Source: Tilletia caries
Taxonomy: Eukaryota; Basidiomycota; Exobasidiomycetes; Tilletiales; Tilletiaceae
NCBI GenBank assembly: GCA_032718865.1
Contig: JALUTQ010000041.1
Location: 248,001-312,000, forward strand
DNA: 64,000 bases
Reading direction: 5' to 3'
In this document: piece by piece, positions 1 to 64,000 of the stretch
Position numbering within the stretch: position 1 is the stretch's first letter
Layout of the letters: each line of letters starts with the position of its first letter
Translations under genes and position numbers: made by a program
Notes under the pieces: model-generated
What the model was told of the DNA's origin: nothing
Database searches by the model: none
What the model saw: only the letters and a program-made list of their open reading frames with translations

Positions 1-1942
1 TGAAGCTGGATATCTTGTGAAGATCGACAAAGGATCCCGAAATAATGTCGGCAGTTGAACCCGAGTCGAAAAGAGTTTTTGCCGGGTGACCATGAATGTA
101 AACAGTCGCTACGATCGGATTGACCAGCGGCGGACGTTTCGTCGGCGAATTCACGGGGTCGCCGAAGCGAGGCTTGGCACTGGACACATTCGACTCGCGT
201 ACGATCGGAGTTGGCTCGACGAAAGCACGAGAGATGCCGTTGCAGCGTGGAATGAACTCGTTGTCTTCATTGAAAGCGCTTGAAGGGCCCTCAGAATCAG
301 TACCTTCGCCGTCCAATGGGCGGCCGTCCTCGAGTGATTCGTCCGTGTCGAAGAAGATGAGATTGGGTTCTTCATCGTCATCGTTGGGTTCGTGATCATG
401 CTCGTGCTGTTCTTCTTGGAATTCATCGTCGACGTCAACCATATTGGCGCGTAGTCGCTTTGGGCATTCCGAGGCCCAATGTCCAAAGGCGCCGCAAGCC
501 TGACACTGGTCGGTGGGTTTCGGTCCCGAGGGCTTGGTACCTGGAACAAATGGTTGACGTGAACTGGAAGAGGCAACCGGAGGACGGAAAAGCCCCGAAG
601 CCGGTTTGGGTGCATTGTTACTGACTATGGGCCTGGCTGAACTGGGAGGTGGACCAGATCGTTGAGGTTTGGCGGGACGGGCGGTATTGGAGTCTCCTCG
701 CTCGTTGCGATGACCAGAAGAGCCTCTGCTGAGCGTATTGGCGTAGCGCTGAGCCCGTTCCTGATCCATAGCGGCTTGAACTATGTCCTCCCAGAGGGAC
801 AGTTCAGCATCAATCCCGCGATTGGCGACAATCGCGGAGCTGAGGTTGCTATTCATGCCGTTGATAAGACGTCGATTCAATGCAATAGGACTGGGATATT
901 CCGTCATCTGATCGGCAAGCTTGAGTAGGGCCGCTTGGAAGGCGTGAATATCACGAGGGCCTTGTTCAGCTCTCTCGAATTTGTCGGCAGCTTGGCGCGA
1001 CAATTCATCAACGAGGAAGTTCCGACGAAGTGCGATCATGACGTCGGTGGCAGTCCACTGCATGGAGTGTGGAGCTACGTGACGCCAGTACCAGTCAAGA
1101 GGATCTCCGGTGAGGTAGCCACCAATGAGATTGATCTTGAGCTGCTCAGATAAAGGAGCGTGGATCTTGAAGTAGTGGGCCACGGAGTGTATCCAATCCG
1201 TGAAGGCTTGAAGAGAGCGATCTCCTTTCCATTTCTCCGGACCAGTTATCTTGATGCCGGCGCGGGAGATTTCGGGTTTTTCTCCAAGAATCGACGTGGC
1301 GGGGGAATCCGTGGAATTCATGATCTCCGAGATCTTCTTGTCGATTCCGTTAAGTTAGAGTGTCGGAGGCACGCTGGGTTGGCGTACAGTAATGGTTGGC
1401 GTAGCGGCGGGGAACTGGCGCACCTCACTTGCTCGAGGTGGCAGTAGTCCAGCGCTACGCAGGCGTTCGTTCTGGCGTTCGTGCAGAATGGAGTCAGAGT
1501 CCGGAATAGTCGAGTCCTTGAGAATAGAGACGTGCCGAGCCGAGGCTTGAGGAACCGAGTCTTTGGGAACGGAAGGCGGAATTGGAGAAGATTGAATTTT
1601 TTCTTGACGTTTTTTCTTGATGAGGGCGTTCCGGATCATGGCCAGCTGGAGTTCAGACTCAAGCTCTTCGGTGGACATGTCTTCGAAGTGGTTAAGAGGA
1701 CGAACAGAAGGCTCACTGTCGTCATCGTTGGGACGAGCAGTTTCAGCGACAGACTGGCCGCTGTTGTGAGGAGCATCGCGCTCCTGCTGGTCTTCAGGCT
1801 CGGGAGTAGGGGTCGGCTCGGGCGTGAGGTCGTCGGAGCCGAGAGGTTGAGCGTGACCTTGGGCGACAGCGGAGGGATCCATAGATCCGGCAGCCACGGC
1901 TTCGTCGTTGTCGCCGAGGTCTCTGCGCTTCTTGGGAGCCAT
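1..1942 (-). pseudogene. Ty3/gypsy gag-protease fragment, one in-frame stop, cut by window edge
   Basis: A single minus-strand frame runs from the ATG at 1942 to the left edge, broken only by a TAA at 1355-1357. The first 195 residues are acidic and Pro/Ser-rich. After the stop comes a retrotransposon gag domain (about 1330-750), with the pattern WKGD..FTDWIHSVAHYF and LTGDPLDWYW. A CCHC zinc knuckle follows (CQACGAFGHWASEC, about 505-464), then an acidic linker and an aspartic protease core (FDSGSTADIIS, about 70-38). This gag-knuckle-protease order is that of Ty3/gypsy polyproteins; RT, RNase H and integrase would lie beyond the edge. The frame is otherwise clean, so the TAA is either one inactivating mutation or a recoded stop. 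The family assignment is secure; activity is doubtful. Confidence 0.85.
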
Positions 1943-1958
1943 CACAGATAAGAAACCG

Positions 1959-2632
1959 TGTTGGCCACAGAAGTCTTAAGAGTTAAAAAAGATGTAAAGA
2001 TTCCCGGTCTGAGGAAGTCTTCTGACTTCAAGTAGACTAGGTATTGGACAGTCAGCACGTAGTACCGCTCGTTGTATAGAGACAGAAGGGACGTGCTGCA
2101 AGAACTTTGGCCTATGTGTCTACTCGAACAATCAGGAGACAACTGTAACCAGTAGTCCCGACAGGAAGTATGTGGGTAAGGAGGTAGTAGTCGAGAGGGT
2201 AGGGTGGTAGAGGGTAGAGGGGATGAGACTCAGTCGATCACACGGTAGACTTAACTCTGCAATGTTCTGTGATTGCCAAGTTAGGTGTCTGAGGTGTGTG
2301 AATGAAAAAGCTGGGGAGAACAGAAAGGGGAAGGAGTAGCTGGAAGCTGGCTCCTTATATGCCTTTCAGGTTCTGCTCCGAGCGCAGCAGAGTTGCTGCG
2401 CTTTGACTGCGCACGACTGCGCACGACTGCGCTTCGACTGCGCAGTGCTGCGCTTTGACTGCGCAGTGCTGCGCTTTGACTGCGCTTGACTGCGCATGAA
2501 GTTGGTAGACTACTGCGCATAGCTGCGGGCGACTGCGCTTGCTGCGCATGACGTAGGCCCGCTGCTGCGCATTACTGCGGACGGGAGCGCTCAGCATAGG
2601 GTTGGAATAGCCACAACCTATGCGAGTACACA
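1959..2632 (-). mobile_element. Probable 5' LTR of the gypsy element
   Basis: Just upstream of the gag start, the stretch begins TGTTGGCC and ends GAGTACACA on the plus strand, as expected for an inverted LTR (TGT...CAACA on the element strand). It carries a TATA-like ATATAAGG on the minus strand near 2358. A 70-bp segment (about 2055-2125) resembles part of the LTR of copia family A and of the solo LTR at 6848. The second LTR is outside the window, so both ends are inferred. No convincing primer-binding site was found between it and gag. Confidence 0.45.
2395..2585. repeat. ACTGCGC-type short tandem repeats inside the LTR
   Basis: About twenty copies of (G)ACTGCGC with spacers of 2-8 bp lie side by side, some in a longer unit of roughly 21 bp (ACTGCGCAGTGCTGCGCTTTG). 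The array sits in the putative U3 region, upstream of the TATA-like box on the minus strand, where LTR enhancer repeats often occur. No coding sense is claimed. Confidence 0.7.
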
Positions 2633-2761
2633 GCTAATGAAAACACCACTTGAGATCCTCCGCTAGTAACATCGGAAGCAAAAGGGCCAAACCTTTACAT
2701 TCTTCGTCTCACAAGGCTGCTCGGGAAGCTCCTCCGCCTCGATAGGCATCTCGCTAAGCTG

Positions 2762-2841
2762 TGTTGAATATATGCATCATCCATGACACTTGGGTCGAGA
2801 CTGGTCTCACCTTTTAGTATATTGGTAGAATGTTCACAACA
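2762..2841 (+). mobile_element. Solo LTR of miniature family B (80 bp), TSD AGCTG
   Basis: The 80-bp sequence starts TGTTGAATAT and ends TTCACAACA. It matches the two LTRs at 26380-26459 and 31973-32052 except for two substitutions. It is flanked by a perfect 5-bp direct repeat AGCTG (2757-2761 and 2842-2846), the target duplication expected for LTR integration. No internal sequence remains, so it is a solo LTR. Confidence 0.92.
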
Positions 2842-2869
2842 AGCTGCTCCGCCTCCTCCGACAAGGCTG

Positions 2870-3450
2870 AGCACCGAGACCGGAGTAACCTCGGAACTGC
2901 CGTACTCCGGGGACCTATTCCGGCTGATACTGGGGAGTCCTAAGTAAATTCCGTACTCCGGCTGATTTTGCCTAAGAGTCCCCGGAGCACTCCGTATTCC
3001 GCGGAGACTAATGTCAATCACAACATGATTCCGGGCTCCGAGAAAATGTATTGCTTAGGCTACAGATCATTCCGTATTCCAGGGCTTCGGAATGCGGAGT
3101 ACCGCCAGAATTCCGTACGCCGACAGCTGCTGTTTCGAAAACGAAAAAAAGTACGGTGAGAAAGGAGATAAAGTAAAGTTCAAATGGCTCGCAAAGATCA
3201 ATCGGATAAATACTGTAGTCTGTACTTCGTCTGGCTGCTTACAAAAGGCCAACGTCTGGAAAGCGGTTCTGTACTCCGGGCTCCGGGAGAGTGCTCTCCC
3301 GGAACCCGTGAATTTTGGGGTACCTCATTCCGGGACCTGCTCCGTAAGGTTGTCCCCGGAGCCCTCCGCACTCCTTCATTCCGCCAGGATTTTGGCTTTT
3401 TGAGGCGAGCTACGCCTCCGCAGAATAAGGCAGGAAACCAGCTCTTCTGC
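2870..3450. repeat. TACTCCG / CGGAGTA repeat island
   Basis: The stretch is crowded with TACTCCG, ATTCCG and CTCCGG words in both orientations, separated by 10-40 bp. Similar islands lie at 6600-6847, 7960-8340 and 20755-21260, and the same words fill the subterminal regions of the hAT element at 8802 and 21851. No credible gene is present. These are probably eroded ends of non-autonomous hAT-like elements (inference). Confidence 0.55.
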
Positions 3451-3544
3451 GGAGTTCCGTCGGAGTGTAGTAGTGATGTAAGTTGCTTCCAGACTGCCTT
3501 TAATACAGGTGTATGAAAATACACTCCAAATGTCCACGTTCATG

Positions 3545-3942
3545 AGAAAATAAGAGCGCGCTGCTGCGCAAAGGAGGCTGCCAAGCTCAGAAAGGCTACC
3601 GAAGCTGCAGAAAAGGAGAGGTGGAGGAGATAATTCTCTCAAGTACGCCGAGCTAGAAGCCGCTCGGATGGAGAAGGAGTCCGAGAGAGAAGAGTCGCTC
3701 GAATAAAGGAAGGAGCCGGAGGATGGAAGGAAGCGGGAGGCTGCATTGGAATGAGCTATCGCGATGAGCAATGGGAGCTCGAGAGGGCAAGTCGGGAAGA
3801 ACTGCAGGAGGAGAAGCAGGAGGAACGGCGTCAGCACGAGGCGCAATGGCGCGTGGAGATGGAAGAAAGGGCGAGGAATAGAGAGGAGAGGACTAGCAAG
3901 GAGAAGGCCGAAAGCTCTCTGGAGCGAGAAAGCCTCTGATTG
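3545..3942 (+). pseudogene. Broken fragment encoding a charged coiled-coil-like segment
   Basis: Plus-strand frames here encode runs rich in Glu, Lys, Arg and Ala with heptad-like spacing (for example EAAKLRKATEAAEKE and RDEQWELERASREELQEE). They are interrupted by at least two stops and frame changes, and end at a TGA near 3939. Such segments are common at the C-termini of transposon accessory proteins and many other proteins, so no family is assigned. Confidence 0.3.
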
Positions 3943-4089
3943 GAGATGAAGAAGGCAGATCAGCAACATTACGGCGGATACAGACAGCTGTTTCATAATG
4001 CAGTCGAACTTTATTATCGTTGCGTTTGGCTCGCTCTCAATTCTTCTGACATGCATCGGTCATCGGCTTTCACAGTCTCACACATTTGT

Positions 4090-4400
4090 TTCAAAATCTG
4101 GCGGAGGTAATAGTATACTATAGTACCAATTTCAGTCCGAGATCCCGAGCACGTCGTCTCAAAGTACTATAGTATACCTATAAATATAATATACTATACT
4201 CCTTAAAAATCATACTATACTCCTACGAAAATAAGGACCTTCGGGGGCTACTATGCGGCCGGAACGGTCGCAAAAAGCGCTCAAACTAGTAGTCACTATC
4301 TCAACTTTTCATAACTAAACTATACTTTGTCGGCCGGCTGAGACCTTCACTTTCACTATACTTGTCCGAAAAATGCTCACTATTTTTGGTTCCAGATGGT
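4090..4400. repeat. TATAGTA-rich repeat, related to the insert at 23934-24115
   Basis: The first half holds many TATAGTA/TACTATA words. The second half (about 4240-4390) is closely similar to 23950-24110, sharing CTACTATG, a CGGTCGCAAAAAG block, the phrase CAACTTTTCATAACTAAAC and a TTTGTCGGCCGGCTGAGA block. This marks a dispersed non-autonomous element family. Its ends at this copy are not defined. Confidence 0.6.
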
Positions 4401-5075
4401 CATATAAGTAGAAGCGAATATGTCATATATGATCCTATATTCTTATATGATCTTAAATTCATGAGTTCAAATGGTCTCTGGGAATCGGACGATGGTCGGC
4501 GATGAGCAGACGTCATGAAGGGAATCGGGCAGTGGGCAGCTCAAGAGGAGAGGGGTCATACTACAGACGGTCCCAGGTTTCCCGGGGTTTTAAACCCGAG
4601 ACTTCCCTTTGAATTCCGCGCTAAGAATGCCCGATGTACGGGATCCATTGAAGTAATAGGTATACCCGTGCACCCGCTTACAAAATCTTACGTAATCAAT
4701 TATTTTTGCCTGTATCAAAGCATGATAGCGTTGATCGTCCCAGGCACTCAAGCGAGTGCACCCATGCTGTAACATTGTGAGTTGTTCAGAGGAAAAAGGT
4801 GGTTGTCAATGTGCGAGGTGAATCTCAGTGGGAGCTCGGAGCCTTTAGTTGCTTCAGGATCCTGAAGCATAGTATAGGCCCTCAAAAACCCGCAAGAACT
4901 GGCCTGGGGCGCCATTACACAACGCCAACGACCGCAGTACAATCCCAGGGCCCAGAGCGTCATGGACAATCGAAAATGCTTCAATGTTTTCAGACACAGA
5001 AGAATGCTTCAATGCTTTCAGACGGTACCCTCGCGTTTACCCGGGTATATGTGGATATACCTACGCAAAATGGGC
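4401..5075. other. No gene seen
   Basis: Open frames here are short and without recognisable domains. A nearly palindromic CCCGGGGTTTTAAACCCGAG lies near 4580. Nothing else can be supported. Confidence 0.4.
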
Positions 5076-5563
5076 GAATGTCCCCCAGACCTGTTCGCTC
5101 ACTCGGACGTCAGACCTTTGACCCGATAAGTACCCTGTCCCACAAGCCTGTAAATAACATTCTCTTGCCCTGTTACTGTCATCCGTTGAACCTGGAAAAA
5201 GCTTTAGTATATCCACCGTTCCCCCTTCAAGGACACTCTCTACCCGACACTTTTTCAAGGAAGTATCTCTCCAAACCCGGACGTCTCCTTGGTTGTTTTG
5301 TTGGCGTTTTCTGCTCCCAAAAGATGAGCCTGAACGGACGTGTTTTGATGGTGCTGGAGCCTTTTCGTTGCAGATGTGCTGAAGTAACAATTGGTAATTA
5401 TTTCCGGCAATCTTTCCAAAATTCAGCTTTAAATTTGACCTCTTAACTGGGGAGCGGATGTCTTTGGAGGAGGAACAGTGGTGCCGGACAGGATTAACGG
5501 ATGTCTACCTTAAAGGATCGACGGAAATTTGCTCGAGTGAGCGAACAGGTCTGGGGGACATTC
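5076..5563. mobile_element. MITE-like element with 30-bp perfect terminal inverted repeats
   Basis: The 30 bp at 5076-5105 (starting GAATGTCCCCCAGACC) recur as the exact reverse complement at 5534-5563. Weaker inverted similarity continues outward for about 20 bp (TACCTACGCAA against TAGGTATGCAA). The 488-bp interior has no transposase-like frame. A non-autonomous DNA element is the simplest reading; no clear target duplication was found, so the superfamily is open. Confidence 0.65.
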
Positions 5564-6414
5564 CACTAACTTGCATACCTACACCGCTGACCCTGGAGAG
5601 GGCTGGAAGAGGCTTGACGTGAAGCCTCCTAAAGCCTTGTTTCTATAGAGGGCCTCGGACAGGCTTATATGAAGCTAGTGTGAGGCTTGTGTAAGGGCCT
5701 TATGAGGGCATCTGAAGCCTTCCCAGTTCAAGCTCCCAGAAGCCTTCTCAGGAGAATCCTCAATAGCGCCTTTTTCAAAATGCTTTTTCAGAGTCTGAGA
5801 CCATATGGCCACAAGGAGGCTCGACCAGCTTATAGTCACGTGACCGCGCTTAGTGCGAAATGACCCACGGGCCACGTCTGGATGGTGACCCGTCCCCGCA
5901 CGCTACCACCGTAGGCCCATGCTCACGGTGTCACCATCGTCATGATCGTCGTCCTACACCATCCACTCCCCACCACACGCATACCACCAGAAATTCCGCT
6001 CTCCGTAGCACTCCGTGAGTTACGTGACGTTCACATTCAGCATCAAATTTGCGCCGAACAAAGCCGTTTCCCTGGACCGCCTGCTCTCTGGATCTCAGCT
6101 AAATCTTGAGGGAACTACATCAAGGATCAGAACATGGCATGAAGATCATCAGCGCTTTACTTTAAATAGGAAAGCAAGGCGGAAAAAGGTTGACAGTCTA
6201 ACCTGCGCATTGATATCAGCTGAAACAATGACGGATCAGTACTGAAGCTCGCTTAAATGACTCTTGCAGCAATGGAACGGCCACGAAACTGGAGGAGGTC
6301 GGGGACAAAGTCACTGCCGAATACCGGTGTCTGTTGTCGTAGGTTGTGTTTCTGATGGGCGAGGTGTGGCCTGTAGGACAGTAAATTCAGGGAAAGGAGA
6401 GAGAGAGTTTGTGT

Positions 6415-6418
<4 letters not shown>
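5564..6418. other. No gene seen
   Basis: Only short frames without domain signals are present. A stretch at 5590-5730 repeats words such as GAAGC and GAGGCTT. The rest is unremarkable. Confidence 0.4.
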
Positions 6419-6482
<64 letters not shown>

Positions 6483-6497
6483 GGGAGAGAGAGAGGG
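6419..6497. repeat. (GA)n microsatellite
   Basis: About 80 bp of near-perfect GA dinucleotide repeat, with a few GGGA interruptions near the right end. Long Ser-Leu or Arg-Glu frames across it are artefacts of the repeat. Confidence 0.95.
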
Positions 6498-6599
6498 AAA
6501 GACCACCGAGACGGGACATGATTTAGGTTACTCATTTCTGGTGAATTCTAGTTTCTGAGTAGTGGGAGCATCTTATCTCATCTTATCTTGTAGTATTGG

Positions 6600-6847
6600 T
6601 GAATGTATACGGAGTACGGTAATTCCGCGGAAATTCCGAACTCCGTGTGTGCGGAGCACGCAACGAAAAAGATCTGGCCCATCAATGTTCACGGTGTACG
6701 GAGTGTGATGATCGCGGTCAGAAAATTTGTGACGGAGTCCGGAGTATTTTTGAAAAGCTTATGTATTTATTGCGGAGTACGGAGTTCTCCGTGAGCCACG
6801 TGGGATAAATCCAGCGGAGTACGGAGCACGACCAAAACCCTACGGAG
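6600..6847. repeat. CGGAGTACGGAGT repeat island
   Basis: Multiple GGAGTACGG and CGGAGTAC words lie in one orientation, as at 2870 and 8802. No gene is present. Probably an eroded hAT-like end (inference). Confidence 0.5.
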
Positions 6848-7443
6848 TGTTGGAAAACTAGAAACTCAGTGCTCTACTACTCACCTTGGGAGGACCAACA
6901 AGGTGAGGGAAGTGCCCTGACGCTGTGGAGGGGAAAAGACTGCAGGACACCAGCACTGTCACCGAGGTTCAGGATGGGACGGTCAGGCGTGTAGTACCAC
7001 TCGTTGTATAGAGATGGAAGGGACACCCTGCCAGAACTCTGACCTATGCCTAGTGATCTTACGTGGGGGAGAGGTGCCTGAGCCAGAGGCCAAGGTCGAG
7101 GGCGAAAGGGTAAAAGATGAGGAGGGCGAATGACTGAGAGTCACTAGTGAGAAGGTGACGGAGGAAGGAGGACTGTGGAAGCAATAGATTGCTGATGGTG
7201 GTGGTAGGTAAGTAGGTTGTTACAACGATGGGAGAAGATGGTGGTTGGTTTTAAACCTTTGTGGGAAGGGATGGGAGACAACTGTTGCGCAATGAATTGT
7301 GTGTGTGCATCGTTGCGCAACGATTTGGTGGCACAAAAACGCAACAACCAACGAAACTGGGAAATGGAGTGACCACTGAGACTATGGAGAGACTAAAATC
7401 AACATCACGTGACGGTTGTCACATGGAGATGATATCTACAACA
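6848..7443 (-). mobile_element. Degenerate solo LTR related to copia family A
   Basis: The stretch starts TGTTGG and ends CTACAACA. It follows the LTRs at 41549-42155 and 47020-47623 in order: CTCAGTGCTC, the CACCTTG...CAAGGTG hairpin (6882-6905), a GTAGTACC...CTCG block, GCCAGAACTCTGACCTATG, and an AAAGATGAGGAGG block. The sequence has diverged by many substitutions. The flanking 5-mers differ (CGGAG and GTAAC), so either the target duplication has decayed or the copy arose by recombination. Confidence 0.6.
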
Positions 7444-8801
7444 GTAACCTCGTATGTATACACATATGCTTTGCCCGGCTCATCTCTCCCTCACTGACTC
7501 AATCACTTCGTTCCACGGAGCACAGACCAGCGCGACACTTGATTAAAGATGCGGATGAGCATCCGAACGCTGCCGCCGACATCGAAGCGACACTCCAGAT
7601 CCGCTTTCCGCTCACACGTCCCAGGATCTCGGAGCACACCCTGCGCGTGAAAGTTGGACAATTCTGTAGCCTCCTACGCAATCTCAACGTGCAGAGAAGC
7701 CTGGTCAAGCGCGCGAGGGTCAGAATTATTCATATCGATCCTCACAATATTTGATTCCGGCTCATTCTTACCGACCGGTCTCTCAGACTGCCTCAAAGCA
7801 ACTTCGAATTCGCGTTGATTAAGTCTCCTTTCAAGCTGAATAGAAGGCAGTTTCCGCTCCGCACCGCATATGCAGGCACCTTCCACAGTTGCCCAGAACT
7901 CACACTGCCCAGAATCCAGATTAGGCATCGCCAAAAAGGGGGGGGGGGGGCAGAGTGCCCCGGAACTTCCGTAATCCGGGAAGGACCTCCGCAGCAATTC
8001 CGGGGCTTCTCAAGTCATTCCGCATTCCGGTTAAAATACTCCTCTTTCGGGCGTTGAGTTCCGTATTCCGGGAAAGAATTCAGGTTCACAGATCTGGAAC
8101 TCCGGCTTGCGTTAAAATTTAGGCTTTAATCGATTTTTGATTCCTTCCGTACGTCCCGGAATGCGGAATTCCGCCGGATTTCGGGACTCTCCTCCACAGT
8201 CGCAAGATCATACGAAAACGAGTCCACTCCTCTAAATTCCGGCTTCCTGCTTTAAGGGACTAAATTGACAAGAATGGGGAATTAGCATTCCGGGTTCCAG
8301 GTACCGCCGGAACTGATCGTGGCTTTGGATGTTCTGTTAAGTGCTCAGCGTGACGGAGGTTTCGGCCATCGCCTCATAGACGCTGTCTGAACGTCTGTCC
8401 CGTTTGGTCTCTCGTCAGCGTCAGCGGCATAATCGAGCAGCGCGCTGACGTGGGTGAGAGCTGCCGTATTCGCAATTCTTCGATCTGAGTTCTCGCAGAG
8501 AGACGGTGCATGCAGGAAACCGAAAAGCTGAGGTTTTGGAAATGAAAGGACTGAAAGATGGAGCTGCTGAGGGCTTCTCATGGGAATTCGCGCTAAGTCG
8601 CGCTTTTCGGTGTGGGAAAAACTTCTCATAGTACTTGACCCGGTTGTGACATCACAAACGCGAGAAGAGGGAAAAGCATCTCACGCTTCTCACACTTTTA
8701 GCAAACCTTGAATCTCTCATAGCACTTGAGTATAATTACGAGTGTGAGTATTGGTCTCGAGACAAAAACCTGCACTCGAGAGTACAGGTATACCCAATGA
8801 G
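7444..8801. other. Repeat-rich intergenic stretch with a G13 run
   Basis: No coding sequence can be supported. The stretch contains a G13 homopolymer (7938-7950) and an island of ATTCCG/TTCCGG words (7960-8340) like that at 2870. Several open frames of 60-110 codons show no domain signal. Confidence 0.45.
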
Positions 8802-9150
8802 TAGGGCTGGCTTGCGGAGTAACTGATTTTTTGCCCATGTGCGGAGTACTCCGCAAAGGGTGAGCGTGGAATGAGGCTAGCGGCGGAGGGCTCCGTCACT
8901 CCGCACATTTTCAAAGTTTTCCTCCGTACTTACTCCTTACTCCGCCACTGCGGAGGAAGATTTTGAAAAACGCCCTCCTCACTCCGCAATGGCGGAGGAA
9001 CAATTCATAACTCGTCCTCCGCACTCCGCACAAATTCGGACGGAATACTCCGTCGATGTGAAAAAAAAAGTGCGGAGTAATTTTTTGTTACTCCGCAAGT
9101 GCGGAGTTTTGCGGAGTGGAAATCAAAATTTATGTACATGGAGGGGGAAA
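8802..9150. repeat. hAT subterminal repeats
   Basis: Roughly a dozen CTCCGCA / TGCGGAG words in both orientations, several as the palindrome GCGGAGTACTCCGC, lie directly inside the terminus at 8802. The mirror-image stretch is at 21851-22240. In hAT elements, subterminal repeats of this kind are transposase-binding sites (known for the superfamily; inferred here). Confidence 0.7.
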
Positions 9151-9591
9151 ACATCAATTTACTCTTCTTCATCCTCCGCAAGCGCCGTCTTTTGCTTCTT
9201 GCGTGCCTTGTCCGCCATCAACCTCCTCTTCCGCTTCTTCTCGTTCCTCGCCGCCTCTTTCAAATCACGCTCCCGCTGCAGCAGATTGGTCAGCAAGTCG
9301 GAGGGCACCCAGTCGTCAAGGAACCATTGCCCGACAGCCACAACCAAGTTTGAGCGCCCTCATGCTGTGGCGAAGGGGCGTGACGTTGCGACCGGCGCGG
9401 GAGAAGAGACGTTCGACATCTACTGACGTGGTTGTAAGAAGGATAAAAGGTTAGAATGATGATGAGGATCATATGGTTATTACGCCTGATGCCATCATCT
9501 ACTCACCAGGGCAGCTAAGGACGTCCCGACGTCCAGCGCCATTCTGCTAATCCCATCCGCTCATTCCCCCGTTGTTTTTCCTTCCACCACC

Positions 9592-9840
9592 TGTGCTGAA
9601 CGGGTCCACATGGCTTATCCACGTGGCTCCCTTATCCTATCTACTATCTTCCCTTTCCCTTTATTCTCACACCACTCCACATTCACCTCCACTTTTCCCA
9701 CGCTCTTCTCTCTCGATCACATCTTTTCCTTCGCACTCCTCCCTGTACTTAGCGTTCTTCCTAATCAATCACTTACTCAACTTACTCTACTCTTGACTTC
9801 TACTGGCACGTCTGCTATACTCTGGATCTTATTCTGTACA
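9592..9840 (+). repeat. 5' LTR of the LARD-like element (249 bp)
   Basis: Matches 11713-11948 with a few substitutions and one 13-bp length difference near the 5' end, where a CCACATGG/CCACGTGG motif is doubled here. Confidence 0.9.
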
Positions 9841-11712
9841 TGGTGATGAGAGGGACTCTTCTCGGTTAACGAATGACGGGCGCCGAGGACCCCTACCTGC
9901 TGCGCTCAAGACGCGCACCCCCTCCAGACACCGCCTTCAAGATCGGCAAGTCGTCACGCTCTTCCCTGCTGCGCTCCATATGCCAGCTCCGCCGCTAGCA
10001 ACGGTCACTCTCACTCGCAAATATGTCGCCCACATCGACATCACCTCAAGCACCTGGTTCGCTGCGCTCTGGTTGCCAGCTCGTTTCATCCAGCATCAAT
10101 GTCGCTTCAGCATCCTAGAGACGGATCTCGACAGCTCCCTAGTCCCTTCGGCTCCCAGCAGCCTCCCTTCGCCTTCTCAAAGCCTTCATCCGGATTCCAG
10201 CAGTCTCGATACGGGCTTCATGCATCCTGCTGTGCTCCAAATGCCAGCCTCTCCATCTTTCCCTCCTTCGACGCTCTATATGCGATGAAGCTCTCCTGCT
10301 GGTCTCTGACACCGCCGATGGTATCAACACGGCCTTCTCCAGCTTCAAGGCAGCAACCTTCATCTGGCTCCCATGCGGCAAGCTCCATCATCCTCAACCC
10401 GGACTTCTGCAGCTCTCTTTCGGCTTCCAGCAACGTCGAGGCAACATGACTTCGAGCAGCTCCTGATGAGTCTTGAATGTCCTTCAGATGGATTCATCTG
10501 CCAACCAGACGCGTCGAGGTCGAGATATCCCTCCGCTGATATCTCCAGCACGTCACTCGGGATCGCCGGCTGGATCGGCCTTGCCTCACGCTCGTCCTCT
10601 CCTGGGTCTCTTTCTTACGCTCCGACTGCGCATTCACCCGCAATCTCCATCTGGATCGGCATTCCTCATGATGCGCCAGCTCGTCACCGCTCCGGACGCG
10701 TACTCTCCAGCTCCTTGCTTGGCTACGAGCAGCAAGCACGCCAATCCTTCCTCGCGCTCAGTCTGCGCGTTTGTGATACTCTGAGCCGCTAAGAACGTGG
10801 ACAAGAGCTTCCTCCGTGCTCAGGACACGCCTACCCCTATCGCTCTAGATGCGATCACGTTCATCTCCTTTGCTCTCAGGACACGCACATCATCGCTTGG
10901 TTCAAACGTGAGAATCGCATCTCTATTTCTGCTCAGGACACCCGAGACTGCAGGCTGCGGCTCACTTCGGCGGCTCCGTCAAGGTCATCGTCGTCGCTGT
11001 CCTCCCCCCTCCCTTGACCGGTACACTCAGCAACAAGCAACCTTCTCCGCATCACGCGTCCTGGGCACCATCGTCGTCGACGCCCTCCCCTCCCCTATAC
11101 AACTACTCCCAAATACAGGCGACTCCGGATGCCGGTGCCGTTGCCTGTCTCACCGTCATGCGCATCAACAACGCGCTAACCGCCGCCCCCACTGCTTACG
11201 GTCCCGACGAGTAGGGCGCGGGCAAGCAGCACGCTCTCATCTTGGGGGGCAAGAACATCGACAACCGTCTCGCTATCGCTTCATTCGGGAGTTCAAGCGC
11301 AAGGTCCAGACGCATACCACCACCGGACCGCCGCCGAGCGAGCACAGCGCCTTCTTACTTCAACACCAAGACTAACGAGGAGGAGGCCTTGGGCGAGATC
11401 CGGCTGGTCCTTGACGGGGAATCGTGGTGACTCGGCCGCCGCCGCCGGTCTGTTCTCGTTGGACTTCTAACTCACAACACAGCGACACAGTCGAATCGCG
11501 ACTTCAGGACTGACTTCGGGACTGGGCTTCCAGATGCCCTTTGTCCGTGTCTATCATCCTGCTCTTGGGTTCCACACAGCTTCACCTTGATCCTTATTCC
11601 TATATCGCCCTCATTCTATGCGCTCATCCCCTCCTTCAATTCTCGCTGCATGCCCGCCGCACTTCTCCAGCCCATATCACGACTAGGGACAGTCGTCTTT
11701 TGTGGGTGGGGA

Positions 11713-11948
11713 TGTGCTGAACGGGTCCACGTGGCTCCCTTATCTTATCTACTATCTTCCCTTTCCCTTTATTCTCACACCACTCCACATTCACCTCCAC
11801 TTTTCCCACGCTCTTCTCTCTCGATCACATCTTTTCCTTCGCACTCCTCCCTGTACTTAGCGTTCTCCCTAATCAATCACTTACTCAACTTACTCTACTC
11901 TTGACTTCTACTGGCACGTCTGCTATACTCTGGATCTTATTCTGTACA
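11713..11948 (+). repeat. 3' LTR of the LARD-like element (236 bp)
   Basis: Direct-repeat partner of 9592-9840, preceded by the purine tract at 11702-11712 and followed by the CCACC target duplication. Confidence 0.9.
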
Positions 11949-11999
11949 CCACCAGGCCAGCGGGTCTACCGTTTCCTTCTTCTTCGACAAAGGAGTAAC

Positions 12000-12720
12000 C
12001 AGGGCTCGGCTCCGAGTTCCGACTATAGTCGCACGTTTTTTGGCATAGTCATAGTCGTAGTCGTAGGCGTTTTTTGAAAATCCAAAATAGTCATAGTCGT
12101 AAGTCTGACTATAGTGCCATAATCGACTATAGTCGCAGGATTTTGCGCATCCAAATTTTGCACTATAGTGTGACTTTAGCCAAAATTGGAACGCCAGTGC
12201 GCCACTATAGTCGGACTTTGGGACAATAATTCTCGCACTATAGTTGCACGTCAAATTTCAGACCATAAATAGTCATAATGTAGGTCGCCTTCCATTGTCT
12301 AAAATCGGATATAGTCAGGCTATGGTTCGACTATCCAACGATAATATTCGCACTATGACTGGCTATAGTGTTTCATGGGCAATGGATGTCATAGTCTGAC
12401 TATAGCGGTGGCGGTCGGGCCTGCGGCTATAGTCGCAACTCCAAGCTATAGTCAGACCATGACATACTATAGTCGGACTATAGCCGAATTGTTTGCTGCG
12501 ACTATAGCCTTGACATCCAGCTACTGTCCGACTATAGTTGCAAAATCGATTTTAGACCAGATTTTTGACGACTATGGCGACTATTGTCTTACATTTTCTG
12601 GAGCATAGTCATAGTCATAGTCGTAAGTTCGACTATCAGCGGCTATGACTATGGTCGCTCATAGTCGTATGAGGCTATAGTCGTAATAGTCGTAAAATAT
12701 TATAGTCGTGCCGAGCCCTG
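12000..12720. mobile_element. hAT-type MITE, 11-bp TIR CAGGGCTCGGC, 8-bp TSD GGAGTAAC
   Basis: The 721-bp element begins CAGGGCTCGGC and ends GCCGAGCCCTG, an 11-bp perfect inverted repeat with the CAGGG start typical of hAT elements. GGAGTAAC is repeated exactly on both sides (11992-11999 and 12721-12728), the 8-bp duplication of hAT. The interior holds no gene but dozens of ATAGTC/GACTAT words, many as the palindrome GACTATAGTC. The host is itself a hAT transposase gene, whose frame (DVTP then LSKKK) continues once the element and one TSD are discounted. A non-autonomous hAT element is a strong call. Confidence 0.95.
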
Positions 12721-13137
12721 GGAGTAACGTCGGCGAGCCATTCTTCAATCGGATCGACCGCCTTCGCCTCTGCCCTCCTCGCAATGGACCGTTTCATCAT
12801 GGCAGCAATGACCGGGTCCTCCTCCGCATCTTCCTTCCCGTTGTCCGGCGTGTCCTGATCATCCTGAGACTCCAACGGAACCACTTTGTAGAACGCCTCG
12901 TAGTTGCTCCGGAAGATGTCCTTAGCTGTCTCCTTCCAATCCTCCTGCCATTTCATCGCCTCCAAGAAGTCCATGCGGTAGTTTGGATGAAGGACTGCGT
13001 TGCGGAGTACGGAGTAATATCAATTAGTATCAGTCACGGGAACGGAGTGAAAACAGAAGTCAGAACTGCTCACGGACAGCGAGACTTTATACCTCCGTCT
13101 GTTCGCTATGCCCATAATACTTGGACACCACCTTCCT

Positions 13138-13418
13138 TCCCCGCCAGACGCCTCGCCTTCAAACGGGACGAGCCTTTGCTTGGGATCGAGCGGAGAGTCG
13201 ATGGGGGTAAGGTCCTTCATATTGAAGCGTTCGAGCATGGAGCGGATGTTTGCCGTCTGGGAGATGAGGAAGGATTGATTGTCGTCGCTCCGTTCGATCT
13301 TCATGCCCAGGAACTGTCCGATGCTCCCTTGATCCGTCATCTTGAAGCGTTTGGCAAAGGCAACCTTGAACGCCTTGATGTCTTCAATACTCTTGCTGAG
13401 AACCAAGACATCGTCACG
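13138..13418 (-). pseudogene. Copia-3 reverse transcriptase fragment
   Basis: Minus-strand frame DDVLVLSKSIEDIK, then FKMTDQGSIGQFLGMKIERS, NIRSMLERFNMKD and SPLDPKQRLVPFEGEASGG. This is the copia RT segment from the YVDD active-site box onward. The fragment begins inside that box (only DD is left) and stops at the inversion junction, where it is fused to the hAT gene through GCGGGGA (13138-13144). The missing downstream part, starting around AERIQMFQAIIGCLNWL, is at 25834 on the plus strand. Non-functional fragment. Confidence 0.8.
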
Positions 13419-13487
13419 TTGTCAGTTTCCAGTGGGCATTGGATCAATACATATCATCGATACGCGTATGCGTTTTTGATCTGGACT

Positions 13488-14133
13488 ATTCTATTTACCG
13501 CGCCCCCGCGGTTCCCGGGATTGACCGCGCCTGCGAGTAACAAAGGGAAACTTCTGCAGACCGCGCCTCGTGTCACAAAATAATCACGTGCACAAGCTTT
13601 GCGCTGGGACCTCTCAGGGCCGCACTTAGACCTCCCGCGGCCGCGCTTGGACCTCTGGACGCCAGATTTGGCGCAGATGAGGCATGGACACAACCTTACT
13701 TCCTTGTCCCTTCGCCATCGCCGAGGTGATGCCCGACCAAAGGCGATGGTGACCTATTGCCGGTTCAATGAGTGTTGATGACCCTTGAGACTCCATTTTA
13801 CAGTCTTACGGCCTGAAATTTCAAAATTAAAATTAGATGCCACATGTAGGCCATAGGCCTTATGAGGCAAGCACCGCAGCAATAAGGGGAAAAGCTGGCA
13901 GATGTCAGACCTGGTGGCTGGGTGGCTACCTACGAGGTCTTGCTTGGGCAGACGCCTTTGAAAACACCAGAGGATGGCCTATTGTGCCTTTAGGCTGACT
14001 GCGGGAAGCGCGCTGGGTCCCGAGTTGAACAAGAGAGTTTAAGGTTGGATGAGGGTCTGACAGAAATTTAGAGTTTCACGTGCGGTTCACAGAATTTTAC
14101 CGCGCTTTTCGGTGAGGGCGCGGTAAATAGAAT
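13488..14133. mobile_element. TIR element with 18-bp ends
   Basis: ATTCTATTTACCGCGCCC at 13488-13505 is matched by its exact reverse complement at 14116-14133, giving a 646-bp element without a transposase frame. GC-rich words such as ACCGCGC and GGACCTC recur inside. The ends contain TA dinucleotides that could be a mariner-type target duplication, but because the inverted repeat extends past them this cannot be settled. Confidence 0.65.
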
Positions 14134-14769
14134 TGTCCTTTTGATCTCCTCAGTTTGTACAGCGCCATAGCAGCAGTCCCAGTTTTCACGTCACAACAGC
14201 TTCGGAAACACGTGTTCGGCTGTATAAGCATGTCCTATGCGCGCCTGGGCGAGGAAGTGGGTGACTGGGGGTAGGCCAGTAGGGTGCGCGGGCGATGCCG
14301 AGGCAAGGCCTAGAGGGGGACGAGAAGGATGGACAGAAGTTCCTTTCAGCATACTCATGCAACCACATGTGTGGCAAGGAGATACATACTCAGTTGGATG
14401 CGCTTTGCATCAGCAGCAGAGATGTTCCGAAGAAGCTGTGGAAGATGAGTGGACTGTGGAAGATGAGCGGGGAAAGGATAAGGGAGGAAGGAGGTCAGCG
14501 ACGGACGCTGCCACTAGTGAGCCATCAGTAAGCGAAACGAGGCGGCGCGCAGGGGCTCTGAAGGAGCAGCAGGGGACCCCATGTATGCGCGAGGTGTTTC
14601 TGTAGCTGTTCTGTATGTGACTTGAGTGAGCATGCGTATGTATTGGTGTGTGGTGTGGACAGTGCTGGGTGTGGTCGCTCCATAGTCCATAGTCTCCCTC
14701 TCTCGCGAGAAATTGTTCCGGGAACTCTCAAGGATGCCAGGCTTTCTCCTGGTTTTTCTGACGCACTTC
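14134..14769. other. No gene seen
   Basis: Several open frames of 80-120 codons on both strands show no domain signal or codon pattern that favours one of them. Confidence 0.35.
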
Positions 14770-15990
14770 CTCGACTTTCAATTGAATGTTGAAGGTCCCT
14801 CATTCCCTCTGCTGCAGATGCGAGCGTGGTTCGGATTTGCTTGTTGATCGGCGGCTCTGGAAGTGCGCGTAGCCTTGCTGACCCGGTGTCGAGTGTCCGC
14901 TCTGACCTCGCCGTACTCGTCGAATGCAGCATTCAACGTTTGCACCATCCTTTGATTCTCACCCTTCTTTGTCAATGCATTCCTCATGAAACTCAGCTCT
15001 TCGTCCTGCCAGCGCCTCAAACGTAAGAGCGACCCCACTCGCCAATGATGCGGCCTTGAGTGCGGCATCGACGGCGAGACGGGCTTATTGGACCGGAGGT
15101 TCTTCGTTAAGATCGACGTCCAGGCACTTGATGCCTGTTCGGCACCGCTTGTGCTTTTCGCCCGTGGCTGAGATCGACTCGTCGAGACCGAGCCGCGCGG
15201 CCATGAGGGTGAGTGCACGGCTCGTCTACATCCGGCGCGTGAAGTGGGACTCGAAGCCAGGTTAATTTCCGGCCTCACCGACGCGCACAGACGCAAAGTT
15301 CTGGAGGGACAGCCCGCCAGTGTATGCCCGATTTAACAGGTTGCGCTTCAGGCCGGGTGCCAGCGCGAGTCTAGCAGCCTCATCAGAGACTGAGAGAGGT
15401 CGAGCGTCAGCAGTACAGTCTAGATCGGAGAAAACAAAAAGTTCATCATAATCACTTGATGCTGCGATCTGAGCAGCAAAATTGTGTCGAATTTGCTGCC
15501 AGCCGCTGAGGAGAGTAAGGTAAGTCAGCGTTGGTCCAGCTCGGTCGGGATGGCCTTCTGAACTCACTCCGACGGCCGAGATGAAGAGAACGGATTTTCA
15601 GCCCTTTGCATGCCCGAGGCACGTGCAATGGATCAGTCGTCATTGCCTTGAACGTGGGCGTCGCGCCATTGAAAAGGGAATCTTCCCCGACGCCGACGAA
15701 CTTCGTTGCCGAGGAGTTGAGGAAGGCCTTGACGGTCTGAAGCGGCAGTGCGCTTCCAACCTTCTTCAAACTGCCGCGACGGATGAGAAGCCCACGGTAC
15801 AAAATTGATGGGTCACTATCTCCATTCCCCATCACATCAGCTACGCGTTCCGTCTTGACTGCAAGCAGCTGTCTGCTTTCTTCGATGTCCGAAGGCGCAC
15901 AAGAATGCTCGGTCTGTGTCCAATCCTTACGTGAGCGACCGGTAAAACCGAAGATATATTGGTCATTGGATGTAGTTTAAACCATAGTTT
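14770..15990 (-). pseudogene. Unrecognised broken gene
   Basis: Three minus-strand frames read like protein and follow each other with shifts between them. The first (about 15835-15590) includes GNGDSDPSILYRGLLIRRGSLKKVGSALPL in pieces; the second (15567-15262) includes TLTYLTLLSGWQQIRHNF and YDELFVFSDLDC; the third (about 15200-14780) includes LTLMAARLGLDESIS and EELSFMRNALTKKGENQ. A TAA falls inside the last part. Balanced amino-acid composition and Gly/Leu/Asp-rich blocks suggest a once-real gene, but I do not recognise the family. It lies within the inverted segment. Confidence 0.35.
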
Positions 15991-16162
15991 GGCCCAACAG
16001 GAAACGTTTGGCGGTAATGGCGCTCAAGTTTCCAGTATTTGAACCCTAAAACAAGTTTAGGATTTTTGAAGAGTCAAGCGAATACGCTGATTTATGTGTG
16101 AAATATTCTTAGGAGTTAGCCTGTTCGTGTCAGTGAGGTCCAAAGTTTCGGGAGGAATGCTG
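15991..16162. other. Short spacer before copia-1
   Basis: AT-rich stretch without a gene. It ends at the CTCTG target duplication (16163-16167) of copia-1. Confidence 0.5.
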
Positions 16163-16167
16163 CTCTG

Positions 16168-16267
16168 TGTGAAGTGGAGGTCCGGGCCGGACTGCCGTGG
16201 GTGCTGCGTGTCCCTTCTTCCATGTAGAACTTCTTTCTGTCAATGAGAACCACCATCAGTTTCCACA
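16168..16267 (+). repeat. Copia-1 5' LTR (100 bp)
   Basis: Identical by eye to 20646-20745 over all 100 bp. No clear TATA box is seen in this short LTR. Confidence 0.95.
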
Positions 16268-16284
16268 GGTTATGAGTCCACTGC
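16268..16284 (+). promoter_or_regulatory. Copia-1 primer-binding site, initiator tRNA-Met half-tRNA type
   Basis: GGTTATGAGTCC follows the LTR directly. Its reverse complement contains CTCATAACC, the anticodon loop and 3' stem of initiator tRNA-Met, with a G-U-compatible change in the next base and CTGC further on. Drosophila copia and yeast Ty5 also prime from the 5' half of cleaved initiator tRNA-Met, so this fits the family. Confidence 0.75.
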
Positions 16285-16306
16285 TTAACCCTTAGCTACC
16301 CACAAG

Positions 16307-19300
16307 ATGACAAGCTCCTCGGACAAGTTGCGTGAAGGCATCGCGCCCCTGCTCGGTCCCAACTACCGACTGTGGGCGGAGCGCGTCAAGACGGTCCTGC
16401 GATCCCACGGCTACTGGTCCGCCGTTGCGCCCGGGACACCACCCGGTGAGGGGGCAGCGGCGCAGGAGCTCAAGGATTGGACGACAGCCGACGCAAAGGC
16501 TTACGGATGCATCTTCCTCACCACCAGCGATGAGATCCAGACGGATCTGGCCCGACTCGGCACGGAGAATGCGAAGGTCCTCTGGGACTACCTCCGCGAC
16601 GAGTATCGAAGCACTTCGGTGGAGGCAAGACTCCAGCTCAAGAGCGAGCTCCTCGACGCACTGACGGCCCCCAAGGACTCCATGCGCGACCACATCGGAC
16701 AGCTCGCCGGTCTCTACGAGCAGCTACTCCAAATCGGCAAGCCGGTCGACGAGGAGGAGCGCTGCATCGAGCTGCTCTGGAGTCTGCCGTCTGCGTACCG
16801 AGGCTTCAAGTGGAGCGCGAGCGCAACGACGTCGTGGACGGAGCTTCGGTCGAAGATCCTGGAAGCGGAACGGTCCCTCAAGCGTGAGGATGAGAAGGAC
16901 GCCAAGACCCGACAGGACGCTGCCTTCGCGGTCTACCACGCGCCCAGCCCTGCAAAGAGCAGCGGCAAAGGAGGCTCTCCGGCGAGCAGGCACGGAAGCA
17001 CCTCAAAGGACGAAGGTTCCTTTGGCGGAGCATGTTGGCTCTGCAAGCAGAAGGGGCATCGTTTCTACAACTGCCCCCACATCGACTCGGCTCAAGACTT
17101 CATCAGCACGAAGGTCGATAGCAAGAAGCACCAGGACACCGCGGCCATGGCGCGAGAAGCCAAGCCGCAGGCTACGGACAATCCCGCCGATGTCGACTTC
17201 GCCTGTGCGGTGGGTGCCTCCAGCACGATGGCTGGGCACTTCATCCTCGACACCGGCAGCTCTCGGCACATCGTCGCCAACGCATCCGGCCTCACGGACT
17301 ACCGAGCAGCCAAGCCCGACACCGGCATTGAGTGCGCCAACGGAGGGCTCATGCCGGTCACAGGATACGGCAACCTCGTGGTCACGACGCAAGCCGGCCT
17401 CAAGATCGAGCTCAAGGACGTCGCACACTGTCCCTCCGCGATCGGCAACCTGATCGGCGGCAAGCGCCTAACAAAGAGCGGGTGCTCGATCTCATTCGAC
17501 AACACGTCCGCGACTGTGACTGAAGGCAGTACCGGGCGAGTCATCATGAAGGCATCGGTCGTTGGCGAGAACTGGGTCGTCCCGCTGGAGTCAGCAGCAA
17601 CGGACTCGGTGATGGTAGCGTCCGAGCCGAGCGCTGATCCGGAAACCATGCACTGGCATCGGTGCGCCGGTCACGTCGGCGAGTCCACCCTTCAAGCCCT
17701 GGCAGCAACGGGCACCGTCGCGGGCATGCCGAAGAAGCTCGGTCCGCTCGGGTTCTGCTCCGACTGCGCCGAAGGCAAGATCGCGAGGAGCAAGCACCCG
17801 CGCATAGCAATTGGTGAGCGGGAGCACCGGCCACTCAGCAAGATCCATGTTGACCCTTTTGGCCCCGTCAATCTGAAGGATGGGCAGGCACTGGGCGGCG
17901 CGAAGTACGGGCTCATCATCACTGATGAGGCGAGCCACCACGTCTGGGTTAGCACGACGCAGTACAAGTCAGAGGCTGCAGGGATCCTCAAGGCTTTCCA
18001 TGCCCAGGCGCTGACTCGCTACCCGGAGAAGCCAATCAGCCGGATCCGTACGGACAATGCGTCGGAGCTCAACTCGGCAGAGCTGTTGGAGTATTGGGCT
18101 ACGCACGGGGTCAAGGTGGAACCGTCACCACGCTACGCGCCCCAGAGCAACGGGGTGGCCGAGAGGGCAGTGCGGACAATCACCGAGATGTGTAGAACGA
18201 TGTTGATTGCAGCAAATCTACCCGCATCATTTTTGGCCTGCAGCTGTGCGAACGGCAGCATACGTGAAGAACAGAGTGCCGGCGACGGGATTGAGGAAGG
18301 GGGAGACGCCTTATGAGGCATTGCATGGGCGACCGCCCAAGCCGGAGCGTCTCAGAATGTTCGGATGCATTGCATGGGCCAAGATTCCGGAAGCACAGAG
18401 GACGGGCAAGTTCAGCACGAAGGCCATGCCCTGTATCTACCTGGGTCCAGCCTTCACCAACGCTTCTCGGTTGTGGGATCCCATCTCGAAGAAGGAGATG
18501 ATCGAGCACTCGGTGGTGTTCGACGAAGAAGGAAAGGCGGGCACGCTGCTCGAGAAGGAGCAGAGCCGTCAATACGAGCAGCAAGTTGCGCAGCTCAGAG
18601 CCCTCAACCTCACCGGTGACGACGCTCAAGCGGGACGCGTCGAGAAGGAGCCAGTGCGGATGGGAGGTCAGTTGGAGGTCGGAGAAGACGTCCGAGCAGC
18701 GATGCAGGCTGTCTTGGACGAGGACGCTGCGCCAGAGGGAGTTCGTGATGCGATGGAACGAGCAGCTCGCGGACAATCGATTGCCTATGACGAGATGGGC
18801 CGGATCGCGAGGCTGCTGGCCGACCTTCATCGCGAACTCGCGGCGCCAGAGGGAGAAGACAGAGGCGGCGAGAGTGGTCAGGCGACCACGCAGGAGGCCA
18901 CCGCTGGACGAAGGAGCGCTCGGATCGCGGGACAGCCAGCGTTGGAGGTGTCTTTGCCGCCCTCCAGCCGAAAGCGGAAGGAACCGGACGGTGCCTACAC
19001 GGTGGGAACGTGCTTCGTCGTCATGGAGCCCAGCGAAGTCCCCTACGACGATCCTTGGTCCGTCGCGGAGGCAGCACGGCGAACGGACAGCAGGCTCTGG
19101 CTTGAGGCGATGCAGAAGGAACTCAAGTCGCACGATGGTCGGGGAACGTGGGAGATCGTCACGGCACCCCTAGGAGCGAACCTGGTCAGCGCCAAATGGG
19201 TCTTTCGGGTCAAGAGGAACGGGGATGCGACGATTCAGAAGTACAAGGCACGGCTAGTGGCGCGAGGATTCACGCAAGTTCAAGGCGTCGATTTCGAGGA

Positions 19301-20594
19301 GACCTTCGCCCCAACCTCACGCCTACAGATCCTTCGCTTGTTCTGCGCGCTCGTCGCTGTTCTGGACATGGACTTGCACCAGATCGACTTTGAGACGGCC
19401 TATCTGAATGCGACTCTGACGCACGACATCTAGATGCTGCCGCCGGAAGGAGTCGAGCTCATGCCCCACCAGGTCCTCAAGCTTCGTCGCGCCCTTTATG
19501 GCCTCAAGCAGTCGGCGCACGACTGGTACGCCGTTCTTCGGGACTCCCTGAAGACCATTGGCTTCGAGCAATGCGCGCTCGATCCCACAATCTACGTCCG
19601 GAACGGCGATAACCCAGCAATGTTGCTGGTTTACGTCGATGATATCTTGGTGGCGGCACCGAAGGGAAACGGCGTCGAGACGACGAAAGCCGAGCTCCTC
19701 GGGCTGTTCAAGGGAACGGACTTGGGGCCCGCTCATTACTGCTTGGGGATTAGGATTGAACGAGATCGCAAGCAGAGGACAATCTCGCTCGACCAAGAGC
19801 GGTACGCCGAGGAGGTCCTCGCCCGCTTCGGGATGTCCGACTGCAAGCCGGCCAAGACGCCTATGATGGCAAAGCAAACGCTCAGGAAGGCGGTCGATGG
19901 CGAGGCACGAGCGGACAAGGCGCAGTATCAGGCCCTCGTTGGCTCCATGGCCTACTTCGCTCAAGGCACCCGAGCCGACCTCGCCTACTACGTCAGCGTG
20001 CTCGGCAAGTTCTGTGCCGACCCTTCGGACACTCACTGGATCGCGGCGAAACACGGCCTGCGATACTTGCGCGGGACGTCGGGGGCAAGGCTGGTGTTCG
20101 GCGGCGCGGAGGACTTGCAGGTTCGGGGATTTGTCGATGCGGATTGGGCTGCGGACAAGGATGACAGGAGGTCAATGTCCGGCTACGTGTTCACGGTCGG
20201 AGGAGGAGCGGTGGCTTGGGGCTCGCACAAGCAGGGCGCGGTGGCTTTGTCTACGGCAGAGGCCGAGTACATTGCGGCGGGGGTTGCTGGTCGGGAGGCG
20301 ATCATGCTCAAAGGAGCATTGCCGGCATGCGGTCAGCTGGTTGGAACGATTACGGTACACTGCGACAATCAGGCGGCAATCCAGTTGGTCAAGAACCCTG
20401 GATCTCACCATGACCGCAGCAAGCACATCGACATCGTACATCATTGGGTTCGGGATCAAACACAGCTGGGAGCCTTTGCGTTCGAATACATCCCGACCGA
20501 CCTCAACCCTGCCGACGCGTTCACCAAGTCACTCGGCGCCATCAAGCACAACCAGCACGCGGAGCGTATCGGATTGGAATTGCGCAGGGAGTGA
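16307..20594 (+). pseudogene. Copia-1 gag-pol polyprotein with one frameshift and one in-frame stop
   Basis: The frame opens with MTSSSDKLREGIAPLLG, a gag of the copia type. A zinc knuckle (CWLCKQKGHRFYNC, about residue 243) and a protease (FILDTGSSRHIV, about residue 315) follow. The integrase has its HHCC-like pre-domain (MHWHRCAGHVG..CSDC) and catalytic D, D, E (HVDPFGPV, RTDNASE, NGVAERAV). The frame breaks near 18230 in a T5 run where T4 would keep PASFWPAAVRTA in phase, and resumes with AYVKNRVPATG. In RT a TAG at 19431-19433 replaces the Tyr expected in DI-Y-M.PPEG. The RT active site YVDD is at about 19632, and the RNase H domain (FVDADWAAD, AEAEYIA, HCDNQAAI) ends at a TGA at 20592-20594. 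Confidence 0.9.
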
Positions 20595-20645
20595 AGGAAT
20601 GGAGGACAGGAACAGGAGGGATCAGGAGACTACGCAGAGAGGGAG

Positions 20646-20745
20646 TGTGAAGTGGAGGTCCGGGCCGGACTGCCGTGGGTGCTGCGTGTCCCTTCTTCCA
20701 TGTAGAACTTCTTTCTGTCAATGAGAACCACCATCAGTTTCCACA
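20646..20745 (+). repeat. Copia-1 3' LTR (100 bp)
   Basis: Direct-repeat partner of 16168-16267, followed by the CTCTG target duplication. Confidence 0.95.
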
Positions 20746-20750
20746 CTCTG

Positions 20751-21842
20751 CCTGGTCATGGATTCAGTCACTCCGTACTCCGTTGCAAAGTAATCTAAAG
20801 GCATCCATCATTTTCCATGCTTTCGACACATGGCGGACTAACTCTCCAAGCTCCGTACTTCTGCAGATCTAAATCAACTGGAGACCCGATCAAATCGCCG
20901 GACCTGCACTATGTGTTCCGTACTCCGCCGGAGTATGGCTCCGGATAAATGGAGAATCACGGGATCAGGGATTACTTCGTTCGGACCGGCTAGCGGCTAA
21001 AGACGGACACGGAGCGGTCCAGCGTGCTCCGTACTCTGGGACCCCTACTCCGGCTGATTCCGGCAGATTTTGAGATGCATTTTCGCACTGCGCACTCCGC
21101 TCGTTTTTAGGCAGTCACCCAAACTCTCCTCCACGCTCCGCATAATATCACCCGACTGCATTGCGCCAGCTCCTTACTCTGGCTAAAATTTAAGTCTAAT
21201 CCGTAGTCCGGGCGCTCCTACTTCCCCGAAACTCCGTACTGCGGGAAAAGTTTGCTTAGGTCCTCCAAAATGTGGATCTTTAAATTGATTGAGGCTCTTC
21301 CGTCGATGTTACTTTTCAACAGAATCATCGTTGTCCGTCGTAAAGCTCATTGACACAAATTTTGGACCCCAAATGAGAAATCTGAAAATAAATTTGGATA
21401 ATTTGGAAAATTGGAGCTAAACATGCTTTCTTCCTGGATAAAATTTTCATAATTGCAACCTGATTTTGAAAAAGGCAAGGCCCCGGAGCATCCCGCAGTT
21501 TTCTGGAAATTCCGCACTCCATCTGGTCATTAATCTCGTCACTCCGTACTCCGTCAAAAGTTCGCGGGAAGAGAGCGCGAACCGCGGAGGCAGGGGTAGT
21601 GTAGCTGGTATTGCCGATACTGTAGAGGAAACAGTCGATGATAAATGAAAAGAGGTAGCAAGAGTTCGCAACGAAAGGGAAAGCATAAAAGGAGAGGTAG
21701 GAGGGGTGTCCGACACACCACGCGCAAACGAGACCAGTGGGCGAGATAGAGCGCGGGGGGCAGAGCCGGTGGCTGTACAGCTGTACTGCTTTTAGTGAGC
21801 AAGAGAGGGTAGAAAATGTCAGAAGAGGTCGGCATGGGCATA
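20751..21842. repeat. TACTCCG repeat island, no gene
   Basis: From 20755 to about 21260 the sequence is dense in CTCCGTACTCCG and related words, like the islands at 2870 and 7960. From 21260 to 21842 the repeats thin out. Frames on the minus strand (21325-21900) look like low-complexity Ser/Phe/Leu runs and are not supported as genes. Confidence 0.5.
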
Positions 21843-21850
21843 GTCTTTGG

Positions 21851-22240
21851 TAGGGCTGGCTTGCGGAGTAACTCATTTCATGTTTTTGCGGAGTACTCCG
21901 CAAATTTTCATGTTTTACTCCGCAGTTTTACACCGCACAGCACTCCGCAAAATGTGCGGAGTGCCTGCGGAGGGACCAAAAACTCCGCGGAGTTCTCCGC
22001 ATGTTTTGGGAAAATTCGGAAATATTTGCGGAATATTCCGCTTGGAATCTGTGCGGACGACGGAGTAAGATTTTTGAAAAGTTCCTCCGCCACTGCGGAG
22101 TAGGGAGTAACTTTCTCGAGATGGTCAAAAATTCGACTACTCCGCTTACTCCGCACTTACTCCGCACTTTTGAAATGAGACTTTTTTCCAACTTGGACCC
22201 TCCACTCACTTTCCTTTTCTCACGCACGAGCGCGCAAGCG
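21851..22240. repeat. hAT subterminal repeats
   Basis: At least fifteen ACTCCGC / GCGGAGT words in both orientations, including the palindrome GCGGAGTACTCCGC, mirror the stretch at 8802-9150. Confidence 0.7.
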
Positions 22241-23479
22241 GGTCACATGACCAATTAATTTAAACTCCGATCCTTTCTTCTTTTTTCGTGATAGGCCTAA
22301 AGTAGCGCGGCTCCGCATTCGAAGAACACTCCTCTACTTCCTCAACTCCGTTTACCACTTTGCTCCGCAGCCTGCATCTTGCAAAACACTTCTCTACTCC
22401 TCTTCGTTTACAGCTTCATTCCGCCGTTCCACCCTGAGGATGCCAAACAACTCCGACGGGCCGGCACGGCCGTATGGTCTCCGCGACCCATCCGCAATCA
22501 AGAGGCCGACCCTTGCTGGCGAGATGCCAGCCACGCAAGAATCTGCTGCATCTTCCTTATCTCCTTCAACAGCTGCGCCCGTTTCGACTAGCACAGCCAC
22601 CACTTCGAATCCTCCCACCAATCCGGAGGTCGGTCAAGTTTCCGGCGTTCCGTCCCACAAGAAGCTTCCCGCGCGTCCACCTCAGGTCGAAGCGGTTTCA
22701 TCCTCCTCCTCTCGACCAAAGGCCCGTCTCCTCAAGCCTGGACAACCAGACCGTAATCTGGATCCTTTTCTGCCCAGGACTGTCCGAGTCGAGCGAGTGG
22801 AGGCGTCATCGGATTCGGAGGCAGAGGCGGCGCTCAGTCCTGAGCAGCTTCGTGCGAGCATCAAGAAAGCGGCTAAGATTGGCAAGGGCAAATCAAAGCA
22901 GAAGGCGGGAACCGCAGCCGCCAAGCGCACCACCAGCAAGAAGGCCGACTTGGCTTCTGAATCGGAGTTCGACGATCTCACGGACGACGAAGCTGCTACA
23001 CCTCCATCCGCTCAGAATCCAAAGGAAAAGAGCACGGTTCCTCCTAAGTCTGTCTCCGTCTCTATCGATCTCACTGGAGACAGCCAGGAGCAGCTCTCGG
23101 ATAAAACCATTTCTCCCACCAAAGGCACAGCGTCGCCAACAAAAGCATCAAACACTTCCAACAAGTCGTCCATCAAAGGCAAAGCTAAGGAGGAGCCAAA
23201 ACGTACTCGCAGAGACCCGTCCCCGGAGAAGGCACTCGGTGAGTATCTTGGCCGTTTCCTCTTCGCAATACTGCGGAGTACTTGGATAACACATTGCTGA
23301 AACTCCTTTCTTTCCTGACTTTCTTCAGAAGCAGCAAAGAAATCTTGGAGACTAGCACTGGAGGCAGTGGAGCAAGACGCTATTGCGGAGTCGAAGAGTG
23401 GAGGGTGGGGCGGAAGACGCCGTCAAACGTATACATCTTCTCAGGTCTCGGCAACTTTGTTCACTTCCTATACTTTGTA

Positions 23480-23925
23480 ACTTGGAAGTGAAAACTAGTA
23501 GTGAAACTTTCACTATACTTTGGCTTCTGAGCCGTCGAAAAACAGATAGTGAACTTTCACTTTGGCCGGGCCGGGAAAGTGAAGAAAGTATGGAGATAGT
23601 GAGGTTTGTCTTCATGTTAAACTTGGAGTCACTTTTTATCACTATTAGTGCTGCCAAGTTAACGTAGTCACTTGTAAGTATCTATCCAGTCAAGAAAGTC
23701 ACTAATAGTTTACTACCCAGTTACTATCAAGACTTTATAATCTTGATATCCGATTATGATTTACTGGTATTTTTTGGTCAGCTTTCGTTAATGTCATGCT
23801 TTTTGAAGCCCTTTACGTTTACTTACCTACGATCTGCGTCCAAATCTGTCTGAGACTCCTCATTTCACATCACTTTGTGAAACTTTTGCAACTATCTTCA
23901 TTCTTCACTACCTAGTGACTTGGCA
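23480..23925. other. Non-coding AT-rich stretch inside the hAT gene
   Basis: Contains repeated TAGTGAAA and TTTCACTAT words related to those in the insert at 23934-24115. It could be a further decayed insertion or a large intron; the exon border upstream is not clear. Confidence 0.4.
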
Positions 23926-23933
23926 GAGCTCTG

Positions 23934-24115
23934 ATGAAAAAAATCAGGGACACCCGCGGTCTACTATGCAGCCGGCACGGTCGCAAAAAGCCCTCAAACT
24001 AGTAGTCACTATCTCAACTTTTCATAACTAAACTATACTTTGTCGGCCGGCTGAGAACTTCACTTTCACTTTCACTATACTTTGTCCGAAAAATCGCTCA
24101 CTATCTTTACTTGCC
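23934..24115. mobile_element. 182-bp non-autonomous insert with 8-bp TSD GAGCTCTG
   Basis: GAGCTCTG occurs at 23926-23933 and 24116-24123. Without the 182 bp between them and one copy of the repeat, the transposase frame reads directly from LAEL into CIFYKEP, which confirms the insertion. A related copy lies at 4240-4390. Terminal inverted repeats are not obvious; the 8-bp duplication suggests hAT-type mobilisation. Confidence 0.7.
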
Positions 24116-26379
24116 GAGCTCTGCATCTTCTACAAGGAACCCATTCTTGCGGAGCATCCCACCAACTCAGCAAAGGGGCAAGGAATCGGCTTCTTGTGCA
24201 CGGGCTGCTGCGCCGAGTCTCAGCTGGTCTGGCGTCCCTTCTCCGACAGCTCCACGAGTAACTTACGCGCTCATATCTCCACCAAGGCATCTCTCTCAAC
24301 CCGAGTCAACCTCAGCAAAGCTCAACAGACAGGACCCATGGACGCCTTCATGGTCAAGAAGAACCCGCATGGAGCACCTGTTCTTCACATCACGGCCGCC
24401 GAAGCGAGGCAGATTGCCGTGGAGTGGGTCACCTCCTCTTCTCGACCGCTCAGTATTGTCGAAGACTCCGGTTTCTCCAGACTGCTCAGTCCCGAAGTCA
24501 GGGCGATCATGCCTGGTCGGAAGGTTGTCGGAGACGACGTTGTCCGAATCTACAACGGAATGCAGGATGTGATCAGAGGCCGACTCGCAGCTGTCACTGG
24601 CTGTTTCCATCTCGCCTTGGACGTGTGGACGAGCAAGAACGGCAACTCAATCCTCGGTATCACAGTCAACTACCAGGAGAAGGGCGAGGCAAAGCGGCAC
24701 CTACTCGATATGCTTCCTTTTCTCGCTGCGCATGACTCCAAGAACATGAGCAAGGCAGTGTACCAGGCCATCCAACGCGTCGGGATTAACGATCGGATCT
24801 GGAACATCGTTACGGATAACGCCTCCGAGAACTCCGCAATGCTCCCTTTGCTCTCCGGAATGGGTGGGATGCCTCGATTCCGCGGTAAGGCATCGCAAGT
24901 TCGATGCATGGCACATGTGTGCAACCTGGTCAGCCAGGCGGTCGCCAACACGTTCATCAAAGCTGCGACCTCCGTCGAGGTCAAGAAGAAGCAAGCACCA
25001 ATTGAGGACTCGACGGAGGAGGAGGAAGCTGAGGGTGGTGCTGGAGCAGGTCTTGCGGAGTCGGAGTACGCCAGTGGCTCTGACGAGGAGGAGGGTAGCG
25101 AGCGGGAGGAAGGCGCGGAGTCAGACGACGAGGAGGAGTCGGACGACGTTCTCGATGAGCCCGACGAAGCCATATCTACTGCTGTTTGCGCAGACTTGGC
25201 CGCTAACCAGGACGACGAGGCGGAACTCCGCCAGATCCACTCCGGTCCCAGAACACACCCTCGCTCTTTGAACACTCCGAACACTCCGGCAAGCGGTCCG
25301 CTTGAATTGTCCAGCTCGGAATGCTCTACTCCGCAGATCACGACCACCGCAGCGGAGGAAGAGGAGCAGGAATTGCGCAACGGAGAAGTCGGCCTTCAGA
25401 TCAAGAAGCTTGCTTGGCTCAGCAAAAAGATTCACTATTCTCCCTCCGCACGGCGCAAGTGGAAACGGGAGTGCCGCAAGTTCGCCGTCAAGAAGCCTTG
25501 GACGCTCCTCCGCGATGTCGCCACACGATGGGACTCGACGCAGCGCATGATTGCTCGCGGAGTCGACCTGTGGAAAGCCGTCATCTCCTTCACCGAGAAT
25601 AATCTAGGCATTGTGGACGAGAAGCACCGTCTTCGGCGAACGGACAAGGCAACTTCGAAAACCTTCTCGCCATCCTCACTCCCATGGCAAAGGCTACGGA
25701 GAAGTTCATCGTTCAAGGTCAGGCCAATGATTGGCGAGGTCGTCGGTATGTTTGAACGCCTCGACACTATCTTCAGCAACATCGAGACGGATCCGAGGCG
25801 ACCAGTGGCATGGAGGGAGGCGGCTGAGCGGGGATGTCTGCAGAGCGCATACAGATGTTCCAGGCAATCATCGGGTGTCTAAACTGGTTGGTACAAGCAT
25901 CCCGACCAGACATAGCATACGCCGTCGCCACATTGGCGAGACATTGCAAGAACCCCGGTCCAATCCATTTCGGAGTCGTCAAAAGGGTCATGCGTTACCT
26001 TGTTGCTACAGCCGACTACAAGTTCCGTATTGCCGCCCATTCCATCAACGACGTTACCGCCTACTCCGACGCTGATTTCGGAGGAGACTTTTCCGCTAAG
26101 TCAACCTCTGGCTACAGCGTATCTGTGCACGGTGCGACGGTGGCATGGGGCGCGAAGCTTCATCCTTGATCGCTGATTCTACCGCCCAGGCCGAGCTTAT
26201 TGCCGTCTGGCAGACGACTCGGGAAGTTCTCGCCCTGCGCCACTTCCTCGAGGATCTCGGTCTGCGGACACCTGACTCTGGTCCAGCATCCATCATATAC
26301 TGCGACAATCAGCCGGCTCTCCATATCATCACCAACCCCGTCGCCAATGGCCTCACACGCCATATGGAACGGAAGTACC

Positions 26380-26459
26380 TGTTGGATATATGCATCATCC
26401 ATGACACTTGGGTCGAGACTGGTCTCACCTTTTAGTATAGTGGTAGAATGTTCACAACA
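26380..26459 (+). repeat. Family-B 5' LTR (80 bp)
   Basis: Starts TGTTGGATAT and ends TTCACAACA; identical to 31973-32052. Contains TAGTATAGTGG (26433-26443), a full match to the Pol III A-box consensus TRGYNNARNGG. Confidence 0.95.
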
Positions 26460-26474
26460 GATTAAGAGTCTGAC
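26460..26474 (+). promoter_or_regulatory. Primer-binding site, tRNA-Lys(CUU) half-tRNA type
   Basis: GATTAAGAGTCTGAC abuts the LTR. Its reverse complement carries CAGACTCTTAATC, the anticodon arm of eukaryotic tRNA-Lys(CUU); the next bases (AGCTCT) also match the D-stem side. The same site follows the LTRs at 31778, 38396 (minus) and 47019 (minus). Confidence 0.8.
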
Positions 26475-26989
26475 TAGCTCTGCTCCTTTCTTCCCTCTGC
26501 TCCTGTCCTTGGACTTTCTTCTCGTCCTCGACCTCGTCTTCATCGACTTCGACTTTCGACCTTGTCCTCACGAATCGCTGGTTCTCCACGATTGCTGTCG
26601 GTTTTCCGCTTGCCGCTGGTTCTCCGCCGCCTGCCGACCTACCACCCTGTTTTTCGGTGCTGCTTCTGGTCCTCCTCGCACACCTCGATCTTCGATCACA
26701 CCTTGTTGGTCCTCCCAAGACGGATCCAAGGTTTTCTTCAAGCATCCAAGGCCCGAGCAAGATTTGCCTTTTTCGGCTTTCTCTCTTCGTTCTTGTGCCC
26801 TCGCTGGTCTCGACCTCCTCGACCGCGACTTCAAGAGCCTTTCTTCTGCTCTGCGTCGCCTTCGATCTCGTCCTGCGGTCTCTGCGTTCTCGCTCCCGCC
26901 TCGTCCTCGACTCTCCAGTCTTCTCGACCTCCGATCCTCTTCTTTCTTCGGCCCTCGGTCTTCTTCCTTCTCTGCCTCTCTTTTTCGGC

Positions 26990-29900
26990 ATGGACGACAC
27001 CAACTCCTCCGCCATCTCCGGCATTCCTGCCCTCGTCGGCCTCGAAAACTTCTTCGCCTGGCGAGAGGCAATCGAGCCCGTCTTCAACGGCATCCGCGCG
27101 TTCGACATGGTCCGCGGCGTCGAGACTCGAGACTCAGCCAACTCTGCCGCCAAACGCCACCTCCACCGATGTGCGCCTGTCCGAGTCCTGGAAGGACAGG
27201 GACGCCAAGGCCATGTCCTACCTCCGCAAGACGGTCAGCGGGGCCCTCAAGGCCATGATTCGAGACCTCTCCTCGTCCGCCGACATGTGGTCCCTCCTCG
27301 CCAGTCTTCACGACTTGGGTTCCTCGGATCATCGGAGCGCCATCAACCGCAAGATGGCGAACCTCTTTCTCGACGAGGGCGGAGACATGGTCCAGCACCT
27401 CAACTCCTACATGGAGCTGGTGGCTGAGGCGAGCGCGGCGGGTCTTCCTTGGGGCACGGAGGACAAAGACAAGTGCGACCGTTTCCTCGACACCCTTCCT
27501 CATTCGCTCAGGGTTGTTAGGACGGAGTGGCGGCAGCTTCCGAAGGACGAGCGGACCTTTTTGCAGCTCGTCCGGGTCTACAACGAGGAGAACGCTTCTC
27601 AGAAGCACACGGCGGAGCGCAGCGCCAACGCCATGGCAATGGCCGCTGCCAGCCAACATCTCCACATCGCCATCAAGGGCGTGGCAAACAAGGCCCGCTC
27701 CGGCAAGTCCTCTTCGGGTGGCGGCAAGAAGAAGTCTTCTTCTTCGCCTTCTTCTTCTCAGGCGACCTCCGGCAGCAGCAAGGGCAAGGGCAACAGCAAC
27801 GGCAACAGCAAGCGTCTGCTCTGCTACGGCTGTGGTGCTCGCGACCACGAACGTCCTGACTGTCCAGTCGCGAGCCACCTTCTTCCCGGCAATGGTCCGA
27901 TCTGCTGGACATGCCACAAGCAAGGCCACGTCAAGTCCGAGTGTCCCAAGTCGACTTCGTCGTCCGGAAAGGCTGCCGCCGCCCTCGAGTCTTATCCAGA
28001 CGCCGACGAGATGCTCGCAGCCATGTTTGAGCCCTCCGTTCTTGCCGCCTCCACGACGTCGACCTTGATTCCCTTCATGATCGACTCTGGTGCATCACAG
28101 CACATTGTCGACCGACCCGAGCTGCTCCTCAACTCTCGGAAAGCGGACAAGACCTTGACCTTCAAGACGGTTGGCTCCAAGCAGGCATCCGACCACATCG
28201 GCGATGTCACTGGACTTCTTCCCTCCGGCCGCCGCGTCACTTTCCTGGACGTTGTGCTTCTCCCCGGCGCCGGAGTCAACTTGCTTTCGGAGGAACTGCT
28301 GCGCGAGCGTGGCTGGATCAAAGTCATCGACGAGGATGACAACGCCCACCTCCAGCACAAGGACAACGCCTCTTGGCGCATGCCTTTGACCAAGCGTGGT
28401 CGAGCTCGATGGCTGCTGTTACACGTCGACCTTGCGGCCTCCACATCGTCTCCCTCAGCGATGCTGGCACCAATGCAACCCGCTCAGCGCGATCCCGCTC
28501 TCGAGGTTCACATTCGCCTCGGTCACTTGGGCTTCAGCACCATCAAGAAGCTCGTCCGTTCGGGTCATCTTCCTCCCATTCCTGGACTGAACGATGCCAC
28601 GCCTTGGTGCGATAGCTGCGAAGCTACCAAGGCTACCCGTCGACCTTTCAACGACGCGCCTCTCCACGCGAGTTCTCCGCTGGAGATCATCCTCACGGAT
28701 GTTGGCGGTCCCTTGGTGACTTGTTTTGGCGGTTTCCAGTACTACGCGACCTTCATTGACGAGTACACGGACTACACCAAGGTCGACTTACTCCGCTCCA
28801 AGGCCGAGGTTTTTCGCTCGCCTTGTTGAGTTCGTCAAGGTAGCCGAACGGACTTTCGGCACCAAGGTGCAAGTCATTCGCACCGACGGCGGCGGCGAGT
28901 ACGTCAACAAGCACATGTCCACCTGGACTGCTTCTCAGGGCATCCTCCACCACATCACAACGCCCCACACCCCGGAACTCAACGGTGTGGCTGAGCGCAA
29001 GAATCGTACCCTCAAGGAGATGACCGCCGCCATGCTTCACAGCAGCGGCCTCCCGGTTCAATGGTGGGGACATGCGATTTTATTCGCTGCGGTGTTGCTC
29101 ATGAAGGTCACCTTCGTCAAAGACGGTCGGACGGTTTGGGAGTGGGTACACAAGCGCAAACCCTCCCTCGGCAAGACTCGAGCATTCGGTTCTCCATGCT
29201 GGGTTCATATTCCCGCCGCTAACCGCACCAAGTTGGACCTCACCACTCCCAAGGCCTGGAAGGGACGTTTGGTCAGCTGGCCGACACAGCGCAGCGGCTG
29301 GGGGGTGCACAACGAGACCACGGGCAAGATTGTCTTTTCCCGCAACGTCTCTTTCGGCCCCAAGCTCTCGTCCAAGGTCACCGAGGTCTCCGAGCCTTCC
29401 AACATCGTCCAGCTGGACGTGGAGCCTGGTGATCCCGGTTTCCTCGAGTACGATGAGGAAGACATTTCCGACGATGACGCGGAGCCAGGTCCCGACGCCA
29501 ATAATGTCGAACTTCCTCCTCGTGGCCGCAAACGCCCTGAGCCCGAGGGGGGGTGAATCATGTGCCCGGCAACAGTCCTGCCGTGGCCGATCGACCTCAA
29601 GGCATTCGCCGGCTTCCTGCGCGCGCTGGCCGCGGTCAACGTTCGTCTGCTTTTCGGGACACGTACGCAGCGTTCATGCAGGAGTCGGAGGGGTTTCTTT
29701 GCAAGATTGCCCTCGTCGACGACGACCCCACAAGCTACGGCGACGCTATGTCGAGTCCTGAGCGTCAGCAGTGGGCCAAGGCTTTCGAAGCGGAGCTGGA
29801 GTCTCTGATCAAGAACGAGACGCTCGAGGAGGTGGTCCTTCCTCCCGGCGCCAAGGTCGTATCGACCAAGTGGGTCTGCAAGACTAAGAGGGACGCAGAC

Positions 29901-31290
29901 GGCAACTACCTCAAGCACAAGGCTCGTCTTGTTGGTCGTGGCTTCACTCAGCGCTATGGCATCGATTACGACGAGACATATGCGCCAGTCGGACGCATGA
30001 CGAGCTTGAGGATCTTCTTTGTCGAAGCTGCGGTCCTGGGACTTATGGTCTGGCAGATGGACGCCGAGACGGCCTTTCTCAACCCCAAGATGGATCGCGT
30101 CCTCTACATCAGCTTTCCCGAGGGTTGGAAGCAGCAAGATCCCAAGGCGACTGGGCTTCTTGTCCGCAAGGGACTCTACGGCTTCAAGCAGTCGGCTCGC
30201 CTCTGGTGGCTCGATGTCGTTTCCAAACTACGAGACCTCGGGTTTGTTCACAGCGACGCCGATTGGGGCATTTTTCGTTCGCGTTGAACCCAACGGCGAC
30301 CGCACGATCGTTTTCGTCTACGTCGACGACTTCCTGATCGCTGCGAAGACTCAGGCCCTCATCGACTCCGTCCGCGAGGGCCTCAAGGCCTCCTACAGAA
30401 TGACTGACATTGGTCTCGTCAGCTCGGTACTTGGAATCAAGGTCCAGCAGCTCAACAACGGCTTCGCCCTCAGCCAAGGTCATTACATCGACACAGTCCT
30501 GGAGCGCTTCAACATGACCAACTGTCGCCCGGAGTCCTCTCCTATGGCGGTCGGCACCAAGCTCGTCCCAGAGGGAGTGCCTTTGACGGACGCCCAGCTT
30601 TTTCCAAGCCCTGATCGGTTGCTTGATGTGGATCGCCCTCTCCACCAGGTCTGACATCAGCTTTGTCGTCAGCGCGCTCTCCCATTTGAATGGCTGCCCG
30701 ACCCAGGCTCATTACCAAGCTTCCCTTCGCGTCCTCCGCCACCTCAAGGCAACGCGAGACTTGGCATTGGTCCTCGCTCCCGCAAGATCGACGGACAGCC
30801 CGAGCTTACTGGCTACTCCGACGCCGACTGGGCCGGAAACGTCGAAGACCGCCGCTCTCAGTCTGGGTACGTCTTTAAGCTGTACGGCGCAACCGTCAGC
30901 TGGGGTTCTCTTCGCCAGCAATGCGTTTCTCTGTCCTCAGTTGAGTCAGAGTACGTCGCCCTCAACGAGGCCGTCAAGGACGCCATCTGGCTTCGTAGAG
31001 CCGTTCTCGCGTACGACCAGACCGCTCCTCGGGCTGTCGGCATTGTCCTGAAGGGCGACAACCAGGGTTCCATCGCCCTTGCACAGAACCCTGGATGGCA
31101 TCGACGCACCAAGCACATCGACCTTCGCTACCACTTCGTCCGCTGGCAAGTTGAAGAAGGTGCGATCAAGCTTGAGTAAGTTGGTACTTCGGATCAAGTG
31201 GCCGACATCTTCACCAAGGCCACTCCGACTCCCGTCCTCGTCAAGCATCGGACCAGTCTTGGTCTGCTCGACCCCGCCAACGTCGTCTGA
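26990..31290 (+). pseudogene. Copia family A gag-pol (plus copy) with several frame lesions
   Basis: Starts MDDTNSSAISGIPAL and ends LDPANVV with TGA at 31288-31290. Gag is followed by two zinc knuckles (CYGCGARDHERPDC and CWTCHKQGHVKSEC), the protease FMIDSGASQHIVD, the integrase (IRLGHLG..CDSCEA, TDVGGP, RTDGGGEY, NGVAERKNRT), RT (WQMDAETAFLN, YGFKQSARLWW, YVDDFLIAA) and RNase H (SDADWAGN, SSVESEYVA, KGDNQGSIAL). Compared with the copy at 42201-46490 it has a 7-bp duplication near 27125, T4 to T5 expansions near 28811, 30272 and 30600, G5 to G7 near 29549, and Tyr TAC to TAA at 31177-31179. It cannot make a full polyprotein. Confidence 0.9.
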
Positions 31291-31335
31291 CGGTCATCAC
31301 TCGACTTCAGCAACCACGCTGCGGTTGAGAGGGAG

Positions 31336-31777
31336 TGTTGAAGATTGCATCTTCATAGCAACCTCCACGTGGTTGTGACCTTTCCACAGTCTTTCCTATA
31401 TAGATGAGACCCTTAGTCTCATTTGTGACTCCACTTCCAGTCTCATCGATTCCTGCGTTTGTGACACGAAATCGTTGCGCAACGATGTGGCACACATTGT
31501 CATTGCGCAATGGCTGTCCTCCCCCTGTACCCACAAAGCTATATAAGCAGGCACTTTCCACCACCACTGTTTCCCCCGCTTCTATTGAAATTCAACACAC
31601 ACGTTCCTGCTTCCACTCTCCCTCGTCACCTCCTCACCTTTGACCTCGTCCTCCTCACCTTTGACCTCGTCCTCCTCATCTTTTACCTTCTCGCCCTCAT
31701 CCTTGACTTCCCCGTCAAAGGTTGCATCCCTGACGTATCTTGAGTAGTCGAGCACTGAGCATCTAGCATTCACAACA
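31336..31777 (+). repeat. Family-A LTR (442 bp, internally deleted)
   Basis: Starts TGTTGAAGATTGC and ends CATTCACAACA, preceded by the purine tract GAGAGGGAG. It lacks about 160 bp present in the LTRs at 41549 and 47020, including the CACCTTG hairpin and the GTAGTACC block. It carries a TATA-like CTATATAAG near 31540. Confidence 0.9.
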
Positions 31778-31972
31778 GATTAAGAGTCTGATCAACTCTG
31801 TCGTGAGTTCGATTCCCAGTACCTCCAGATTTCTTTTCCGACCATTTTGTTGTCGGGTGCTTGTCGGGGTTTCCACAGCACGTGCGCCGGGTACTCCGGG
31901 CCGAAAGAGTCTCACCCCAAGTCCTATGGGGTCTCGCGTCTCAGACCAAAGGGTCATGATGATGAGAGGGAG
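31778..31972 (+). mobile_element. Interior of miniature element B (195 bp)
   Basis: Begins with the GATTAAGAGTCTGA primer-binding site and ends with the purine tract GATGAGAGGGAG before the 3' LTR. No coding frame is present. AGTTCGATTCC at internal positions 29-39 matches the Pol III B-box consensus GGTTCGANTCC at 10 of 11 positions. With two 80-bp LTRs the undisturbed element would be 355 bp, a terminal-repeat retrotransposon in miniature (TRIM). Confidence 0.8.
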
Positions 31973-32052
31973 TGTTGGATATATGCATCATCCATGACAC
32001 TTGGGTCGAGACTGGTCTCACCTTTTAGTATAGTGGTAGAATGTTCACAACA
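31973..32052 (+). repeat. Family-B 3' LTR (80 bp)
   Basis: Identical to 26380-26459 and followed by the GTACC target duplication. Confidence 0.95.
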
Positions 32053-32254
32053 GTACCTGTCTACACGACAGCATCAGGAGCGAGGTATCATCGACGTGAA
32101 GTACGTCAATACCAAATCCAATCCTGCGGACATGTTCACGAAGGGGCTGCCAGCTGCCACCTTCGCCCAACACCGGGAAGCCATCGGTCTGCATCCGCAT
32201 TAGGTGACCTTCACCTCATCGACATCAGCCAGCATCGTCGGTCATGGGTGGGAG

Positions 32255-32833
32255 TGTTGTTGTGCGGCGCATGGACCGACTCTTCGGGTCGACTCCCCCT
32301 CCGGCTTCTTCTCCGCCACCATCACCCTTTGCGCTCTGTTTCCCCTTTTCCCATCAGCTTCGAGTTAGCCCGCAGTCCGCGGCCTCTCTCTCACTCCCCA
32401 GCTCTTCTTCCTTTTGCTCTTCACCTCTATGCTCCTCTTCACTATATATGGCCATGTTCTCCAATTTCCCCCCTTCTCTCTCTCTCGAATACATCTACAT
32501 CTTCTCTTGATCCCACTACCACTTGTCCCGCAAGAAGCCTCCGAGTTCCATCCTCCTCACCGGTGAGTGGATCTCGGCCAGTCGCGGCTTCGCTTCAAGT
32601 GATCCGCGACAAGAGGAAACGTTCTGAGAAACGAAACGAGATGCGAGAACGAGAATAGGGTGCGGAGGGTGGGGAAAGAAAACAACGAGACTGAAGAGAA
32701 GGCAATGGACGTTCGTACACACTCGAGAGTCGAGAGTGAGTAGGAAAGCGACGAGCAGTGAGAGTGCAAAGGGGGAGAAGATGATGGACCAGTCCTGCGA
32801 GCTTCCTGCTGCGAAGGAAAGAAATTTGCAGGG
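32255..32833 (+). mobile_element. Copia-3 3' LTR start and undefined flank
   Basis: After the RNase H stop codon and the purine tract GGGTGGGAG, TGTTGTTGTGCGG at 32255 is a typical LTR start. A TATATAT box (32443-32449) fits an LTR promoter. The 3' end cannot be set because no second LTR is present. No gene was seen up to the element starting near 32847. Confidence 0.5.
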
Positions 32834-33172
32834 CCTCGAAATGAGAGTCCCGAATTTTACCCATGCCACTTTACCCACGCGGGGGTAAAAAGTGGGTAAA
32901 ACTGAATAGGCGGCCTCTGAAGTCTGAGCTTCCATTTTTACCCACCGTTACCCATGCAGACCCCCAAATTTTACCCTGGAACTTTTACCCCACGTGGGTA
33001 AAAATGGTGCCGAAGGGGTAAAATTGTTCATCTCACTTGCAATTGCAAATCCTCACTTTTACCCACTGAGGAGCGGGTTTTACCCACAAGCGCTTTACCC
33101 CTTGAGACGAAAAGACCCCGAGTCTCGACCACGTGCTTGGGGGTCTGGCTTATATGAGACCCCTCTGACCAC

Positions 33173-33471
33173 TGTTGTGATCGATCGATCAGACTGAGTA
33201 AAGAAGAGGAAAGTCTTGATTGTTCATTTCATCTTCTGCCACAACCACATCCAGAGAGCCTCCTTTTATACCTTCGCAGCCATCCTCCAGACTCCAGAGA
33301 ACCTTCCAGTCGCATCCTACTCAGTCCAGCGCAGCCCTCCGCAGCATCGGTGAGTGATTTTCGTGCTTCCTTGAGGTGTTGCTGGGAGGATGTCGTGTAT
33401 GCTGGAAGCTGCTGGATGGTCCTAGAACGAGCTGGTCCGTTCGATGGTCTGCAGACGCTAACGCTCAACAC
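33173..33471 (-). repeat. Copia-4 3' LTR (299 bp)
   Basis: Partner of 38397-38687. Contains an extra AGACTCCA copy near 33290. Confidence 0.93.
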
Positions 33472-33672
33472 TCCCCCTCGTCGCAGGTACCTCGACGGCC
33501 GATGCGCATGCCGTCTTGCTTCTCCGTTGCTGCTCCGGGGTGTGCTGCTGGTATGTGTCGTGTCCTTGCTGCTCCGCTTTCCGACGCGACTGATCCCTCT
33601 CTCTTCCTCCTTGCGCCACCAGACCCGACCCATGCACTGCCCCTCCGCTGTGCTCCATGTGTCCGCGCGCTG

Positions 33673-36600
33673 CTACCCGCCATCACCGAGCCCAGGAGAT
33701 GTGAGTGCTGCCACTCGCATGCTCCCCCTGCTCCCTGCCGCTGACCACTCCGTCCTCCTCCCTCTGCTCCTCGTCCAGCTCATGTCCGCGCATAGCATTC
33801 CCAGCCTCGCGTCGGCTGCCACGTGCCGGCCTCCCCTGCCGCCCCGACCGGCCCGTTCGGGGCCATGAGCCGATGCCTCGGGACGGTACGGATCGGGGTG
33901 GGGAGTCGGGTGCCCATGCTGACTGATATGAGTACCAAGGTGGGTAGTGTCGCGTCGCGTGTGTGTGTACGGCCCGTGCGCGTCACTGACGCGTCTCTGC
34001 TGCCTCTCTTCCTCCGCGTCCACCTCATCTCTGCGCAGTAGGCCAAGGGCGCGTCGATGCTTCTCGTGCGTGGGTGCAGGCAACGACTTCGTGAGTATAT
34101 CGGCTTGCTGCTGCGCCGAGCGAATCGACTTTCCTGTGCTTCTCGGATGTAGTGCCAGCGGACCTCAATGTGTTTCGTCCGCTGGTGGAAGGCTGGCTTC
34201 GTCACGAGGGTGAGTGCTCCCTCGTTGTCGCCGTGCAGTGTGGTGGGCCCGGGTACCGGGTGGTGTAGGTCGGAGAGGAGCGTGCGTAGGTAGGCATTCT
34301 CGCGCGCGCTCTCGGCCATCGCCACGTACTCCGCGTGTACCGTGGACGTCGCCACAATGTCCTGCCGCCGTGCCCCCCAGCTGACCAATGCACCGAAGAC
34401 CTTAAACGCATAACCAGTTGTTGATCGACGTGTGTCTCTGTCCCCAGCATAGTCCGCATCGGACCAGCCTTCGAGGTGCTTCGCGACCGTGTTCTTGGCG
34501 AAGTAAAGGCCTACGTCGTGAGTAGTATCCAAGTACCGGACCACTCGAAGGGCCATGTCCCAGTGCTCATACGTCGGTGCCGCACTGTGTCTTCCCAGGT
34601 ACCCCGCCGCGAATGCTACGTCTCCCCGCGTCGCGATGCCCACCCAGAGCAGCATTCCGACGATGGTATGGTACAGCTGCCGATCTGGGAAGGGTTCTCC
34701 CTCGCGCGTGGGTAGGTCCGGTGGCAGAGGCGTGTAGGTCTTGCGCCCGTTCTCCTGTCCGAATTTCTTGGCGAGTGACTTGATGTACGCCGACTGCGAG
34801 AGCAATGCCCCTTCCTCCCGACGCTCGATACTGACTCCCAGCACCCATGCCACAGGTCCAAGGTCCGTCATGCGCCACTGTTGCTTGAGCGCGCCCTTGA
34901 CGTCGTCGACCTCTGCTTGAGTGGGTCCGGCAACGAGCATGTCGTCCACATAGATGAGGAGGTAGATTGGTCCGTGCTTCCCATGGCGCACGTAGATGCA
35001 CCACTCAGTCACCAATTGCTCGAACCCAAGGCTGACGATGAATTCGTGCGCTGCCTTCCACCACAGCCGCGCCGACTGCTTGAAGCCATACAGCCCTCGT
35101 TGGATGAGGAGGGTGTTGCAGTCGTTCGGCAAGGTGAGTCCTTCTGGCGGCTCCATGTAGAGTTCGACGTCGATCTTGGAGTTGAGGAAGGCTGCCTCCA
35201 CGTCCATTTGGTGGATGATGAGGCCGTGTCGGACCGCGATGGCGATGAACACGCGGAGAGCTGTGAGCGCCGGCGTGGGTGCGTGTGTCTCCTCATAGTC
35301 GAGGCCTGGCTTCTGAGAGAATCCCCGAGCTACGACTCGCGCCTTGTGCTTCAGTATCTGACCTTCGCTGTTCATCTTCCTCTTGTAGACCCATCGCGAG
35401 CCCACTGCCGTCCTTCCTATCGGCAGCTTCGCCGGTTTCCAGGTTCCTGCTCGACGATGATTTCCGAGTTCGACCGCTTCCGCCGCCTGCCATTCTGACG
35501 CGTCCGGGGCGGCCATTGCCTGTCGGTGAGTGTTTGGCTCGTCTCCTAGCTCTGCTGCAGCAATGTTAACGTTGCCATGCCGTCCAGGAGCAGCTCGTCG
35601 AGGCGGGAGGGCGCGACGTGGGACCTCCGGGCGCGATCGACGAGGTTCAGGTACGTGCATTGGTCGTGCCGGGGCCTGTCCAGTTCCGACCGCGACTTCG
35701 TCCTCCCGTGCGCGCTTCCTGTCGGCTGGTCCGGTGTCTTCGTTGCGGTCCCCGGGAACATCTTGCTGGCCGACTCCGGCCTCTTGCTCCCCCTGGTCCT
35801 TCGCCACCGCCGTACCTTCGTCCACGACATCCGCCATCTCCGGCTCCTCAACGCCCGTCTCCAGCACCTCCTTGGCCTCCTTCGCCGCGTCCTCCCCCTG
35901 ATCCATACTTCCCCCGTCGACCTTCTCCACATCCTCCCCCTGCTCCACGCTGCTCTCGTCCGTGTTGCCGGCCACATCGTGCAAGTGGGGCTCTTCTACG
36001 TTGGTCGACGTGGGCGTTGGGACCGGTCCATCCTGACAAGGTATGGGTGCCGGGATCTCGGATATCGTTGCCGATTGGTGTCGTGGCTCAAACGTCACCT
36101 CCCTGGTGACATGAATCTTCCCGGTTCCATTCTCCAGCACCGCCACTCCACCTTCGTATGTGAGTCCAAGGTATTGGCCCCGAATGGTTTTGGCCGCCGT
36201 GAGATCTGACTTGGTTCTTGTTTCCGCAGGGGTGTAGACCCAGGCCGCGCATCCGAAGGGCTGGACCATACGGAAGTTGACCTTACGCTTGAACAGCCGT
36301 TCCCAAGCCGATATGCCGTCCCCCACTGTGAGTATGAGCTGAATGACAGTACTGTACTGGAGTGCCCAGTCCCAGTACGCCATCGAGATGCCGCTGTCGA
36401 CCATCATTGCTGACACCATCTCCTTTATCGTCCGGTTCTTCCGCTCAGCAATGCCGTTGTGCTGTGGCGTATACGGAGGGGTGATCTGATGCACGATCCC
36501 CTTTCCGCCCAGCCAAGCCTTGAACGCGTTGCTCGTGTACTCCCCGCCGCCGTCCGATCGCAGCACATGGACCTTCGCTGCGAGGCAGTTTTCGAGCAGA

Positions 36601-38340
36601 TTGATCCATCCGATGAGTGTCTGTGCGACGACATGCTTCGCCGGGATTGCCTTTGCCAGAGTGAGTCCGAGGTAGTCGTCCGTGAGCGCGACATAGTACT
36701 TGTTTCCTGACGCCGAATCTTGGACCGCTCCTGCCACATCAGTGACAACCAGGTCGAGGGGACTTGTTCCTCGCAGCGTCTCCTGCCCGAAGGTGTGTTT
36801 GGTGGTTTTGGCCTTCTGACAAGAGATGCAGAAGTCGCTGATGTCGTCCTTCAGCACTATGCCCTTGATAGTGCCCTCGCGGATCATGTTCTTGAGCCGG
36901 GTCTTCGACATGTGACCGAACCGTTCGTGTGCCTCGGTGAGTGTCATGACCTCGTCCTTCGCGGGGGTAAACGCCACCAGGTGCGGATCTTGATTCATGT
37001 CCGTGCCTGCTCCAGGGAGTTCCAGGAGGAACAGGCCTTGCTTCTCCGCCAACGACAAGGTGAGCGTGCCGTTGCGAATGAAACTTGCGTTGTGCTTCAG
37101 GCTGACAGTCCAACCCTTTCGGATCAGAACTGGAGCTGACAGCAAGTTCACGCGCGCCTCCTTGACATGATGGACGTCGGTAAAGATAACCTTCTTTCCG
37201 TCCTCCGTCGTCATCCCCACGCATCCCACGACCGTTGACTCCATCGATCCTTTGCGCGTGGCAAGGCCAAACTGCATGGGTGAGTGCAGGTGGCGCATGT
37301 CCGTGAGCTGCGACGCATCACTGACGATGTGATGCGTGGCTCCAGAGTCAATAATCCAGGTCGTGCTACGTGGTCCCGTCACCGTCGCCACCGTGGCATC
37401 CTCGGCCGGGTCGACCGTCACCGCGTTGGCCACGCCGATGAATGGTCCCGTGGGCGTAACCATGTGAGTGTCGCCGCCCTCTTGACTGTCCTCAGCCTTG
37501 GGACAGTCCCGTTTCATGTGTCCTAGCTCATTGCACCGATAGCACCGGACGCGAGAGAGTTCGCGTCCATTGCCCTTGCCGTGCCCCGAGCCCTTCCGTT
37601 CCGGGTTGTTGGACTTCCGTGAGTGGTCCTCTTGGTTCCTGTTCCCGGCTGCCATCATCACAGCAGCCGTGCTTCGTGCCTGGGTCCTGGCGCGTTGGGC
37701 CCCCTCCAGATTGTACTGACGCCGCAGCTCCGCGAACGTCTTCAGGCTCTCCGGAGTCCGGGTACATGCGCCACTGGAACTTCAGCATGTCGAACGACTC
37801 TGGCAGCGTGTCGAGGAACATGAGGCACTTTTCCTCATCGGCGTACCGAAGGCCGGCACCCGAAGCCTTGTACAGCATTCGAAGGAAGCCATCAAGGTGA
37901 GCCTTGAGATCCGTTCCTTCGAGCAGAAAATGGTTGAGGAGCTCGCGCTTGATCTCCGCGCGATGCTCCGGCGCCGTCAAGTCGTGCAGGGAGCAAAGCT
38001 GATCCCAGATCTCCTTTGCCGACCGACAGTCCTCGATGTCCACCTTGAGTGCATCACTGATGGTCCGACGCATGATCGCCATAGCCTTGCGATCCCGTTC
38101 GAGCCAAGACTTGAGGTCCTTCTTCTCCTCGGCCGAGACGACTGTCAAGGCCGCCATTGTCGACTCTTCGATCTTGATTGCCACCGGCTGTGGCTCGTTA
38201 CCTTCGACGATGTCCAATGCTCCGAGCATCAGGAGTGAATCCGTCAAAGCGGTTTTCCACTGGAAGAAGTCGTCCAGGCCCGTCAAGGTGGGGATCTTGA
38301 AGAGGGCCGTCGATTCGCCGTTGGAGGTGTTGCTTGACAT
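33673..38340 (-). pseudogene. Copia-4 gag-pol with two frameshifts
   Basis: Starts MSSNTSNGESTALFKIP (38340). Gag breaks near 37755, where EPEDVRG replaces the expected SLKTFAELRRQYN, one base out of phase. The long pol frame then holds a zinc knuckle (CYRCNELGHMKRDC), protease (WIIDSGATHHIVSD), integrase (HERFGHMS..CISCQKA, TDVAGAV, RSDGGGEYTS, NGIAERKNRT), RT (IHQMDVEAAFLN, YGFKQSARLWW, YVDDMLVAG) and RNase H (GWSDADYAGD, STVHAEYVA, HGDNEGALTL). A second one-base loss near 34125 shifts the frame before ADILTKSLPAPTHEK. Apart from these two lesions the frame is open over 4.6 kb, so the element is young. Confidence 0.9.
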
Positions 38341-38383
38341 TGTATCTTAATGCTTGTTGGAAGTAATCGAAGTGCTTGAGGTT

Positions 38384-38396
38384 CAGACTCTTAATC
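38384..38396 (-). promoter_or_regulatory. Copia-4 primer-binding site, tRNA-Lys(CUU) type
   Basis: On the minus strand GATTAAGAGTCTG directly follows the LTR end, the same site as in families A and B. Confidence 0.8.
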
Positions 38397-38687
38397 TGTT
38401 GTGATCGATCGATCAGACTGAGTAAAGAAGAGGAAAGTCTTGCTTGTTCATTTTATCTTCTGCCACAACCACATCCAGAGAGCCTCCTTTTATACCTTCG
38501 CAGCCATCCTCCAGAGAACCTTCCAGTCGCATCCTACTCAGTCCAGCGCAGCCCTCCGCAGCATCGGTGAGTGATCCTCGTGCTTCCTTGAGGTGTTGCT
38601 GGGAGGATGTCGTGTATGCTGGAAGCTGCTGGATGGTCCTAGAACGAGCTGGTCCGTTCGATGGTCTGCAGACGCTAACGCTCAACA
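38397..38687 (-). repeat. Copia-4 5' LTR (291 bp)
   Basis: Partner of 33173-33471; next to the primer-binding site on its left and the ACCAC target duplication on its right. Confidence 0.93.
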
Positions 38688-39151
38688 ACCACTTCCGCTT
38701 CTCCGAGCCAGCACTCGCAGGGCTGCGGTATATTTCCGGTATCCACGACGATGAGCTCGAGTACTCCCATCTCGACGAGGAGCCGCAGGGTGAACGATTT
38801 CTAGACCGAGACGAGAAGGGAGGCAATCATGGGGACCATAACTTCGATTCTAAAAGTAGTCACCTGGGCAAAACTTGAATGGGTAAAATTCGAGGGCATG
38901 GGAGGGAGATAATATTTACCCATAAGGGGTAAAGACTTGTGGGTAAAAGTCAGAGTCCACATCTCAACTCAGCACTTTTACCCATTTCCTGAGCCATTTT
39001 ACCCCAAGGGGTAAAATGATTGGGGTAAATTTGGGCACCCTGCGTGGGTAAGGATGGGTAAAAGTGGAGGTTAAAAAGGCGCATGGGCAATTTTACCCCC
39101 GAGTGGGTAAAACCTGGGGGTAAAATTCATGGGTGCCGCCTCGAAATGAGA

Positions 39152-39690
39152 ATGAGGCGGAGCGTTGCTCGATGCGTGTTGCCAGCAATCACCATCGAGT
39201 CAACTGGCTCCGATATTGCACCGCCGTCGACTCTCCCCACTGTCCGACTTGGGCGCAGCCGACGGGTCGTCCGTGCGTCCGAAACCGGTACATTGTTGTA
39301 CCGTCTACATAAAGATATTTCGGGCTCAGCTGGCTGGCCGGTGCCTATCGTAGCGACGCTTTTCGTTGCCGGTGCTGATGAAGCATGATGCTCTTCGTTC
39401 CGAGGTTACATTCATACATTACCTTCATCTTCTCTTGTCACCTTCATTGCGTCCATTACCGTCAATCCGAAATCGAATCCATCGGGATCATCGAAGATCA
39501 CGCCGCTATCGTCAAGGATGAAGGAACCGAGCGTGAATGTCACAGGTTTGACGCAGCACGGATCCCTCTTCCCTAACCCTTCCATTCCGGTCGTGCTGCA
39601 CCTCTTCTCTCATATCGGGCGGAGTCTCACCATCTTCCAGCTTTGCCTTTCCTCCTACTGTGTCCTCCTCCTGCCTCTCCTGACTGACAA
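39152..39690. other. Upstream region of the Sec14-type gene
   Basis: No coding sequence supported. The right part turns C/T-rich, as in fungal promoters and 5' leaders. Confidence 0.5.
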
Positions 39691-39695
39691 TAACC

Positions 39696-39701
39696 TATAA
39701 A
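39696..39701 (+). promoter_or_regulatory. TATA box of the Sec14-type gene
   Basis: TATAAA about 190 bp upstream of the ATG at 39887, followed by a long C/T-rich leader. Confidence 0.55.
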
Positions 39702-41548
39702 GCCGGTATATCTGCTCACTCCTCCTCTTCCATCCTCTTTCTCCATCCACATCCCTTCTTGCCCTCCTCTCCTGAACACCACTCACCTCCTCCCTGCGAT
39801 CGACCCCACTCCCCTCCACTCTTTCTACCACACTTCACCAGATCATCTTTCCAAACCAATCTTACTTTTAAGCCCGCTCAAGAATCATGTCGTCCTTGAA
39901 CATTCTCACCAAGCCCAATTACGACGGCGAGCAGGTTGCTTAGGGTTACTACGGTGAGTTTTCCTCCCTTCTCCATCCTATCCTTTCTATGATCGCGTCT
40001 TGTTCTATGCCTTGAGCGTGAGCAGTGAGCAACGAGCGTGAGCAACGATACGCGGCACATCACTACCGTTGCATCGCGTCACACACTATCTCATAGTTAC
40101 AGACACACATCAAGGAGGCATTAATCTTCTAGCGCCCCCTCTATCTATCATTCACAGGATGTTGGAACTGATTTCTTGTGCTCACTCTCATTCACTCATC
40201 TGATTCTTTCAGGTAATCTCGAACCCGCCCATCAGCGCTCCCTCCGGGAAATGTGGCGCCGTTTCCACGAGTTATCCGAGCGCAACGTCGAGGTCTCCGA
40301 GCGTCTCGAGAAGACCGGTGGCCCCACCAGCGAAGGTTTTGCTGCAATGGACGAGAACAAGGCCAAGAAGGGGCCCAAGGGCGACGCCGCTATGGACGAC
40401 GCCAAGAAGGCCGAGGAGCTCAAAGAGATGAATCAGTTCCTCGACAAATATGGTGGTCCCTACCTCCGTCGTGCCTTCTGGGAGTTCACCAAGCTTGACC
40501 ACCCTGACACCACCATGCTCAGATTCCTCCGTGCCCGCAAGTGGGACGTCGATCGGGCTCTTGCCATGCTTGCCGCCGCTCTCAAGTTCCGCCTCGAGAA
40601 GGACGTTGAGGGTATCCTCGAGAACGGTGAAGACGGCCTCAAGGACATTCCTGGCTTCCTCAACCAGTTCCGCCGCGGTATCTCATATATCCGTGGCACC
40701 ACCGCTGCTCCTGGCGAGCACCCCATTTATTTCATCCACGTCGGTCGTCACTTCACTTCAGCTCAGAAGGCGGAAGTTTTGCAACAGGTGTGTTCACCTC
40801 TTGATCGTTTTCATCCTTTCATGACGCCCCATCTACTCACGCATCATCTATTCTAAAATCCCCTTCAGTTCGTCCTGCTGGCCATGGAGAACGCTCGTCT
40901 GCTCAGCACCCCTCTTTACGAGAAGGCCATTGTCGTGTTCGACATGACTGGATTCGGTCTGAAAAACATGGACTGGCAATGCGTGCTGTTCCTCGTCAAG
41001 TGCCTCGAAGCGTACTTCCCCGAAACTGTTCAGCGTATCTAAGTCAACTCTGCGCCTTGGATCTTCAAGGGTATCTGGCAGATTCTCCAGCCGATGCTCG
41101 ACCCCGTCGTCCGTGACAAGATCAAGTTCTCGTCTAAGGCCTCCGAGCTCGTCGACTACGTCCCCGTGTCCAAGCTCCGCAAGGCCATGGGCGGTACGAT
41201 GCAGTGGGAGTGGGACTACATCGAGCCCACCGCTGCTGAGAATGCCCTGTTGAAGGATACCCAGACTCGCGACGCTGTGCGCAAGGAGCACAACGAGCTC
41301 AACTCCAGGTTCGAGGAGGTTACCCGTGCCTGGGTGAACACCAAGGACGACAGCGACCAGGCTGCGAAGGACCTCAACTACCGCCGTCATGTGCTCGGCA
41401 AACAGCTCCGTCTCAAGCAATTCCAGCTGAACCCTTACATCCGTGCTCGCAACATCTACCAACGTAACGGCACCCTCAAGGAGGACGGCTCCTGGTTGTG
41501 GACATACCCGCAGGCGGATGGCAAGGTGGTCGAGCAGGTTGTCGGCGA

Positions 41549-42155
41549 TGTTGTGAATACTAGGTGCTCAGTGCTCGACTACTCACCTTGGGAGGACCGA
41601 CAAGGTGGAGGAGAGAGGCCGACGTCGCTTGACGAGTCGCAGGAGCAATCCCAGTATCTCAGGTTCGGTGTCGGACGGTCAGCTACGTAGTACCCCCTCG
41701 CAATGAGGGCGAAGTGACGTGCTGCCAGAACTCTAGCCTATGCCTGAAGATACGGAAAGGATGCAACCTTTGACGGGGAAGTCAAGGATGAGGGCGAGAA
41801 GGTAAAAGATGAGGAGGACGAGGTCAAAGGTGAGGAGGACGAGGTCAAAGGTGAGGAGGTGACGAGGGAGAGTGGAAGCAGGAACGTGTGCGTTGAATTT
41901 CAATAGAAGCGGGGGAAACAGTGGTGGTGGAAAGTGCCTGCTTATATAGCTTTGTGGGTACAGGGGGGGAGGACAGCCATTGCGCAATGAACAATGTGTG
42001 CCACATCGTTGCGCAACGATTTCGTGTCACAAACGCAGGAATCGATGAGACTGGAAGTGGAGTCACAAATGAGACTAAGGGTCTCATCTATATAGGAAAG
42101 ACTGTGGAAAGGTCACAACCACGTGGAGGTTGCTATGAAGATGCAATCTTCAACA
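41549..42155 (-). repeat. Family-A 3' LTR (607 bp)
   Basis: Contains the hairpin CACCTTG...CAAGGTG (41584-41607), tandem GAGGACGAGGTCAAAGGT units near 41815, and a TATA-like CTTATATAGC near 41941. Adjacent to the purine tract at 42156-42164. Confidence 0.95.
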
Positions 42156-42200
42156 CTCCCTCTCAACCGCAGCGTGGTTGCTGAAGTCGAGTGATGACCG

Positions 42201-45200
42201 TCAGACGACGTTGGCGGGGTCGAGCAGACCAAGACTGGTCCGATGCTTGACGAGGACGGGAGTCGGAGTGGCCTTGGTGAAGATGTCGGCCACTTGATCC
42301 GAAGTACCAACGTATTCAAGCTTGATCGCACCTTCTTCAACTTGCCAGCGGACAAAGTGGTAGCGAAGGTCGATGTGCTTGGTGCGTCGATGCCATCCAG
42401 GGTTCTGTGCGAGGGCGATGGAACCCTGGTTGTCGCCCTTCAGGACAATGCCGACAGCCTGAGGAGCGGTCTGGTCGTACGCGAGAACGGCTGTACGAAG
42501 CCAGATGGCGTCCTTGACGGCCTCGGTGAGGGCGACGTACTCTGACTCAACTGAGGACAGAGAAACGCATTGCTGGCGAAGGGAACCCCAGCTGACGGTT
42601 GCGCCGTACAGCTTGAAGACGTACCCAGACTGAGAGCGGCGGTCTTCGACGTTTCCGGCCCAGTCGGCGTCGGAGTAGCCAGTAAGCTCGGGCTGTCCGT
42701 CGATCTTGCGGGAGCGAGGACCAATGCCAAGTCTCGCGTTGCCTTGAGGTGGCGGAGGACGCGAAGGGAAGCTTGGTAATGAGCCTGGGTCGGGCAGCCA
42801 TTCAAATGGGAGAGCGCGCTGACGACAAAGCTGATGTCAGACCTGGTGGAGAGGGCGATCCACATCAAGCAACCGATCAGGGCTTGGAAAAGCTGGGCGT
42901 CCGTCAAAGGCACTCCCTCTGGGACGAGCTTGGTGCCGACCGCCATAGGAGAGGACTCCGGGCGACAGTTGGTCATGTTGAAGCGCTCCAGGACTGTGTC
43001 GATGTAATGACCTTGGCTGAGGGCGAAGCCGTTGTTGAGCTGCTGGACCTTGATTCCAAGTACCGAGCTGACGAGACCAATGTCAGTCATTCTGTAGGAG
43101 GCCTTGAGGCCCTCGCGGACGGAGTCGATGAGGGCCTGAGTCTTCGCAGCGATCAGGAAGTCGTCGACGTAGACGAAAACGATCGTGCGGTCGCCGTTGG
43201 GTTCAACGCGAACGAAAATGCCCCAATCGGCGTCGCTGTGAACAAACCCGAGGTCTCGTAGTTTGGAAACGACATCGAGCCACCAGAGGCGAGCCGACTG
43301 CTTGAAGCCGTAGAGTCCCTTGCGGACAAGAAGCCCAGTCGCCTTGGGATCTTGCTGCTTCCAACCCTCGGGAAAGCTGATGTAGAGGACGCGATCCATC
43401 TTGGGGTTGAGAAAGGCCGTCTCGGCGTCCATCTGCCAGACCATAAGTCCCTGGACCGCAGCTTGGACAAAGAAGATCCTCAAGCTCGTCATGCGTCCGA
43501 CTGGCGCATATGTCTCGTCGTAATCGATGCCATAGCGCTGAGTGAAGCCACGACCAACAAGACGAGCCTTGTGCTTGAGGTAGTTGCCGTCTGCGTCCCT
43601 CTTAGTCTTGCAGACCCACCTGGTCGATACGACCTTGGCGCCGGGAGGAAGGACCACCTCCTCGAGCGTCTCGTTCTTGATCAGAGACTCCAGCTCCGCT
43701 TCGAAAGCCTTGGCCCACTGCTGACGCTCAGGACTCGACATAGCGTCGCCGTAGCTTGTGGGGTCGTCGTCGACGAGGGCAATCTTGCAAAGAAACCCCT
43801 CCGACTCCTGCATGAACGCTGCGTACGTGTCCCGAAAAGCAGACGAACGTTGACCGCGGCCAGCGCGCGCAGGAAGCCGGCGAATGCCTTGAGGTCGATC
43901 GGCCACGGCAGGACTGTTGCCGGGCACATGATTCACCCCCTCGGGCTCAGGGCGTTTGCGGCCACGAGGAGGAAGTTCGACATTATTGGCGTCGGGACCT
44001 GGCTCCGCGTCATCGTCGGAAATGTCTTCCTCATCGTACTCGAGGAAACCGGGATCACCAGGCTCCACGTCCAGCTGGACGATGTTGGAAGGCTCGGAGA
44101 CCTCGGTGACCTTGGACGAGAGCTTGGGGCCGAAAGAGACGTTGCGGGAAAAGACAATCTTGCCCGTGGTCTCGTTGTGCACCCCCCAGCCGCTGCGCTG
44201 TGTCGGCCAGCTGACCAAACGTCCCTTCCAGGCCTTGGGAGTGGTGAGGTCCAACTTGGTGCGGTTAGCGGCGGGAATATGAACCCAGCATGGAGAACCG
44301 AATGCTCGAGTCTTGCCGAGGGAGGGTTTGCGCTTGTGTACCCACTCCCAAACCGTCCGACCGTCTTTGACGAAGGTGACCTTCATGAGCAACACCGCAG
44401 CGAATAAAATCGCATGTCCCCACCATTGAACCGGGAGGCCGCTGCTGTGAAGCATGGCGGCGGTCATCTCCTTGAGGGTACGATTCTTGCGCTCAGCCAC
44501 ACCGTTGAGTTCCGGGGTGTGGGGCGTTGTGATGTGGTGGAGGATGCCCTGAGAAGCAGTCCAGGTGGACATGTGCTTGTTGACGTACTCGCCGCCGCCG
44601 TCGGTGCGAATGACTTGCACCTTGGTGCCGAAAGTCCGTTCGGCTACCTTGACGAACTCAACAAGGCGAGCGAAAACCTCGGCCTTGGAGCGGAGTAAGT
44701 CGACCTTGGTGTAGTCCGTGTACTCGTCAATGAAGGTCGCGTAGTACTGGAAACCGCCAAAACAAGTCACCAAGGGACCGCCAACATCCGTGAGGATGAT
44801 CTCCAGCGGAGAACTCGCGTGGAGAGGCGCGTCGTTGAAAGGTCGACGGGTAGCCTTGGTAGCTTCGCAGCTATCGCACCAAGGCGTGGCATCGTTCAGT
44901 CCAGGAATGGGAGGAAGATGACCCGAACGGACGAGCTTCTTGATGGTGCTGAAGCCCAAGTGACCGAGGCGAATGTGAACCTCGAGAGCGGGATCGCGCT
45001 GAGCGGGTTGCATTGGTGCCAGCATCGCTGAGGGAGACGATGTGGAGGCCGCAAGGTCGACGTGTAACAGCAGCCATCGAGCTCGACCACGCTTGGTCAA
45101 AGGCATGCGCCAAGAGGCGTTGTCCTTGTGCTGGAGGTGGGCGTTGTCATCCTCGTCGATGACTTTGATCCAGCCACGCTCGCGCAGCAGTTCCTCCGAA

Positions 45201-46490
45201 AGCAAGTTGACTCCGGCGCCGGGGAGAAGCACAACGTCCAGGAAAGTGACGCGGCGGCCGGAGGGAAGAAGTCCAGTGACATCGCCGATGTGGTCGGATG
45301 CCTGCTTGGAGCCAACCGTCTTGAAGGTCAAGGTCTTGTCCGCTTTCCGAGAGTTGAGGAGCAGCTCGGGTCGGTCGACAATGTGCTGTGATGCACCAGA
45401 GTCGATCATGAAGGGAATCAAGGTCGACGTCGTGGAGGCGGCAAGAACGGAGGGCTCAAACATGGCTGCGAGCATCTCGTCGGCGTCTGGATAAGACTCG
45501 AGGGCGGCGGCAGCCTTTCCGGACGACGAAGTCGACTTGGGACACTCGGACTTGACGTGGCCTTGCTTGTGGCATGTCCAGCAGATCGGACCATTGCCGG
45601 GAAGAAGGTGGCTCGCGACTGGACAGTCAGGACGTTCGTGGTCGCGAGCACCACAGCCGTAGCAGAGCAGACGCTTGCTGTTGCCGTTGCTGTTGCCCTT
45701 GCCCTTGCTGCTGCCGGAGGTCGCCTGAGAAGAAGAAGGCGAAGAAGAAGACTTCTTCTTGCCGCCACCCGAAGAGGACTTGCCGGAGCGGGCCTTGTTT
45801 GCCACGCCCTTGATGGCGATGTGGAGATGTTGGCTGGCAGCGGCCATTGCCATGGCGTTGGCGCTGCGCTCCGCCGTGTGCTTCTGAGAAGCGTTCTCCT
45901 CGTTGTAGACCCGGACGAGCTGCAAAAAGGTCCGCTCGTCCTTCGGAAGCTGCCGCCACTCCGTCCTAACAACCCTGAGCGAATGAGGAAGGGTGTCGAG
46001 GAAACGGTCGCACTTGTCTTTGTCCTCCGTGCCCCAAGGAAGACCCGCCGCGCTCGCCTCAGCCACCAGCTCCATGTAGGAGTTGAGGTGCTGGACCATG
46101 TCTCCGCCCTCGTCGAGAAAGAGGTTCGCCATCTTGCGGTTGATGGCGCTCCGATGATCCGAGGAACCCAAGTCGTGAAGACTGGCGAGGAGGGACCACA
46201 TGTCGGCGGACGAGGAGAGGTCTCGAATCATGGCCTTGAGGGCCCCGCTGACCGTCTTGCGGAGGTAGGACATGGCCTTGGCGTCCCTGTCCTTCCAGGA
46301 CTCGGACAGGCGCACATCGGTGGAGGTGGCGTTGGGCGGCAGAGTTGGCTGAGTCTCGACGCCGCGGACAATGTCGAACGCGCGGATGCCGATGAAGACG
46401 GGCTCGATTGCCTCTCGCCAGGCGAAGAAGTTTTTCGAGGCCGACGAGGGCAGGAATGCCGGAGATGGCGGAGGAGTTGGTGTCGTCCAT
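42201..46490 (-). pseudogene. Copia family A gag-pol (minus copy), nearly intact
   Basis: Starts MDDTNSSAISGIPAL (46490) and ends DPANVV with a TGA (42201-42203). Domains are as in the copy at 26990-31290. Only two frame lesions are seen. The first is an A4 to A5 expansion near 46431 (after PALVGLE). The second is a one-base loss at the RT/RNase H border near 42712 (LVLAP then frame change), which the plus copy shares. Between them the frame is open for over 1,200 codons. The Tyr codon lost at 31177 in the plus copy is intact here (TAC, 42312-42314). This is the better reference copy for the family. Confidence 0.92.
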
Positions 46491-47006
46491 GCCGAAAAAA
46501 GAGAGGCAGAGAAGGAAGAAGACCGAGGGCCGAAGAAAGAAGAGGATCGGAGGTCGAGAAGACTGGAGAGTCGAGGACGAGGCGGGAGCGAGAACGCAGA
46601 GACCGCAGGACGAGATCGAAGGCGACGCAGAGCAGAAGAAAGGCTCTTGAAGTCGCGGTCGAGGAGGTCGAGACCAGCGAGGGCACAAGAACGAAGAGAG
46701 AAAGCCGAAAAGGCAAATCTTGCTCGGGCCTTGGATGCTTGAAGAAAACCTTGGATCCGTCTTGGGAGGACCAACAAGGTGTGATCGAAGATCGAGGTGT
46801 GCGAGGAGGACCAGAAGCAGCACCGAAAACAGGGTGGTAGGTCGGCAGGCGGCGGAGAACCAGCGGCAAGCGGAAAACCGACAGCAATCGTGGAGAACCA
46901 GCGATTCGTGAGGACAAGGTCGAAAGTCGAAGTCGATGAAGACGAGGTCGAGGACGAGAAGAAAGTCCACGGACAGGAGCAGAGGGAAGAAAGGAGCAGA
47001 GCTAGT

Positions 47007-47019
47007 CAGACTCTTAATC
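47007..47019 (-). promoter_or_regulatory. Family-A primer-binding site, tRNA-Lys(CUU) type
   Basis: Minus-strand GATTAAGAGTCTG directly after the 5' LTR; same site as at 26460, 31778 and 38384. Confidence 0.8.
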
Positions 47020-47623
47020 TGTTGTGAATACTAGGTGCTCAGTGCTCGACTACTCACCTTGGGAGGACCGACAAGGTGGAGGAGAGAGGCCGACGTCGCT
47101 TGACGAGTCGCAGGAGCAATCCCAGTATCTCAGGTTCGGTGTCGGACGGTCAGCTACGTAGTACCCCCTCGCAATGAGGGCGAAGTGACGTGCTGCCAGA
47201 ACTCTAGCCTATGCCTGAAGATACGGAAAGGATGCAACCTTTGACGGGGAAGTCAAGGATGAGGGCGAGAAGGTAAAAGATGAGGAGGACGAGGTCAAAG
47301 GTGAGGAGGACGAGGTCAAAGGTGAGGAGGTGACGAGGGAGAGTGGAAGCAGGAACGTGTGTGTTGAATTTCAATAGAAGCGGGGGAAACAGTGGTGGTG
47401 GAAAGTGCCTGCTTATATAGCTTTGTGGGTACAGGGGGAGGACAGCCATTGCGCAATGACAATGTGTGCCACATCGTTGCGCAACGATTTCGTGTCACAA
47501 ACGCAGGAATCGATGAGACTGGAAGTGGAGTCACAAATGAGACTAAGGGTCTCATCTATATAGGAAAGACTGTGGAAAGGTCACAACCACGTGGAGGTTG
47601 CTATGAAGATGCAATCTTCAACA
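47020..47623 (-). repeat. Family-A 5' LTR (604 bp)
   Basis: Partner of 41549-42155, with the hairpin at 47055-47078 and the GGCGA duplication on its right. Confidence 0.95.
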
Positions 47624-47836
47624 GGCGAGCGACACAACATTCCCGCTCTGCAGAAATGGCTTCGTAATCACAATGAGGACGACCTTACGTCCAGCGTCGG
47701 TGGCCGCCACAGCGTTTAATTCTGATTCCTACCCGGTTTCTTATCCCCACTTCTTTGATGTGTTTGGTGTATTTGTTGGGCAGTTGTAGCCTATAGATCC
47801 ACACAGTCAAGCTAGATGCTAGATAGTCTCGTGTGA

Positions 47837-48283
<447 letters not shown>

Positions 48284-48724
48284 GGGATGTCTTTGATGGA
48301 ATTGGTGCTTGATGGGCAACCAGGATGTCGCAACGATTCCGGACGGACTAGAAACCCAACCCGTCCCTGAATATTATCCAAAACCCCTCCCAATGACGCG
48401 CGACGCCCCATCGTTTGTTCTTCCAACGCCCCGCTCGTGATTCATATTCCTTTCCGTTCGGTACTACCGAAGTGCCGTCAGACATTCCGTTCGAGTGGCC
48501 AGCGCTTATGTACTCGGTTTGAAGGCTGACTACTTCTGCTCGTTTCAACCTCTTTCCTTCTGTCGCAGCGCTCGGAGTATCCCATCAGCATTCATACAGG
48601 CGGGCTGCCCATTCTGGTTCCTTCCTTCCTTCCCTCCCATCATTCACAGAAACCTCAATCTCTTCTACAGCTTCGCGCATTCTTCTGCCTCCACGAACAA
48701 CACATCCACATACCTCAAACGACA

Positions 48725-49174
48725 ATGTTCCTTCCTCGCGCCGTCTTCATTCTTCCCCTTTCTTTCCTCCTGCTCGCCGCAGCTGGCAACTCCGCGCCCG
48801 TGCCGGAGACGAACTGCCCGTCTTGCCTGTGGACCTGCCCCAGCCGCGTACTGTGAGTGCATGGATCGTTCTGCCTGGTGCTTCGGTCGTCTCTGATCGA
48901 TCATTTGACAACTGCTACTCTGTGACTGCAGCTTGAAGCACGTTTCGATGATCTCAAGACGTACTTGGCGCATATGAAGGCCCTAGAAGGTGAGCTCTCA
49001 CATTCCGGGGCTCGACCGTACCATAATAGCAGGTAAATCTGACATTGAGCTGCTTCTTCTTGCTGTGTGCGCGGAGCAGAAGTCGCTGAAAACGAGTTAA
49101 GAACCCTCCAGGCCCAGTATGACCTGTTCATGAATGGCCGATCAATTGAAGACCTCTCGCAAGAGGAAGAATAA
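48725..49174 (+). pseudogene. Small secreted-protein locus with a probable frameshift
   Basis: ATG at 48725 opens a hydrophobic signal peptide (MFLPRAVFILPLSFLLLAAA). Exon 1 ends at a GTGAGT donor (48853), exon 2 is 48932-48989 (LEARFDDLKTYLAHMKALE) and exon 3 is 49080-49174 (VAENELRTLQAQYDLFMNG, ending QEEE and TAA). Exons 2 and 3 join in phase with each other but need the frame AGDELPVLPVDLPQPRT in exon 1, one base off the signal-peptide frame, so exon 1 seems to have lost or gained a base. The layout (signal peptide, then a short helical acidic protein over three exons) resembles the locus at 52177. Function unknown. Confidence 0.5.
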
Positions 49175-50529
49175 CGGTTCATGTGGCTGGACGACGAGCT
49201 GGTGATGGCCAAGAGGACACAGAGTATATCATCAGAAACTCACTTAAGGCGCAGAACCTTCGAAACCTGCAGTTCCCTTCCGGTGTTCGCTAACTTCACA
49301 AATCCCAAACAAGATCTATACTCTGTTCCAACCGACTTCTCCCTAAAGTATACATATTGAGTTGGATACATATCGAAGCGATGTACGTGCGTACATGTGT
49401 GCTCCCTCCTCTCCTCAGTCTCCTCAACGCTATGCATTCTCCGAGAACGGCAATATCGGTTGGGACACAGAACCTGTCGAATAAGAGGTGATCGTGTTCC
49501 CTCCCTCTAGCGCACGAACGGAAGAAGAGACGATCGAGGCTGAGTAATTACGAAGCTGAGAACGACCGTCAATGTCAACGTCGTGACGTGGAATTTCGCG
49601 GATGGAGGACCAGTCCATTTCATATTTTGTCAGTACCAATGACCCAAGCTATATGTACGTCAAGGTACTGATGAAATGTCGCTATGTACGGCAATGACGG
49701 CTGCTGGATAGCCCTTTCCAACGCAGAGATCGTCTCGCGACGCTGTTCGTCAAGACTGGACGCAGTTCGGTCTGGGATTGACGCTTCGGGGCGTATCGAG
49801 CCGATACACTTTTGCGTATTCCCCTAACTTTAGTTAAGGGGTTATAGGGCGGCTCCCGCCTTACGGCCGTAAGCTTTTTGCCATTCAGGCTCGTAGTTTG
49901 GGACTTTTCTTCGCAACTACCAACACAACACACCATTCTGAATCAGTAGACCCTTGACCAAATCTAGTCCTGCAACTTCTGGCACAGGTTTCGTGGTTGT
50001 AGCATCAGAATTGACTGATCTGTCCTTGAGCCAAAGTTTGGTTTTTCCTTACATAAGCACAGAGTGCAGAAATCTTGCATACGTAATCAGTTCATTTCGA
50101 CACTCGACAGACGACAACCAACACCGCCAGCCTTTCTTCACGCTTCCATCGAAGCCCAACAAGCATCATGCGAATTGAACAATCCCCCCTCGATTTCTTT
50201 TTAACCGCTCTCTGCTCACCAAGGTTCAAGTTAATGATGCTCACCGCTGTTTTTGCTTTTTCTTGCTTAACCTGATGGCTGATACCACTTACCCATACCA
50301 GTCTCTGCTTTGTTCCCATTCTGAGTCCGGCCCAGGCCCCAGCAGTCAGCACTCCCGAATTGTCATCCAAGGTGAGCCTCGTGTTTATACGCGCATCTGC
50401 ATCAGGTGCTCCGGGTTAGGTCCTTACTCACCCATTCGTTTTTCAGCTCTCTGCTCTTATGAATCCGGTCGACGTCGTCAAGATGAGTAGACTGACTTTC
50501 CTCACTCACCATGCCCCATCGGACAGCTC
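49175..50529. other. No gene seen
   Basis: Frames on both strands are short and featureless. The stretch 49960-50250 is C/T-rich and promoter-like. No RNA gene was recognised. Confidence 0.4.
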
Positions 50530-50918
50530 TCTCCCTCGACAAAGCCGCTGCCAAGGTTGCTCCCAAAGCACACCACCTCGTCATCTCCAACCCCGTCAAC
50601 TCCACCGTGCCCATCGTCGCCGAGGTCTTCAAGTCTTTACGACCCCAAGCGGTGGGTTTTTTTCCCCCGACCCCCTCTCCTTCTTCTAACGGCTCTGACG
50701 CTTCATGAGTTAAATGGTGCTCATCACTGCATATCTTCGTACAGTCTGTTCTGTGTCACGGGTCACCACCTTTGACATCACACGCGCCTCCACCTTCCAC
50801 TTCGACATTGCCAACGTCAAGCCCGCCGAGGTCAATGTGTCCGTCGTCGGTGGCCACCTTCGGCGTCACCATTGTGCTTCTCCTCTCTCAAGTCGCCCAG
50901 GGTTCCATACTCCAATAG
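50530..50918 (+). pseudogene. Malate dehydrogenase fragment
   Basis: Reads LDKAAAKVAPKAHHLVISNP and VNSTVPIVAEVFKS, then after a small deletion YDPKR and an apparent intron, then VTTFDITRASTFHFDIANVK and PAEVNVSVVGGH, and after another shift GVTIVLLLSQVAQG. These are the NAD-malate dehydrogenase blocks around the substrate-binding Asn and the catalytic His (GGH). The N-terminal Rossmann part and the C-terminus are missing, and at least three frame changes are present. Confidence 0.8.
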
Positions 50919-52031
50919 TATGTTCAACACTGGACCTGACCTGACGGCTGACCTGACCTGACCTGACCTGATCTGACTTTCTTTCTGCTGTGCTCTTGCC
51001 TCTTCTATATTCCCTTACCTTCGCATCAAGCTCTGTTGGCATTCCTTTGCCCATTCGTCTCCGGTCTCAGCCTTCACCCGTCTTCTACGTCCCTTCCGTC
51101 TGCTTCCCCGGCCGCTTATGTTTCCTATCCCCTGACCTCTCCTTCTGCATTAGCCTCACGCTTTTTTCTCCTCAGTCTTTTTAATCTTATCTTCATTGCG
51201 CTCGCAGCTATTCTCCGTCTTGTTTGTCAATTGTCTCTCTCTGCGCGAAGCCATCATATGACATATCATTCTTTGCTTTCTGCTTCCTTGGTAGATACAG
51301 CCGTGCGGGATGATTACGTGTGTGAATTACGTGTGTGAAGTTCCTCAATCCCTTTTTCACGCAAGTTTGATCAACATTCAAAATGTTACATGGACAATGA
51401 TATAGATGCTCGTAGCTACGATCGCAAGTCGCAGCCGCATGGCGAAGCAGACGAAGGGTAGCGAAGCTACCTTGAGCTTCTGCGTAGCCGTGCTGGGCTG
51501 AGATTTGGTGACCTTTCTGATACAAAAGATTCGCGAAAAGGGGAGGGGGGGAGAGGACGCCCCCAGTCACGTCTTCGCACATTTCTACCAGGTCATAAGG
51601 GTCTGAGGTCCACATCGAGTCTGAGGGACACCCTGGCCTTTGGGCTTCAGCCGACAGCCAGGTCACTATGGTTCCAAGGCGTAAGTTGCTGCTACTTAAC
51701 TTTGTTGACTAAGTCTGTATTTAAATCCCACTCCCAGCCCCCAGCGACCTGTTATTCAACAAGGCGAAAAAGTTAGGGGAACACTCTGGTAAGGTACGCA
51801 CCCAGGTCAGGAATATACCATTGCCCGTCGGGGCGTCAGGGCTTCGTAATCATTCACCCCTCATACTTTGAATCCTAACCTTCTGATGGCAAGTCTGGGC
51901 GTCGGGGCTTCGGGGCGTTGAACGTTCTCACCTCATTTCATGAACAATCATTTACCCCTCCCACACATCGAACCCTCGCCTTCTGATGGCAATACTATCA
52001 TCCAGCAAACGTTCCTATCATACAGAAAGGG
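50919..52031. other. No gene; short CTGAC repeat and diverged direct repeats
   Basis: A pentanucleotide CTGAC array lies at about 50932-50977. Between 51800 and 51990 two diverged direct repeats share CTTCGTAATCATTCACCCCT-like and CCTTCTGATGGCAA blocks. No coding sequence is supported. Confidence 0.45.
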
Positions 52032-52039
52032 TATATATA
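52032..52039 (+). promoter_or_regulatory. TATA box of the secreted-protein gene
   Basis: TATATATA 138 bp upstream of the ATG at 52177, followed by a C/T-rich leader. Confidence 0.55.
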
Positions 52040-52176
52040 CGGACCTCTGATGACCATCAGGATCGATTTAGCACCATTCACCAGTGCCTCTACTTTCTTC
52101 TCACAATCTACTTCTGCTTGACGCAGTCTACCCTTCAAACATTTCGACATCGGCCTCGCCCACACCCAGCAACACG

Positions 52177-52724
52177 ATGCAGATCCGTCGCTTCTCCCCT
52201 CTCTCCTTCTTCCTCCCTGCCGTCCTCATCGGTTCTATCGCGCTGGGTATGGTTGCGGGCGCCCCTGCGCCAGCTTCTGCGGATCTCGAGCAGCATACCG
52301 CGGAGAGCTTCCTCAGTGAGTACCTTGATTCTGATCCACGCACCAGTAGGCCGTATTGACATGGTTATTTTGTGTAGAGAGAACGATTTCAAACCTCGAG
52401 GTCATGAGCCTGAAGGAACTCGAAGCACTGCTCGGTAAGCTGTCAAGAGACTCAGCTTGTTTATGATCGCCGTTACACTTGCTCACTGTAGCGTTCTGCT
52501 GCCCAAATTTCACAATAGAGTCCAAAAAGGAAGTACAGGAGGCATTCGTTAAAGCGATGTACCGTGGGAAGGCACTAGAAGGCACGGCCACAGAAAGCGA
52601 GCAATACTACACCAAGAAACTCCTCGAAGGCGCAAAAGAGGTGAAGGCAGAGATGGCCGCTATCTCCAAAGCTATTGGCGAAAAGTTGTTCGGGAGCTGG
52701 AAGAAGCCTACGGGCCTGCCCTAG
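52177..52724 (+). CDS. Small secreted protein, three exons, unknown function
   Basis: Exons 52177-52315, 52378-52434 and 52519-52724 join in phase to a protein of about 133 residues, with the stop TAG at 52722-52724. Donors are GTGAGT and GTAAGC, acceptors GTAG and ATAG. The N-terminus (MQIRRFSPLSFFLPAVLIGS then IALGMVAGAPAPA) is a signal peptide with a likely cut after an Ala near residue 33. The mature part is helical and charged (LKELEALLESKKEVQEAF, AKEVKAEMAAISKAIGEKLF), without cysteines and with no family I recognise. A TATA box and C/T-rich leader support expression. Small secreted proteins of fungi often act at a host interface, but nothing here shows that role. Confidence 0.72.
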
Positions 52725-53342
52725 GTCCCCTGCTGAAGGGTTGATATCCAAGAACCATCCAACTCTGGCACTTTGACAAATGCTCGCAGCTGAATGTGCC
52801 TACTTTCTTTCACCAATACTCCAAAATTCGTCCATGTCCTGCTCCTTTATCTGCCCATCTTCCCGCAAAATTGTACGCCGTGACTGCTCGACAGACAAAA
52901 CGGATGACCATCACCGCGTCATCTGCTTGGACAAGGAGGAGTGAGGACTGGTGCGCGGAGATAGGGCAAGGTCGTGCGCACGTCCAGAAACACTCCAGAT
53001 CCATCAGCACACGTTCCCTCAGGCCCGGATTTTGAGAGGATGTGGCAGCAGAGGTTCTACGGTGAGTATTGCGAAGTTTGGAGGCGTTGTATCCGTGCAG
53101 AACGTTGAGGAGCATTCTGCTGCTTGTGGTCCTGCTAATTCGCTAACTCAGTGTTAGGTTGAAGCCGTAGCACTTTGAACACCTCAAACTTCCGCAATCC
53201 GCGCCTTTGCCCAACGAGAGGCCCGGATGGGATGCAGAGGGAACAGGGTATATAAGGCCGCCCCTGGCCTGGCTGCGTCTCGGTCATGTGCCTTCGCAGC
53301 CAGCATCCCCATTCCCCTCGTCTCGCAACTCGCTGTGAACCT
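52725..53342. other. No gene seen
   Basis: Frames are short and without domains. Confidence 0.4.
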
Positions 53343-53560
53343 GGAAATCACCAAGTTGGCCCCCATAACCTCTGGCCCGTTCTCGTCACTGGACCAACCA
53401 TGAGTACTGTGAGTGCGACCTCGGGGCTGAGGGGTCTGTCCGACCTGTTATACTGATGGAATATTTCTCATCCATAGGGCTTCATCGGTGCGCACGTCGC
53501 GCTGGACGTCCCCCAACACGGGTGCCGCGTCCGCGGCACGGTGCGATCACATACCGCGAC
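53343..53560 (+). pseudogene. NAD(P)-dependent ketoreductase/epimerase N-terminal fragment
   Basis: A stretch reading, with one base missing, as PVLVTGPT, a GTGAGT donor at 53409, then after an ATAG acceptor GFIGAHVALDVPQHGCRVRG TVR. This is the nucleotide-binding start of short-chain (extended) reductases, TGxxGFIGxHV. The rest of the enzyme is missing. Only the first Rossmann strand-helix-strand is present, so it is a truncated copy. Confidence 0.65.
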
Positions 53561-53682
53561 CACTTCGAAGTCGTCGTGAAAGGTTGATTGCATGTGGTGG
53601 TAGAGAAGAAGATACAACTTTGGGTTGAGAGAAGGGGAAAACTCGGACACTTTGCACGTCACCCTCCATCCCGCATGAATGC

Positions 53683-54549
53683 TCATACAAGGCGGAAGGT
53701 CTCAGCGCGCGTACGAGCCAGGACAACAGAGATACAGGAAACAAGATATGAGAACGAAGGCATGAGAGAACGCCATTGCTTGAGAGTGGTTGTGGCTTGC
53801 GGGTGCTCAGCGCCCTCGAGGGAGAAGACGAGAGGGACGAAGGCCGTAGGCACCGCGTCGGTGTAAAAGCGGGACTTGGAGCGGGCCTTGGCATCGAGGT
53901 ATGCCTGAAGGCGCTTCGTTGCGGCCACGCGCATGCCCTCTCGTGCTGCGAGAGCCAGGTGCTCAGCGCGATCAGGTGCTCGTTGAGCGGTCGCATTGGT
54001 CAATGAGATGAAGGTGATGTCGTAGTCGGTATCACCACCACCTCCAGCTGCGGTGGTTCCATGTACCCGCCAATCTGTGCGCCTCATTGACTGAGCCTCA
54101 ATGCGAGGCTCGAGGTTCGCAGTGGCACCCTTGATACGACGAATGGCGGCAACAAAAAGATGTTTGGATGAGTCGTGCCGCACAGTGCGCCGGTGAGGGC
54201 GATCACTGCAGTCATCGTCGTGACCGTGGGTGTTGGGCTGCATGCAGTCCGGGCAGATCGGGCCTTTTGCATGAATGATGGTGCGATTGTGCAATAGCAC
54301 CTGGACCTGGCGATCGGACAGAGTGGTGCGCGCATCCATGGGAAAGGTATGAAGGCACGCACAACCCATACGACTACCGTTGGCGACCACCGTCATCGCC
54401 TGCTCGATTGAGAGCTTGCGCATAAACTCGTTGTCCAGGCGCTCGTACTCGGCTGCCACTCGCTTTGACTGGGGGATGAGTGGGTCATCGTCGCCTTCCG
54501 GGTCGAGAGGGTCATCCGGGTAGAGAGATGGCATGATGCACCGCAGCAT
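53683..54549 (-). pseudogene. C-terminal nuclease-like domain of a non-LTR retrotransposon
   Basis: The frame holds a zinc-binding cluster (MGCACLHTF..CPDCMQPNTHGHDDDC), then RHDSSKHLFVAAIRR, LEPRIE, RRTDWRVHG and TDYDITFISLTNATA. This order (C..C..H..C cluster, RHD, a basic-acidic pair near TD, then D-x-T) is that of the restriction-like endonuclease region at the C-terminus of some LINE elements. No reverse transcriptase lies upstream, so it is a fragment. It is open over about 260 residues, perhaps recently truncated. The assignment is from motif order only. Confidence 0.5.
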
Positions 54550-54960
54550 TCTGCGGGACGACTTCGTCGAGACGTTCGGAAAAAGAAACGTTCGCGAAGC
54601 GAGGTTGTGGTTTGTTTGTTGCGCTAATTCGAACCACGTCTTCCGTCTTCGATCCTAACAAACATCAAGCCATCATCAAGCATTCCGTCGAGCGAATGAC
54701 CCACATTCGCTCGTCAGCCCAGCAGCAGGTCGAAACGGATCGGCGGGAGTAGAAGGCATTGGGACGAGCAGCAATAGAATAAGCGCGATGTTGCAGAGGA
54801 AAAGAACAAACGAATCAAACATGGTGGTACAAGGAGGGGGAAGGACAGAAATACGGGCAAGATCAAGATGGGAGACGACGGGCTGACAGATTGTCCGAAT
54901 TGTCGAAGTTGGAAAAGTAGTCTAACAGGTTTCCTGGTAGTTTATTGTCCTTCGTAAAGT
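54550..54960. other. Spacer between LINE fragment and Sec7-PH gene
   Basis: No gene. It probably holds the 3' end of the Sec7-PH transcript. Confidence 0.4.
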
Positions 54961-55032
54961 TGCAGGTCCATAGCCACCTGGTCGTGCGACTAAGGTTTGC
55001 AGGTCCATAGCCACCTGGTCGTGCGACTAAGG
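54961..55032. repeat. 37-bp tandem duplication over the Sec7-PH stop codon
   Basis: The unit starting TGCAGGTCCATAGCC occurs at 54961-54997 and again at 54998-55032 without visible change. The second unit contains the TAG stop of the Sec7-PH gene (CTA, 55027-55029). Confidence 0.9.
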
Positions 55033-58000
55033 CCGAGAGATCGACGCCTTGCGCTTCATCGCGCCCAATGCCGAATTGATAGCGCTCAACGGGCCGCCTC
55101 CGCCACTACCGGAGTTACTCGGGCCGTTTGCAGATAACGCCATGGTACCGCCACCACCATTAGTCGGAGTCCTGGCTTTGCGAGGCGACGACGAGCTTTC
55201 AAAGCTGTCCGGGAGCAGGGCGAGTGAGACCCGACGTCCCGCAGCCGTCTTGTTCCAATCCTCGGCTTGCTCGTACATGGCCGACGAGTTGGCCAAGGGA
55301 GACCGGAGCGGCTGCTGCCCTTGCTGCTGCTGCTGCTGCATCGCCGCATGCTGTTCGAGCTGCATCGCTATGTACTCGGGAATGAGCGCAGACGCCGACG
55401 ACGATGCCGATCCGCTAAGGTCGTATTCTTCGCCATTGGACCCAATCGTCGGGGTCAGCTCCTCCATGATGTCCGAAGCCTCCATGCCGTGCTTGCCCGT
55501 CGGATGGTCGCCGAGCTCGATGGGATCTTCAGAACGCCGACCGGGCAGCGCAAAGCTGCCATGCGAAGCCGAAGACCGGGGCCCAGACCGGTCCGAACCG
55601 AACAAGTCAAGACGGCTGTCGAAGCCCCCGCCGCCCATGATGTCGATGTCGAGCTGAGGCGGCGTGGAGTCGACCCTCTTGATGCTGGCCGAATCAGACC
55701 TGCGCAGCTCGTTGCTGCTGCCAGACGCCTCCATCCGGAGACCCTCGCTCATGCTGACGCGCGGCATGCCCGAGTCCCCAAGGATCGGTCCAGTCCCACT
55801 GCGAGGAGCCGGCATGAACACCATCGCCGACGGCGCAACGTCATCCACATGCTCCAAGTCCCCCCGCAAGACGTCCAGGCGTGCAGCGTACTTGGCCACC
55901 TGCAACCGTCGCTCTCGGACCTTCTCCGCCACCGGGATCGCGGCCGTCTCGATACGTTCTCGGGTGGTGCGCAAGAAGGGAGTCAACATGGCGAAGTGCC
56001 GAGCAACGCGGAGCTCGTCCTCCAGCTGCTTGGCACAGTCGTCGTACGCTGCTTGAGCGTGCGTGACAAAAGTCTGCAATGTGACTTGGGGCGAGCACAT
56101 GTATCCGCCGGGCTCCTCCGCTGTGACGGAGTTGTTCCGAGATCCCGAGTAGAAAACGTTCGACGTGCTTGAAGAGATCACCTGTATCTGGCCACTTATG
56201 CTGCCGTGTCGTCGGAGCGTGCTCGAGGCACGATTCAAGCCAGCCGCGCCTTCTGCTTGTGCAGGTCCGGGTCCTGAGGGCGCTGAAGACGCCGGACTAG
56301 CCTCGCACAACAGCTTGGCCAACTCTTGAGCGTCGATCTTGCGATCCCCGACGGAGCGGTAGGCAGCCGAGTAGTTGATCAAACTGATCCAGTCGTTCAT
56401 CTCCTGCTCTGTGGCCGCTTGGAGCAAGAAGTGGCGTGACTCCCACACGGTCCCGTCTGCCTCGGTGCGGACACCGATCGTAGAGCCCGGAGGCGCAGGA
56501 TGACGGAACCAGAGCCGGAAGACCCAATCGCCTTCGGCCGCATAGCTTTCATCCCGAACCGCGATCGCATCCGACAGTGGGACCACCGAGTCCGGCTTGA
56601 AGTACGACACCCGCGGGGCAATCTTGACCGACCGTTTGCGGAGGATCGAGTTCACAGGCGCCACCAGATGGGACGGCAACGATTGGGCGTCTTCATCGAA
56701 GTCAGACACCGATCGCGGAAACAAGTCTGGATCGGCCCACCACTCGCCAACCTGCTCCTCCATCTGGCTCTCCAGCGCAGCTGTCCAGACAGAGTCCTTG
56801 AAGAACAGGACCTGAGAGCCCGAGAGCACCAGCCCCCACTTCTTCCATTTCTTGCCGCGCGCCTTCTTGGCTGCCTTCGAAGGATCGCCTCCCGCTGCAC
56901 CAATCGGCGGAGCGAGGGGAATGTCGTCCTTCCGAAGTAAGATCCCCGCTTTCGAGATCTTGATGGTGGCCACGGCCTCGTAGTGGTCAATGACGGAGGG
57001 TGCTCCACTCATCATTTCGTTGCTGTTCCAGACTGGCTGATAGCCTGGGCCACCCGAAGGTCGTCGTGATTGGACAATCTCCAGCAGGGGAGCATGAATA
57101 AAGGTGCGCCGAAGTCGACCAATATCGAGCCGACCATCAGTGCCTGTGTACTGGTATGGGGTCTCCGGGGGAATCAAGTGATCTAAACTGGGTCGGAAGT
57201 CGGAGAGGTTGCCCTAAACGAACGAATGAAAGTGCACCCACGGTCCGTCAGACTTTCCACTTCAACAGCATTTCTTCGCCAAGAACAAATAAACTCACCT
57301 GTTTGATGAGCAAGTAAGGATCGATCTTCATCTTGCCCCCCGGCCCATTCACAAGGATGCCAGACGAAGACATCGAACCACCAGGCCCCCGAACCAAGTT
57401 CGGCGTCGACATCCCCCCGCCAGCTATGAGCGATCCAAACGAAGCCGTCGCCGAGTTCCCACCCGTGCCGATGAGGGAGAGGACCACATCGCTGTTGTTC
57501 GCACTCGACATCAACAGTGCCGCCGCCGCTTGGCCGGTACCGGCAAGCGATCCAGACGACGCGCTCCGGGAAACAAGCGATCCAGACGACGCGCTCCGGG
57601 AAGCAAGCTGGCTGACCCCTCCAGCTGAGCTCGAGACGGTTGGCGGAGGACCACCGGTGGGTAGCGCCGCGACTGCCGTGTTCGTCTCTTCGTCGATATG
57701 GATGAATTGCGTGAAGGTGGTGTTGTCATAGAAGTACTGCGCGAAATTCAGAAGAGTGAAATGATAAGCGAACCGATTTAACATGAACACTCGTTGCTTA
57801 GACCTGTATATGTATGCTCACCTCCAGAATTTCCGTCGGTACACCACCAGCAGCCGTGTTCTTCACATAGTCGGCTTTGGTCATCTTGTGCTTGGCATTC
57901 CGGTTGAATGCGTCGGTGTGAAGCATCATGAGCGAAAATGCGAGAATGTAAGGTTGGTCTAAATTTCAGCGGAAAGCACGGTAACGGGAAGAGAGAGCCA

Positions 58001-60400
58001 AAGTCAACAAAAACGAAGAGTAAACCTCCAGTTGCATCGAGCAGACGAAAAAGGCCAGACGGGACGATAACACTCACCTTCACTAGCATACAACCCCTCG
58101 TTACACTCCATATACCTCCTCGCAAAAGCCTCCATAACCCGATCAATCTGCTGCGTCTCACTCGGCAACTTGATCTCCATCAGCAGCTTCCGCAGCGCAA
58201 TGTCCAACGGATCCGAGCCAAATGCGAACCGACGCATGTGCACTTTGAGCGCTGTGCGTCGGACGGCGGTCGCGAGGGCGGGTTCGAGCGGGGCGGGAGT
58301 GTGCCGGCCGCCGCCGCCGCCGCCGCCGCCGTTGCCGTTGTTCGCGTCTGCCGCTGTGGCTGTGGCCCCTGCATTCCGCTTCGAGCCAAAGGGGTACATC
58401 AACGTCGACGCAGACGAGAGGAACTTAATCACCTCACCCCTCGACATCGTCTTCGCCAAGAACGCCAACAGCTTCGGCGCCTCGACGTCGGCCCAGGCAT
58501 CAATCTCCGCCATCGCGTTGTTGAGTTCCGTCTCCTCCTGGCTGTTCTTCGGACCACCCGTTCGTGCTCCCGGGTTCACCTCGCCCAACGACGGCAGTGG
58601 CAGAGAAGAAGAGGCGTCGGACAGCTCGCTCGTGTCGCTGGGCGCGACGGCGCCCGTACGGCCGCCCGGAACAGGAAGCGAGCTGGTCGAGTCGGAGGTG
58701 ACAAGTCCAGGACGGATCTGGCGGCGCTTGCCACCCACAGCAGGGCTTTGACCACCAACTGACTCTTTCCGGGGCGCGCCCCTCACGTCTCCTGCCCGAG
58801 TTCGTGATTGGGATCGGGCTCGATTCGACTGGGACGAAAGGTCCGAGGACGACCTCGACCTCCTCGATCGCATACTGCCGAACTTCTCCTCCGACTTCGA
58901 ATGGTACAGCACCCGGCGGGACGTCGCGGTACTATCATTCGTCTTGTTCTCCCCCAACAGGAAATATCGGACGTCCTCCATCGCCTCCGTGTCCCGCGTC
59001 TTGATCGCGTCCGCAGCAGCCGACGCAGCCGTAGCCGGACGCCGTGACTTCACGACAGGAGCAGGCTGGCGCACTTTCTGATGGCGAGGGTGGTGGGACA
59101 GCACCACATCCTGAGCCTCGACGCCGCCTGCCGCGCTTGACGGCGTCGCACGTCCCGACGCAGGCGGTCGCGAACCAGACGCACTCCGCTCCGTCCTGGC
59201 CAACGTACTGAACCTGTCCGGCTCCACGGCAGACAGCGCCCGATTGCGACTCGATGGACGATCCAACGATACCCTAGCAGACCCAGGAACTGGAGCAGTC
59301 CCAGACGGCGACGGGCCGACCTTGGCCGCCAGGGGAAAATGACGGGCCATGGGCGACGTAGACGGCGACGTAACCTCCTTCGAACCAGTACTCTCGCCCG
59401 CGCTCCGGAAGGGGCTGGACAGACTGACAAACAGACTGATGGTGCGCTGTCGAGTATTGCCAAGGACGGAGGAGCCCATGCCACCACCACCGGCATTCCC
59501 ACTGCCGAACAGCGCAGCCGCTCCGCCCGCTGCGGCAAGTCTGGACGGCGCCCCGGAGCTTCCAAGGGACGTCTTCCGGGATCGCATGCGCCTTCCTGGG
59601 CCCCCGCCCCCGCCCCCGCCCGCGCCCGCGCCCGCGCCAGCAGCCTGGTTCGACGCGCTCGACACGCTCACATCACTAGTATGCCGACCAGCCTGGTAAC
59701 AATCCGGCGAAGGCGCGTCACTCCCGCTCAGGCTCCCCCTCCCGCCCATCCCCTCCGTCACAGTGGCCCCGCCGCCGGCAAAGGAAGCGGAGAAGGAAGT
59801 CCTTGGCGTCCCCGCCAAACTACGCACCTCCGGGCTGGAAGCTCCTGTATTCCCGCGGTTCCCCCCGCCGCCTGTCGCCGTTATTGAGGAGGAAGACGAC
59901 AAGATGCCGAGGCCGAGCCCAATGCTGGAGCTAGATCCGTAGCGTTTGCGCATGAAGCTGCCCTCGCCTGCGCGTGGTGGGTAGTGACGAGATTGCGAGC
60001 CCGAATAGGACTGGTTCGGACTGGGATCTGTGGCAGAGGCTGGTGAGGAAGCGTTGGAAGCAGGTGGAAGCTGTGATGCTGAGGTCGGAAGGAGTGGGGA
60101 CGGTAGGTTGGAATGCGAATTGCTGGTGGGAAAGTATTGGCGCGGCAGGCCTGAAACGAGGCCCAAGCTCGGACGGATGCTGTGTTCGGCAGCGGCGGCG
60201 GTGTCGTATGAGATGGTTCCGCTCCTTGCGCGTGAAGACGAGGGCAGTGGTGCAGCTGCTGTGACGGCTAGGATCTCTACGCTCCAGCCGCCCAGTGAGT
60301 CGGAGGGGCGACGACGTGCGGCGAGGGGAGAAGAGGCGGCTGCGGCTGCGGCTGCGGCTGCGGCTGCTTCTGGTTGTGCGCTGGGGTCGTGCTGTGACAT
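55027..60400 (-). CDS. Sec7-PH domain Arf guanine-nucleotide exchange factor (Syt1-like)
   Basis: Four exons on the minus strand: 60400-58078, 57958-57822, 57736-57299 and 57213-55027, all with GTGAG donors and AG acceptors in phase. The long N-terminus is Ser/Ala/Gly-rich and disordered. The Sec7 domain starts near the end of exon 1 (FLAKTMSRGEVIKFLSS, DPLDIALRKLLMEIKLP, FARRYMECN). Exon 2 gives its core motif PYILAFSLMMLHTDAFNRN and exon 3 YFYDNTTFTQFIHID. Exon 4 holds a PH domain (ISKAGILLRKDDIP, WKKWGLVLSGSQVLFFKDS, ESRHFLLQAATEQEMNDWI) and a helical segment. Sec7 domains load GTP onto Arf GTPases; the PH domain recruits the protein to Golgi or plasma membrane. MSQHDPSAQPE at 60400 is my start choice; in-frame Met at 60454 or 60706 is possible. 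It is the best-preserved host gene here. Confidence 0.85.
57545..57604 (-). repeat. 30-bp in-frame tandem repeat in the Sec7-PH gene
   Basis: Two adjacent 30-bp units give two copies of the decapeptide SRSASSGSL plus one residue, in the low-complexity segment between Sec7 and PH domains. The frame is kept. Confidence 0.9.
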
Positions 60401-60974
60401 CGTTGCTGGCGCTGTTGGATCTGCTTGCTGTGTGAGCTGTGTGGTGGCGAGCATGAGCCGCGCTTCGACGTGCGCTGCTGACCTCTTACTCGTCCCGCCC
60501 AAGTGAGAGTGAGAGAGTGAGAGAGTGGGCGAGTGGAGCGGGCGAGTTGCGTTGGCTTGCGCTGCCTTCCGTTGCGGGCTTCCTGCCAGAGCTGAGGCGA
60601 GCGTGTTGGTGAGGCTGACGAGGAGCGAGGCTGGCGCTGAAGCAGAAGCAGAAGCAGAAGCCCGACGCTGATCCGGACGCGCCTGTGAACTGTGAACTGT
60701 GAACACGAGAGAGAGTGTATGGAAGTACGAAGCCAGCGCAGTGAGTGAGCGTGTGAGTGAGCGTGTGAGTGAGGCTTCCCATGACGATCAGCCGGAACAA
60801 GAACAACAGCGGGGGGAGAGGCTCAGGGAAAAGGGTTGCGCACTGAAACCGCACTTGAGACGCACCGTGCGGGGTTGAGACGCACCTGAGACGCGCCAGA
60901 TCCTCCAGCAGCGTCTCAGGCGCGGCGGCCCTCGCACCTCGTCCGCACCTCATCCGCGCCTGCCTCCGCTACTG

Positions 60975-62055
60975 GCCCAACGCTGCGATCAGAGTATCGA
61001 ACGAGTCGACTGGCTGCGACCTCCTTGGTGGACGGCCCTTGGTGCTTTGCTGGGCGTCGAGGTGAAAACAGCATCGGCGTTCCCGAGGAACAAGACAGAA
61101 GCAGCAGCTTCTACCAGGATCGAGCTGCAAAGGCATGCGAACGAGATCTGCGTCTTCACCGATGGATCTAGGACGGAGGAGGGGAGCACGGGAGCAGGAT
61201 GGACAGTATGCTGGCGCGGGCGGGAAATCAGCAGCGGATCGGCTTCGACAGGTCTTCACCGGGAGGTGTTTGACGCTGAACTGATTGCGCTTTTTATTTG
61301 GACTCAGCAGTGCCATTGATCACGCGCAACGACGAGGCCTGACGGACATCAACATCTGGGCAGACAACGACGCCGCCTTACAGGCTATTGCGGTCGGCAT
61401 GAGCGTCAGCAGCCTTTCCGTTGTCAAGACCTTCGACAGGCGAGCCAGGAGATGGCTGAACAAGGACCCCAGGAACCGGCTGAAACTCAGTTGGGTACCC
61501 GGTCACGCGCAGGTCAACGGAAACGAGCGTGCGGATTACCTTGCAAAGAGGGGAGCCAGTGGTGTGGGCACTGTGTACCCCTCTGCAACATCAGTCTCCT
61601 ACGCTGGGAGACAGGTGAACCAAAGAGCACACGATGCATGGCGCGCAGCTTGGAGCACTGCCGCCGGAATTCGCTCTGGTTGGTACTTCCACACGCGCGT
61701 GACCGTTCCTGTGCACCGATCCGGGCCCACCTTGCAGCTCCCTCGCCGGGACCTGGGAATCCTTCTTCAGATCCGCACCGGCCACGGGGACTTTGCGGAG
61801 TACCACGACCGATTCCGACACCTCGACGCAGAGCGTTGGTGCCTGTGCGGCAGGCTTCGGTCCCCGTTCCACCCGCTCACATGCCCCGCTTTCACACGGC
61901 ACCACGCGCTACTGTTGGACGGAGAGGGCAATCGGCACACAAATGAGGCGCTGGTCAATGACAAGAAGGGAATCCTAGCCCTGCTGGCCTTCGCGCGCGC
62001 CTCGGGGGCGTACACGCGTGAGCTGTATGCACGCATCGACGGCGGCGGTGCATAG
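60975..62055 (+). pseudogene. RNase H and C-terminal part of a LINE-type element
   Basis: The frame starts IERVDWLRPPWW, a typical linker after LINE reverse transcriptase, then VFTDGSRTEEGSTGAGW and FDAELIAL (RNase H D and E). After a frame change near 61290 it continues INIWADNDAALQAI, LSWVPGHAQVNGNERADYLA (D, and the H..N..D motif) and a terminal zinc-like motif (CLCGRLRSPFHPLTC). The stop is a TAG near 62053. The reverse transcriptase is absent, as in 5'-truncated LINE insertions. The shift falls at a T5 run. The fragment begins within a few hundred bases of the Sec7-PH gene's 5' end. Confidence 0.8.
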
Positions 62056-62716
62056 TCGGGGAATCTCATATTCTCATCTCATCAAGATACATACGGCAAT
62101 ATTCGGACCACCCTTTCTCCCAGCCACCACCTCCGACCACAATCACGACGGTCTCTGCCTCGCCCCGGTCCCCGTACGCCCAAGATCATCATTCCGAGTC
62201 CTCACCACCTTTTTTCTCTTCCCTCTTGCCTTCCTTCCATCTTCATTCGCACATTCTCTTTTCTTTTCCTCCTTTTCTCTACCTCCACGCATGCAGACGC
62301 CCGTCAGGGGTACTGATCTCCGCCGGCAGAGCTGCAAAGGAGCGATACGACCCGGGCTAGTACCATGCCCATAAGGAAGCAGCGCTGCTGTATCTTCCCC
62401 TTACTTAGAACACCTCCTGTAGGTGTGCGCGTCACGTCGACGCGCGCCTCTTTGCTGCGCCCTTTGCGCGGCCTTGGTCAATCGATTTTCTGTCTGTCTG
62501 TCTGTATCCGCGCCTGCCTCGAGCGCGCGAAGACGGCGCAACATTCATCTTTCTTCTCGTCCACCACCCGCACCTCAGACGCACCTCGGACGCTGCGCAG
62601 CCAAGATTTGCGTTTTCAAGACTGCAATTTCGGCGGCGTCCCTGGCCACATGCACTCCCGCACACAGCTCCACACGCGGCCCGCCCCCGTGCTGCACGGA
62701 TTCTATGTCCATGATG
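62056..62716. other. C/T-rich stretch, no gene recognised
   Basis: Strong pyrimidine bias on the plus strand, as in fungal promoters. A frame near 62400-62790 has no domain. Confidence 0.4.
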
Positions 62717-63814
62717 GTAAGCTGCTCGCTCTCCGGTCTCCCTCCTCTTCTTCTTCTACCACCACCACCCGTCTCGCCACCACTTCCACTTGACTAACCA
62801 CCCACTTCATTCTTCCCCGGTCCACAGCAGCATCCGCTCCTCGTCCTCGTCTTCGCGTCGCCTTGCGGTGAGTCCGCGTGTCAGTCAGCCGTCTGCTCTG
62901 CGCTGTCTGCTTCGTGCTTGTCACCCTCTCGTCTCCTCCTCATTCGTAGCCAAGCCACACAAAGCTCTCGGCCCTCTGGCGAGTCTCTTCAGTGGATCAA
63001 TGCACCGTCGTCCCCTACCGATCCCCTGCCTCTGACCTTTGCCTCTTCTGTTCCTACTTCCTACAGCAAAAGCCTTCTGCGCAGTCCAGCTCCTAGTCCA
63101 ACCAGCATGTACGTTCAAGTGTCACATCCCACAGCTGACTGCTTCTCACGCGTTTCCGACTTTACCTCCAGGCAGCGACCTCATCAAGTCATCATAGACC
63201 GTAGTCAGTCCTCGAGAATCCTGCTCCCTCCTCATCGTCATCTGGCTGACTTCTTCCATCCAACAGAGACGCGCATTCAGGTGAGTCCGCCCCTCCTCCA
63301 CTGCTCATTCAGCATCCAGTTGCTTCTGACTGCTCGTCCTTCAGCTCCACAGCTTCTCTTCGATCATCGCCTTCACCAGTGCGTCTGGTAAGTCCGCATC
63401 TCCATCTGCTCTGAATTACTTGCTTACCTGGTCTCGCCACTCCCTCCCTCTCTGCAGCACCGATTGTCGACCACAGCTGTTCAGGCGAGTCTCTTCGGCC
63501 TTGCTTCTCCCTTCCCTCCCGTAGCTGACTGCCCTCCTCCCTGCAGCATTGCTATCTCCTCCACAGCCCGAACCATCGTTCAGGTGAGTCCATCCATTAG
63601 GCGGCCTCAGCACGCATTCACTACTGACTGCTCTCTTGTTACACAGTGCACGCCGCCTAGGTCCCGACCACAGCCTCGGTGCGTACACAATTCTTGTCCG
63701 GTGCACTGGTAATGGTATGCGCATGTATGCTGATTCTGCGCAGTTCCGCTCTCCCCGCAGCATCATCGTGCCCATCTCCCAGCCTACCAAATCATACAGT
63801 GACTCAGCCCTCAG
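62717..63814 (+). other. Chain of very short putative exons with well-formed splice sites
   Basis: Donor-like GTGAGT/GTAAGT/GCGAGT sites alternate with CTGAC branch words and CAG/TAG acceptors. They delimit segments at 62828-62867, 62950-62978, 63067-63108, 63267-63280, 63345-63387, 63458-63484, 63547-63583, 63647-63678 and 63761-63814 (14 to 54 bp), with gaps of about 60-160 bp. The joined segments do not give a recognisable protein. A spliced non-coding RNA or a micro-exon gene is possible; so is an old tandem duplication of an exon-intron unit. Splice sites are read by eye. Confidence 0.35.
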
Positions 63815-64000
63815 GTCAGTGTCGCACCGTTGCCGTCTGAGCCCTGACTCTTGCGGTCTTGTCTACTCCCTCCCGCAACTGACCATGCCCAAACTCTTCC
63901 CTCCAGCCTTTCTTTCGTCGACACTGTCCCCCTCGCAGCCTCGCCATCCCACAGCATTTTTCCCGGACTCCGCAGCTCAAGTATAGGCACCCTCACGGTG

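Follow-up and report, generated by a model that had tools for sequence, protein, structure and literature searches.

We analysed a stretch of 64,000 nucleotides of the Tilletia caries genome (the window; contig C36:248001-312000) and searched the assembly to which it belongs (38.1 Mb, 40 contigs). The window carries the two halves of a hAT DNA transposon and pieces of a Ty1/copia retrotransposon. The C-terminal half of the hAT element adjoins a copia reverse transcriptase fragment on the minus strand (joint 1), and the N-terminal half adjoins the copia RNase H part on the plus strand (joint 2). The features are listed below, with the strand where one is assigned; intact copies are named by the contig on which they lie (C25 and C7 for hAT, C21 for copia).

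8802 to 13144, minus strand: hAT C-terminal half, terminal repeat at 8802, nested insertions at 12000-12720 and 9592-11948; collinear with C25 and C7 in blocks within 13144-12721, 11999-11947 and 9591-8813
9592 to 11948: LTR-type element in the hAT C-terminal half, flanks CCACC
12000 to 12720: insertion in the hAT C-terminal half, 8-bp flanks GGAGTAAC
13138 to 13144, minus strand: 7-bp hAT word GCGGGGA at joint 1; aligns with GCGAGGA of C25, and C7 is identical there
13145 to 13419, minus strand: copia reverse transcriptase fragment, 275 bp, the four bases at the joint being the duplicated TCTG; 97.5% identity to C21; RVT_2, E 6.4e-10
13145 to 25834: inverted segment, 12.7 kb; both ends change partner relative to the intact hAT and copia copies
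13482 to 14138: small DNA transposon, 8-bp duplication TTTTGATC
16168 to 20745, plus strand: unrelated copia element, wholly inside the segment, with identical 100-bp LTRs and the 5-bp duplication CTCTG
21851 to 25834, plus strand: hAT N-terminal half, from the terminal repeat to joint 2, nested insertion at 23442-24123; collinear with C25 5048-8230 in three blocks and with C7 from 22711 on
23442 to 24123: insertion in the hAT N-terminal half, 8-bp flanks CATCTTCT
25828 to 25834, plus strand: 7-bp hAT word GCGGGGA at joint 2, duplicate of the joint 1 word; aligns with the same GCGAGGA of C25, and C7 is identical there
25835 to 25836, plus strand: filler bases of joint 2, read as TG, or as a single T where the copia duplication is taken to be GTCTG (C21 and C25 aligned to the joint)
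25837 to 26382, plus strand: copia RNase H part, starting with the duplicated TCTG and interrupted by another copia element at ∼26440-32050; 98.2% identity to C21
32052 to 32611, plus strand: 3′ end of the same copia copy with its 3′ LTR, past the later insertion; 95.6% identity to C21 6408-6971, the LTR also matching C21 12687-13043

The C25 hAT copy is collinear with the window element from its 5′ end (corresponding to 21851) to its 3′ end (corresponding to 8813), and on both sides of it stands the same 8-bp flank, ACTATAGC, without a mismatch. For the C7 copy the match begins at window position 22711, its 5′ part not being found. The window element has near-identical inverted repeats as its termini, at 8802 and 21851, and, as the original prediction had proposed, their outer flanks CCAATGAG and CCAAAGAC match at six of eight positions (chance ∼0.004 at equal base use), the remaining two bases disagreeing. 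A Pfam scan returned no family for the five hAT pieces of the window and C25. The hAT C-terminal dimerisation family PF05699 is present in the precomputed annotation of the homologues P0013, P0015, P0019 and P0023, and is absent from that of P0005 and P0007; the string VERLFSRAGR resembles the hAT motif. In the search for an empty site of the hAT insertion, no second copy of the flanking sequences 8317-8801 or 21540-21850 was present among the best candidates scored in the genome (within 7900-8801 only ∼7953-8315 is repeated by that search, and BLAST of the fetched loci matched the window to 21565). The C21 copia copy has LTRs that are 98.9% identical over 362 columns, 5-bp flanks TGATC on both sides and an RVT_2 domain (E 3.6e-72). 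RVT_2 was thus recovered both from C21 and from the window reverse transcriptase piece, and the scan of the window RNase H piece gave no Pfam family.

We compared the intact copies with the two joints. In local BLAST, positions 143-1835 of the C25 hAT copy (L002) align with window 24124-25834 on the plus strand, and its positions 1829-1904 align with window 13144-13069 on the minus strand. The C7 copy (L003) changes partner in the same way (141-1835 and 1829-2245), so that both run from 25834 (+) to 13144 (-) with an overlap of exactly seven bases. The C21 copia copy (L004) aligns with 13145-13419 at 97.5% and with 25837-26382 at 98.2%, running from 13145 (-) to 25837 (+) with an overlap of exactly four bases. 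In the blocks next to the joints, both hAT halves match C25 and C7 to about the same degree (72-79%), and the copia halves are equally near to C21. Genome searches gave a similar picture. A query across joint 2 (25500-25950) had at least four matches including itself; C25 and C7 matched its positions 1-335 (up to 25834) at 81%, and C21 matched positions 338-451 (from 25837) at 98%. A query across joint 1 (12900-13430, minus strand) had at least 10 matches including itself, with C21 matching the copia part at 97% and at least eight more distant copia copies matching at 70-74%; the C25 and C7 hAT copies were not among the matches listed for this query and were found by local BLAST of the fetched loci, at 72-79%. 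No second occurrence spanning either joint was seen among the matches listed. As C25, C7 and C21 are collinear through both joints, the hAT N- and C-terminal halves were once one piece, and likewise the copia reverse transcriptase and RNase H parts. Each unbroken sequence is split across the pair of joints, that is, the joints are reciprocal when judged on paralogous copies rather than an orthologous locus. The single event put forward in the original prediction is upheld by these alignments to intact relatives, which continue across the proposed positions in both elements: one 12.7-kb inversion, from ∼13145 to 25834, accounts for all four broken ends. The predicted continuous hAT reading after un-inverting also agrees with the intact copies, in which the frame runs unbroken (WREAAERGRKVVSKYYG in C25 and C7).

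The continuity of the copia element from reverse transcriptase to RNase H was only partly as foreseen. In C21 the frame is unbroken across the site (EGEASAERIQMF), but the copia piece inside the inverted segment retains just 275 bp of reverse transcriptase and stops at 13419, an additional and probably deletional joint that had been overlooked. There the 5′ part of copia is lost, and what remains abuts an element of 1.15 kb (L034-L037) in its middle; this element has terminal inverted repeats of 105 bp and is here truncated on either side. Such a short inner piece ending at another joint is what one might expect if several unrelated events, such as fragment insertions or deletions, had produced the locus in place of one reciprocal inversion; however, in hAT and copia alike the two joints are reciprocal, exact to within 4-7 bases, and we regard a series of separate events as highly improbable.

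At the level of single bases, intact hAT (C25, C7) reads GGCAGCGGA GCGAGGA AGGAAGG at the site and intact copia (C21) reads GGCGAGGCATCTGCAGAGCGC. Joint 1, on the minus strand, reads GGCGAGGCGTCTG followed by GCGGGGAAGGAAGG, while joint 2, on the plus strand, reads GGCGGCTGA GCGGGGA TG TCTGCAGAGCGC. The word GCGGGGA does stand at 25828-25834 (+) and 13138-13144 (-), as the original prediction had it. Its proposed role as a microhomology at the joints did not survive comparison with C21, since the intact copia reads GAGGCATCTGCAGAGCG and lacks GCGGGGA. An inversion mediated by microhomology at this word was rejected, the word being present in only one of the two unbroken partners. By alignment, GCGGGGA is hAT sequence duplicated at both joints (7 bp), and a second, copia-derived duplication, TCTG or perhaps GTCTG (4-5 bp), is likewise present at both; the more distant copia copies (at least eight, 70-74%) do not decide between the two lengths because they carry insertions and deletions at the site. 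On the same alignments joint 2 carries one or two filler bases. The duplicated bases are single in intact C25, C7 and C21 and stand in inverted orientation at the two breakpoints. The one-base phase difference that had been noted in copia is present in the window, but it is a by-product of assigning the word to copia: it disappears when TCTG is counted once, and the C21 frame is unbroken. The word alone is not rare, with 10 occurrences in the window (three plus and seven minus); what lies beyond chance is that unrelated intact copies change partner exactly there.

How could such joints arise? We consider a route through staggered breaks, fill-in and end joining the likeliest, and probably the correct one. 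The hAT element (minus strand) and the copia element (plus strand) would have been neighbours, ∼12.7 kb apart, in the lineage ancestral to the T. caries/T. laevis group. Comparison with the intact copies shows that each element was cut once and that the intervening segment was rejoined upside down. Most likely, the cuts were staggered, with 5′ overhangs of seven bases in hAT and 4-5 in copia, and the duplications suggest that filling in the overhangs placed the same bases on both sides. They further suggest that end joining then closed joint 1 without additions and joint 2 with one or two extra bases. Immediately upstream of both cuts lies a nearly identical stretch of 10 bases, which may have kept the ends in contact, although this is suggestive only. 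In PMC3355041, duplications at both breakpoints are given as the mark of staggered breaks followed by end joining, and those of the Drosophila inversions measure 1 to 7 kb. We favour the staggered-break route because the joints are reciprocal and duplicated bases are present at both, as judged on paralogous copies. The resemblance to the 2h and 2q inversions of D. mojavensis, as described in PMC3355041, is that bases single in uninterrupted sequence are double at the breakpoints, with no transposon end at the joints here; the present case differs in that the duplications are 7 and 4-5 bp rather than kilobases, the cuts lie inside transposons and the organism is a fungus. Against the staggered-break route, the duplications are very short and could also come from transposon excision or template switching, and plain end joining has no need of the 10-base near-identity.

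In the first of these other routes, the same inversion would start from the excision of two small DNA transposons, one in hAT and one in copia, which left target duplications on both sides before the ends were misjoined. This would account for the duplication at both sites, and such small elements, flanked by 8-bp duplications, are frequent here, with three in this stretch (CATCTTCT, GGAGTAAC and TTTTGATC). Some of them are recent: the small transposon at 13482-14138 has six other copies that are 97-99% identical over ∼641 of 657 bp, their right ends differing in length. Moreover, hAT excision scars often show a complementary base at the duplication, and GCGGGGA is followed by A at joint 1 and by the complement of that base, T, at joint 2. 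On the other hand, no element lies at these sites in hAT C25 or C7 or in copia C21, the duplications of 7 and 4-5 bp in place of 8 and 8 would require base loss as well, and two simultaneous events would be needed. We hold double excision to be unlikely, though a serious rival.

In the second, the inversion would arise through template switching in repair synthesis, guided by the 10-base near-identity, with the duplications being stretches copied twice. The words GAGGCGGCTG (hAT) and GAGGCGTCTG (copia) match at nine of 10 positions beside both cuts and in the right orientation; the chance of this is ∼0.002 (41 of 20,000 random placements with small shifts), a figure for a word noticed before testing. 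The further joint at 13419 also means that another rearrangement lies nearby. Nevertheless, a switch within the word would yield GAGGCGTCTGAGCGGGGA at joint 1, whereas the window lacks that A, and the word was not used at joint 2; we hold template switching to be unlikely as well. Beyond the staggered-break route that we prefer and these two others, ectopic recombination between repeats was rejected, as the two breakpoints share no long sequence, the 9-of-10 word being all they have in common. In PMC3355041, ectopic recombination between BuT5 copies in D. mojavensis resembles our locus in having chimeric transposons at both ends of the segment; here the elements are unrelated and have only the 10-base word in common. 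Transposition of reversed ends was also rejected, because the alignment of the intact copies found no transposon terminus at either joint and the hAT termini lie at 8802 and 21851. Maize Ac is itself a hAT element. The reversed-ends inversions of maize Ac/fAc (PMC8225341) likewise involve a hAT element and short duplications at the joints, but there the breakpoints carry termini and 8-bp duplications, while here the cut is in the middle of the element and no terminus is present.

Both joints are present in other Tilletia protein predictions. The hAT protein has its closest relatives in T. laevis, at 100% (tblastn giving 99.6%), and in T. caries, at 98% across the part that is covered. P0005 (T. 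laevis; two sequences on two contigs, named CF336.../CF335...) reads through joint 2 and ends in the same read-through residues as the window. P0007 (T. caries, 16 members) is a gene model of 937 aa that combines the hAT N-terminal half with copia RNase H, joint 2 falling within the GT-AG intron between them, and P0020 (T. laevis, five members) reads through joint 1 into the hAT C-terminal half. The remaining homologues of the 19-protein set were placed by aligning them to the window with tblastn and by visual inspection. P0004, P0006 and P0008 (T. maclaganii) pass from the N-terminal to the C-terminal half through the joint region, as un-inverted hAT genes would, and the more distant P0010, P0012 and P0013 have hAT sequence on both sides of the joint. 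P0001 loses the frame near the joint, P0002, P0003, P0009 and P0011 stop short of it, and P0014-P0019 match the hAT N-terminal half only. We take the gene models across the joints to be automatic predictions. An assembly chimera, with both joints as artefacts, might be suspected in a region so rich in repeats, but the duplications are exact to the base and accompanied by filler, and both joints recur in separately named public T. laevis or T. caries protein predictions, which makes this explanation very unlikely, indeed hardly credible. Because the intact C25, C7 and C21 copies cross both joints at single-base resolution, and because both joints are present in public Tilletia proteins, the inversion is well supported and, whatever its mechanism, close to certain.

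The inversion is later than the copia insertion, whose pieces at the joints diverge from C21 by 2-3%, and it predates the separation of the isolates from which P0005, P0007 and P0020 come, unless it was passed between them. In the Tilletia literature, the word inversion has no occurrence in the main text of PMC9172201, and there is one mention of inversion in PMC5897528. Both chimeric products look dead, and no sign of function was found for the inversion or the chimeras.

Inversions with duplicated breakpoints are already known; the present one, in a fungus, is small and clean and can be read base by base. As the cut elements are repeats with intact copies elsewhere in the genome, the pre-inversion reference is available without a sister genome and the joints can be read to the base. 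If double excision of small hAT-type transposons were true, inversion joints would give a record of excisions that are otherwise invisible, and small elements, active in bursts, would have reshaped this bunt genome by inversion, leaving no copies of themselves behind. Automatic annotation builds chimeric 'genes' over such joints, as in P0007 and P0020, which serves as a warning, and the joints, present in T. laevis and T. caries predictions, provide a ready marker.

The two joints of the inverted segment are covered by gene models, P0007 from T. caries at joint 2 and P0020 from T. laevis at joint 1, and the predicted products are hAT/copia chimeras; in T. caries the model reads through 937 aa without interruption. 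An additional joint was seen at position 13419, where the copia RT breaks off and sequence from the middle of a 1.15-kb element (loci L034-L037) follows; in its complete form that element carries 105-bp terminal inverted repeats. At this point the copia element has lost its 5' part and the 1.15-kb element both of its ends, and these losses are probably due to deletion. Close by lies a further element:

13482-14138, small DNA transposon, 8-bp flanks TTTTGATC

Six further copies of this transposon are present in the assembly (97-99% over ~641 of 657 bp), with right ends that differ in length, which indicates recent mobility.

The hAT relative on contig C7 carries an insertion close to its 3' end (L017+L018, 9689-10496), which is similar to the repeat adjoining the window's own hAT half (20998-21553).

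The later copia insertion is flanked by 81 identical bases (26380-26460 and 31973-32053), and 80 nearly identical bases occur both on contig C21 (L019+L020, 11716-11795) and at window positions 2761-2843. By translation and by BLAST, this insertion (26440-32050) and a second copy at 41551-47623 belong to one copia family. The two copies lie ~10 kb apart in opposite orientation and could possibly serve as a substrate for another inversion.
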